This document shows, piece by piece, positions 1 to 64,000 of a DNA stretch of 64,000 nt. Location: positions 21,219,501-21,283,500 of the forward strand of contig OX344749.2 in assembly GCA_947034885.2 (NCBI GenBank), read 5' to 3'. This stretch comes from Thuidium tamariscinum. Its lineage: Eukaryota; Streptophyta; Bryopsida; Hypnales; Thuidiaceae. A program made the translations under genes and the position numbers. The notes beneath the pieces were generated by a model. It was not told the DNA's origin, ran no database searches, and worked only from the letters and a program-made list of their open reading frames with translations. Numbering within the stretch: position 1 is the stretch's first letter; every line of letters begins with the position of its first letter.

Positions 1-506
1 CATATCGATAACTCTATTGCTATGTCAATTAGATTTTTAAAATGAAATTGTACATTAATTGGGAAATCCTTCTTACCCCTAAAGGACCAAGGCCTTCTTT
101 TTGTCAATAAACTCTCGAAATTGCCAATTCTGTTGCATTCATCGAAGAAAAAAAAAAAAAAAAAAAATTTAAGGATCTAACCGTAGGATCGGGGTTGCTA
201 TATTGCGAGCTCAGGAGCGTGAGCCCAAGAGCCCAAGAGCCTAGGAGCCTAGGAATTTCTCAATTTTTTTTAGAAATTTGAAAAGTGGGGGCCTAAGACC
301 ATGGAAAAAAATTTAGGGTGGTTTACAAATAGGAAACAAATGAATTTATAACACCAAAGTCCAACAAAGGGCATAGAAAGGGTTTAGAAGTAAGAAAATA
401 GCGGATATACATTCAATACAATGATGGCTGATAGAAGCAAGTAGATACCAACACAAAATATCATATACGAGTATAGTGGGTTCAAAATCAAAGAGTCTAG
501 GGATGT

Positions 507-3500
507 CTAGGTACTACTAGAAGACCCTGATGTAGAGCTCTCACCACTCATCGATAGCTCACTGTCTGACTCTATAGCAAACTCATCTACAAACAATGAT
601 ACTCGTGGATCCGTTCTACGAGATCTAAAAGATGGTTGAGAATCTATGGTCTGAGAATGCGTGGCTACTGCCTCAGCATACACGGGTAACAAAAAAGGTT
701 TAGGAGGGCTAGGGAAAAACGTCGGTTTAGCAAAGAATAGTCGGGATGACTACATCTTCATTTCGGCTGCCTGCCTACAAAATCATGACACCAAATGTCA
801 GATACAAAACACTGGAAACTCACATTCTCAAAGTATTGAAAAAAAAAGAACTTACTTACTGAAGCGCGAAGTCTTCTGCAACTGACGAATTGGTACCACG
901 TCCTCATCGTCAGCAATTAGGATAGGTGTAGAGCTTTGTGGAGTTGGCTCTGGAGCTGAAATGGGGCGTATGAGTGGAGCTAAAACTGCATCAAAAATGC
1001 TCTTATCCTCCTCCAACGCTACAATGTGGCGGCCAGTAGCTCGACAAGCGTAGATGCTTGCTCCTGCAAAAGCCCAAACACATTAAAAGAAATGAGACAT
1101 GAAGTTAAAAGTTCAAATCCCAAAGACATGTGTTAAAACACTAAATCAAGTGATATACAGTAAAGAATGAAACCTGTAGAGGCTGTGCAATCCATGATGA
1201 TGTCACCAGGCGAGGTAGTTCCCTCAATGATCATTTGCATGAATGATCGTGCCTTTTCACGAGAACCACGCCATGGAATTGTACCATTCATTGCCAAATC
1301 CTCCTTCTCACAACAATTTAGAACAAGATCATCTCTGCCATTGTCAAGGTCGATGGCCTAGTGCGCTGGAACATCATGAAATGTAAAGCGGGACTTCTCA
1401 GACTTCACATACAAGTTCATTTTGAAGCGCACAGTCTGCAAATCCAATCCAGTACATTAGAATCAATGTAACATTTTCAAGAGGAAAAGAAAAAAAAATC
1501 TATTTGAAAAGACCAGAAGAACATACCGTGGAAGAACGGTCTAGTGGATTGGTAAGACGTAGTCTGTTCCACACCATCCACTCCATTTTCGATGTAAATC
1601 CATACTTCTGAGAGAAATCCAAAATATAAGATCGAATCTCACGACTTAGAGAGTACATGAGAACAAGGCCACCACCATCATGGAGGTAGTTCTCTGCGAA
1701 ATCAAAGATCGTCTGTAGCCACTCTTCTGAAAATCTATTCCAAATTGGAACAGAGGATGGCGGAATAGAGATGTTAGGGACAGGTAAGCCCTCAGGAACA
1801 TCTACTACAATGAGATCAACTAAGGCCTGCTTAGCAACAACACCATCGAAGAAACGATCCTTGTCCAAAGCCTGCTGCAGATAAGAGAAAACAAGGGAAA
1901 TTTTTATTAATAAATTCATACAAGTTCAAGACCAACACAAATAATTTTTCCACACTCACCCTTATACTATAAAGAAACAACATGTTCATAGTTCAAAGCA
2001 TTGACTACATAGAGAATTACCTTTTCCAGAAGGGAGAGAACCATCGTGAAAGAATCGGGGATAGGGCCATCATCTGAACCAAGCAAATTGGTGAGAGATT
2101 CATTGAGAATGCATTCATCCACATTGGCATCCACAACCGCAACCGGAGCCAAAGTCAAATTGCCTTGTTTCATCTGAGATTTTGTAAGCGAGAAGCCCGA
2201 GGAAGTGGGATTAGCGGCCCCATCACTTGTCGCATGCTCCACAGGAGTAGCCTCTGCCTTGCGTTTCTTCCCCTTCCTCTTCTCCTTTGTGTCGCTCTTC
2301 GCTTTCTCAGACAATTTCTCTCTCCTTCGCACCTCGGTGTCTTCTAGCTTCTTCTTGGCCGCCTCCCACTGCTCCTCTTTCTTCTTATTCTCCAACTCCC
2401 GCTTCTTGATGGCCTTGTCACGAGCCTCACCTTCCAATCCAGAGAACTCATCAACCTCCGACACCACAACAACAGAATCCTTGATACTTTGGAAGAGCGC
2501 CAGTTCTTCAGGTGCTGTAAATCCCTTGCTACAATCCAAGTACCACGCACCAAGTTGAAGATGGCCAACTGGCCAAAACTTCAATTGAGTGGGTGAAAAC
2601 ATACAATCAGATGATGTCGAGTCACGCCACGTGCGTAAGAATGGGGGCAAATCTGACTTGGAGATAGCTTTCTTCCCATATAATTCAAATGTAAAGTATC
2701 TGAAGAAGTAAAACACAACAGAAGTGAATACCAAAGAAAAATACAAATCATGAAATGAACAACCATATTGTGCTCATACTAAATCTTGGTTAGGTAAAAA
2801 AAAATGAGACATCAATGATAAAACGTGATGGAAGCAATAAAAAACTGATGCTTCTGTGATCATGAGTTATGGCAATATGAACATTACATTCCAAAGTCAT
2901 TGCCGACATTCCAAATTCCTCCTAAGAACTAAGGTAAATAACCAAAGGTGAAAATCAAAATGAAGTGAAAGAACTACCTGTATAAGACCCGTCTCACGGC
3001 AAGAAGGGAGCCCTTATAGTCTTTAAAGGACTCAGATTTCTTGAATGCCTCAGCACCTTTGAAAACTCCGGGATATGAGTGCTCCCACAACTTCATCCTC
3101 CAAGACTCGATGTAGTCAGAAAGAGACATTGGCTCAGCGGGCACGTCCATGTTAACTTGGATGTTGTCAGACTTGAGGATGGTGTCATACAAATCAAGAG
3201 CTGCATCCTCCAACTACATACAAATGGGAATCATATCAGCACATCTAGAAAAATCATCCTTACGAAGCGTCTTAAATAAAAGCAAAATAAATGAAATGCA
3301 CATCCATACTTACCCCTGCAAACCATACCGCCTTCGATAAGAAAGATCCAATCTTATCGTCATTAGCTGGTCGGGGTGGAACTCGACGAGCTGCACGAGT
3401 AGGAGCGGATGAGTTTATCCACTTCAGCCACTTCACTTTGTGTTGTGGGCTAGCATTGGCAGTAGCAATAAGTTGAAGCTTGTCAAGCGTCAACTCCTGG

Positions 3501-4901
3501 ACACTATACAAACTCCAGTGCCTCTCAATCTGCAAGCATAAAACAACACATAAGAGAGTAGAATTGAACATAAGGTAGCAAAAATGATGACAAGAATTGT
3601 AAAGCTATAATGACGCACCTCTTTCAACCAGTCATCTCCCAATGCTGGATTAGCAACGGACACAATCTTAGAAAGCTTTTTATAAAGCTTGTCTGTGGCA
3701 TCCTTGGTAGCACTTCTCATAGCATTTGTAATACCAGCACTACATACATCTTCTGGGGCAGTCTCCTCTCGATACTTGCGAACTGCAGCATCTGATGCAA
3801 GAGATATTTCTTGCTGCCAAAACAAGAAAGAGTTCATGAGCAATTCGAATGTTATGACAAAATCAACAAATAAAACAAAATGTCCTTCGAAACTGACTTA
3901 CATACTAATAAGACAAAGTTTACATTGTCAAACCTGAAAAATGAATGTGGTGAATACATCCAGGGGCATCGTATACCAAGTCTTCCTTTAGGCGTGGCCG
4001 CCGCAAAGTCTAACTTCCTCTGGGCTCAAGAGCTCCGCAAACTTCTCAATGGACATGGTTCCATACTTACGAACACGATAGAGTGTGTGGACAAGGTTTG
4101 TCTTCACAAATGAATTCTCCGTGTGCCTTCACAAACAAACACACTATAAGCATTCCACAAGGTCAAAAGATATCTCTATACAAACAGTTGGTAATTAGAT
4201 AAGAGAACTCACTTGTTCACATCGTGCATGACTTGCATTGCTGTCCCAAGCCTATCCTTCGTGTCCAAGACGATTGAGTCCACTCGAACGTGCCACTTAG
4301 CTTCTCCACCGTGAAGCCTTTTGATATGCCTCATCCAAGCAGCATACCTGTGGTTGCCATCGCAAATGTAGAACTTGGCATCGACCAAGTGCTGCAACTC
4401 AATGTGACTGCGGAGCTCCTTGTTGAATTCATCATTCACTGAATTCCAAATCGGTCCCCATTGAAGCTTCTCATCTTCAGAAAATACACCAACCTCACCC
4501 TCCTCGTTTGAGACAGAAACATAAAATACTCTTGCTCCATCTTCGTACCCGTGAACATACTTTGTCTCCAACTCATCCACATCACAATCCAAGGTGGGCC
4601 GAACCATTGGCATGGGGACCATACGGCATAAAGGAATTGCCATTCGGGAGAGATGATGAGGAGAAATTCTCATACTAGAAATTGTTGATATTGAATCAAC
4701 GTTCTGGGATCTCCAAATTTGGTCCTCATCCTCCGGGGTGGGGACCGGTAGTGAACTTGAAGGAACGCCCTGCCCGTGAGAATCTCCTACTCCACCCTCA
4801 GAATTCGGTATTGAAAGAGCAGGAACTCTATGGTCCTCAATATCTTTTACTCCCGCGTCGGTAGAGGACAGAGATAAGGATGCAACCCGCGTATCATCCA
4901 C
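507..4901 (-). pseudogene. Transposon-borne ParB-like / beta-class DNA methyltransferase (N6-adenine or N4-cytosine type), two in-frame stops
   Basis: Ten exons join in phase: 4901-4213, 4126-3934, 3813-3619, 3529-3314, 3213-2978, 2699-2021, 1874-1527, 1435-1174, 1063-860 and 667-507, giving about 1,060 codons. Near residue 180 is YICDGNHRYAAW, a ParB/sulfiredoxin-fold motif. Residues 605-665 are a Lys/Glu-rich coiled coil ending in a KKRK nuclear signal. Near residue 755 DLIVVDVPEG stands where DNA methylases carry motif IV (DPPY). Near residue 930 DIIMDCTASTGASIYACR matches the SAM-binding DPFxGxG motif I and continues into the usual GRxxxxxEED element. The order IV then I is that of beta-class enzymes. 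In-frame stops are TAA at 3990-3988 and TAG at 1360-1358; either is one C-to-T change from a glutamine codon. The 5' exon is unresolved; an open stretch at about 5545-5460 ends in a usable donor in the right phase. Fused ParB-methylase proteins are known in phages and bacteria. The DVPE variant makes catalysis uncertain. Confidence 0.75.
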
Positions 4902-4976
4902 CTAATCATGCAGTAAGAACACAGATGGATTTTCGCAAAATCAGAACTCAAATATCGGACCCGGGGCGTGCGGCAA

Positions 4977-5395
4977 TCTGGGGTGGGGTGTGATTGCCCA
5001 CCCCGTTCGAAGAGCAGGGATCTGATTTTCTTTTAAAAAAAATGTCGCCACGGCCCCCCGTGATGGGCTCTCGGTGGCGAGAGAGCCCGGGGGTGCGCAG
5101 CGATCTGGGGTGGGGTGTGATTGCCCACCCCGTTCGAAGATCAGGGATCTGAATTTCATTTTAAAAAAATGTCATCGCGGCCCCCCGTGATGGGCTCTCG
5201 GTGGCGAGAGAGCCCGGGGGCGCGCAGCAGATTGGGGGTGGGGTGTGATTGCCCACCCCAGCGAAGAGCAGGGATTTGATTTTTTTTGAAAAAAAATGTA
5301 ACCGCGGCCCCCCTGTGACGGGCTCTCGGTGGCGAGAGAGCCCGGGGGCGCGCGGCGGACTGGGGGTGGGGTGTGATTGCCCACCCCAAACGCAA
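4977..5395. repeat. GC-rich tandem array, four copies of a 127-128-bp unit with two hairpins each
   Basis: Copies of the GGGGTGGGGTGTG start recur at 4980, 5107, 5235 and 5363, a period of 127-128 bp. Each unit holds two inverted repeats: GGGGTGGG with CCCACCCC around a short loop, and GGGCTCTC with GAGAGCCC around an 8-base loop. The G-runs could also form quadruplexes. Because the period is not a multiple of three, all frames stay partly open, and the long minus-strand ORFs here are artefacts of repetition. The array sits in the presumed 5' leader intron of the methyltransferase gene. Confidence 0.9.
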
Positions 5396-5459
5396 GAAAC
5401 AAACCAAAAATTACTTTGATCAAGATTAAAATTCAAGAGTATAGGCGTCATTTTCCTAC

Positions 5460-7276
5460 CTCGAGATCAGGTGGATCATTCTCTTTGTGGCGCACGGAGG
5501 TGGCTTCCGTCCTCACAATCGCCCCGCTTCGTCTCCATTGAATCTACCCCAACAATCTGACACCACCAGATTGTTTCATTAGAAGAATTCGCAAGAAAAC
5601 TTGTAAAAAGAAATCCAAAACGGAGGAATGCAATCACAAATGAGGAATCAGTATTTTGAAAAGTAAATTGATTGTGGGAATGCAGTGGTCTATGCAATCA
5701 GAATGCAGACCAAGAGGACAATGAGAACACGGGAGGGTGATTCAAAATCTCGAGGACGGTTGCAACAGCTTCTCCAGAGGGTGCACGCACAGCGCCGCGG
5801 TGGGAGGGAGGGAGGCCTGTCGAGGACCTACGCGCGCTGGCTCTGTGGAGGAAACCCTACTCGGGATCCCGCTGGGCTCAGGCCGGCGGGGTACAGTTTT
5901 TATTTTTTTTATTTTTTTTATTTTTTTTATTTCAATAAAATTAAATATTCTCGAATATTAATGAAGAATATCATAGTATTTGAATTGATTTGAACATAAA
6001 TAAAACCTATGTAATTGGAAATTTGGAAGACATATTGAATTCAATCGGTGTGCAATAGAATGAAACGGACCTTGCATAGATGGAATACCATGCATTGGGT
6101 TTGGTGAATAAAGAATCTTACATTGCACTGTTTAGTTCTGTTGACGTTCTTCTCCTAGATGTGAGCAAGAAATTTGGTGTCAATACTTGGGCAAGGTAGT
6201 CCACCATTCTCATTGACTCCATCTGTATAAGTATCTTCCGGCAACCCATGCATATCTTCTCCCTCATTCGGTGATGACTGAGCAATTTCAAAATGTCTGC
6301 GTCGATTTTCACGAGACATTCTCAAGGACTTCAAACTACTAAAGCATCGACTCATCCCCCTCTTTCTTTTCTTACCTATAGACTTCCTACTGCATTCGGG
6401 AGTGGATTCAACCATAATTTGGCGTCTCTGTAAAAACTGAATTCACCCAAAGATTGAATAACTCGTGACTTATAGATGGATACATGTCTACTCTAACGCT
6501 TACTTTCTATCTCCACAATGAATTAATCCATAGTGTGAAATCCGAATTTATATGTCTACAGGTTGACGTTGTCCGTTAGTATCTCTGGTTTCAATTTTTG
6601 AACTTCCGATTTCATTTGATCTTATATTTACGCTACAAGTGGATTTGGGTGTAGATTCGAAAGTCACCATTGTTATGGTATTTCACAAATGAATTTATTG
6701 GTCATTCCTTTAAGAAAGGACTGTTGTTCATGGATTTCTGATTCTTAATCTCTGAGCATTTTGCAACGGATTAGTCGATCCATTATGATCATACTATATA
6801 TATTTCAGTTACTAATATGTTGTAATTCTGAAATTCTAGGAGGCAAAATATTATCAGATTCTTGTCTGCATTTGTATTTACTATGGATTTACAAGGTGTG
6901 ATTTTGTCCCAGGTAAATCAAACTGTCTATACATGTATTTGTGTTCATTATGAAAAGTTAGGTTGCCTACTCAAAATTGAAACTCAAAAAGATTAATTGC
7001 ACTGTAAGCACATCTTGGACTGACAAGCGCAATATAACAAGATTTCGAAACATGATATTATTCCGTTCTTCAGTACTCATCAATGTTATTTTCATGGGAA
7101 TTTGATCCACTTAATGTCATTTTTACCTGATGTCCTCATTGGCGTTCTACAATTGAATTATTTTTAAAAATACTACAATTTCATGACTCCTAAACAAGAC
7201 TGCCTCTGCTTAAAGTCATGGTGCATCACAAAGAAGACTACATTCACTTTTCATTTTCGAGTACTGTGTTCATGCG
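5460..7276. promoter_or_regulatory. Divergent intergenic region between the methyltransferase and transposase genes
   Basis: About 1.7 kb separates the two oppositely oriented transposon genes and must contain both promoters. It includes a possible leader exon of the methyltransferase (about 5545-5460, minus), a T-rich run with three TATTTTTTTT units at about 5,896-5,930, and a small minus-strand ORF (6415-6155, 86 codons). That ORF has a basic, nuclear-signal-like GKKRKRG segment and could be an additional 5' exon. I could not place a TATA box or splice path with confidence. Confidence 0.4.
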
Positions 7277-10200
7277 ATGGCCTCAATCAGAGCAAATGGG
7301 CACGAGGTCCCTCTTCTTCTTTGTCTTGACTCCTCTGGTCTAGCGGAAGTTTCAAGCCACCTGCTTCATGTGCGATATGGTTTTGTTGAGTCTTCTATCT
7401 ATGTGGAGGAAGAGATACTTTCTGAATCTGGGACGCTTATCCACTCGATTCTTATCCGTAGAATTAGAAATGATGACGGACCTTTTTGGAGCTTAGGTGC
7501 AGGTCGTTATAAGGCATATGGATTAGCATCAGATGTCATGGTTTCTTCAACAGAAGTTTTGACGCCAGTGTCTGTGCCCGACGCAGCCTCTATTCCTACG
7601 TTGCGAGCCGTCAAGATAGAGCCCAATGGACTCTCGCCCTCTTCTCTTCATTACGGTCTTCCTTCATCAAAGGATGATGAAGGAAGCTTCTCTTGTCCTG
7701 TTGTTGAGTTGTCTAGTGATTCAGAGGAAGTCCCAAAGAAGTATAACAGCTCTACGTCCGAATCAGAAACCGTTGGGACTTCTGTCCACCTTGGCACATC
7801 TCAATCCGTTGGTATGCGAGATAGTAGTGCTGGTAGTTCAGTATTTTCTCGGCCTCCGTTGTATCCACAAGAACAAGGTAGTTCTAGTATTATAGAATCT
7901 CTGAAAAAGCTACGTAACATTCGAGGGTGCAGAAACGAGCTGGCTCAGATAGATTTTGATTCGATTGAGCGTAAGACAGTTCCTTTTCTTCCTACATCAT
8001 TCGACGGTGATATTGTCCTAGAATTGCCACCTTGTCGTTCATTACCCTTGTCCAGCTCTTCTAAGAGTATGACTGGCATGGACAAGCGATACGATGGTCA
8101 TACGTGGTGTCGCACGATGACCTCAAACATTCACAACAACCTTGGACTAAAATTTAGGAAGTCTTCATGCGCTGGTCACCTTATTTGTACGAACACATCT
8201 TGCGATTACATATCTAGGTGTTCAAAGAAAAACGAGACTGAGTGGTTGGGTAATACTACTACTCCGTTTCTCGTAGGGTCAATACCACCACGAGATTCTA
8301 CATTAGTGTGTAGAGTTTGTAAAGCTTCACCTACATGTGACAGTTTCTGTGACGCTAGAATCTACTATGTCGTAGGATCATCTCATATGACCCGGGCTTG
8401 CATTCACCTAGGCAATCATAACCACCCGGTTCCAGATGGTCTTTGTCGAGATTCAGTAGACACCATTTCTGGCCTTCTAGAAAAGGAGGTCGCAAAAACT
8501 CCTACAGCTAAATCCTCCGCAATAGCTTTAGCTGCTAGCAAGGAATTCTTGGATACGTTTTTGGTTCATTCAGGTGATTCTCCGAAAGAAATGTTGAAGG
8601 GGCCTGCCTTGGATGCAGTGATGGACAAGTTCCAGGTCTTAAGTTCTCCAAACGTTCGGAACATCATTGCCTCTTTTCGAAGCAATGGTAGTGGGGGAGG
8701 TGAGATCGACCGCTTACTTGCAATGAAGAAGTAGGCCAAGATCGAGTTCATTCACGACAGTGTATTTCCCGGACAAGGACAAGAGAAAGTTTATCTCTTC
8801 AAGATGCTAGTGGATGGCCCTGGCAGTGGAGTCGATCTCGTGAAGCGTATGCAAGCAGGTGGGGATCTAGAAAATTGTTGGCTTATGTTTGACCATGTTA
8901 AGCGTGTCAAAGGATGGACCACAATCGCTTGCCATGTTTATGATTCGATTTACTACAAGGTGATGACTATAGCGGTTTGCGACATGCAATCCGAGGACAC
9001 GGAGGGCCAGGCCATTATGTGGAGATGCTTGAATCAAGTTATGGAGAAAAATGGCTTGGACAATCCCAACTTCAAAGGCTTCATGGCAGATAGTGCTCCA
9101 GCAAATTGGAATGCTGTTAGGATCGTTTATGGGTCCGGTGATGCATCCATCAAAATGGTTGATAGAGAACGCACATGTCTTTTCCACTGGGCAACTTCTT
9201 TGAAACAACACACGGAGCGACTCATCAAGAGAGATATGCAAGCGCAACACGTGAGGCTTTGTAGAGATTACAAAGATGCAAAGACTCTAGATGAAGCGGA
9301 GAGCAAGTATCTTCAAATCAAGGCATGGTGGTATTCGTCCGGTGCAGCCTCTGAAGAGTCCCTAAGAGAGCTAGAGCTATGGTTAGCTTTTTGGCACTTC
9401 CGTTATCGCCAATGGGGTGGATTCATGGAGACAGTAAGTATTTTCATTTTTTTAATTTCTTCTTTTACAAAGTCCATGTTGTCTTCATCACAGCCTTAGT
9501 TTCAAGATTTTCACATATGAACTATTCCTACTTAGTGAACTTACCCCTCAGTTGCAACTGGGATCGTCCTCAGAATCCTATCTCGCCACCGAGAGGCCTT
9601 CACTGTAGGATTGCGGTTTCCCATTTCGTAGCCAATATACAACCTCTCATCTTATGGAAAGGGCCCGTGATCCACTGGTGATTGATTGATGTCGCGGCCT
9701 TGGCCCCCACTTAAACCACAGGTCTAAATGAAAACACTTGTATTTCCTAGCCGGATTTGGTTCTTTCTGTATTAATAGTCTAAAGTATCTTGGATATCTC
9801 AGGACAGTTCTTTCATGGTATTTGGTGAATGATTGTCCCTTTTTTAAAATGGCTATTGAGGATTTGTTATATTATTTTCATTTGTCACTTTTATTAACAT
9901 ATCCTATCACTGTACTTCCAGAGTTTGTCAGCAGACGAAGAAGCGGATATTCCATCCTGCAACCTATCGGAAACAATACACAACAAGTGGCTTCAAGCAT
10001 CTGGGAAACGTGGTACCGACTTATATGTTGCCACTTGTGACGACTGGATTCGAGCATTTATGCAAATGACTAATTATCGCGTGTACTTGAATGGTAGACC
10101 TTTTGGAACTGGACCGTCCCGACATGATCTAAAGTTAAAGCGAGCAGTAGCATCAATGGACGGGAAGAAGATTACTGATGCGTTGTGCAATATGCCTGGT

Positions 10201-11295
10201 GTGGAAGAACTGTGTACACGTATACCCCATTTAGAAGGAGAGGAAGTCTTTGGCTCCACAAAGCGCAAGCATGATGAGCCTATTGGGGCTGAAGGTGATT
10301 CTCACCGCCCAGATAAGGTCAATTTCTCTCACCCTAGAGTACAATTGAAATCTGGCACTGCTCTGAATGCATCTACAAATGAAGGAGATCTAGCGTTTCC
10401 TCATGTCATGCACGTTTTGGAGACGGATTGTGACCCCTCACAGTGGCACATTGCTCGCATTTCTGTAAAGTCCAAGAGGAAGTGCCATGCCATTCAAGCG
10501 CAGACGGAGGTGAAGTGCAAGATGTCCATAGTTCGAGGTTCTAAAGCTGTAGCAGCACCAATGTATAAAGGCCAGAAACGCGAGTACAAAGGTATGAATG
10601 TTGAAACAGATGAGTTCTGGTTTTGCCCAGACGACATTCAACGTTGCGTTATGGGACCTAGGAGGTCTCATGTCCTTAGTCGCCCTCAACTCCCTGAAAT
10701 CTGGCCTGTGATGTTGGGTACAAGTCTGACTTCTCATGAGATTATACTTTTTCAAGAAGCTGGGTTTCGCCTTCAAGAGCGCCCATCACTCTCTCCGCGT
10801 CGCTTGTTCACATCTTCCAGACTTTTCGAGGTTTTGGAATGGAACTACTCAAAGGCAGCTCACTCCGACAAGCCTCCATGTATTCGAAATGGAAAAAACA
10901 TTCGGAGGAATGACAAGGCACCCACTAATGATCATCAAAATCAATGGGAGAGTGCAAGAAATGTCACGGGTAATATCCTTGGAGTGAACATCCTCCCTTA
11001 TCCAGGCCTTGGAGCTGTTATCACTTTACAGTCTGGTGTAGAACCTCATCACATGGTATATCGTGTTACTATTTCAAATTTCCCAGCTTGCACTTGCTTG
11101 CACTTCATTGGTATGTTGTCTGCATCCATCGGCAAGAGAGGGAAGTATGTTAACTGCAAACATTTATATTATATTTTCCGTTATTTGTGCAAGGTTGACC
11201 CAAAGAAGGACAAGTTCATTCATGCCCCTAGCTTTAGCATGGATGAGATTATGACACTACTAGAGAAAGCAGGAATGATAAAAATAAAGGCCTAA
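7277..11295 (+). pseudogene. MULE-type transposase with WRKY/GCM1-like N-terminus and SWIM zinc finger, one in-frame stop
   Basis: Two exons, 7277-9433 and 9922-11295, join in phase 0 across a 488-bp GT-AG intron (donor GTAAGT, acceptor TTCCAG), giving about 1,175 residues. The N-terminal part carries a Cys-rich segment ending in IHLGNHNHPV, typical of WRKY/GCM1-FLYWCH DNA-binding fingers of MULE transposases. The core shows a first acidic residue in LMFDHVKRVKGW, then GFMADSAPANW and a CLFHW motif (CxxH), matching the D-D-CxxH arrangement of the MULE family. Near the C-terminus CTCLHF and CKHLYYIF form a SWIM finger (CxC..CxH). It would cut and paste the element at its inverted repeats in the nucleus. 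A TAG at 8732-8734 interrupts an otherwise continuous frame and is one C-to-T step from CAG. No frameshift was seen, so the decay is recent. Confidence 0.85.
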
Positions 11296-13771
11296 TTCAG
11301 TAGTACTAGCATTCAACACATCTATACCGGATTATTAGATAACTCTACGCCATCCATGATTGCATGTAGCACCCGCTACACCTATTGAGGATGACTATTT
11401 GTTCCTCATGAAGTCTTCGTAGGCCTTCATTTGTATTGAATCTTCAAGGAATATATCTTTTTCTGCAGTGACTACCCTTATTTTTCTAAAACTCTTATGC
11501 CATTTTGTTGTAACCTCCTAACCCTAATCCTTGACCTCAAATTGTATGATAAATTTATAATGAATTATTTAGAACCACAGATTACTGTATCAATTATGTA
11601 CTTCCTTTCAAATCGCTCAAGAACCCTAAACCAATATATGTCAATCTCCTATTCTCCGTATTTTATGCCATAAGAATCCAACAATTTATGATTAGTTAAT
11701 GAGGCCATCAACCTGAAATCGAGGGTCACTCTTTCACAGGAGCCAAAACAGTGCTTGGGAGCTTTTTTAAATCCAGTCCAAAATTCAACGTACTGTTTGA
11801 CATTGCAATCGCCCCACATTCTTTGTCTTCAATTCTAAATCATAGGAAAAAGTCTTAAGTAAAAGGTGTACATGAAGTAGTATATGTGAATAAAACCTAA
11901 ACCCTAAACCCATGGTTCAAAGTCCACGGTTATAGGGTCTTTGTCACACCCTAAACCAATGAACTAGGGGTACATGTATACTACTCGGGTCACCTTAGAT
12001 TAGAAGTCCATTGAATTTTTTTTGGAATATTGAAAAAAATTACTATTTACTTCAACTAAATATCTGGGCTCGCATAATGTACGCTCACAGCTCTTGGGCT
12101 CACGCTTTTAGGCTCACAATTTAGCGTCGTTGCCGTAGGATCTTGTACTTAACTTGATTGAGATTAAGTGGTAAAAATTTCATGAAGTTTGACCGTACAG
12201 ATTGGAAGATATGAGCATTCACAGTGGGAAATACAAGTTTTTTGAACTGCGGTTTGCAATTTCAGATGACTTTGACTGGAATTTGTATTAAAAAATCGCA
12301 TTGAAGACTTTGAATCTATAATTTTTTGTGTCAAGAAATTGAGTTGAGAGTTTAGGAAAAAAATTTCACACAAAAACACTTGATTTTCATTCTTTTGCAA
12401 TTGTTAAGTAGATGTAGGTCCAAGATTGAAAGAAAAAACGAATGGTTAATAACTCTAAGATGGGATCTAAATACAATAATCCCAATGGTGAGATTGTTTT
12501 AGAAAGTAAACCTTACCCTGTCCAACAATTTGTTTTGAAAAATAGTGAAAACTGCATTTTTAAATGAATCATGTATTCCTATAAGTTATTTTTTCAAGAA
12601 ATTGTTTAGATTGACCGAAAAACAAGATTGTCCATAACTTTCTCATTGTAAGTCCAAAAAGAGTGAATCAAAGCTTCACATGTAAGCAATATTATATTAT
12701 TTTAGAAAAATTAAATAAAAAAATTAAATTCTGACTTTTTGCAAAAAATAAAATTCTGCCCGGCGAATGAAAATTTAGGCTTTTTGTGGTATAAGGTTTT
12801 CTCCCGGTCACCAATTGAAATAAAATTTACATTCCCATGAAGCTAATCAGTTTTACTATCTTATGAGAAATTTTCAAAAAGATTCATTAGAAATTGAGGT
12901 CAAACAATTATTTAAATAATTTTAATCTTCATAATAATAACATAATAGTTTTTAAAATAAATAAATAAACCTCATATGGTTAAATTTTAAAAAAAATTAT
13001 TGTGTTTAACAATTTGAATAAATTTAATTGTTTACTTGCTAAAAGTTACCATTACAAATAGTTCATATTTTTCTACTTCATTGTTGGGAACTTGGGAGTT
13101 GGAATGTAAAAGGAATTTCCTATAGACCAAAGAACGCAACATTTGGATACTATATTATATTTTTATGTTTCAAAATAGTTTTATTAAAATATGCTAGTCT
13201 ACTTTTCAAGCTACTATTTCATATCTTATTGACTTTTCAAAGAATTTGAGCTCCTTCAAATAATTTTCAAAAAATTGTAGGAACTAGGAAGAGTGAAGTT
13301 GAATTTGGCATTTGATTGAAGTCATTTTATATTTTCGCATAAATCAATTCTGTAAATTAGTAGCACATCGAATCCTCCATCTTCCTTTCAAACATCTAAA
13401 ACCTCTTTCTATAGCCATTCTAGTGTTGGTCTGCTAGATAGTATGAAATTTCAATGAATTTTTTTCCTTGATAGTCCATCTTATACATCTTTGAATGGTC
13501 TAATTAAATTTGCACCACCTCCCACTAATTTGGAAGGTAAAAAATTTGTAGAAAAACAATGTTTTTATTTTGGAAGTAAAATAAATTGGAAGAAAATAGA
13601 GAAACACAAACAAAAATTTTGTTGTTTATTTTTCTATAAAGATTAGAGGTAGAGAAAAGATAAGCACGTGTATTTTTAAGTTTTTAAAATTTTTTTTAAT
13701 TGATTTCATTGAGCATTGAGAGAATCTAAGAGAACATGAATTAGAAATTGCGCCCTAGAATCCAGCCCAAG

Positions 13772-13878
13772 GGGTTTATATTAACTAGGGCCGGATGGGA
13801 AAATTAGGGCCGGATAGAAGGCCGGATTGAAGGCAAATCCGGCCGACTTTCCATTCGGCCCCAGGCCCAATATAAACC
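13772..13878. repeat. 107-bp GGCCGG-rich imperfect hairpin inside the outer element
   Basis: GGTTTATATT (starting at 13,773) is mirrored by AATATAAACC (13,869-13,878), and the inner arms contain GGGCCGGATGG against CCATTCGGCCCC. The sequence folds on itself around about 13,830 and its GC content contrasts sharply with the surrounding AT-rich DNA. It may be a small foldback insertion or a structural part of the element. Confidence 0.6.
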
Positions 13879-15709
13879 GGCCCTTAATACCTTGTGCTGT
13901 TAGAGGTTGAATATTTTGCATTTCTTTATAAGTCAATAAAAAACAGAATTTACACCAATCAAGAAGAATTTCGAACCGTGACAATCGAAATAGTATTTTC
14001 GTGAGGTATTGAAAGTTTATATTCAACATTTATTTAAAAATAATCGGAATTTTTTCTTTACTTCGATTGGATGTGTACTGTCTTTTTTTTGTGCTTTACA
14101 TTATCTTCTAATTCTTCTTTGATACTAACTTCAAAACAATCGTAATGTTAATATTTTATAACACATTTGGGTTTTGTCCTAACCCATTGGGGTTATAGGG
14201 GTTCAAAATGTATCGGCCTTTTGAACTTGTTCATTATTTGTTAAAAGAAAACAATGTGAAGATCTACTAAAGTACTAATTCTACAGTCTCAGGAGTCCTA
14301 TATATTCAAGGACTTTGGAAGGTTTGGGATATTGAAGTGTTCAAGAAGTACACTTCAACTAAATTAGTGGCAACAAATTCTGGGCCTTCTTCGGTATGGG
14401 AAAATTGATCGGGTTTTTGGTAATATAATTTTATTTCAATTGTAATTTGAGAGAAAATTTATTCCCCCTAAGGCCCAATGTAGGCAATAGAAAGAAAAAC
14501 AAGCATGATTTTGAAAATTACATTTTTTTTTTAATAGCAGTTTTTTCTACGTAGAGAAACTTAATTTATTTTCATTGCCTAGGACGTTGTGACGGCTATG
14601 AATCTTCTTGTTTTTCAAGCAATAACAGTAGACTTTTTAGAAGAAGAAGCATTACATCCATTGTAATAGTTGAATAGAGAATTGCATAATTTTTTTTTTT
14701 TTTTTTTTAAAACGGTTTCACCATTGGAATTAATGCGTTTCAATTTGATGCAAGACCTGTCACCAATTTAGTTTTTGTGTCCATTTGAAGCTTTGATTCA
14801 TCCTATTTGGACTAATAATGAGAAAGTTATGGACAGTCTTGTTTTTTGGACAATGTACGCATCTTCAACCCTAAACAACTTGTAGAATTTATTTTTGAGT
14901 GCAATTTTAAATTTGTACCATTTTTTTTTTCTTAAAGCTTAAGTTTGTTTTCAAGAACAATCCCACCGTTCGGATTATGGTTTTTTTATTCAATATAAGG
15001 GCTATTAAGAATTCAGTTTTTTCTTCAACTTTGGACCTACTTCTACTTAACAATTTTTTTTAATGTGGAAATCAAGTGTTGGCATTGTAAAATTTTTTTT
15101 ACGAACTCTCAACTCAAATGCTGAAGATAAAAAATTTTGACCTCATGGTGTGTACTGCAAAAAAAATCCAGAAATGGCCATCAAAGTCACCTGAAATTGC
15201 AGGGCGTAGTTGAAAAAAACTTTGTTTTCCAACTTTGAATGCTCATATCTTCCAATCCGTACGGTCAAACTTCATGAAATTTTTACCACATGTTGTTAGA
15301 GAAGTGAAGTACAAGATCCTACGGTTAGATTCTAAGAAAAAAAGTGTTCTTAGGTTTCTTGAGTGATTGCAGCAGAAATGGCAGTTTTCAGTGGTTTGAT
15401 AGTCAAAAAATGCCTTGGTAACTTAGGGGTTAATTTGTTTTTGGGGCAAACATAATGAACACACAAACTCACAACTTTGGAAATAAGGAGGAAGCATAGA
15501 AGCTTCACAAAGAAAATGGGACATAATTGGATCGGAATTTACAAATAGGCATACTGAAAATTTATATTCAAAAAATGGCGAACATCCTCATATCGTCCTT
15601 ATGCCAATCTATATCCTATGGCAAGAATATACAAAAATCGATTGCTAATTACTATATTTCTATTTTAAAGCAACCATTGTTTCGCTACAATCTTCCAAAC
15701 CCTAAACCC

Positions 15710-16780
15710 TCACTCAAATTCCGAATCGGTGTCATCTTTGCGAGTTGGGCCAATTGAACCAGATCCAAAAGTCCCGAGAAATGGTCCACCACCCCATATG
15801 TCTCCAGATCCGCTTGATGCACCTCCATGCCCATAATTTCCATAGTAAGGTCCTCCAAAAGTTGGAGGAGGAATTGAATCATCACGCTGAGATCCCCTGT
15901 GCCGTGTATCATTATAAGAACTACTTCCAGAGAATCCAGGATAGTACTGAGAACTACCTTAGTTGGAACCATAATCACGTGTGGTTCCTTGGCTACCTTG
16001 GTAGTTGCCATAGCCACCTCGAGGGTCATTACTGTAGTGTAGATCACTTTGGCGATTTTGGGTCCCATAAACACTATGGTCATGTTGATACGATCCATGA
16101 TGCCCATGTGGTCGACCACGATCCTCGAGACTTCGTTGCATTGCATCTCGCATTTCTTGCTCGTATTGGATGTCTTCGCGTTCTTGTCTACGCCGAGGTA
16201 TCTCTCCAAATGACACAGGTGCTGAAGCATCCTTCTCCTCCTCCTCCGACCAATCATCCTCAGCATCCGGCAATACAACCGGTGCATATCCAAGTTGGCC
16301 TCGGTTAGACCACTCTGGCATACAATCACTTATACCAGTCCAACTCGTATAAATAACAGCATCAGTACGATGCAGTTCGTGGACATTTTTGCCGTAAATT
16401 GTGCGCCAATCCACATCTTTGTGGAGCACAATCTCTGCCCAAACCATGGCCATGTTGGAGTAGTTCATCACATTCGGTTTGGAGTCACGTATTTCAGCTG
16501 ACCGTGTGACTTCCTCATACCGGTGGACAAAGTGCTTGCTTAGGCACGTCGAAATTTGTCCCTCCCAACGACGAACTTGCTTTTCAGCACGTTCTCTTGA
16601 CCACATTTTTGAGAGGTGCGTCATTTTGACGTACTTCTTGCATGTTGTGCAGTCCCAAGATTTCTTCGGCTCCTCCTCCCATCCAGGTTCTGCTACACAC
16701 AAAGGGTTTGCCTAATCCTCCCAATTCATGTCTTGGGATTTGCCCTTGGAACTAGATTTTGGTTTATCGTTGCGAGGCAT
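15710..16780 (-). pseudogene. Unknown transposon-associated protein, CxxC finger-like N-terminus and Gly/Ser-rich tail, two in-frame stops
   Basis: An ATG at 16780 opens a frame that runs for 356 codons to a TGA at 15712-15710, broken only by TAG (16714-16712) and TAA (15961-15959). Each is one C-to-T change from a glutamine codon. The N-terminus is basic and Ser-rich (MPRNDKPKSSSKGK). It is followed by WDCTTCKKYVKMTHLSK, a short CxxC...H pattern that could bind zinc, a helical charged region, an acidic EDDWSEEEE stretch, and a long low-complexity tail rich in Gly, Ser, Tyr and Arg. I do not recognise the family. Its place beside satellite-like repeats and its decay suggest a mobile-element gene, perhaps a relative of hAT accessory proteins, but this is only inference. 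Confidence 0.5.
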
Positions 16781-16978
16781 GGTAATAAAATTACCCCAAA
16801 GTCCAGAATTAGGATGATGGGAATTTCAGGGCCGCCCAAAAGCAAATAATAATTAAAACTCAATACTATGAAAGTATTCAAGTTTTAATCACAACCATCT
16901 CACCAAAATGAAAGGGGCTCACAGAGCTCGAGGCACTGGATTACCCACTTCGGAAGGCGGACGATTGTGCCTGAATGA

Positions 16979-17380
16979 GCCGTCCGCGATGCTACTTATA
17001 CTCGCGGACGGCGAGCGACGTCTCCATCGAGATCAGACGGCCTTCAGAGCGGACGGGAGATCGTGCGGCCAGAAGTTGTCGTCGTCGGTGCGGACGGCCT
17101 GCGGACACGCGGACGGCATGCGGACGGCCGTCCGGACGGGCGGACAGGGTGCGGACGGCCTGCGGACGCTCTCCACACCATCCGCCCGTCCGCACTCTGT
17201 CCGCCCGTCCGCAAGCCGGCGGCGTGCCCGTCCGCACTATGTCCGTCCAAAATGCCGTCCGCAGAAGTGTCCGGTCGTCCGTCCGCTGGACGTACGTAAA
17301 AAAAAATTTCAAATGTCAATGGACGTCCGAGGGTTAGCGCCTACGTCCCGTGGACGTCCAGACGTCCCGTCATCCCTGAT
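16979..17380. repeat. Left GC-rich GGACGG block
   Basis: Degenerate copies of GCGGACGG run to about 17,175 and then switch to the opposite strand sense (CCGTCCGC) up to about 17,300. The block opens with a perfect 11-bp inverted repeat, GCCGTCCGCGA at 16,979-16,989 and TCGCGGACGGC at 17,002-17,012. All six frames stay open for 80-170 codons because of composition, so the ORFs here are not genes. Confidence 0.8.
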
Positions 17381-18420
17381 TCAAACCATTCCCATTTTAT
17401 TGATTCAAACTATTTCCAATTTGAGCCTTAACCATTAAGGCATTAACTTTTTTTTTCCAAACCATTTCTAAATGTTTTTTATTCAACATTTCAAACCATG
17501 AAAGTTTTTTTTTTCAAACCATTTCCATTTTTTTTATTCAAACCATTTCCATATTATTTTTAATCAAACCCTGAACACATTTTCTTTCCAACTTATTTCC
17601 ATATTTTTTTCAGTCAAACCATTAACACATTTTTTTTCACGACCCTTTCTATAAGTTTTTTTCCAACCTTTCAAACCATTGCCTTTTTTTTTATTCAACC
17701 CATTTCCATTTTTTTTTTATTCGAAGCATTTTCATATATATTTTTAGTCGAAACATGAACACATTTTTTTTCCAAACCATTTCTATATTTTTTTGTATTC
17801 AACATTTCAAATTATTAACTTTTTTTTTATTCAAAGCATTTCCTTTTTCTTTTTCTTTGATTCAAACCATTTCCATATTTTTTTTAGTCGAACCATTAAC
17901 CCATCTTTTTTCCAAACCATTTCTATATTTTTATTTCCAACACCCTATACCATTACCGTTTTTCTTTACTCAAAACTTGGCCATTTTTTTTACCCTAAAC
18001 CATTTCCATATTTATTCTAGTCAAACAATTAACACATTTTTTTTCCAAACCATTTCTAAATTTGTTTTTCCAACATTTCAACCCATTTCCATATTTCTTT
18101 TAGTCAAACCCTAATCACATTTTTTTCCCAACCCATTTCCAAATTTTTTTGGTCGAGCCATTAACACATTTTTTTCCAAACCCTTTCTATATTTTTTTTT
18201 CATTCAACATTTCAAACCATTAACGTTTTTTTTTATTCAAACCATTTCCATTTGTTTGATTCAAACCATTTCCATAATTTTTTTATTCGAACAATTAACA
18301 CATTTTTTTTCAAAACCAGTTTTACATTTTTTTTTATTCACAATTCCAAACCATTAACGTTATTTTCATTCAAACCATTTCCTTTTTTTTTATTCAAACC
18401 ATTAACACCCTTTTTTTAAA
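17381..18420. repeat. Pyrimidine-rich degenerate tandem array
   Basis: About 1 kb of irregular tandem units is built from phrases such as AAACCATTTCCATATTTTTT and CATTAACACATTTTTTTTCC. Unit length varies around 40-60 bp and the plus strand is very rich in T and C with almost no G. The array sits between two GC-rich GGACGG blocks. No gene is supported; the Phe-rich ORFs are composition artefacts. Confidence 0.85.
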
Positions 18421-18579
18421 ATACAGAATATATATTATATTTAGACTATGGAAGGCCTAAAATACAAAACCATGGGAAATTATTTTTTGAGAGATGGTTA
18501 AACCTCATAGACTAATGAGAAAATTTTGATTGCGAATATGAACTCAGACTTTTAAGTCTTACAAATAAAGAGTTCCAGT

Positions 18580-19115
18580 CCACGGAGCTCAGGCCGTCCA
18601 TCCTGACCGTCGACGGCACGGCTAGGCCGTCCATCGAACCCAGGCCGTCCATCCTGACCGTCGACGGCACGGCCAAGCCGTCCATCGAACCCAGGCCGTC
18701 CAACCTTCCTCTCAATCCAAGCCGTCCTTTCCAAGCATAGACCGTACCCAGACCGTCGATCTGGAGGCGTCCGTCCGGGCCGTCCACTGGACGTCCTGTC
18801 CATCGGGGCCGTCCATACCCCGCGAGCGGGACCGTCCCCTAAAACCGTCCACCGGATCCGGACCGTCCGCAAAACCGAGAGTGTCCATCCAAGCCGTCCA
18901 GTCAGCCAGGACCGTCCATCGGAACTGTCCACCGAGTACGTCCTTCCAGGCCGTCCACGGAGGTCGTCCGTGAGGGCGTCCATGACCGCTGTCACGATTT
19001 TTCATCCTCTGTCGCAGATTCTGTCGTGAATTTCATCCTGACGGACGCTCGGCTCCCCGTCACGTCAGCAGACGGACATCCTGACGGACGGACGCGACGC
19101 GACGGAAGCAACCCT
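18580..19115. repeat. Right GC-rich CCGTCC block
   Basis: Many degenerate copies of GGCCGTCCA occur. An internal direct repeat of about 60 bp (around 18,591-18,650 and 18,648-18,707) contains CATCCTGACCGTCGACGGCA. Near 19,060-19,110 the sense flips to GACGGACG. The motif is the same as in the block at 16,979-17,380, so the two probably belong to one repeat family or one element. Confidence 0.8.
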
Positions 19116-19520
19116 GCACAGCGAAGAAATCCAAAGCAAAGAAGCGCAATTTAATCCAAATTCAAATCAGTGAACAATGCTAAAATTGAAGAAAAGTGCT
19201 AGAGGATGAAACGAAGATGACAAGACTAATCCCCCACCAAATTCCCTAAACCGCAATGATAAACCCTAATTGAGTTCCAAACCCAAAAGGGCCCTAAACC
19301 TCAGACGCCATGAAAACAACCTTGCTAAAGATGAGTATTCAATCTCTTGCAATCATCAAAAATAAATCCTAAACTAAACTTGAAAGCCACTGATCCCTAT
19401 ACCAATGTCATAAGATTGCCAATAATCAAATGCCAAAGTGCACAAATTTCAGGAAAGCCTCACAACCAATGGAACTATTTGTAAAAGAGAGAGAGAATGA
19501 AGGAAAACGTCATTGGATCT

Positions 19521-20640
19521 TCACAAACCTGCATACAAGCAACCTCCCTCGTCGCTGCAATTTTTGTTGTTGCAATTGCTTGTAGGAGTTAGTATTTCTC
19601 CACTATCAGCAACAAGCCGCTTGCCTTCACGAATTACTCTAAGACGCTCTGCACTCTCGTACCCTGATCCAGGAGTCTCCTTGCAATCGAAGAGGGTATT
19701 GATGGCCCCTTCTGAGTCAGAGCCACCAACTTCCTCTTCTTCTGGCTCGCACAAACCCAATCTGTGAACTCCGTGGGCCGTGGCGTTTGTCTTGCATCCT
19801 GAACATCAAGTTCACAAAGATATTCCTAGAAAGCCACGGTATTCGTAGTGGATCTACGTGAATTTTTGGCCTACTCCAACCAAGCGGTGTTCAAATTGGA
19901 TCCTCAGTGCACTCTGTAACCACTCTTCCCAACTCTTCAACAATTTCCTCACCATGTTTACATACCTTTCCCCCTCGACAGGACCGTTTCCCCTCCCGGC
20001 AATACCCTTTCTTCCCTCGAATAGAATCCTCAATGCCCTCTAAATTTCCCTTCCTCCCTTGAACACCCTCTTGAACTTGCCCCCCAGTATCCTTGCCATG
20101 CCCTTGCCGCCCCCCCCCCCCGCCCGATTACAACCTCCGCGTCCTTTAGAGAGTAGGGAAATTACCCCTCTCCCCTGTAACTCGTGCCTTCTTCCTGGTC
20201 CACTAGAACGCCTCCATTTCGTGCTAGTACTTATCTTCTGATTGCTTGCGATAGAATTCTCTTTTGCAGCGACGACGTCGAAGAGTTGAGCACCCAATTG
20301 ATTGCAAACTGTTGGGAGACTTTGGGGCGCAGGGTCCTCTTCCAATGTTGATAATCTTTCAATCGCGAATAGCTCTAGCCTCCGCCGATTTGTAGGTGGA
20401 TGCAGTAAAGGAGAAGATGCATTGTTTAAACTTTGTGGCGTTGCCAGCATCGGCGAATTCTGCCTTTTGTTGTCCTTGTCCGCTCTCGCTCCCGTTGTTT
20501 TATTCGTCGTTGGTAGGCCGGTGATCGAAGGAGGAGTCGGTCTCGTGCTGTCAGGTGGGCTGTGGATTTCACCGATACTTGAGTGCTCATTTTCATCAGG
20601 TGTGAGCCCTCGAGATGGCACTCAAGACTCTGGATCCATT
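19521..20640 (-). pseudogene. Decayed coding region of unknown family
   Basis: A frame starting at an ATG near 20640 reads through a TGA (20624-20622) into a 193-codon Pro/Ser/Thr-rich stretch. It reaches a TAG at 20042-20040 and continues open for about 60 more codons, including the basic segment KLLKSWEEWLQSALRIQFE. A further minus-strand open stretch, 19760-19521, is acidic (PEEEEVGGSDSEGA). The first two stops are each one C-to-T change from Arg or Gln codons. Similar short phrases (RALRILFE, SALRIQFE) occur twice, hinting at an internal repeat. I do not recognise the protein; a transposon gene is likely. Confidence 0.35.
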
Positions 20641-22154
20641 TTTTCACGATTAAATAGCGAAAATTAGCTAAAATATGCAAGAAAAGGACATAAAAAGAGT
20701 GTTGAAGGAGTTTTGGTGTCAGTCTATGCCAAAATGGTGGAAAACCAACTTAGAAGGTGGGAGATTCCTAATTCTAGGAATTTGAATCATTCTAAGTCTC
20801 TAAAATAAGTTTGTGTGAAGATTTAGTAGTTCCAAGGGAAATGAGGAATCGAGAGTTAGTCAGTCTTAGTGTCTGTCCGTGAAAAATCAACTTTTTAAGG
20901 TTGCACATGACATACTGACTAAGCCAAAAGAGTCTACTACGAGCCTAGAAGATTTACCAAGGCTTAAATTCAATTTTGACAAATTGAATTTAAAAATAGA
21001 ACAATTACAAATGACTTGGAGAAGCAGCATTTTACAAGATGAAAGATGGAGGATTGGAGATTGAAGACTACAGAAAGGTGTTCCAAGGGCAGGAGCATGC
21101 CAGGAGCGAACAAGAATTAAACAATTGACGAAGATTCCCGGGCATCGGGAATTAAATTGTCCAATTGGGCAAACTAATTCCAAATTACTAGAAATAGACT
21201 AGTGCAAGGTCACGTGGAACTTACGCTAAGAATCTAGGAGTGCCCTAGATGTTACCCAATTTATTTTGAATTTTTCCTAAATTCCACGTTGACTCCATGG
21301 GAAGTCAACCGCACATAGAAATGTTCGTAAATTCCTAGAAATTACGTATGATGCAGTAAAATCTCACTTAAAATTAGGATAGGTTTTTGTGTGCTTAATA
21401 AGCGCCCCGTCAAGTTTGAAGGCATTCCGACATTCCCAACTACCAGAACCAGCATCGACATCAAATTCCAATGGAATTTACAATTTGGCGGCGGGTTGAC
21501 TGGCGTATCAGGAGCGAATGATGTTCGATTGTCGCAAATAAGGGGTCATCCTTACTCTCACAGACATTCATAACAACCCTGACCTGACAGATTCATCAAA
21601 ATGTGCAAATCCTAAAAGTTAGATTTTTGACTTTTAATTGGAGTTACCGTAATTCCAATTTGGGCGCGCAAACGGTCTAGGAGTGAGGGGTAAGGGGTCT
21701 CTCAGGCTAATTGGGGTCTTCTGTAGACAATGGCGCAGACGATTTTCCGTTTCGAGTTGTTCCCTAAAAGATAGAGAGGGTCAGCTCTTAGTTTGACTTT
21801 TTAATTGTTAATTGCGGTTAATTAAGAGTGATTTTGGAAATATCTCTTTGAAAATCAAAGATTGGATTTGGTCAAGATCTCTTTCTTGCGTAAAAAGCCA
21901 TCTTTGGGCTAAAGAAAGACAATTTCCAAAATGACTTTTGGTTAATTTGCAAAATATCTACATAAATTAGGGTTAATTCCAAAATAACTTGGGTTAAGAT
22001 CTTGGATTTGATTTGGCCAAGATTTCATTAGCCAAATGGGGATGTTTTTAGAAATTTCCACCATTAAACAAATATTATTTTGGAATTACATTATGGTAGT
22101 TTAGGATAAGAAGTAACAAAATGTTTTCACTGGCAATTACCGAGAAGGGCTCGG

Positions 22155-22215
22155 CCATAGGTATATAAGGGCCCCCCTCGAGGTTGTTAGTACCCTTTTC
22201 TTTCGTGCACCTACA
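22155..22215 (+). promoter_or_regulatory. LTR-like core promoter with TATA box
   Basis: TATATAA at 22,162-22,168 is followed by a C-rich initiator-like stretch (GGGCCCCCCTCGAGG) about 10 bp downstream, an arrangement typical of plant LTR retrotransposon U3/R borders. No matching second LTR, primer-binding site or gag-pol frame was found, so this may be a solo LTR remnant or an ordinary promoter. Confidence 0.3.
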
Positions 22216-22416
22216 CTTTATTCTTCTTCCATGCTACCGACGTGGTTGGAGCATTGCTTGGACCAAAAGATTTGGCCAAGTTTTGTTGTTGTTCTTCATT
22301 ATATCTTGAAGGCTTAGGGCCCCTTCAATTATTTTTCATTATCTTTCACGTATTTGAGGCTAAGCCTCAATTTCTAGTTAACTAACGTTTTGAGGACATT
22401 TTAAGTATTGAGTGCC

Positions 22417-22572
22417 AAAGTTCGGTTCAAACACTGTCATGTGTACCTCCTTTGGTGGCAAAATCTTGAAATACTAAGAAATTACAAGGATTTAAAGTGA
22501 AAGTTCAGTTCAAACACTATCATGTGTACCTCCTTTTGCAAATAAAATTCTTGAAATACCAACTAATACTTT
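22417..22572. repeat. 83-bp tandem duplication
   Basis: AAAGTTCGGTTCAAACACTG at 22,417 and AAAGTTCAGTTCAAACACTA at 22,500 begin two copies that both continue with TCATGTGTACCTCCTTT and TTGAAATAC. Confidence 0.8.
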
Positions 22573-24390
22573 GAGTGGCGAAGCTATCAAAATTTAAGAA
22601 GCGAATTGTCAATTTTTAAAGAACCTCCCATGTCCGTGGTTTAGTAAAATCACGAATAGTTGTAAAACTCAAAAGTTCGGTCCATTGACAATATTACCTT
22701 CACGGAAACGGTTAGTTTGAACAAAGATCAAACACCAGAACCCAATTAGTATCCATAAACCAATTTAGATGTGGGAACAAGGGAACCAAAATCCGAATGT
22801 GAGACTTAAATCAACACCCAGAGGAGCCAGTTACCCATTTAGTGGGTGGACCGGCAAGCTAGTGGGCGGACCAGCAGTTTAGTAAGGCGGACCGGCAGCC
22901 AATGGGCAGACCGAACGACCAGGTATCGGACCTGAGGGGCGCGGAGTCCAGAGGAGAGCGGAGTCCAGAGGGAGCGGAGTCTAGAAAGGGAGTCGGGGTC
23001 CAGAAGGGGAGTTGGGGTCCTGACAGGGAGTGTGGTCGGACTTGCATACTAGTACTACTCCAAACTTTGGAATTCCAAACATTGGATTTGAAATCAAATC
23101 TTGGTTGGCAATTGAAGCCACAACCATCTTTCGATTTTCATCACAAATCTAAAATTTGGCATTACAAAAATTTCTTATAAATTTCCTACAAAAAAACCAT
23201 CTCCATAGCCAACCTCTCTCTTTCCAAACATTGCAACCCACTCCAAAACATGAATGAAGAAGAAAGAAGGAAGCAAGGAAATTAAGGGAAAGGAAATAAC
23301 TCGTAAGCAAGGTGATGGTATTAAAAAACTAATTCTTTAAGAATAACACTATAGAGTTGGATTCTTTATTCTCGGCCTTTGACCCTTGGGAATAAAAACC
23401 AATTTTTTAAAGAATCTTACTATTGAAATTGTTCTTGATCTTTAGGAATGTTCTACATTCTTTGGTAGTTAGTTATTAATTAGATTCTTAGAAGATTTGG
23501 ATTTTGTTGGTTTTGTTTTATTAGGCCTAATAAGCCAAAAAGGAAACAAACAAATTGACAACCAATTTCTTTACAAATTAATGCAAATACAAAATTAATT
23601 AGATTTGAAAAGATTTGATGATAGTTTTTGATTTAAAATATCTTAATAAGACAAGAGGGAAGGGACAAATTGACAACTAATTTCTTTAAGGAATTAACGT
23701 AATTTCAAAAATTAATTAGATTTGAAAAGATTTGACAATAATTTCCAATTCAAAATAATTATTTAAATTCAACTTGAAGTAATTTAGATTTTGAATATTA
23801 ATTTAGAACCAAAAGAAAGAACTAAAACAACGAACCATTAGACTTTCATTAATTTCTTTAGAATAGAGTATTTACTAAGGATTTAACCAAATAGGTAGAT
23901 TAAGTTGAATTGTAGTATTTTCTAATTACCGGAGATTTAGGAATTAAAAGAATTACGCAATTAAACTAGTGCCACATAACCTTTAGTTTTCTTTTAATTA
24001 GGATAGATTTAATTGACCAACAACGTGAGAATTACTATGGATTAGATGGGAAACCAGGATGATTTTGATGGTGAGGTCATGGGTAAATATCTTCACATGA
24101 TGATGTTTGACGACGGGACTATAGAGATTTATGCAGAGGAGGTAAATTGATCTCATTTGATTTTTGTTCTCATTGTTTTGTTACTAAGTTTATTTTTACC
24201 GAATGCTTGGAATTAGACTTGGATACAATTTCATTTGATAAAGTAGAATAGGATAGGATAGCCTAATTGAATGTTAAAATAGAATAGTTAGAGTCATAGA
24301 CCCAATTTAGATAAACAAAATGCTTTAAAGACATGACTAAAAGAGTTCATTGCTTGGAAGGCTCTCTTTGAACACCCAATTAGAGAGAAA

Positions 24391-25488
24391 ACTCAATTAG
24401 ACACATGACCCGTGTGATAAACTTTTAGCTCAAGGGTGGAGTTAGAAGCGCTCACATCAGGCCAAACCTCCCTCACAACATGGAACACCTCGTTGGGGAA
24501 ATCCCGCTTCTTTTTCCACCCTAAAATGAATGCGAGGTTACTATAGAATAAAATTCTCCAATTCCTTGCTTTCAGCACCTCTGGCCAGTAGTTGGTGAAT
24601 CCTCTCGCATCGAGGCAACAACAAACAAGTGACCCTCGTCCAAGCAATTGAGGACTTGCTTCCTCTAATTTGGAGTGGCGTCAATGTCTATCAACCATGT
24701 ATCAATGAGTCGTGCCTGCTTCAAGCGAGAGTTCGGGACTAGCAAAGGTGGAGCACTGCCTAAATTCAACATGGCGTTGGAGACTCTCCTCAAGGAAAGG
24801 TACAAATTAGAGTGCAACTACAACATTAGAAATAGTGGGGTGCACAAAAAATGCAAACAATTGCACGCAACTAATTCCACTCTCTTGAATGATGATGTGC
24901 AAGCAGTCACCTCCAGGCTCTGGATTATGACCTTACTACCTTGTCCGCTGTTCCTCCCGCTCCATTGCCATCGTCAGGACAGGTTAGTATCTCCCCCAAA
25001 ATTATACTCCTAAACTTGAGATGTACTTCTAATCCAAAGCTTCTCCACAGCGATTCCTGCTGTTGTAGATGGCAACCCTAAACCCTCGACGTCGACATTG
25101 AATCTAGAATATTGTTTCTAATACTTGGAAGGAGGCGCGGCTTCAGCAGACTCATTATAAAATCTTAAACCTTAGGCGGGAAGCCCTGTGGCAACAAGGA
25201 CGTACTTATGTCCTTAACGGACTTTCTCCGGGTCACCCGACCCGTCACCCTACAGTGACAACTGACGTGGCACCTCGTTTTGGCGTTGTTCACAGACCTT
25301 GCTCAGTCTAAACCGCCCTATAAATCAGTAGACACATCAACATGCAGATCAGTGAATACCTTCAGATTCACAACTTTATGCCCTATAATTGTGTAGTTGA
25401 AAAATTTTCAAAATAGAATTCCAATTTTGCTTTATTGAGCTTTGAAAAAACCTCAAGGACAGATTATATCCTCAGGGGCATTCTGGGG
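24391..25488. other. Intergenic stretch with open frames but no recognised gene
   Basis: A minus-strand ORF of 84 codons (24647-24393) and a plus-strand ORF of 112 codons (24675-25013) overlap no recognised domain. The minus-strand peptide has a Trp-rich segment (WKKKRDFPNEVFHVVREVWP) that could be a transposon relic. Neither is called as a gene. Confidence 0.3.
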
Positions 25489-26055
25489 TTAAGGACTGTG
25501 GTTGATTTTGGGGGTGGGTGCAATTTCTTTACACAATTCTTGAAAAATCCCATTTTGTAACCATTCTATGAATGTAATTCTAAATCAAATTGTATGAATT
25601 GGTTCTATAGAACAAATCCTTGAATCAAACAAAAAATGGAAGTGATCCAACAGTTCACATCTTTGTAATTAATTTTCAAAGATTAATGTGTTGCAAATAG
25701 CCTCTTGCAATGATGCTAAATAGGGTTTGCCACAATTGGGCATAAATTTCACTAAATGCTCCAAAAATTGATCCTAAACCTTCCAATTAGTTCTTTCACA
25801 CATATAAGTAGTCATCTTTTACATTCATTATATATTTTTTTGCAATATTTCACATATAAAGAGCCAAGCAATTTAAGTTCAGACAAGCATAGCTAATGCA
25901 TTTTTGCACGCATTTTCTTGAAATTGGCTTTGTTAAAAGCATACAAAGACACTCTAATTGCGTTGTTCTCTAAGTTTTTAGAAATGAGATGTTTTATAAT
26001 TAATAATAGACAAAAAGTGAAAAAATCAACCCAAAACTGGTTAGCCAGTCCTTAA
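25489..26055. mobile_element. 567-bp foldback element, probably of the TTAACCCCTAA family
   Basis: TTAAGGACTG at 25,489-25,498 is mirrored by CAGTCCTTAA at 26,046-26,055. A second shared phrase lies further inside both arms (GTTGATTTTGGG, with its complement near 26,015-26,035). The right border continues to CCTTAAAGGGTTAAA, which resembles the ends of the outer transposon at 72. It has no coding capacity. Confidence 0.4.
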
Positions 26056-26210
26056 AGGGTTAAATGTGTCAATTTGTTTCTTCCCGAACGTAACCCATGT
26101 CCCAAGTCCCAAACCTACCTTGAAAGAGGCTCGATAGCAAACTGCCCCCCTCTATTAACACCAAAATGCTTACTACCAACAAGTGGGAACATACCTTTAG
26201 AGACTAATAG

Positions 26211-26487
26211 TAAGATAGGTACACCCAAAAGCGCCAGTTTTTCATACTATGCCTAGTTCCTGTTATTATGTTGTTCAGACTTTTTTTACAGTCTTATTGG
26301 TAAGTGAAAGCATATTCCAACGCACCAAAGAACAGTGGATTTGGATACCGTATGCAAAAGTTATTAACAGTCAGAGTGTGTTCCTGAAAGGGCCATTTAC
26401 TGTCAAGGTACATGACTGATTTTGAAAATGTATGCACGTTGTACAAGGCGCTTTAAGGTCAGGTGCCATTTGGGGTGTACCTACCTT
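26211..26487. mobile_element. 277-bp MITE with about 24-bp inverted repeats (TAAGGTAGGTACACCC type)
   Basis: TAAGATAGGTACACCCAAAA at the left end pairs with the reverse complement of the right end, TAAGGTAGGTACACCCCAAA, and the match continues imperfectly to about 24 bp. There is no ORF. The ends resemble those of the MITE at 41,068-41,419. Confidence 0.65.
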
Positions 26488-28222
26488 AGATCATGAAAAT
26501 AGAACCCATGTTAACATTCAAATCCAATGTTCAATTACTTGGAATGTTTTTAAGAATTTCAAATTGAAATAGAAACTAGACTCAATAATTAAGGTTCATC
26601 TTATAAGTTGGCCTCACATTCCAAAAGATCATCAACATGGCTCAAATTCAGGTCAAGAACAAGGAGTCGAGATGCCAAACTACAGTAGAAGGACATCGCC
26701 TCTGATGTGGGGTACTCACATCGGACGTCCACCTAAAGTTGTCCTCGTGTATGCCATGACAAGAAGAATCTTCTGTACCAAACAGAGAAAACTGGATGAA
26801 AACTTTCTGTATTGCATCCCTCCAGCAACCTTTGTTTCGTCATCAGAAAGCCTTGTGCATGATTCGGCTCCTGGCAAGCGTTCGAGGGTTGAGGAGTTAC
26901 CGAAATTGCGGGCGAAATTGTCGATCGTTGCTTGATTTTCTCAGTTCTGGGTGGGTCTGCCACTGGTGCAATGCAAAAGATCGATCGGTCGACTTTCTCT
27001 CAATCTATCAACCTCGGAATGAATGAATGAACACATATAATGAAGCCGCAGTGGTTGCATTTTCCATCACCGAGTGTCTGACTCGTGCTCATCAGTTTTT
27101 GTTGCTCGATCATTTGAATTGAATGCATGCCTCGGGGTCCAAAATTCGGGACGGAATGGCCGTGTGACGAGCGAGCGAGCGTCGTTGAGTAACCGAAGTT
27201 CTTTCGGAAGTGATGCCATGCCAGTGGTACACGTGTGAAGAAGGCGAAGAAGCAGGAAGAGCCGAAGAGGGATCTCTTTTCTAATACAGGAGCATTGATT
27301 TGCAGTATGGCCGGTGCTCTGACTGCCGTGCTGCTGTAATGTTCTTTTGAAAAGCTAGATCGCAATTGTACAACAGAACAATCAAGGGTTCTTCCTTCCA
27401 TTGATGCGTCAATCAAGAGTTGACCAGTAGATTTCTGCCATAGCCAAACTTGCCTATGTGTACGTACTTTGAGCAACGGGAGCTCGATCCCACGAATTGA
27501 AAAACAGCTAGATTCCGGCCAAGATCATATGCCAGACCCTTTATAACTTGGTCACATGTGGATTGGTTCTCCTGGGTCATCATCCTTCAGTTTAAGTCTA
27601 ATTCAAATTAAGTTGATCTGACAGAAACTGTTCATACTTATGTGACGAGATGCCTTCCTTGGGAGGGAAGTGTGGACAACTTGTAGACGATCTAAGTTTT
27701 AGCATCTTTACTACGATTTTGAGCTTGCAATTTCCATTGCATGTGAAATTAGGTCACCTGCTTTTCGCTAACGATTTCTTATAGCATAGTTGTAGAGATA
27801 GATTCGCCGCGAATTCCCGAAAATAGCCTTGAGAGACGTCGGTCGCTTTCGTATCAAACCGTGGAAAGCTTTCTCGGAGCTTCTATGTATTTAGCTCCCG
27901 ATTGACGCATCAACGGAAGAGCAATTACGGACTGCAACGTCGTGAAGATCGTCAGCTCTTCTTTCTGGTTCGCTATTTAAGATTCTGTTTTTCATGTTCT
28001 TTCATGAGGGTCCGACCTCTATTGCGTTTCAGATCTAATCTTACGATCTTGAGATTTTCAGGGATGGCTTCAAAGCTCTTCAATGGTGAGGTCACCTGAA
28101 TGCAATTCAGCTCGGGCAGTGGCACGTTGACGACGACAGTGAAGCTTCAGCTGCAATTTGCAGCGAACTCCTGTAGCTTCGAGCTTCCCTTTTGCAGATA
28201 CTAGCTTAATTACAAGTGCTCA
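26488..28222. other. Upstream region of the MATE gene, no supported gene
   Basis: This 1.7-kb stretch has a gene-like base composition but no recognisable protein. An 87-codon ORF (26,672-26,935, +) and a 158-codon ORF (27,476-27,000, -) lack any known motif. The last 400 bp probably contain the promoter and 5' leader of the MATE gene. Confidence 0.4.
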
Positions 28223-31200
28223 ATGGCGATGACGATCATCGAAGAGTTCGCCGAGCCGCTCATTAACGGGGACCTGCACCCGTCAACACTCTCCTCCTCG
28301 GGTTTCGCGGTGGCTGAAAACCACATCGCCTGCACGAAGCCCTTGAGCAATGGCCATGGAAACAACCCCGTGAGCCACGACCCGGAGGAGAAAGGCCTTT
28401 CTTGGTGGGTGTGGGGGGAGGTTCGCGAGCAACTCTGGCTAACAGGACCCATCATGGGCACGTATTTTCTGCAATACATCATGGTTATAGCCACAACGAT
28501 GTTCGTGGGGCATTTGGGCTCTCTCCCCCTAGCGGCTTTCACCCTGGCCACCGCCTTCGTCGACATGACGGGATTCACTGTGCTGGTACTACTTACTTCA
28601 ATCCCTGCAACCTCAAATTCGACGTTAATCAATGGCAGATAATTTCAGTGATTCATGTGCAGTCTCCGTCACCAAGCCGAATCCTCATTCCTCAGATTAG
28701 AACTATATACATATTCAGTACATCGTGGTTGATATTTTCTGTGTTTTAGGGCAATTGTTGCGCAACTGTACGTGTACACCAAACTAAAATCTAGACCTGT
28801 CCTACTTTTCTAAGGAAGAACTGCTTGCACATCGATCTCAGTTTTCGCAATTGAGAGACCGTTAATGTAACGAATGTTTCCGCCTGATTACCTATTAGTT
28901 CTAGTGCCCCGGGAACTTGAAAGCTTAGGTTTCAGAGCTCGTGCCTGGCTTGTGGCACTTGAGCACTACAGATTTGGCAGTCGATAAGCATGTCAAATAA
29001 TCGAATAAGGCCATCTGAAGTTGGCTATGGCGTCCAATTGTTATCCCAATTTGGAAGCCAAAACTGTAGTGCTCCTATGAAATTATATGGCACCTGCAAT
29101 TGGCCATTGCACCTGAATTATTACCCGAGTTGTGCTGATGTGATCACAGTGGTGATTGAAGGTAGGTATGGCGAGCGCACTGGAGACACTCTGCGGACAA
29201 GCCTACGGCGCAAAGCAGTATCACCTCCTGGGGATCTTCCTCCAACGTGCGATTTTCATCCTCACATTGTCCTCCATCCCCATCTCTCTCATCTGGCTCA
29301 ACATGGGCAACATCCTCGTCGCCCTAGGGGAAGATCCGAAAGTAGCTCAAGCAGCCCAATCCTACACATACTGGGTCCTCCCGACCTTGTTTGAGTATGC
29401 ATTTCTCTTCCCTCTCATCAAGTTCTTCCAGACGCAGCGTATCGTCGTGCCCTTGATGCTGGCCGTGGCGGTGTCAACGTTGCTGTGCCATGTGCCTTTG
29501 TGTTGGCTGGTGATTGACAAACTTCGCGTCGGGCTCAACGGCGCCGCTATCGCCTATAACATCTCCAGTCTTGGGAACGTGTGTCTGTTAGTCTTGTTTG
29601 TGAGATTCGAGAAGCGATTCGAGAAGACGTTCACGAAGATCTCATTGCGGGAGGCGTTGCGAGACTTTGGGGATTTTTTCGGACTGGCTGTTCCGTCGGC
29701 CACCATGATTTGGTATGGGATTTTGACTCACCTTGACTTGGATGCAAAAGTTATGGAGGTTCAAATTTTTTGTGGGGTGGATGATCTGAAACTACAATCT
29801 CATGTTTTTGTAGCATACGCTCTTGTTGTCAATACATGGACTTCTGGACCAAGGTTTGGGTTTTTAGAGCATTAGAACTAGGTTACTGTTGGGATTGGGT
29901 GTTACTAACTTAAGGAAGAAGACCATCACCAGTCAATTTTGACAAATATTAGAAGAAAATTTTGCAGATTGGGACTACCCTAAGTTTCACTGAATTTCCA
30001 AGAGATTGATAATAGATGCGTCGAAAAACTAATTTGTGGGAGGAGGCCAGGGGTCATGTATTTGTACATTTGTCAACAAATAGGTTTAGCAAGGATCATT
30101 GCATGCCCGATCACCATGGTGATGGATCTGCTGTTTTAACTTAAAGCCTGAGCATTTTGTGATGTTGGTCTTTGATGCAACAGCATGGAGGCTTGGTCAC
30201 ATGAAATTCTGACCCTGTTGGCGGGGCTGCTTCCCAACTCCCAACTAAACCTCTCAAGTTTTGCCATCTGGTAAAGTTACTGCACCAAGAGAATATGGTA
30301 CACTATGTTCTGTGTATCAGTGGGTGAAAATTAATGTGACCACCAACAGTTTTGTCCGAAGAAGTTGTACTCTTCTTTGCAGCTTTCTAAGAAAGTCAAA
30401 ACTTTCCGTCATGCCGAATTCGAAAAGTGCAGGTTACTGTGGCCGCACGCCACCAGTGTGGTCCAAATTACATGAGCAGTGCATCTGGTGAAAGACTTCG
30501 AACTGTGCTCATCTTTACTTCATTTTTGTTGGGGTCTTTGTCATGTTGTGGACACTCAGGGATCATGAGATTTCAAGGATTTTCGGTCTTCTTCACGGAC
30601 ATGGCAGGCTCAAGACTATTCCATGCCGTTCTTTCGGACCACGATACATCCCGCTCCTGAACGGGATTTAAATACAATGAGAACGGAATTATTTCAGGGT
30701 TATCTGATGATGTAGCCGGCAATTATAACAATTTTGTTAAACAGACCGGCCCTTCCTGTGGAATAAATGCTTGAAGAGCCAGCGTGGAATCGTGAGCATA
30801 CTAACAGAGTCATGCTGCTCATTGTTTGCAGTATGGGTTTGCTAACCTTATCCAATATGGTTGCCCTTGCTCTCGGCATTACCGCCAGGTAATACATTCG
30901 TAAGAACGACTTCAATTTCTCAGTAGAGAATCCATGTAGACAATGAGCCCATTCTTCTCCATTCTCTTCACAGTTGAAGGTGAAAGATGCGTGACATAGA
31001 TTCAGCCACAAGTCATTTTGTATGTAAGCCACAAGTCATAATATCAGATACTACACTACTAATAACATGTAATGTCATAATTGAGTTGCTAAAATATGAA
31101 AGACATTATTTCAAACTTTCGGCATTTCAATTTCTAGCTGTATTGGGGTGTTTGCAGCGTTCGAGTAGCGAATGAGCTGGGAGCAGGAAAGGCTCGTGCA

Positions 31201-33199
31201 GCACGATCAGCTCGTGCCGTGTCTGTGGTCACAGGGTTAGTGCATGGGACGGTGATGGCCACTTTAATCTACTCGCTCCGGCATACTTGGGGGTGGGCAT
31301 TCACTAACGACTACGAGGTGGTGCAACACGTCGCGCGTACTGCGCCTTACCTGTCAGTCCTGGCTCTTCTTTATGCCTTGGGGGCGATTCTGTCAGGTTT
31401 GTCGTCCAACTCTCGGACGCAATTTGAAAAGGCAATTCCTTCTTCTCTTTTGGCGTGGAGTAAGAGTCGGTTTGTTCAAACGTCAATTTCGTGAAATTTT
31501 GCGCAATTTCACGTACATGGCGTGTGCATTGCCAAGCAATGAAAGAACGAATTGATCTAGGGAGCCAGGAGGGGAGAATGTCCACGGGACAATGTCTAGG
31601 ATAGCATGTAAGAGTTATGTCCTTGTTTGCAGCGAGTGATCTTGAACTGCAGCCACAAGGGAAAAAAAAATCCAGGGGTTTTACGGGGGCTTGTCGTGTG
31701 CTTACTTATGCATCTTGGCCGAAACCACTGAAGTTTACTCCTTTTTTGCAAAAGTTGAGCTCCAGAAATGATGGTCAATTTAGTTATATTGGTGGTGTTT
31801 CAACTACTTTGGGTCTTTTCAGGAGACACCCTGTGAAACGTAAATCTTATCCTGAACCCTAGTTTTTAGTTTTCCAGAGCATTGTGTAGATGTATGTCAC
31901 AACTTTGGACGCTGGATTCACACCACTATTTAACGAAATTGACAAAAAAGAATGGTGGGTCTCTTCTGAGGTGCAGGAGTGGTCCGAGGTATAGGATGGC
32001 AACGAGCGGGTGCAATGGCCAATTTGGGAGCTTACTATGCCATTGGATTACCTGTTGCTGTCATCTCAGTCTTTGTATTCAAGTTTGATTCAAGGGTGAG
32101 TTCAAACATTCAAACACCCTAAAAGCCGTGCAAGATTCGTCAGCTTGCAGTTTGGGCTCATGATATTGAAACAGTCCCATAACTTTTTCTAAAGCCAGTT
32201 TTTGTCAAGTGTATTTATTCTCCTTTTCACCGAGTTTTGGAGACTGAGGATGAAATTGACGTGTTCATTAATTGTTGTGTGCTGTAGGGATTGTGGCTGG
32301 GTATGGGTTGTGGTCTTGTGACCCAAATCGTCGCTCACATCTGCATCATTCTCCACCCAAATTGGGATCAGCTGGTAATGAGCCCGATCTAACCTCCATT
32401 TTGCTACATTCTGCTGGGGGAGCTTAATTTAAGTTAGTGTTAACAAAACCAATGAATGGACTCCAGTGAATTGCAAGGAAACTAAATTTGACATGATGTT
32501 GTTTAATATTAACATAAAATATTAATGTATTTTAATATTGTCCAATATTGTTTGTGTTTGGTATCATGGCAGGCACAAGAAGCCTTGTTGCGATCACATT
32601 CTTATAGTGCTCTACTACCAACGTTGGTAGCTCCTCTACTACAGGTTTGTGAATTAAAACTTCAAGCAACTCTTACGAAAGAGACAAAATATCACCTCAC
32701 TTCATTGTAAGCAAGCTGAATTAGTGTTGCACATTGAAAATCAACATAATATTATTTTGCTGGGAACTAGTGGTGTCTTCACAACAAATCAAGCCATTTG
32801 GAGCAATACAATGAACTAATTCAAGCATTGGTCTCTAGTAGTAATCCAAAGAGCCCTTTAAAATCCAAACTTCCAAAATTGTACTGATTTATTACCATCC
32901 GGTACTTAGAAGAGGATTGAATTTAAAGAAATGACTTTATAGTTTTAGGGAAAGTTGACAACTACAATTCACAGATTAAGTTTCAAAGTCAACAAAAAGG
33001 ACAATTTTTGTAACATTGGAAATTTGTTTGTTGAATATCCAATCACTGAATCATGCCTTAAACATCGAGTTTGAGTTTGAAGTTGTTTTTACGAATACGA
33101 CAGTGAGATCCAATTTTAAAGTGTGCTCTGTTGTTGCAGACACCTCTTGGGGACGGACATTCACCAGAAGACCTTCAAAAATTATCAACTGAAACGTGA
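28223..33199 (+). CDS. MATE/DTX family multidrug and toxin extrusion transporter
   Basis: Nine exons join in phase to 544 residues: 28223-28585, 29162-29712, 30184-30270, 30832-30888, 31158-31396, 31977-32095, 32288-32374, 32573-32644 and 33140-33199. The product is a twelve-helix secondary transporter that exchanges cations (H+ or Na+) for organic solutes, in plants at the plasma membrane or tonoplast. Signature stretches follow the family order: LWLTGPIMGTYFLQYIMVI in helix 1, VGMASALETLCGQAYGAKQY after helix 2, then SYTYWVLPTLFEYAFLFPL, RVANELGAGKARAA, GVVRGIGWQRAGAMANLGAY and GLWLGMGCGLVTQ. The N-terminus before helix 1 is about 70 residues and hydrophilic, somewhat longer than usual. The ATG at 28223 is the first in frame. 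No internal stops occur. The substrate cannot be told from sequence. Confidence 0.92.
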
Positions 33200-34305
33200 A
33201 CACTCATTATTCTGCATTTCACATACCGTAATACACAAGTCACTTATATTGTACAGAGTTAAAGGCAAAATACAAAAGTGCTATGACATTTTGAACTCCT
33301 TGCGGAGCTCTATTGGCAGGGAAGCTCAATCAGCAGATGTAGAATTATTTAAGATTGTGTCCTAAGCCTGAAAGGACTGTGCATCCCCTCCCCTGAGTCG
33401 TTTTCAATCTTTATACATGTCTCTTGGACACAAACAATTTGCTAATACAGTTTTTACCTCCGTTCTTGTGTAGATTTATTGGCCAATTTCTGTGCATCTC
33501 CAATTACAAAACTGAACTCATCTTGAGTTACGGTAAACTCATTCATAAAGATGTTGTTTTGACTCCACATTTGCTCTCTTGAATTAATACCATCCAATGA
33601 GCAATACGATAAGCAAGCCACTGTATCGGTATGTTTGCAACCAGCAACTTTTAGGTCCGTTTACAGTTCTCTGGAAGACGAGCGAAGAATTGAGAACTAT
33701 TTGGAGCCCACAAGACAAGACATTAAAATATGTAAAGACCATAGTGTCTGTTTGACCATTTTGTGACCATTACAAAGACCATTTTGTGGGCAAACAATAT
33801 TTAGAACATCCTACAAGATGGTCACACAAACACGACCACGCACGAGAATTGTTACCAATAAGTGTTCGTGTCATTTCATCATCCATTGCCACGACTCTCC
33901 GTGATTTGCCAGACGAAGTGCAAACGCCTTAAAGACAACTCTCAAACTTGTGAGCTCTCACATTGCTCATGTTGGATTTCTTAAAGTATGTTTTCTTTTC
34001 AGTGTCCGACAAATATAAACGGACCCTTGGTGCCACTAACCGTGACCATCGGCAGTTACAACAGGGGATAAATGTCCTTGCCAATGCAGTAAGCTGTCAG
34101 CAGGTTCGGGAATCTCCCTAGTTCGAGAACAGAAGGGGTAAGAGAAATAGAATTCTGTATTTGATGATGGAAATTTTACATGCTCCATGTCTTTACACAA
34201 CCAGAATTGGGCGTTGCTCACAAAACACCTAACCCAGCAAGAAGAGAGAAAGTGAAGGGGAATCACATTGTACAAGGAAGTTGCTTCAAGTCAATCAAGA
34301 GATTC
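33200..34305. other. Intergenic stretch between the convergent MATE and NC2-beta genes
   Basis: The two genes end towards each other. Between their 3' ends lies a candidate inverted-repeat element, 33,654-34,025: GGTCCGTTTA on the left is mirrored by TAAACGGACC on the right (about 372 bp). Only these 10 bp match well, so a MITE is possible but weakly supported. No ORF is convincing. Confidence 0.35.
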
Positions 34306-35808
34306 CTAGTCAGAGTCGTTCGCTTGCGTGGCAGGCGCTGGAGCTCCACCGCTGTTCATACGAGCACGCGCTTCAGCAAACATTCTTTGTTGAGCAGCTA
34401 TGGCCTCCTCTTCTGTCATGCCCCCTCCTCCTTCCTTTGCCCATCGCCCTCCTACCTTAGGGGATTCCTGTGCGCAAAAGTGTGAAGATTAGAGAAAGAG
34501 CACAGGTCTAGGATCAGTAATGGCATCATCCTCTCACAGGCAATTCGGTATTGCAGTCACATATTTGCATTCATATATTGCATACAAACTTAGTTACGAA
34601 ACATAAACCAGCCTCCACCTTCATATATTGGTTCCCTGCAAAATGGTTCATATCCAGTTATCTGGCACTAAAATATTTCAAAAACTTGAAGAATTCTCCC
34701 CAACCAAAATGGCATGTACCAGAGTTTCATTCTTGTGTTGCTCGTAAGCGGCTTGAACTTCTCCTATGTACTCTCCGAAACCCAGAATCTGTATGGATTT
34801 TCAGTACGCTTCTGTTAAATTACCAGTCGCATGAGGAAGTGAAATTGAAGGCGAAAAGTGTTGAGGAAAAAAATTCAAAAAATATCCACCTGAGCACCTT
34901 TCCGATGTAAGAAAATCAGTGTAAGCAAATATTTACTGAGTAACAGAAGTATACGCTGAAAGCACAAATAAAGCCTGGAGATAACTTTACAACATAGACG
35001 CTATGAAAGCTGAGGGACTATTTCTGAAAGCAAAAACCCATGTGATATGAGCAAAGGCGAGGGCACAACCCACGCCCACAGCATAAAACATAGAGTGTAA
35101 TCCATGCGTACCTCAAGTGCTCTCAAAACATGTTCTGGAGCAATTGTACGCTTCTCTTCCTTGCTGCAAATCTCATTAGATTCAGATGAGATCAAGTTGA
35201 TGAACTCTGTAGCAACAAGTAGCCACATCAGGGTCAGCAAAAACAAATGATAATTGAGATAAGAGGAAAGCAAATATAAAAAAAAGTTGTTTTAAGAAAA
35301 TCAAGCACAAAAACAGAAATTCTGGAGCGAGTAAACAGCTCACCAACACAGCATTCCACTAACAAATCTTGTGCATCTTTAGCAACCCGAACATCAGGCG
35401 GCAACATCTCCTTGATGATTTTAGTCATGGTGGCTGTACTCCATTAACCAATTAGAATCATGTAAGCTCTGGAGTTCATACAATTGTAATACAGCAACTA
35501 AATTACGTCAACCCAGAAACTGACGATGACACAGAAGCATTGAAGCCATCCACAAACGAGTCACAGTGAGCTGAAAAATCCTTCAGAGCTCTAAAGACAC
35601 ACCATCAAAAGAAAGTTTGCATGATACCGGAGAACAGGAAATATGCAACTTCAATTCTCAAGTCGAAAATTGAACCGAGAAGACTTACAAAGGTACATAT
35701 TACTAAAGAATTCAACTAACGATACCGAGATGCTCACAGTAGGAAAAAAATTTACTGACCTTTTGGTAAGGAAACATCATCTTTTGGACGGCTACCAGCA
35801 GTTTCCAT
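34306..35808 (-). CDS. NC2-beta (Dr1) subunit of negative cofactor 2
   Basis: Five exons, 35808-35760, 35433-35344, 35206-35112, 34788-34720 and 34467-34306, join to 154 residues. NC2-beta pairs with NC2-alpha (DRAP1) through a histone fold of the H2B type and binds TBP on promoter DNA, blocking TFIIA and TFIIB entry; it acts in the nucleus. The histone fold spans about residues 14-78, with PKATMTKIIKEMLPPDVRVA, DLLVECCVEFINLISSES and TIAPEHVLRALE. It is followed by GFGEYIGEV and the conserved C-terminal MTEEEAIAAQQRMFAEARAR helix that is typical of plant Dr1. Length and order match the family. A GC-richer stretch at about 36,850-37,090 may be a non-coding first exon or promoter. Confidence 0.95.
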
Positions 35809-37627
35809 TTTGATCGAACAAATAAGACAAAATGTTGAAGACACCCGCTGGTGACGTCGGTTTCGAGACGACAAATCGATCAACAGATTCCGATATCAAA
35901 ATCTTCAAATGTCGATAAATCAGCTCCCTCCGAGACACGCAACGCTTATCCACGCCCTTGACCTAGTTGTAACACCCTCCTGCTCCCTCTATTTTACTAG
36001 TCAAAATCCGGGGGCTCAGTGAAGCTACGACCTCCTATAAAATGCAACAATCACATCCATTATGACATATTCAGCACCAAACTAGAGAAGGGAAACAGCA
36101 TCAGCTCTGTAGGTTTCATTTATGGGACGCAAGGAGTGTCCACGCTGATCATGTACAGTACAGGGGCAGCGTGGACTTCCACACATCAATCACATGTCAG
36201 CCTCATAAATGAAAAGAAATGCGTGACCATCATGCTATTCCATACCTTCACACCGAGAAGGTTAGCAGTAGCTACGAATAAATCACGATTAAACAGAAAT
36301 CAGAGATCATTTCGCACATGCAGAACACAACAGAAAGGTGACTCGATTCGAGATTCTATTTTGTAGTACCCCACATATTCCAAAATATTTTGATAGTTTG
36401 AATCGGCGAAGGAGTTAGCATACATATCAGGATGAAAAGACAGTCATCTCTGCAGAAGAGTGGGAAACGAAAGTCAATCTTTGGAGTTTAGAAACCACAA
36501 GGAAAAGTCAAGAAAAATTCCGCGAACGTACCGACGAAACGCAAGCAATGAGATTAACCGACAGAATGACAATACAGGCAGAAATCTCCATTTCAAAACG
36601 CATACAAAACAGATAAAAATCAACATTCAACAACTTCAGGTTCCACCGATTGAGCACGCATCACATGGAGAAGCACAGCATACACATAGAGGACGAAACA
36701 AGAATTGCCGCAAAACAGTTGGAATCAAAGCAAGCTACTGCTTAACGATTATGGAGAAAAAAAGTCAAAGCACCGGTACCGACTACGATCACCACAGGCA
36801 ACCCCAAAAACTGAGACGGCAACAGGAAACAATTACTCACTCATAATTTTTGAAGCTGGATAGAGATCTCGCCCACTTCAGATTTCGCAAGCGTCGTAGA
36901 ATGAACAGAACGCCTCTTCACGCAGAGAAATCTGGCTATGGCGGGAGAACGTGGATATTCGGAGAAAAAAAACGCAACCAAACCTGCGCTTGCCGAACCC
37001 TGGAAACCCTAAATTTTCTGCGAGGGAGTCGTGGTCGCCGGTTGTAGCCGGTTCTCGGTCACCCGATTTCGACTTAGTGTAGACCAACGGACGAGAATGT
37101 GACGTCCATCAACGAAGGTTCGTTTTCGTCAACGAGGGTGGCTTCATAAGTTGAAAGTGAATCAAATCACAAATAAGTAGACATGGCAGAGAGACAGTTA
37201 TTTCAAATTATTTGATTCGGTAATTCGATAAAATCACCCGAGTGAAAAAGGAGAAAGGAAATGAAAAGTTTATCTTCCAGCCCTAAGAGATAATTCCCAC
37301 GTAAAAGATAATTTGATTTAGTTTCTAATTCAAAATTAACTCAAGCGTTCATAACTTTCACACCATATGTCCAAATATCACAAAACAAAGTCTATCCAAC
37401 CCTGCTCATAAAGAGCTTACATGGGTTGAGCTTTTTTGAGCTTTTTATGGTACCATGAATGTGACTTCAGGACATATGATTTTAAAAATCTCACTATATG
37501 AAACAAACAAAATATAGTATATAAATATAATTTAAAAAATTCAAGATAATTTAATTCAAAAAGAAAATATTACTATATTTAGTGGTGAAGTAGATGTATT
37601 TCTAGTAAAATTTTGCTAAAAATTGCC
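35809..37627. other. Upstream region of NC2-beta, no supported gene
   Basis: The 1.8 kb holds ORFs of 115 codons (36,019-36,366) and 128 codons (36,460-36,846), both rich in His, Arg, Asn and Gln and without any recognised motif. They are probably chance frames in leader or promoter DNA. The part from 37,140 on is AT-rich and leads into transposon repeats. Confidence 0.4.
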
Positions 37628-38579
37628 TTAACCCCTAAATGCTCAAACTATATTTTTTGGCAATGTAGTCATTTTTGGTAGCTCACTATGAATGGAGTTT
37701 TAATTTTTTTCTTTGAAATTTTCACACAATATGTGTCCGAGGAGTAGCTTTAAGGCCCAACAATTTTCATAACTTTTGACAACATGGATAAAAAGTTATT
37801 GCATGACATGTGATTTCTCTTACTTGGCGGGCAGCCTAAGCACTTGAAAAAACTTCTTCAAAAATCCCTTTTTTTAAAATTTAAAATTAAAAATTGGTTC
37901 TTTCAATTTTTATCTACTTGGAAAGCTTTGAATCATTCTATTTTGATTTATGAGATGAAAGTTATAGGAGTTTTAGTTTGAAGGTAGTTTGTGGGAAGTT
38001 ATGGAATCTCTACTCCAAAATAAACTTTGAAGTCCATTATTTTACTCAATTTTTAACATTTTTGAAAAATAATTAAAAAAATAGGTGAAGATTGTCTATT
38101 ACAACATTATGACCATTGGAATTGGAAATTTTCAATTTCACAAATTAATTATTACTATTTTAGTATTTTGAATCATTTTCTACCTCTTTCTACATACTAG
38201 TTTTTCTCTATATGTTGTACAACTCCAAATGATTTGAAATTATTTAGGCATGTATCCAACTTGACTAGAAAAATGAATCCAAACAATAACAACCTTTTTG
38301 AACTTTTTTTCATACAAAAGTGAGCTACTGAAATGCAGCTGCCCAGATTGTTGCAGGGACAAAAAATGGGTTTTTGACAATTCAGTCACTATTTTCTTGC
38401 AATCTACATGGTGGAAATTTCTGAAATTTTTTCCACATGTTCTCAAACTAGTGTACTATAAGATTCTACAGTTATAGCTCTTTTAAAATGTTTTTTTTTA
38501 AAAGATTTGGGTCTTGTACTAGAAGTGATAGTTTTTGAGCATTTTTGGCAAAACATAGGCAAATATTTTTAGGGGTCAA
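37628..38579. mobile_element. First of two direct copies of a roughly 960-bp TTAACCCCTAA-family element
   Basis: The copy begins with TTAACCCCTAA and ends with TTAGGGGTCAA. It shares long blocks with the copy at 38,925-39,900, for example ATGGAGTTTT, GGAAAGCTTTGAA with TCATTCTATTTTG, and ATATGTTGTACAA. The block AAAGCTTTGAATCATTCTAT also matches the inverted repeat of the outer transposon at 14,792, so all belong to one family. There is no coding capacity. Confidence 0.7.
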
Positions 38580-38924
38580 AGGTCATTACTTATAATCTTA
38601 TGTCTAGGACTATACTTAAAAACTCACTTAAAACACCCCTTTCTCTTGTAGCATTTGCATCTTTTTGAGTATTGCTCAGTTGAAGGAGATGAAGCTTTGG
38701 GACGCAAAACAAAAGACTACACATGGTCTTTGCCTTGTAGAAAATGCCTTTAAAATGAAGACCTCACGTTCAACAATTAAATGCCTAATGTTGTTGTTCA
38801 AAAACGTCTCCAAAATTCTACACTTTGAAAAGGATTCCAAAAATCAAAGTTTCTAGGATGCTCTAACTACACCAACTTCTACAGTAGTAGTGTGAAATGG
38901 GTCTTAAAAATGTTATTTTTAGCC

Positions 38925-39900
38925 TTAAGCCCTAAAATACTAAACTACATTTTCTGGCAACATAGCAATTTCAAGCACCTAACTATAAATGGAGTTTTTG
39001 TTTTTATTTATTTTTAATTTTCAGTCAACATTTTTGCAAAGAACAACTTTAAGGCCAAACAATTTTTATAACTTTTGACTAAATAGTTAAAAAGTTATTG
39101 TATGATATATAGTTTTCATTGCTTGCGGGCAATGTGGGTAGCTAAAAAAACTTCTTTAAAAATTAATTTTTTAGGAAATAAAAATAAAAATTTGAAATTA
39201 GATTCTTAGATTTATATCTAAATGGAAAGCTTTGAAGTCATTCTATTTTGGTTAATGAGTAAAAAGCTATGAGGATTTTTAGTTTGGGATAGTTTGTGGA
39301 TAGTTATAGAATCTCTACTCTACAAAAAAAAAGTTTAAAATCCTTTAAGTAATCTAATTTTTGATATTTTTGAAAAAAAATTAAAGCAATATGTGTAGGT
39401 TGTTTATTACAACATTACAACCATTTAGATTGTCATTTTTCAATTCCACAAATAAATTGTTAATAATATAGTATTTTCAATCATATTGTACTTCTTTTTA
39501 CTTGTTATTTTTTTCTATATGTTGTACAATTTCAAATGATCTAAAACTTTTCAAGCATGTAAACAACTTGATTTGAAAAACAAATCCAAGGAGTACCACC
39601 ATTTTGGACATTTTTTCATACAAATGTGATCATTTGAAGTGCAACTTGCACAATTTTTGTAGGGTTAAGAAAAATCTATCAATTCAAATGTTCATATCTT
39701 GCGATCTATACAGTAGAAAATTTTGGAATTTTTTCTACATCTTCTCAAACTAGTTTGCTACAAGATCTTTGAGAAGATCCTACGGTTATATGTGTCCAAA
39801 AATGTTTTTTTTTTTTAATTTTAAAGTTGGTATTTGTGGTAGAAATGGCAATTTTAGAGCATTTTTGGTAAAAATATAGTCAAGAATCTTTAGGGGTTAA
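38925..39900. mobile_element. Second direct copy of the roughly 960-bp TTAACCCCTAA-family element
   Basis: The copy begins with TTAAGCCCTAA and ends with TTAGGGGTTAA, and is collinear with the copy at 37,628-38,579 at a spacing of about 1.3 kb. Between the two copies lie 345 bp of unrelated AT-rich DNA (38,580-38,924). The end block CCTACGGTTA near 39,779 matches the outer transposon arm near 15,320. Confidence 0.7.
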
Positions 39901-41067
39901 TCTAGAACATTTTGTGCAACATGAAGATCATTTAGGAGTGGAGGAAGTACATAAATTATAAGTAAAAGAGTCAATATAATTATATCCATATCGACTACTT
40001 CTCATAAAAAAGATGTATTTTTTACACATTGAAGGTGTATTTTTTAGTGTTGATTGCTATATATGTATGAATCATGAAAGCAATGTCCAAGGAATCTAAA
40101 GGTTTTCAATGTAAGCCTTTCATGAGGCTACTAATGCTATAGGATTGCATTTGCTCATTTTTCATATCATTGTCAAAATGTCATGTATAATATCAAGGAA
40201 CTCTAAATTCTTGCCATATCAACAATGGATCATTCTAATTTTAGCACACTCCTTGTCTTCCACTTATTCTTAAATTTCATGACAATCACTTTTCCATCTT
40301 CAACTTCTAAATCTTAAACAATCTCCTACATATGCTAAGGTAAAACAATCCATAGTGGTCAACATTAGATTAAATCTGAGGCCTCCAAAGGGCTGTTTCA
40401 AGACTATTCCCAAAATAGTTCCTGAAATAGCTGGTTGCTATCAAGCTAGCATTTAAAAAAAAAATTTAGGTCCTGAAATGCAAAATGAAGTTCAATTTTT
40501 TTTTAAATGACGTGGCACTGCCCTGACCACTTCAAATTCCTGCAATTCTCTACTTTCCTGTGTTCCTAGAATGCAAGAACTCATAGTCTTTTAGACCCCT
40601 CAAATCTCTTCTAATGATGACCCATTGTGGTCACATAGGGAATGAATATATAATGTTTTGTTTTTTAATATGTGAGATTTTGGCCACAATCAATGTCTTA
40701 CATGATAGTAGTGAATTGATTAGTGACCTTATTAGAAACTTCCTACTTTTTGGTGTAAAATTCATTGTAAGAATTTACTTTTTAGGCCTTGTATGTTAAA
40801 AAATATCGTGACTTCATTAATTAGTAAGATGGGCATCATGGATTTAGATTTTGCTAGTTTCGGGGTAGTCTACAAACTCTTTTGGGCCATAGTTACACTT
40901 AACTCTTCAAAAATTCCCAACAAATTCATACTTTGTTGAAAAAATATCATTTCAATTATTCTTGCTATTTCTCACACTTATCTTTGTGTGGCAAAAATAT
41001 TGAAAAATTTCAACATCCACACAATGCCAAACTCCACAAAGGGCTGTTTTACCTTTATGATTCTGTC
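39901..41067. other. AT-rich intergenic DNA, nothing recognised
   Basis: No ORF longer than about 60 codons and no clear repeat boundaries were seen. Confidence 0.5.
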
Positions 41068-41419
41068 TAAGGTAGAAGCACCCATTATTTTCAGTGTATC
41101 CATAGTTTGACATTAGAGTTTCCTACAAAGTGTCCCCACTAGTACCTTGAAACTTTAGTCATGGTTGGTGAGCTCTGATTATTTTAGATTTTGGTGTGAG
41201 AATCCAGGCAGATTTACTAGGAGTGCAGATTTAGGTGCTCTACTACGTCCTACTTTGAAAATTCACAGAAATTAGATGCCTTGTCCAAAAATTCTAAATT
41301 TTTTTTTGAAAATTCATGATTTTCAGTTGCCAATACTACAAAAATATTCTTTATAGAAAAAAGTGCCTCCAACCATGTTGAAACTGCTAACTTTGGCTGT
41401 AATGGGTGCTTCTACCTTA
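41068..41419. mobile_element. 352-bp MITE with 20-bp inverted repeats
   Basis: TAAGGTAGAAGCACCCATTA at 41,068-41,087 is exactly mirrored by TAATGGGTGCTTCTACCTTA at 41,400-41,419. There is no ORF. The TAAGGTA end resembles the MITE at 26,211-26,487. A target duplication is not clear. Confidence 0.75.
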
Positions 41420-41822
41420 TTCTCTTGTTCACATCCAAAAAGCTCAGGAATCCGAGACTTGGTGTGCAAGGCAGAGACTTGGTGATCAAGAGTGATCTCA
41501 AGACCTGACACATCTCTGTGAAGTCCACAAGTCAGCAAGTTGAATCTAGGACCGGTCTAGAGGCTCGTGAGAGCGTGGCTGCGTGAGTGCCGACGAGTTG
41601 CTTTCGGGCCACACTAATAAACCCTATTACGCTAATAACACAATAAACTAATCACAGTTTTCCTGAATGAGCTCCTTCAGGAAGGAGAATATGACAGAGC
41701 GAAGCTGCTGGCCTCTCGTCAGTTGTCGTCGTCGTCGTTGCGGCTTCTCCTGCTCTGGCATTGCCGTTCTTGTGGCGGTTACGGTAGAATTCGCACACTT
41801 TGCTGCTGCCGCATTGCTGGCT

Positions 41823-42105
41823 ATGGCGACGCTGGTGCCTCACGCTGCCCTCTCGTCGTCGTTGGTATCGCAACGCCCCTCAAAATGCCGCCTTTCAATT
41901 CTTCTGGAGTTTATTTTCTAGTTCAGGTTGCATGTTTTGGTGCTGGATTGGGCGGTTTGTGGTGGACAATTCTCAAATTGAATTGCGTCATGAAATCTGG
42001 TATCGAGTGGTGGGGAGTGTGTAGAACTTTTGCGGTTTTGGCCCTTGAGGTCGGGGCGGGTATGGTTGTTTCAAATCTTGAATTCAGAGTGATGTGTTCT
42101 CAGCT

Positions 42106-42138
<33 letters not shown>

Positions 42139-45100
42139 ATATGATTGATGGAATGCACCTGAGAGGTTGAATGTTTGTCGAGTTAGAGATCACTCGCCAC
42201 TGATAGATTTTGAAATTGAATGTTGAATTGGAATGGATTGAAGGTTGGTGGTTTGTGGAGAGTGGGAATGTGAACTCATTGCTGTTTCTTCTTTTGAGTT
42301 GTGACAGAGTGATGGAAGCTCGATGACATCGGGTTCAGGGTTTTACGGTAGCCGCGTCGGTGGGGCTACTGCCTCCAGGACCGCTGTCGTGCCTGCTCAA
42401 AGGAATACGCGGGTGCGAGTGGTGATGGCGCCTGCCCAGCCTGAGCAACGGTCTCCTGCTTCTACTGGAGCTGTAAGTCTTGAACTTTCTCTCCATTTTT
42501 GGGACGAGTAGAAGTGGTTTCAAGTCCCTCTCCATTTTGTAGTGGATTTTTTGACTTTTACTCCGGCGATTGGGATCACGGTTGCACATAGTTTGTCAAA
42601 TTAGGAAACACGCGAAAGTTACAGCATTCAAACTATGCTGTAGGATACTCTTGTCGATAATTTGAGCAGATGAAGATGTGACGGAGTGTAATCTTTGGGA
42701 GATATATAGAATTTTGGAGATATCTTTTGGGTTCAAGAGTTAAATCTAGTGAGATCAAGTTTTCATCACTAGTTTTAACTTTTCATGTAATTTCACAGTG
42801 GCAGGTTGTAGACCTCTGCAAGTGACAGTAGACAACCCCATTTCGTTGCAAAGATCAGTGGCCGTAGACATTTAGCCAAGTTATGCGGACTTCACTTGCT
42901 AATAAGTCCAATTCTGTGTTAGAATAGATGAGCTGCAATTGTAACAGGGGTCGGTAGTAGATGGGCTCAGATACCTAACAGTTTCTGTATCCTCTACGCT
43001 AGTCCCATTTCAGGTGTTGAGCTGGGATTGCACTTGCAGTAGTTTCGATCACGAAACACGTGACGCAATGCGATTCTTGCCATGGTCGTTTTTGGTAGTC
43101 ACCTGTGTTTTTGTGGTATTTATCTGCGATATCAGCAGGCTTTGAACGATTAGTGATGAATTTGTCCGTGTCTACATTCTCTGTAAATTTCCTTTGTTTC
43201 AACAATCAGCAACTTTCTCAGATTTGCAGAAAACTGAGTGTCTCCATTTCTGTTATCAAAGAGAACCTTGTTTAAGAAGCCTTGGTCGTTGTAGGCCTTT
43301 GGCGCTTGCGAACTTTTCGTACGAGGATTTTGACCACATATTGGATTTGATTACACGAAGCGTGATGGTGTGCTGTTTTCGACATTTTTTTGGATTGCCT
43401 CAGGTGCTCATTGCATGTGATGTTCCTTTTCTCTCTCCAGGTGAAGCATGCTATGACAGCGACAGAGAAGATTTTGGCTAATGCGTCTGAGAAGACCAAG
43501 CTTACACCGGGAGAGAATGTGTGGGTCAAGGCAGATGTTCTCATGACTCATGATGTGTGCGGCCCTGGAACCATCGGCATCTTCAAGAAGGAATTCGGTC
43601 AAAATGCCAAGGTGTGTAGCATAGCTGTGACGACATGATTGAAGTATATGGATTGGTATTCCGTAGACTGGATGTTGACTATGGGATCATCGGGCTTGCT
43701 TTTAAGCATGTAATGACATGGGTATCTTTACCCACTTCAAAGGATCTTAGTATAGAATACCTTGTGTACTTTTTCTCGAGAATGTTTTTTGATTGTTTTT
43801 TTATTCTCATTAGAGAGTCATTAGAGACCTCTGTAATGCACTTGTAGATCACCTCACGCAGGATTGAGTAACATTTTTCAACTGGACGATATTGCTTCAG
43901 TAGGTTTTCAACAGGGGTTTCTTTTCACCCTGAAGTGTCTGTGGTCCTGTGGTGGAAATTGATTGGGGTTTCATCCTATAATTTGGTGTGATAGTACTCT
44001 TGTTTGACATGCAGGTGTGGGATCGTGAAAAGATTGTGCTTATCCCCGACCATTACATCTTTACCACAGACGAACGAGCCAATAGAAACGTGGACATTCT
44101 CCGTGACTTTGCTCATGAGCAAGATATCAAATATTTCTATGATATTACAGATAGGAGCAACTTTCAGGTATGTGTTGGTGCTTATTTTCTTCATGGTTTT
44201 TTTCGTTTCTGTTTGTAAAGAAAGCTAGTAGTTCTAAAATGTGTGAAGCATCTTATCTAGTATGTCAAATATTAAACCACTTTTATATTCATGCTGCTGT
44301 ATAACTTCAGTCATTTGAATAGCTCATGTCTTACAGGATCATACGTAGATTCGTGGTCTTTGGGATAAATGAGTGTCAGACATTTGGAAACTTAATTTGA
44401 TACAATGTCCAAATGCAGGCAAACCCAGACTATAAGGGAGTTTGCCATGTGGCCCTTGCACAAGAGGGTCATTGTCGTCCTGGAGAGGTATTTATGACAC
44501 AATTATGGATTTGTGTGGAGGATCCGAGGATTTGAGCCTGATGACTGCATTTGTGATGAACCGGAATTTATTTGCCAGGAATTCTGACTTCCAGATTCCC
44601 GTGTAAATTGTGTATTCTGGAAACTGTTTTCTTCTGTTGTATTTGTAGCACGTATGTTGAACTTTTTACCAAGATTTTGTGCTCCATGACTGTAGGTTCT
44701 CTTCGGCACAGATTCTCATACATGCAATGCTGGAGCGTTTGGTCAGTTCGCAACTGGTATCGGTAATACCGATGCAGGCTTCATCATGGGCACCGGCAAA
44801 CTTCTGCTCAAGGTGCACTTAGTTATTCAGATCATGTTCATTTTTTAAGGACATTTCTGGATGATTCTATATGAAAAGAAACTCCAAATGCTGGACAACA
44901 TACTGAAGTAATGAATAGATATTGTCGCATGTGAAGATGACCTTTGAAACGCTGTCTCGAGGGTAAGGACAGCGGATTTGTGATGGAAATCGTCATTGGC
45001 ATAATTACGGTCTGCGTTGTTTGTTTCCTGCAGGTCCCGCCAACTTTGAGATTTGTTCTGGATGGGGAAATGCCGAAATACTTGTTGGCGAAGGACTTGA

Positions 45101-47481
45101 TACTGCAGGTAGTGCTTTGTTTTCTGAAGTGCACAATTTCACTTCGTTTATTAAGATTCGGAATTAACGTGCCACTCTTCCTCTTCTCGCAAATTGAACA
45201 ATTCCATTTTTGCAGATTATTGGTGAAATCTCAGTCGCAGGAGCAACTTACAGAGCGATGGAGTTCATTGGGACAGCCGTTGATGCTATGACTGTAAGTA
45301 GCTCCTTGAAGCTCAACTAGAGTTGTGGCGTGTCTGAAGGCACAACTCAGGATTATTTGCTGTAAAATAAAAAATTTATCCGTCACTCTATGGTATATGG
45401 TTATCGTGCCCTGAGACTCGGGCATAATTGATAAGAAGTTCATTTTTGGAAGTAAGGAAAGTGGTCTGCATTTTTTATTTAAGCCCCTCTAACGTTGGCC
45501 AGGAATAAAGTCCCTGAATTTTGTCAGAATCTTCCCCATATTTTGCAGTAGTAAGTAGCTAATTGGGGGTCTTTGAATTCAAATGTTCCAAATTTGATCA
45601 TCTGTGGTAAGAAATAAGTTCCTGTGTTTTGCCGGGGGTGGGTGGGTGAAAATAGGGGCAATGAGGGGGTCTGTTCTCCCTGGCTCTCTTGTGTCTCGCT
45701 GTAATTGCACATTCTATGTGTACCGAAAATATGTCATTTTGGGTACACATTTGATAGGACAACTTGCATATGTCAAGTTGTGAACATGTATGAGAGTACT
45801 AATAGAAGCTCATCTGTGCTAATAGAGGCTGAATTATTAGAAAGGGTTGAGTGTATTTGGACTGCTCGTTTTTTGTACCTTTTCCTTCTAATGAATCATC
45901 TGAACGTATGTTTCCAGGGGTTAGTGGTCTCCTTTCCTATTGCTGTCGCATATTTCGAGTTCCATCTCTTTATAACATAAGCGTCAGAGTCTGGTTACTG
46001 ACAACCCGGTGGTTGTGGGATATGTAGATGGAGGATAGAATGACCTTGTGTAACATGGTCGTTGAGGCTGGTGGCAAAAATGGTGTTGTTCCTGCTGATG
46101 CCACTACCGCCAAATACTTGGAAGGAAAGACCACAAAACCATATCAAATATTTACCAGTGATGGAAATGCTAGGTGAACACAAAACTGCTACGTATTTCT
46201 GTATTGCACCACGCTGGTTTACCATCTCTTGTTCTCTCCTGTTATTGTTAACTAATAGTGTTACTGGTTCACAATCTTTTTTCTCATCTCTTGTTTTTTT
46301 TGTTTGCAGTTTCTTGCAGGAATACAGATTTGATGTCTCGAAGCTGGAACCTCTTGTTGCTAAGGTTTGTTCAACGCTTTCTGCAGTATGCTACATATAT
46401 TTTGCTTATGGGTTATCGTTTTCATTGTGTAATTCATGTCCCCTCACCATCGTGGTTCTTTTTTTACGGGAGGTACTTTCTTGTGAGCCTCAACTGAATG
46501 TTCTTAGTTGCTCTGTTGTTACGATGGCAGCCACATTCTCCAGACAACAGGGGTTTGGCTCGAGAGTGCAAGGATGTGAAGATTGACCGTGTTTACATCG
46601 GATCATGCACTGGTGGAAAGACTGAAGATTTTCTTGCTGCCGCAGAACTTTTGGCAATATCAGTGAGCTATGAAACCCATCTCAAATTTTGTATGCCTGT
46701 GCCCACAGTCGTGTACCGTCACAGTAGAATTACGGAAGTACTACTGACACCCATTTCTTTGACAGGGCCAAAAGGTGAAGGTTCCTACTTTCCTTGTACC
46801 TGCTACTCAAAAGGTGTGGATGGACTTGTACTCCCTGCCAGTGCCTGGCACTAATGGGAAGACTTGCGTGGAGATCTTTGAGCAAGCAGGCTGTGACACT
46901 CCTGCTGCTCCGTCATGTGCTGCTTGCCTTGGTGGCCCTCGTGACACCTACGCTCGCATGAATGATCCTCAGGTATGTCCGCTCTCGCTTGTCAGGTTGA
47001 CATAAATCGACAGGGAAATCGGAGCTGTAGAATTTCTTTTGGCTATGATAATCATTGTTAGGCCTCCCTGGGGTAGTCTAAGTGTGAGTTGTGACTCAAA
47101 GAGCTTTGACAAATCTTGTTCATCCTTTTTCTGGTGGGGTGCCCTAAATGAAAAAGCAACCTACGAAACTTTGAGTTTTCTGCAAACTTATGTCATGCGG
47201 TGAGGACATCAGAGTTCCTGTTTTTGTCCAAGAAGGTATCACATTTTTTTAAAATTTCTTCAGTGTTGGCATTAACTATTAATTTACATATGGATCCAAG
47301 CATTAACGATTAGCACTCACCCTTGTTTGGAACGTTGATGCAGGTTTGTGTTTCAACTACCAACCGCAACTTTCCTGGGCGAATGGGACACAAGGAGGGG
47401 CAAATATATCTGGCTTCTCCTTACACTGCTGCGGCTTCTGCACTCACTGGATTTGTCACAGATCCTCGTGAATTTTTATAG
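41823..47481 (+). CDS. IIL1: 3-isopropylmalate dehydratase (isopropylmalate isomerase) large subunit, plastid
   Basis: Thirteen exons join to 515 residues: 41823-41864, 42308-42472, 43441-43611, 44015-44167, 44419-44487, 44696-44812, 45034-45108, 45216-45293, 46028-46173, 46310-46364, 46531-46662, 46766-46972 and 47344-47481. With a small subunit (LeuD) it interconverts 2- and 3-isopropylmalate in leucine biosynthesis and, in some plants, acts on methylthioalkylmalates. Aconitase-family signatures include [40 protein letters not shown] and [16 protein letters not shown]. The three cysteines that hold the 4Fe-4S cluster are about C383 (YIGSCTGG), C452 and C455 (SCAACLGG). The first about 65 residues are Ser/Ala/Arg-rich and fit a plastid transit peptide. 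Exon 1 and its donor are inferred; all other borders keep frame. The protein ends in DPREFL. Confidence 0.95.
42107..42136. repeat. (GT)n microsatellite in IIL1 intron 1
   Basis: About fifteen uninterrupted GT units lie within the first intron of the isopropylmalate isomerase gene. Confidence 0.95.
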
Positions 47482-48142
47482 ATGGTTCATTCTATACACG
47501 CACTGAAATTGAGTTTGTTTTCCTACAACATTGAGAGAAATTTGTTGAGCTTGAAGTTGGGCTATTTGCCCCTCGAGTGGCAGTTGCACTTACAGACTGC
47601 CTGTGTTGACACTTATAGTCAAAATCATTTTTGTCAATCCTTCTGTTATTTTTTGGATTAAAATTCAAGTTTTGGACCAGAATTCAATTTATGAAAAGAG
47701 GTTGCATTATCTATGTGGACAAATTACTTTTATTGCTTTCGAGGAACTGATGTAGAAGCAGATTTTGAATCATGCAAAATGAACAAGGCTCTCTTTCAAT
47801 TTGGGTTTTCAATATTACGGTTCTTGCAATTTTCCATTAGTGCAAACCTTAAGGTAAGAGGTCCTATAACATCATGTTTTCATTGAGATAGATTTCTTGT
47901 AGTATTGCTTTTGTTTACACAATAGTATACTTTTAATACAATACTACGTAAACATTGAAGTAATACTATAGTAGTACTATGGTAGTGGGGGGAATTGCTT
48001 CTTGGTAGTACATAAAGAAATTCCTCTTATTCATTGACCAAAAATAGTTTTTGCATTGTTTATAGGTTAATGAATCCAAACCTTATGACATACAATAAAA
48101 ACACCCAAAACCATCAACAAAAGCAATTTAGCATAGTTAGAG
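47482..48142. other. 3' flank of IIL1, no gene
   Basis: AT-rich DNA with no ORF or repeat boundary that I can support. Confidence 0.5.
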
Positions 48143-48491
48143 CACTAGAAGAAAACTACGTTGTGTTTCACAAAAACTGTGTTAAAATTGTGTTGCCTTA
48201 AACATAATGCGTGGGGTGGATTGTGTTGAGGTTCTGCTTTGTCAAGCGGAATTTTTCATTCTAACACGAAATTCTGCGTTTTCCTTGTTGAATACTACGT
48301 TTTCCTTGTTCAATTTCTTGTTGAAACGTTGAAACACAAAATTTTGCGTAACGAAAGGAGAATTCAACACAATCCACTCCACACGTTATGTTGAACGCAA
48401 CGTAGTCCCAACACAGTTTTTGTTAAGTTTAATGCAGTTTTGGCAAGTTTAACGCAGTTTTGGGCAGGAACAGTGTAGTTTTCTTCTAGTG
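48143..48491. mobile_element. 349-bp CACTA-type MITE with GAG target duplication
   Basis: The ends are CACTAGAAGAAAACTAC and its mirror GTAGTTTTCTTCTAGTG. The 3-bp GAG stands on both sides (48,140-48,142 and 48,492-48,494), as expected for CACTA (En/Spm) elements. A second internal inverted pair, GTGGATTGTGTTGA-like on the left and TCAACACAATCCACTCCACA on the right, makes the element fold back almost completely. There is no ORF. Confidence 0.8.
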
Positions 48492-48494
48492 GAG

Positions 48495-51400
48495 GCACCT
48501 TTTTCAAATACATACTAGTAATATTTTTGTTGTATTAGTGATTGGAATTCATAAATACTAAAAAAATTAGATTTTTCTAGATGTGGTATGTAATTTCTAT
48601 GATTTTTCAAGGTGTTGACTCCCAAGACCTCTAAAAGTACGACATAGATGAATCCTAAACCATATTCTTCAAAATTTAGTATTCAACAAATTAAAGATAA
48701 TTTATATGTGTTAGTGAATTAAAGTTAAGCATTTGAAGAACACATTAACAATAGTTGAGAGATACATTTAGTAGCAGTATAAGAATGGGAATAGGGACAC
48801 TTTTGGATGTTTCTACCTTACAAATATGAGATTTCATTTATGAAAAGGAAAGAACTTTTTTTTTCAAATAGAGCTCATCAATTCCAAGGCCTCATTGCAT
48901 TTCTAAATGTATTTCTCTACTAACTATCTATATAATTACACCACCAAATCAATTTAAATAGTTTTAATGTTGCAACTCATAACACCCATAGTGATTTGAG
49001 TGTACATATTTTTTTAACCTTTAAAACAATGTAATTAAGAGTTAAACTTAAATTTTTAAATAGTTTTTGTTTTAGATTTAACAAAGAGAATGTAGCTTGA
49101 ATATTCTATTTTTTAATCTATTTTAAATTTTTTTCAAAATTGTTACAATTGTAATTTTTGTGACACTTTGAAAGTAGCATCTTAAAGGCTTAAAATACAC
49201 CATTTTTGAACTTATTATATCAAATTTCTTTTGGGTTAAACTCTCGAGTACACCAATTATTAATTCATTGTATAATGTTTATTACTATTATCTTCATTTA
49301 TGCAATAAAATATTTTCTTATTTTTAATATTTTTTAAATTACTATGATTTCTATAAAAAAAAATTACCTATAGATATCATATAAAATTCCTCTAATGCTT
49401 TTAATTGTAATAAATATGAAGATTAATTATAGATGTATATCATATAGTATGGAAAAAGAATGAAAAAAGAATTTGAAATGTATTTTATAATATAGAAAAT
49501 TATTGAAGTTTGACTAAGTTAGAGCAAACATGAATTGTCTTTTAACCAATTACTATTTGAATCATTTTTTTAATTTTTGCATATTTTTGCTCGTATCTTT
49601 ATAAATATGTATTTTTTACCTCAATTCATCAATTCATCATATAAAAGTTCTTAAAACAAAATTCAAGCACTGGTTTAGATGATTGAAAACTTCTATGATC
49701 AAAAAGCCCTTAAAACCTCTCTATTCATCATCCAAATTTTAGAAGTAAGAACGCCAAGGAGTTAAGGGTTAATACAAATGTTCATAACTTCAATTTCACC
49801 TTGTTAACTCCTAAGTGTTGAAGGCACCAAATTTTGGTGTCAACAAAACTTTGAAGTTAAATTAGACTTAACCAATTTATTATTTTTAGAAATTCATATT
49901 TTTTAGAAATTATTATTGAAGTCTAGTTTTAGCATCAAAATCCAATTTCAAAAATGAAAGATTATGAATTTTCTATTGGCAAGATTTTGTGTAAGGGAGT
50001 CTACTGCAATTTTGATTTTCTGTACTTGTAAGGGCTCTTGGAAATGAGCCTCAAATACACTAGATTGTGGAGGAAAAATCCCATTAGAAATTCATTTAAA
50101 AAATTGTAGAATAGATTTTGAAAAGCCATAAATTGATTGGAGTTGTACATATTAGGCCTTTTAACCTTATGTTTCTTGGGGGACCAATTTTTTAGATTTA
50201 GTAAGTAAAAAGAGGATTGAAAGATTTCAAATTGGTTTTATAGTTTTAACACCTTTTTGATCAAACATTATAATCTTTCAATCTATAAGTGATATTGTTG
50301 TGTTTTCTTTTCCCATGCTATCTCTAACATGTCTAGTTTGAATTTTGTATAGTTACAATTGAAAAAAATGATAAATCTTATCAAAATGTTTTTTTTGTTC
50401 ATTATAGAGAAAATTCCATGAAGCTCAAAAATGGCTTTGGGCATTCAAGGATTAAATGTTGTATCAGTCAAATTTTCAACAACAATATTGATGACATTCA
50501 TCCTTTACATTTCTTGAAAAATAAAGTATATATAGCATCTGGTAGAGCAATCAATAAGATAGAACCGCCTGTAACTGATCATTTAAGGTATTCTATACAT
50601 AATCTAATGTAGTGCAAGGCAAAACAAATATTTTCGCAAGTGCAATGGTAGAAATGATGGGGATTGCAAAAACTTTGGGTTTTTTTATCATATAAATTGA
50701 AATTACTATGAATTTTGAGAGGCAAAAAGTGTGCCAAACCCATAACTAAAGTCTAGACTTTTTAAATTTTGATCATTCAAAAAACTACTTTCCCATTGAC
50801 TCTACTTTAGGACATAAACTTTTAGTACCAACTTTGAAAACAAGAAAAAAACACATTCTAGCCATGGTTGGAAATATATCAAAATTTCCAAATTGGCTTG
50901 TATGGAATAGGTGGTTATACCTTGCTTTGAAAAGAGAGTTTTTTTAATTTAGGGTGTCGCAAGAATACGTAGTATACTAGAGTGGGTAGCCTTCAATGCA
51001 AGATTAAAGTAGAACCACCTACATCTGATCACTTAAGCAATTTTAGAACATATCATGAGAAGTATGAGGCTATGCAACTTCTTCCCACTTAGAAAGATAG
51101 GAAATATGGGGATAGTAAATTTTTCATAATTTATTCCCAAAATTGAAATTTTTCTAATCTTTGGAAGCCAAAAAGTGCTTCAAACCTATAGCCAATGATT
51201 AGACTCTTCTAATTTCAATCATTTAAGAGACTACTTTCTTGATCAAATACTTTCAACACACTTTAGGACACTTTAGGACATGTGTCATGATTTTATTAGT
51301 CACAACCTTGAAAATGAGGAAAAAATACATTCCAAACTTTGATTGGAAATTTCTTCTAGCCTTGGATTAGAAATAGCCACATCCTACACGTTGGGTACAA

Positions 51401-51979
51401 GTCCTTGATCAGGAATAGGTGATTCTACTGTAGTATAGTGAGACCATTTTGAACACAACAGAAAGAGTTGTTAGGAACTAGATGCACATAGGATGGTCAG
51501 TTTTGTTGAATTGGCACAATTCCAGGCATAAAAAACTACAACATTCACATTTCAATCAACAAAATGATGTGGGCAGTGAATGGATGGTGCATTTCTATAC
51601 AAACTTAAGCCATTGCAAGATTTTTATTGCAGCTTCTAGCGTGGTCACGTAGTTCCAGTACCAACAAAAGATCTCTTTAAAATGATACAGTATCCGGAAA
51701 TAATCTAATTTTAAAGTTACTTGAAAAACTCTGGAAACCGACTGCAGGAGTAAATGTATGTCAATTCCACCGAGCAGAGACAGTGGAAGTAGTACGCACA
51801 GCAGAGTAGTTCTGGTCCAAAGCATGACTGCATGAGGAAACAGAGAAAGTTGGGTCTTGGAGGGTTCGGTGGAGACCACATGCCAGAGCAGAACACGCAT
51901 GGATTTCAACTACCTGATTCAGCCGAAGGGAGGTGTCCAGTTCTTCATACACCAATCGGTTTGAGACTGACTTCCATAT
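48495..51979. other. AT-rich intergenic DNA, no supported gene
   Basis: About 3.5 kb of very AT-rich sequence with short ORFs only (the longest are about 64 codons at 50,418-50,612 and 104 codons at 51,909-51,595, minus). Phrases such as AAGGGTTAAT near 49,765 recall the TTAACCCCTAA family, but I could not define an element. Confidence 0.4.
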
Positions 51980-52309
51980 TTATCTGGAAGGCCACTTGGG
52001 GAACACCATTTTGTCCCCCAGAATGTGAGCGCTGTCTGCGTATGCAGATCCCAAACCCACCCCTGCGCCGAAGGCCACAGCTGACCACCGCGTGGTGGGA
52101 CTTCGGAACATGACGAGGGCGGAGGCGAACCCTGCCAACGATCCATACACAAAGCGTCGCAGCGTCAAGTCGATGCACAAGTCGTACTGCTCGTCGAGCT
52201 GCATCTGCGACGGCCCTCGCTTCTTGGCAATGTCTGTGCTGAGGTCCTTGAAGCTCCGAGGTCCATTGGCCTTGCATTCATCTGAATTGAGAGTCCACAC
52301 GGGCAGCAT
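51980..52309 (-). CDS. MICOS complex subunit MIC10-like protein (DUF543 family)
   Basis: The 109-residue product from the ATG at 52309 contains DEQYDLCIDLTLRRFVYGSL, a Gly/Ala-rich hydrophobic stretch (AGFASALVMF) and GAGVGLGSAYAD. This is the two-hairpin arrangement with glycine motifs typical of MIC10, a small inner-membrane protein that bends cristae junctions in mitochondria. The frame stays open for 8 codons upstream to a likely acceptor (GTCCTTCAG), so a further 5' exon is possible. About 35 residues precede the family domain, which is common in plant members. The tail KMVFPKWPSR after the domain is short and not conserved as far as I know. Confidence 0.75.
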   Translation of the reverse strand: MLPVWTLNSDECKANGPRSFKDLSTDIAKKRGPSQMQLDEQYDLCIDLTLRRFVYGSLAGFASALVMFRSPTTRWSAVAFGAGVGLGSAYADSAHILGDKMVFPKWPSR

Positions 52310-54518
52310 CAGGAGTTTATCGCCATAGCCCACAACTGAAGGACAAGTGATCGAATGGACTTCCCTACTCTCTGAGCTTGATGGCTAATTGATTCCTGGT
52401 ACCAAGACCTACTGGAACTGCCTTACATTGGGGAAGTCAATCAATGGAATGGCTTACCCTAATAAAACCAACTCAAATGGGGTGCATTTGGTAGCCTACT
52501 CTCCAAATGTATCACTAAGACATTGAGAAGTGGAACTCAAAATGATTCCACAACTGATTTCAATTCAAGGCACTGCAGTGTCCACAGGAAAATTTAAAAG
52601 AAATCCGTTCTGGGATTACATTGGTTTTCACAGATGACTTTGCCCCTACTTTGGGTAGTACATTCCATTCCAAGACATATCTGCCCCTATCAATCTCAAC
52701 GTCAGGGTCCTGATGCTGAGATCTCAGTCTGAGAACATAATCGAAAACCTAATCTGAGGCCTAACCTGAAAGTACAGACATGACTCACCAACTGTCAAGT
52801 CGCCAGTTCGAACATTCGATCCCAAACCTCTTCTGGTTCGACATGATCTGCATTGCATTGAATTCAAATTCACGAGTCCTTAGTGGGCATCGTAGTACCT
52901 GGCATTGTAGGTCGACACTCGCCTCTCCAACAAGATCGTCGTCAGCGAGACGGACCACTCCTGTTGAGTGCAACAATCAGTTCCATAAATACAATGCCTA
53001 CGTTTCTCCCGGCCAGCTTTGCGTTTGCAACTCTGCAAGGATTGAGACATGCAACAATACCACCATCATCAACTGAGCAAAAAAATCAATGTGGCATTCA
53101 TCTTCGTTCACATTCATCATCAGGACTGAAATTGGAGTTCTTCAATGCCTGAAAGAAACAGAAATTTCTGGAAGCACGGCTAATGCAAAATATGATCAAA
53201 CATTGATGCCAGAGCAGTGGCTACAAAGATATTAGCCTGATAAACTGCAGATTCATTAAACGGTCAATTGATGTCAAAGAAATATCATGCCGAAGTTTAC
53301 CTGCAGAATCGTTGTCCTGTCCAGAAACAAGCGTCACCAATCCCCTTGCAACATAGAAACTGAAGGGACGGTGGACATCTCAAAGACCTGCATAGCAATG
53401 CAATGCAATGCAAAAAAATTAGGTGCAAATACTTCCTCGGTACACAAGTGGGTGTTGTTCATGCTCTGAAGGAAACAGAAATTGCTGTGTGCATGCATAG
53501 TTCAAACCATGATCAGTCATTGATATCAGAGCAGCGGCCACAAATCCTAAAGCCTGCTAAACTCCGGATTCATCATAACACGGCCAGAATTGATGTCAAA
53601 GCAGTGTCCTGTCCATGAATCAGCGACGCTCATCTCCTTGCAACATAAAAAACCACAGGGACGGTGGGCATCTCAAAGGCCTGCATAACGATGCAAAAAA
53701 TTTAGGAGCTGCGAAGAGATGGCTGGGACAACGTGTTTCGCGCCATGGAGGGAGTGACCAAGACAGGCTGAGACTGATACTCAAACAAAATACTCAAATG
53801 ACTGGAAATAACACGTTGGCCTTACTGTATAGACTCGTAACGATATTTGACCAGGGCATGCATGGGGGACGAACAGTCACCGAGGGAGGAAAAGAAACCA
53901 GCCGTAGTCGGCTCAGTTCTCTCCTCCACAAATGGCGTTTCCGCAAAGGCACCCACGTTTCCTAATCTGACATGGCACGCAGATTGGGGAAGCTTGGCTG
54001 GACGGTAAAAAGTTAAGTTCTCATGCTTCTTCCCAAGAGGTTTGTGTCCACACCCCTCTGTCTCTCACTTGACGAGCCCCACCTTCTAGCTGCTCTGCCG
54101 AGCCTGTGCATTGATCATTGTGATGCAAGCTCTCGATTGACATCTTCCGGTCTTGTCAAAGAAGTTTAGACTGTGCTCCGGAAGGTAGTTTTGGTCAAAA
54201 TCATGCAGAATTGCTGTTCAACGTCGTCCTATTTTGCTGCCGCTATTCATAAAGTTCATGATAAACCATGGTTTCCAAAACTACGAAGACAGAAAAGTCA
54301 TCGAAGTTCGAAATGCTTACCTAATCGCTTCTCTCAGACGTGACAACAGCTCCACTGCATATCCAGCATTAATATGCATTGTGTTCAAGCATTTCTTTAA
54401 AAAGAACTCGGCACAGAACACAAGTATCAAAAGATTTCAGGTCACCACTATGCTAAAAGAAAACAATGGGCTATAGCAATTCAATAACTAGCACTGTAAT
54501 CGGTTCCGAAGATTAGGC
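52310..54518. other. Divergent intergenic region between the MIC10-like and RING genes
   Basis: The 2.2 kb holds the upstream DNA of both genes and a tandem duplication at 53,148-53,708. ORFs of 78-116 codons occur but show no motif. The duplication spans the longest of them, so they are probably chance frames. Confidence 0.45.
53148..53708. repeat. Diverged tandem duplication, period about 316 bp
   Basis: CTGAAAGAAACAGAAATTTC at 53,148 and CTGAAGGAAACAGAAATTGC at 53,465 start two collinear copies. Both continue with TGATCA, CAGAGCAG, AATTGATGTCAAAG, TGTCCTGTCCA, CCTTGCAACATA and GGGACGGTGG, and end in an A-rich tract. Confidence 0.8.
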
Positions 54519-56989
54519 ATGGCAACGCAAGTGCCTGGGGCAGACAATGAAAGCACCACAGAACAAGCCCCTGGACCAGAATCAGAAACATCAGTTGCGA
54601 GGCATGCAGAATTGAACCTGAACGTTCCCACGCCGATTCCAACTTATATGCTAGTGCAACCACTGAGTGCACAAAGCTACTCTACATACCAACATGCCGA
54701 TTCTCAACAACCCCAGCAAGGTTATTTGCCGAGTAATGCTCATGGCGGAAGATTTTACACAGCACCGGAAGAGTTGCATCGCGGGTACCAAGGATACCAT
54801 CTCCCAGGTCAGGAGCAAATGCAAGGATATTCGGAACAGAATTACATGCAACAAGTAGAAGGGTATGTCCAGAGTAGCCAAAACCCATTTGAAACGAGTA
54901 GGCATCAAAGCCAGATGCATCGAGTTTTGCCACGAAGGTTACCACATATGAGGCAGAGAGTCAGGAGGCGGATCAGGACCAATAGGTCAAATATCCACTC
55001 AGTTGCTGCAAATATGGTGTTCAACAACCGAGAACATAGCACTGCAACCAGTATCACAGGTACCCCGTCTACAAGGAAATGCAATTTCTCATTTCCCATT
55101 TCGCACATGCATCAGAATCATTTAACAGCTCTAAAGAGAATGAAATTTTACATCTGAAACTGAATGGAAACTTAGCAAAAAAGGGCTTCCCTTAAGAGAC
55201 ATTAGCGCATCAGGAAAAACTCTGCAAAGCAATATTGCACCAAAACCAACAGATGACTAACACAGATTGATTGCATTGGGCATTGTATGTCAGGGTCTGT
55301 GACGAGTGGGCCCATCCTGCAAATGCCAGTGGAAATTGAAGGTAGTCACGAGAGGCTATCCCGACTGACTTCGACAGCAATCGAGGAAGCATCAGCCATT
55401 GGAGAGAATTTCGAGTGCAACATTTGCTTTCAAAAGGCGAATGAAGCCGTGGTGACGTGCTGTGGTCATCTCTTCTGTTGGCCATGCCTCTACAGATGGT
55501 TGCACGTACATTCGTACCATAAAGAGTGTCCAGTCTGCAAAGGTTCCATAGCTGAGTACAGTGTCACCCCCATCTATGGACGTGAAAATGCCCTGGAATC
55601 CGCCAGACTGCAGAGTGCACTTGGCTCGGAGCGCATCCCCCCACGCCCAGCTGCAAGAAGGGTAGAAAGTGCAAGGCAGCAGCAGCAACGAGAGAGAGAA
55701 GAGCAACAAGAGCGAATTGCTCCAGAACAAGTGCCAGGAACCCAAATTGAGCAAGCACCCACTGAAATTGAGGAAGGCGAGCCACGTGCACCTGGTGCTG
55801 CAGATCCCAGTTTGGAAGCCAGAGGCGAGGAGAACATCTTCCAAGGTGAAGACATAGAAACTGCTGCATCCAGATTGCAAGACATGGAGCACCACGTGAT
55901 GAATCCGATGGGTGAACCAAACGAACACTCACAAAACAACAGTGGCTACCTGCAACGAAGATTAGCTTTCCGACGAGAGCAGCTTAGGCAAGCTCTGGTG
56001 AACTCACGGTACAGTGCTGCCCTGAATCAAATCCCCGGTGCTGTTGGAGAAAGGCAACAAGCTGTGGCCGCCTCTGCAGTTCTGTCACAAGAATGGGAGC
56101 ATATCATTAACAGCAGTCGTCTTGTGGCGGATCCTACACAGGTAATGCAAGCATAACCAATGCAAGGCCTAACAACTCATGCCAGGATACAGCCAGGATC
56201 AGCCTTCAATGCTACGATTCTTGTCTTGAGATGAATCTTGTGAGAGGCAAGATGTCTTTAGTCATCGTCCATTTTGATCTAAGATGAAGAAAATTTGTTA
56301 ATTTCGTGTGCATTTGTGCCTAGCCTTGTCTGCAACTGAATCTCAATTGTACTATACATCCAATTTGTTGCTTGCAGGCCGCAGCATGGCTAGCATCAAT
56401 GCATGCACGGCTCGCAAACAATGTGGAACCTAACTCTGAAGCCGTCACCCAACAAAGAAGGCAGATGATCGCTTCGGCCATCTCGCAATCCACACAAGAA
56501 CTCGACTCTGGCATCAGCAGCAACCAGTTGGCGGTGCAGCCTTCCCAAGTCTCCGACTGGATCACCACCATGCGCACCCGTCTCAACAACATTGAACAAC
56601 TAATGCACAACTTGGAGCGTCCCCATGAATCCATCGCCACGCCGGATGAAGGAAATCCTAATTCCCAGCTCCAGCTTGATGATGATGCTGATGACCTGAA
56701 CTCCCATGAATTTCTCGCTGAGCTCAACGCAACAGCAGCTCAACCACCAGATGTGGTTGCCTCAGAACAGAATACAAATCCTGTTGCCGCTTTGCAACCG
56801 ACAACTGAGAGCGACCCCGAGCTGAGAAGTAGCGTGCCAGAGGTTCCAGTGGTTCGAAGGTCAAGAAGAAGGAGGGAGGCTGGTGAAGAGGCTTCGCGTG
56901 TGGTTGCAGCTCCGGAAGAAGGAGCCGAGCCCGCACCTCATGAGGATCAGTTGCCATTGACCCGCAAACGAAGGAGGCGATTGGATTGA
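54519..56989 (+). CDS. RING-type E3 ubiquitin ligase, RMA/MUSE1-like
   Basis: Three exons, 54519-55059, 55294-56141 and 56378-56989, join to 666 residues. The RING finger lies at about residues 222-265 (CNICFQKANEAVVTCC, GHLFCWPCLYRWLHVHS, KECPVCKG) and is followed by the typical VTPIYGR. This is the pattern of membrane-anchored RMA ligases and the plant MUSE1/2 proteins, which ubiquitinate immune-receptor partners; function here is inferred from family only. The first 180 residues are Gln/Pro/Ser/Tyr-rich and disordered. After the RING come a Gln/Glu-rich coiled stretch and a C-terminal part with RRSRRRRE and TRKRRRR basic clusters that could act as nuclear signals. No hydrophobic C-terminal anchor is present, unlike RMA proteins. 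The domain is well supported; the subgroup is less certain. Confidence 0.88.
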
Positions 56990-57639
56990 GGCTTTTTGTT
57001 TAACTTGAAAACATTAGAAATCCCTCGACTTGTTACCGTTGTTCCTTGCTCATTGAGAAACCTAATATCTCAATTCTTCAAGATTTGTTGAAGTGGTGTA
57101 ACCTCGTTAGATTCTAACAGAAGGTTGTCATCGCTGTGAGTAGCTAGCAGTCGTGGTAAACAAGAAATTCTTAAGCAAATTTGACCACTGCATTCACCCT
57201 CTCTAGAGAACAAAGGGGCAACAGTCGGCATGCAACTCCGTTTAACAATCACTTCGCAGGGCATTACGAAAATACTTGTACTTGTGAAATGAGCAAGGTT
57301 TCCTACGAGGCCAGCGAATGAGCCATCCGGAGGCCACCGAGGAAGACCGGCTCTCACAAGGACTCTCAACTCCTCCTGTTTTGAAGCTTGATACGGTACT
57401 CTCGAGTCTCGATCACATTCACCCCTGGAAAACCTCGAAGTTTCGACGAGATAGAGACATGACAATTCTGCTGCAAGAGGATTGTTAGGGTTTAACCTTT
57501 AGTATCTACGTACGCCGTAGATTTTGCTTTTAGGGTTTAGATACCCAGCCAGCAGCTATCTTCCCTTTCTCGCAAATTCGGTTTGGATTGCTCTGTATTT
57601 GTCGCCTCCCAAGGAATCTTTGATGTCAGGTATGCATGG
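56990..57639. other. Short intergenic region upstream of the dihydrouridine synthase gene
   Basis: Contains the 3' end of the RING gene and the promoter and leader of the next gene in the same direction. Two AGGGTTTA-type motifs (57,487 and 57,532), like plant telo-box elements of translation-related genes, precede the start. A 131-codon minus-strand ORF (57,465-57,070) has no motif and is not called. Confidence 0.4.
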
Positions 57640-59922
57640 ATGAGGGCAGTTTCACGAGCAGGTGAATTCCTGCGCCGGAAGCGCTCAGTTGTTGCTCTCT
57701 TTTCCAATTGTACAGAACACTGGAATCGAAAGAACTCGGAGCACCCCTTCTCGTCCATTGCGGAAAGGGGTCCATTGGCAAGCTTTCGTCATCGCAATGG
57801 TCAGGAAGTTGAAAATCGAAGAACATTATCTTCTGTAGTTCGTTCGTATGACTGGTTTTGTCGGAGTAGCTTCTCTTGGGGGGCACAAGGTTTAGCTACG
57901 AACATGGAGGCACCTTCGGAAGGATGTTCTGGGGTTTTGCTAGGAGAAAGTACAGAGAACCTCAAATCTATGGATTCAGGGACGGAGACGATTGCTGTCA
58001 ATTCTAGCCAGACTCAAGTAGAATCCACGGTCGTTGACAAAATCGCTGGAGAGGATGTTAGGATAGACTTGGATTCTGAAATTTCGAGCGTACGAGAGGA
58101 GGTAGAATTAGCAGTAGAGGTCGATGGTTTAAAGGAATTGTTGGAAGGGAGTGTTGCTGACGATGCGAATTTGGCGAAGAGGCTGAAAGTGGAGGCGTCA
58201 TTGCCGCATGTGGCACGGGCGTGGGAGCACTGGACCAAGCTCGGGGCGCCCAAGTTGATGGTGGCGCCCATGGTGGATCAGAGTGAGCTGCCTTTCAGAA
58301 TGTTGTGTCGGAAGTACGGAGCCACGGCGGCCTATTCCCCGATGTTGCATTCGCGCCTGTTCGCTCAAGATGTGAAGTACCGGACGAAAGAGTTCAGTAC
58401 ATGCCCTGTAAGTGAGGATTGTTCTGCTCTGTATTATGAAGTTGTGTCTCGAATGTTTTGGTGAACTCCTTGCAGTCTGTGAATTCTGCAGTTTCGGCTC
58501 ATCCAAAACTACAGCTTACCCTTGGAAGCCCAAATTGGCGCGAATGTCTTTGAAATAATTTTGGGTAGGGCATATCCGGACTTTCGTTTTGTCTGAATTT
58601 AATTATTTTTTTATCAACACTTGCTATGTTCTTTACTGATATTGGTGATGTAAAATTGGGCCCAATCTGAGTTCTTTTATTTTCACAATGTGATCAATCG
58701 GATCGATCTTTTGATTCCATGATCTTTTAGGGTTTAACTTCTGGCTATCAATGTGGCAGGAGGATCGCCCCCTCTTTATCCAATTTTGCGCCAACAATCC
58801 GGATACTTTGTTGGAAGCTGCCAAGTTTGTGCAAGATGACTGCGATTTTGTTGACATCAATTTTGGGTATGGACCTTCTCTCCTTGTCCAACCTCATTGC
58901 CTCCTACGATACATTCTTGAGTACCGAAGTAGTGTCTCGACGCCTTTTGAAAATTTTGAAGTCCACTACATGTTAGGTGAAGCTCTAGCATCTTTTATGG
59001 TTCTCGAGTCGTTGGGCCATGTTATATGAAGTCAGAGTCATAGATTTAGTATTCATTACTGCTCTTTTTAAGCGTCTATGAGTGAGGTAAGGGTAAATTT
59101 TTTGGTTGTATTGGACCCCCGCGATGATACCAATCGTAAACCTGCTGACTGTCCTACTTGTGGAGCAGATGCCCTCAACGGATCGCGAAGAGGGGAAATT
59201 ACGGAGCGTTTCTCATGGATGATCTGCTTTTAGTCCGGTCGTTGGTAGCGAAGCTTGCCACCGGCTTGACAACTCCCGTGTCATGCAAGATTCGCATGTT
59301 TCCGAAGTTGGAAGACACGCTGGCGTACGCTCGCATGCTGGAGGAGGCCGGTTGCTGCTTACTGGCTGTGCATGGACGCACGCGGGACCAGAAGGATGGG
59401 AAAGCTATCAGAGCGGACTGGGAGGTGATCAAGGCTGTGAAGTCGGCTCTTCGCATTCCCGTGGTGGCGAATGGGAATGTTCGGTGGCTGGAGGATGTAG
59501 ACGAGTGCATCAGGGTGACAGGAGTCGATGGTGTCATGTCTGCAGAGTCTCTCCTTGAGAATCCTGCTCTCTTTGCAGGTTACAGGATGAAGCCTCTCGA
59601 CGGAAACGAGGAGGCAAGTGGGAATTACTCGCTCGATGAGCCTACACTTGCTCTGGAATATCTGGAGCTCTGTGAGAAGTATCCAGTTCCGGCTCGGATG
59701 ATTCGTGCGCACATGCATCGAATGTTGGGCGCATGGTTTAGACGATACCCTGCTCTCCGCGACGAGCTCAATAAGGAACACAAAATCAACCCCGAGTGGC
59801 TAAAAGGGATGGTTCACAGGCTGATTGCGCAACATAAGGCTGCAACTGGGACGCTCAGGGAGAAAGCGGACCAGGTTGTCTGTAATGGAGTTACGCCTCA
59901 GCCGGCTCAGGCCGTAGCCTGA
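57640..59922 (+). CDS. tRNA-dihydrouridine(16/17) synthase, DUS1 type
   Basis: Three exons, 57640-58407, 58760-58866 and 59169-59922, join to 542 residues. The enzyme uses FMN and NADPH to reduce uridines 16 and 17 in the tRNA D-loop. The TIM barrel starts near residue 203 with APKLMVAPMVDQSELPFR. DINFGCPQRIAKRGNYGAF carries the proton-donor cysteine (about C293, its codon just after an exon border). KIRMF, HGRTRDQKDG and VVANGNV supply FMN-binding loops, and MSAESLLENPALF is the usual barrel end. The first 200 residues are poorly conserved; the start MRAVSRAGEFLRRKRSVVAL is arginine-rich and could be an organellar targeting signal. A later ATG at 57904 would give a shorter form. No internal stops occur. 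Confidence 0.92.
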
Positions 59923-61600
59923 CTTGGAATTTTGGTTGCTTGCCTGTCTGTTACTCTAGGAAATTATTCGCCATTGTACTTCCTTGACACCAACATTGGT
60001 GTCATTTCTTCTCAGTGTGGGTAAGCATACTGGGCATTTTATTTCAAGCGCTCTGCAATTGCTGCATGTTGGTGGCTCGCCAACTGGGATCATATGAGGA
60101 CGACCGTTAAATTCCGTCATGGGCGTTATGGGTTGGTGTTAGGAATTATGTTTGACCTTCTTTGTGCAATTATCGGTTACTATTCAGTAGAATGCTTTCT
60201 GACTCTAGGATGTACCTCGCTGGAGCTCAACTAATAACCACTTGAGCGTGACTTTGAACATGTCCTTAGCGGCAGGAGACTGTATGTTTGAATTATGAAT
60301 CATATCATCCATGGAAATTTAATATTCCTTAACAGTGGCACCACTTCCCTATCCCTGCACATCCTCCCGCAGTCCTGCCTTGTAGCAATACCTTTGCTCT
60401 TTAAGACTGTGAAGGATGACAATTGATCAAGTGGTTGATCCTAATCCAAGAATCATCATATTGTGCATGCAACTTACATGAAAGCGACTGTGAATCCGTT
60501 CTTTCTTCCATGTGTTAAGGTAGTAGGGTCTCCTGTTGGATACTTGAGTTTTGAGCTATTAATATAGAGTAGTTTTCTTTTTTTATGTGTCATAAATGCT
60601 TTTGGATCTTTTTGGCAATTTAAAAAAGAATCCAAAATACTTTTTTGAACACTTAAAGTTGCTTACCTTAGCTCTCTTCCTCAAGATAAAAAGAACAATT
60701 CATTGCAAGATGCTTGAAGAGCAATTTTGAATAAAGTCCTATAAAGTACAAGTCTGAGTGGTTGGGTAGAGCATTCTTGCATGAAAGTTGGCATTTGACA
60801 TTGTTCTAGATAACAATATTATGTACTTTTTGAATATCATCTGATTTACCTATGGTTTTCAAATTTTGATTTAGGAGATTTTTAAAATTTTGCTCTAATT
60901 CTGATGTGAACATCTTGAATTGAGTATCTTGTAGATTTTTTAGATTTCTTTGGTCATGGTTTGGGGTAGAAAGGGCAGATTTTCAATTTCTTGGAAATGG
61001 GTACGCCTCCTTATCAACTACGGCACTCGGCATTGTCCATTGTGTACAAATATGATATGCTTTCTGTAAGGTGGGGTTTGGTTCATGAACGCATTGCATC
61101 GGAGTTGCTAGCATTGGGTTCAGCGCAAATTATCAGACTCACAAACAACTTGAATGCAAGATCATGACCAATCTCACAATCCATACCAACTAAGATTGAG
61201 TTTCAGAGTGTCTTTTCAAAGAAAAATAATTTTGAGGCGCAACAGGTTAGGTGGAGGGGGTGCTTGATATTACATGTGTAATACATGATTAACCCTATAA
61301 TGATGAGTTGGTCACTGTGGAAATCATCTTCTTTGAAACAATGTGAATCACTTTCTATAAAAAAAATCAAAAGTTTTCATTGGAGGTCGAACTACTATGC
61401 AAGATTTCCTCTTTTTTGTACATAATTCCAAAGATGAACAATTGCACTTTTGACTTAAATGGCTCATCAATATTGATCATATCCATTAGACACATACTAT
61501 TTATAGCGGAGTTAAAATGGTATCACAGTATTAGATGGTTACATCAATGCCAAGTCTAAAAAATTGAAAACTTGATGTGTAGGTAAAGTAGGGACACTCA
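59923..61600. other. 3' flank of the dihydrouridine synthase gene, no gene
   Basis: The first 600 bp are of gene-like composition and probably include the 3' UTR. The rest is AT-rich with no supported ORF. Confidence 0.5.
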
Positions 61601-62031
61601 AAAATGATGCTTTTTATTACTGTAGTGGACCATTTTGATTATCAGACTAACAAAAATTCTATATTTTTTCATTGGATGGTGAGTTTCATTAAAATGGTGG
61701 TATTCCATGTGCCATTTTTCAAACCGCATAGTTTGAACTCAAAACTAACATTTAGGATTGATATAGATTTTTAGATATTTAGGACACATGTAGATTTCTA
61801 GAATCTATGATTGATTTAGATTTTAGATCGTGTGGCATGAAACATCTTGGATAGGTATAGACTTCAAACATCTACAAGATGTATAGATTTCAAAATCTAT
61901 GATTGGTTTAGATTTCAAACTATATGATCCAAACTGTAAAAAGTGTCAAACTAATGGAATACTACTATTTTAACAAAATTTACCATTTGGCAAGTGATAG
62001 GAAATTTCAATGCACCAAAAATACATCATTT
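61601..62031. mobile_element. Candidate foldback element, about 430 bp
   Basis: AAAATGATGCTTTTT at the left border is mirrored by AAAAATACATCATTT at the right. An inner pair, TTAAAATGGTGGTATTCCAT near 61,689 and ATGGAATACTACTATTTTAA near 61,953, pairs with two mismatches. Between them the phrase AATCTATGATTGATTTAGAT at about 61,800 recurs as AATCTATGATTGGTTTAGAT at about 61,890. It has no ORF. Confidence 0.45.
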
Positions 62032-64000
62032 GAATATAATTATATACAAAAGTTTTAAAAAAACTTAAAAAAAACTTAATTGGTAGATGTTCTAAAACCA
62101 TTTCTAAGAAAATAGGTACATATTGATTTTAAGGATGTACACAACATGAGCATCTCATAAAGTGGAGATTCAAGGTATAGAATGATTTTGAGAGAGCCTA
62201 TTTTATGATATGTATAAGGTTCAAAACCAAGATCCAAAAGGAGAACTTTCAATTGGATTCTAGTCCATTTGGGGTCATCCAACCTTATATTTATTTTGCA
62301 AGGGAAGTAGTTGATTAGGATTCAAGCAAAAATGACTTGTATTAAATGTTGTACCCTAAAAAAATCTTAGATTAGTATTATTACTAATTCATATATACAT
62401 GTAGTATAAGAACTACATCTCCAATATTACATCTGGGCCATTCATTTGTAGCACCAACTCATTTGGTCCAATAGTTAGTATTAGATATGACTTTACAATA
62501 TTGGGGACTATTTTCAAGGAACAAAGATTAATATTTTTAGTGAAAGTATGAAACACTATACAATTTTTGTAGCATTTGCTATAGTACTTATGATTTTTTC
62601 GAGAGTGCAATATAATTAGAAAAATAATTATATATATATAATTATTGTGTGTGTATTCAATGTATTCACCTTTAAGAAGAAGGTACCCTAAGAAGGAAAA
62701 GTGTAGAAAAAATCATTAAATAAGAGAACTAGAAAAGTGCAAAATTGCATGAAAATAGGTACTTTGAAGTTTTAATTTGTAAAAAATAGGGAAAAGAATT
62801 TTATAAAAAACTAAAAATTGTAAATTTTGGAGAACTTTATGATGAAGAGATTTTACCAAAAGAATGATCTCAAAACCATCTTTAATGTTCAAAAGTGCAT
62901 GTGTAAAGGAGGCCTATTAGCACACATGTAGAGGAAATAAAATAATGATTTTTAAAATTTTCTTTGGTAGAAACATGCCTATTTAGTATAAGAATAGACC
63001 ACAAAAATTTCAGCTTTAGATCATTAATTTTGAATACTCCCTAGTATTAAAAAAAAATCCTAAATTATAAAGTGTGACAAATTAGCTAAATTGAAATTTA
63101 ATTATAAAATGATTTTTGAATTTTTTTTGAAAAATAAGGAATTTGACTGTTGTCATATTGGCCTTCTTCAATAAAAATTTCAAGTTAATTCAGTTCATAC
63201 TTTAAAGTTATAGTCAATGGCAACTCCATCATTCGAAGTGTGATACAAAATAGTACTAGTCTTTCATGCTTTCCCCCTTTCACGCACAATGTGTAGTTTT
63301 GTTTGAAATTTAAAAAATAAATGCAATAATTTAAATCATATATTAAGCCTTTGTTTTAGAACAAAAGTTGATCAATGTAAGAAGGAAAAAAATGTTAAAA
63401 AACTTAGTTTATAGAGTATGAGAAAAATTGGTGTATAAGACGGCTTCTTAGCTAAAATAAATTACTATTGTTAAAAATCTTTTGACCAAAAAGTGAAATA
63501 AGTGATGATGTATATGTCTTTTAAAGATGAATTCTGAATTCCTTCTTTATCATGAGTTAATTTAATAAAATTATAAGAACTCAACCACTCAAAGTTGAGT
63601 CAAACAACGAAGCTAGCACATGAGCACAAAGACATGATCCTACAAGCCTTGTATCTAGTTGTAGGTAAAAACTTTCAACCATTTAAAGGTATTTATAACA
63701 TATGTACATCTTTAGCATAGGTACACTATAACATGGAAAGGATTTTAACATATGTACCTATAATATAGTCACCTATAACCATAGAAAGTGTATAGAATAT
63801 GGATTCTTAGCCTTATAGGTTCATAGATTCGAAGCCTACATGTTAGCACTCCCCCAAGTCAAAAACATGAATAGTAACATTGAAAGCAAAACTTTAGACT
63901 TCATTTTAATATAATAGCCAACTTGTTTGTGATTACAATCTTTGAATAAATTGGTAGAAGGAACATTTTTATTCTTCTTGCAAGTAGGTTGCTTGTTTGT
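62032..64000. other. AT-rich intergenic DNA to the window end
   Basis: No ORF above about 65 codons and no firm repeat border. A short irregular repeat of ATAACATATGTAC-like phrases lies at 63,695-63,785. Confidence 0.5.

What the first reader, a model, noticed from the sequence alone, without database searches (positions are those of the whole stretch)
507..5550. A ParB-like domain fused to a beta-class DNA methyltransferase, encoded inside a plant Mutator-like transposon
Seen: a gene of at least ten exons whose joined frame carries YICDGNHRYAAW (ParB-like) and, about 750 residues later, a SAM-binding motif DIIMDCTASTG with the right following elements. Known: ParB plus N6/N4-methylase fusions are common in phage and bacterial genomes, and DNA 6mA/4mC methylases are rare in eukaryotic transposons. 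Inference: the element captured a prokaryote-derived methylase and may use it to mark its own DNA, to resist host silencing (as VANC does for VANDAL MULEs) or to assist transposition. It lies divergent to the transposase within the same target-duplication-bounded unit, so the two probably travel together.
Basis: partly seen in the sequence, partly recalled or inferred. Interest (0 to 1): 0.92.

Follow-up and report, generated by a model that had tools for sequence, protein, structure and literature searches.

The report
Plant transposon with ParB-methylase-like gene
A DNA transposon with more than a hundred relatives in a land-plant genome carries, besides its transposase, a second gene joining a ParB-type domain to a DNA-methylase-type domain; related fusions are known from algal transposons, but here the methylase's usual catalytic motif is replaced by a different, conserved one.

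Summary
Window 190-12132 is a transposon with inverted ends, an exact 9-bp target duplication and a diverged empty-site repeat. A gene of at least ten exons on the minus strand (about 5540-507) lies divergent to a transposase (7277-11295). Exon 2 has the ParB/sulfiredoxin fold; exons 8-10 are homologous to beta-class DNA amino-methyltransferases. Of the 44 closest ParB-exon copies listed genome-wide, 43 have the methylase exon downstream and 35 a divergent transposase. The gene is under purifying selection. This copy is broken (three in-frame stops); 4 of 20 close copies have no stop in the nine exons tested. I favour a DNA-binding accessory or anti-silencing factor whose methylase fold has lost or changed its chemistry. 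[quoted passage not shown] New, as far as I searched: a MULE-like carrier, a land plant, and the conserved non-canonical motif.

The parts
181..189 (.). target site duplication, left (CCGTAGGAT)
   Evidence: exact repeat at 12133-12141; 9 bp, with the following C belonging to the element, from copy L034/L071; empty-site paralogue at 15181-15430, minus
190..231 (+). left terminal inverted repeat (36 nt found by program, about 42 by eye)
   Evidence: same end in 16 of 20 close copies, with different flanks
507..750 (-). exon 11 (C-terminal, acceptor tentative)
   Evidence: open frame
860..1063 (-). exon 10: continuation of motif I and the following strand of the methylase fold
1174..1435 (-). 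exon 9: motif X region and motif I (DCTASTG at the exon end); in-frame stop at 1358-1360 in this copy
1527..1874 (-). exon 8: motif IV position, reads DVPE (about 1791-1802) instead of DPPY
2021..2699 (-). exon 7: lysine/glutamate-rich stretch with a basic KKRK run
2978..3213 (-). exon 6
3314..3529 (-). exon 5
3619..3813 (-). exon 4
3934..4126 (-). exon 3; in-frame stop at 3988-3990 in this copy
   Evidence: boundary supported by P0039
4213..4901 (-). exon 2: ParB/sulfiredoxin-fold domain with DGNHR
4963..5387 (.). tandem array, 127-bp unit, 3.3 copies, in intron 1
   Evidence: its core occurs 2-11 times in 17 of 19 close copies
5460..5540 (-). exon 1 (partial; no ATG in the joined frame)
7277..9433 (+). 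transposase exon 1; in-frame stop at 8732-8734 in this copy
9922..11295 (+). transposase exon 2, with a SWIM-like CxC...CxH finger
   Evidence: SWIM E=0.099, below cut-off
12091..12132 (-). right terminal inverted repeat
   Evidence: same end in L071
12133..12141 (.). target site duplication, right

Best explanation
A degraded member of a large family of MULE-like DNA transposons that carries two divergent genes: the transposase and an accessory gene. The accessory protein (about 1100 residues) has an N-terminal ParB/sulfiredoxin-fold domain, a middle part of about 500 residues of unknown fold, and a C-terminal beta-class methyltransferase-fold domain. Shown: architecture, homology, linkage, purifying selection, and a conserved non-canonical motif IV. 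Inferred: it acts in the nucleus as an element-specific DNA-binding or clamping factor that licenses or protects the transposon (anti-silencing or transpososome assembly), with the methylase fold used for DNA or SAM binding, or altered chemistry, rather than as an ordinary 6mA/4mC methylase. Inferred and weaker: the tandem array in intron 1 could be a binding site.
Against: No DNA binding, CTP or SAM binding, transcription or localisation was tested. Over all 140 ParB-exon rows used, only 71 have a listed methylase exon, 85 a listed transposase and 45 both (lists are capped). A changed motif IV does not prove inactivity: D is kept, and part of motif I (last glycine, acidic residue after it) survives in most. 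Low dN/dS shows constraint, not which function. Pairs in the dN/dS medians are not independent; below dS 0.12 the median for exons 8-10 is 0.50, with 13 of 130 pairs at 1 or above, and one divergent-subfamily pair (L058/L067) has 0.82. Fold-search TM-scores are low, about 0.3 by query length.
Confidence: 0.55

Rival explanations
1. It is a working DNA N6-adenine or N4-cytosine methylase with an unusual active site that marks the element's own DNA to resist silencing or aid transposition (the first reader's view, and the proposal in the Ectocarpus paper for its relative).
For: Methylase fold homology; constraint on exons 8-10; precedent: passages of PMC8885841 describe a bacterial N4-methylase working in bdelloid rotifers and one recruited in Marchantia spermiogenesis.
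Against: Canonical motif in 0 of 35; the aromatic position is Glu in 35 of 35; motif I lacks the first glycine of GxG. In rotifer N4CMT, replacing the catalytic Ser and Tyr abolished activity (passage).
Confidence: 0.25
2. The methylase-like domain carries a different chemistry or substrate (for example another base position, RNA or protein), which the conserved D-x-x-E serves.
For: D25, E28, L30, V32 invariant among 9 diverse members, as are W99, N103, D151, D152, N156 and W171.
Against: I know of no relative with this motif and known chemistry, and none was sought systematically; nothing biochemical tested.
Confidence: 0.15
3. Passenger host gene fragment caught by a Pack-MULE, without function for the element.
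For: This copy is broken.
Against: Same exon order in 17 of 20 close and 6 of 7 divergent copies fetched; linkage with orientation; dN/dS well under 1.
Confidence: 0.03

Closest known systems
ParB-methyltransferase accessory protein of Sola1-1_Ec32 in the brown alga Ectocarpus (PMC12477816, passages seen)
   Same: ParB-like plus DNA methyltransferase domain in one protein (1104 residues there, about 1100 here), on the strand opposite to the transposase, inside a large DNA transposon
   Different: Sola-1 superfamily and brown alga there; here MULE-like ends and a land plant. That paper predicts N4mC/N6mA activity; here the catalytic motif is replaced.
Green and red algal transposon proteins cited by that paper (Iyer 2011; Petroll 2025; neither read)
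   Same: reported there as similar proteins
   Different: not examined
Beta-class DNA amino-methyltransferases, DpnA-type and CcrM
   Same: sequence homology, order motif IV before motif X and motif I, SAM-side sequence
   Different: DPPY to D-x-x-E; DPFxGSG to mostly DCTASTG; long N-terminal ParB part; introns
VANC of Arabidopsis VANDAL MULEs (recalled; the Vandal anti-silencing protein is mentioned in a passage of PMC12730594)
   Same: idea of a MULE-encoded second protein acting on the element's own silencing
   Different: no sequence relation tested; VANC has no ParB or methylase fold as far as I recall
METTL14-type pseudo-methyltransferases (recalled)
   Same: methyltransferase fold kept under constraint without a working catalytic motif
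   Different: different methylase class; analogy only

Membership tests
ParB/sulfiredoxin superfamily | three-dimensional fold | tested here: met
ParB/sulfiredoxin superfamily | GxxR-type nucleotide-binding motif | tested here: met
   G, N, H, R of DGNHR in 47 of 48 rows with one gap, D in 46; that this equals the ParB motif is recalled; sequence profiles alone are weak (phrog_1033 in 14 of 48, best E 0.0066; DUF1015 in 10 of 48, best E 0.0084)
ParB CTPase clamp | CTP binding and sliding, HTH binding to parS | not testable with these tools
   none
Beta-class DNA amino-methyltransferase | sequence homology and motif order IV, X, I | tested here: met
Beta-class DNA amino-methyltransferase | catalytic motif [DNS]PP[YFW] | tested here: not met
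   0 of 35; D-x-x-E in 35 of 35
Beta-class DNA amino-methyltransferase | motif I DPFxGSG | tested here: not met
   DCTASTG in 23 of 35, variants of it in the rest
Beta-class DNA amino-methyltransferase | methyl transfer to adenine-N6 or cytosine-N4 | not testable with these tools
   none
MULE (Mutator-like element) | 8-11 bp target duplication and terminal inverted repeats (range recalled) | tested here: met
   9 bp, exact, in the window and in L034/L071; TIR arms 83% over 36 nt
MULE (Mutator-like element) | MULE transposase domain | tested here: inconclusive
   no Pfam match; D, D and CxxH pattern seen by eye and kept in L072; genome search with PF10551 not answered; fold model unusable, pLDDT 45
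SWIM zinc finger | CxCx(n)CxH | tested here: inconclusive
   motif by eye; PF04434 E=0.099, below cut-off
ParB-methyltransferase transposon accessory proteins (algal) | both domains in one protein, divergent to a transposase inside one element | tested here: met
   compared with the description
ParB-methyltransferase transposon accessory proteins (algal) | common descent with the algal proteins | not tested
   algal sequences not held
VANC-type anti-silencing factor | sequence-specific demethylation of its own element | not testable with these tools
   none

The most novel reading that the evidence does not exclude
A transposon family in a land plant keeps, under purifying selection, a ParB-fold protein with a methyltransferase fold whose active site was rebuilt (D-x-x-E for DPPY). 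It could be a nucleotide-switched DNA clamp with a pseudo-methylase reader, or a new nucleic-acid-modifying enzyme, used by the element against host silencing.
Probability: 0.5. Interest if true: 0.82.

Novelty: new variant of a known kind. Interest (0 to 1): 0.62.

Why it matters
If the reading holds, the algal class of ParB-methylase transposon proteins also occurs in land plants and in another transposon superfamily, where genetics is practicable. Recent copies, some without stops in the exons tested, and diverged subfamilies make the open question, what such proteins do for transposons, directly testable. The rebuilt motif also warns against calling these genes 6mA/4mC writers from domain names alone.

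Tried and rejected
Search of the joined exons in the 5.8-billion-protein set: none at E<=0.001 among the 8000 candidates scored. The methylase part alone: one relative among 214 candidates. Viral contigs with exon 2: none confirmed. PDB by sequence with exon 2 or its alignment: no ParB; only the fold search showed it. Pfam MULE: no match. Own genome with PF01555: 0 matches at E<=0.001, with 11 of 14 control genomes positive; the gene is split in exons and below cut-off, so this shows only that no canonical exon-sized match was found. Phage records with the methylase part: 114 records at E<=1, all under 60% identity; best E among the 12 rows shown 8e-4. First TSD reading of 10 bp was replaced by 9 bp after L034/L071. 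Right ends of two further copies were missed by the small fetch (L069, L070). Transposase fold model unusable. A word search for a repeated binding site outside the array gave nothing convincing. Papers: listings; passages only of PMC8885841, PMC12695648, PMC12477816, PMC12730594, PMC3627910. None of the nine listings showed me a land-plant ParB-methylase transposon; that is the whole basis for saying I found none in print.

Dropped rows: I used 140 ParB-exon rows (its exon-3 rows and unlisted matches left out, of 197 matches), 100 exon-8 rows (exon-9 rows and unlisted ones left out, of 214) and the 150 rows (806 candidates, 150 scored). In A1 I used 47 of 72 homologues plus the window. In A2 I used 9 of the 35 sequences with exon 8; these rows hold only residues aligned to the window's exons, so insertions relative to the window were left out, which also affects. 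Motif counts exclude 4 of 39 sequences without an exon-8 hit in the fetched stretch.

Full report
WHAT IS THERE. The stretch 190-12132 is a DNA transposon with both ends. Inverted arms (36 nt at 83% by program, about 42 by eye) are flanked by CCGTAGGAT at 181-189 and 12133-12141. I first read 10 bp, but a second copy (L034, right end L071) has ATCTTGCAC on both sides with the following C belonging to the element, so the duplication is 9 bp. A diverged copy of the surrounding repeat at 15181-15430 (minus) runs through the insertion point without the element: 194 of 252 columns identical. The left end recurs in 16 of 20 close copies with different flanks.

THE GENE. On the minus strand the joined frame runs from about 5540 to 507. 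Nine introns have GT..AG at both ends, a tenth has a donor and a tentative acceptor. P0039, a related protein from elsewhere, reads through the second intron into the same exon 3. No transcript was available. Exon 1 has no ATG in the joined frame.

COPIES. The genome is held as 363 Mb in 19 contigs; the copies listed lie on C1-C11. NAC-domain matches (27; none in 14 control genomes) mark it as a land plant, the link of that domain to plants being recalled; the species is unknown, and few NAC genes suggest a bryophyte or lycophyte (inference). ParB exon: 197 matches; methylase exons: 214; transposase: 150; these are lower bounds by the tool's own note. With 140, 100 and 150 listed rows, 71 of 140 ParB exons have a methylase exon downstream on the same strand within 9 kb, 85 of 140 a divergent transposase within 12 kb, 45 both; among the 44 closest (window included) it is 43, 35 and 34. 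Wrong-strand controls gave 0 and 0, transposase downstream 1, positions shifted by 200 kb 0 and 0. Of 20 close copies fetched, 17 have exon 8 inside the fetched stretch; the other three have it further off. Four of 20 have no stop in the nine exons tested. Of 7 divergent copies 6 have the methylase exons. Six introns probed were all found in 17 of 20 close copies; identity over the introns found ranges from 82 to 99%, so the gene moved as DNA and some copies are young.

THE ACTIVE SITE. The alignment to DpnA places DVPE on DPPY without a gap. In 35 of 35 sequences with exon 8 (window, 17 close and 17 divergent ones) the first residue is D and the fourth E (DVPE 17, DMPE 6, DCPE 5, others 7); none has DPPY. 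Motif I is DCTASTG in 23 of 35. P0001, from another contig, has DVPE too. Nine diverse members keep D25, E28, L30 and V32 invariant. This is not decay: median dN/dS for exons 8-10 is 0.15 (8 pairs, dS 0.4-1) and 0.33 (20 pairs, dS 0.12-0.4); for the ParB exon 0.07 (21 pairs) and 0.35 (94); for the middle exons 0.13 (13) and 0.28 (34). The closest pairs (dS below 0.12) have medians of 0.50 for exons 8-10 (130 pairs, 13 of them at 1 or above), 0.50 for the ParB exon (94, 7) and 0.31 for the middle (163, 2), as expected if inactive copies drift. Pairs share sequences and are not independent.

MECHANISM. Shown: a two-gene element whose accessory gene is selected. Inferred: the ParB-fold domain binds element DNA, perhaps as a nucleotide-dependent clamp; the methylase fold contributes DNA or SAM binding or a changed chemistry; the result licenses the element or counters silencing. 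A 127-bp tandem array in intron 1 (4963-5387) has its core in 17 of 19 close copies at 2-11 copies and in 1 of 10 more distant ones, within the 1.5 kb held on each side; it is a candidate site, no more.

KNOWN OR NEW. [quoted passage not shown] So the architecture and the hypothesis are in print. What I did not find in nine paper searches is a land-plant case, a MULE-like carrier, or the altered motif. The class MULE rests on ends and duplications; Pfam did not recognise the transposase.

Noticed in passing
window 15181-15430 (minus), 38395-38499, 39687-39822: Diverged copies of the repeat into which the transposon inserted (77% at the first; the others weaker).
   Followed up: partly
window 16970-17300 and 18590-18990: GC-rich stretches full of GGACG/CCGTCC-type repeats giving long open frames on both strands, probably spurious.
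   Followed up: no
window 28205-31494: MATE transporter gene in several exons (Pfam MatE in two of the open frames).
   Followed up: partly
window 55257-56156 and 59149-59922: RING-finger protein and dihydrouridine synthase (Dus) genes.
   Followed up: partly
window 15962-16708 (minus): 250-residue open frame, no Pfam match; possibly another transposon's gene.
   Followed up: partly
contig C11 of G000: The shortest of the eleven contigs with listed copies (17.5 Mb) seems, by eye and uncounted, to hold many of the rows; possibly a repeat-rich chromosome.
   Followed up: no
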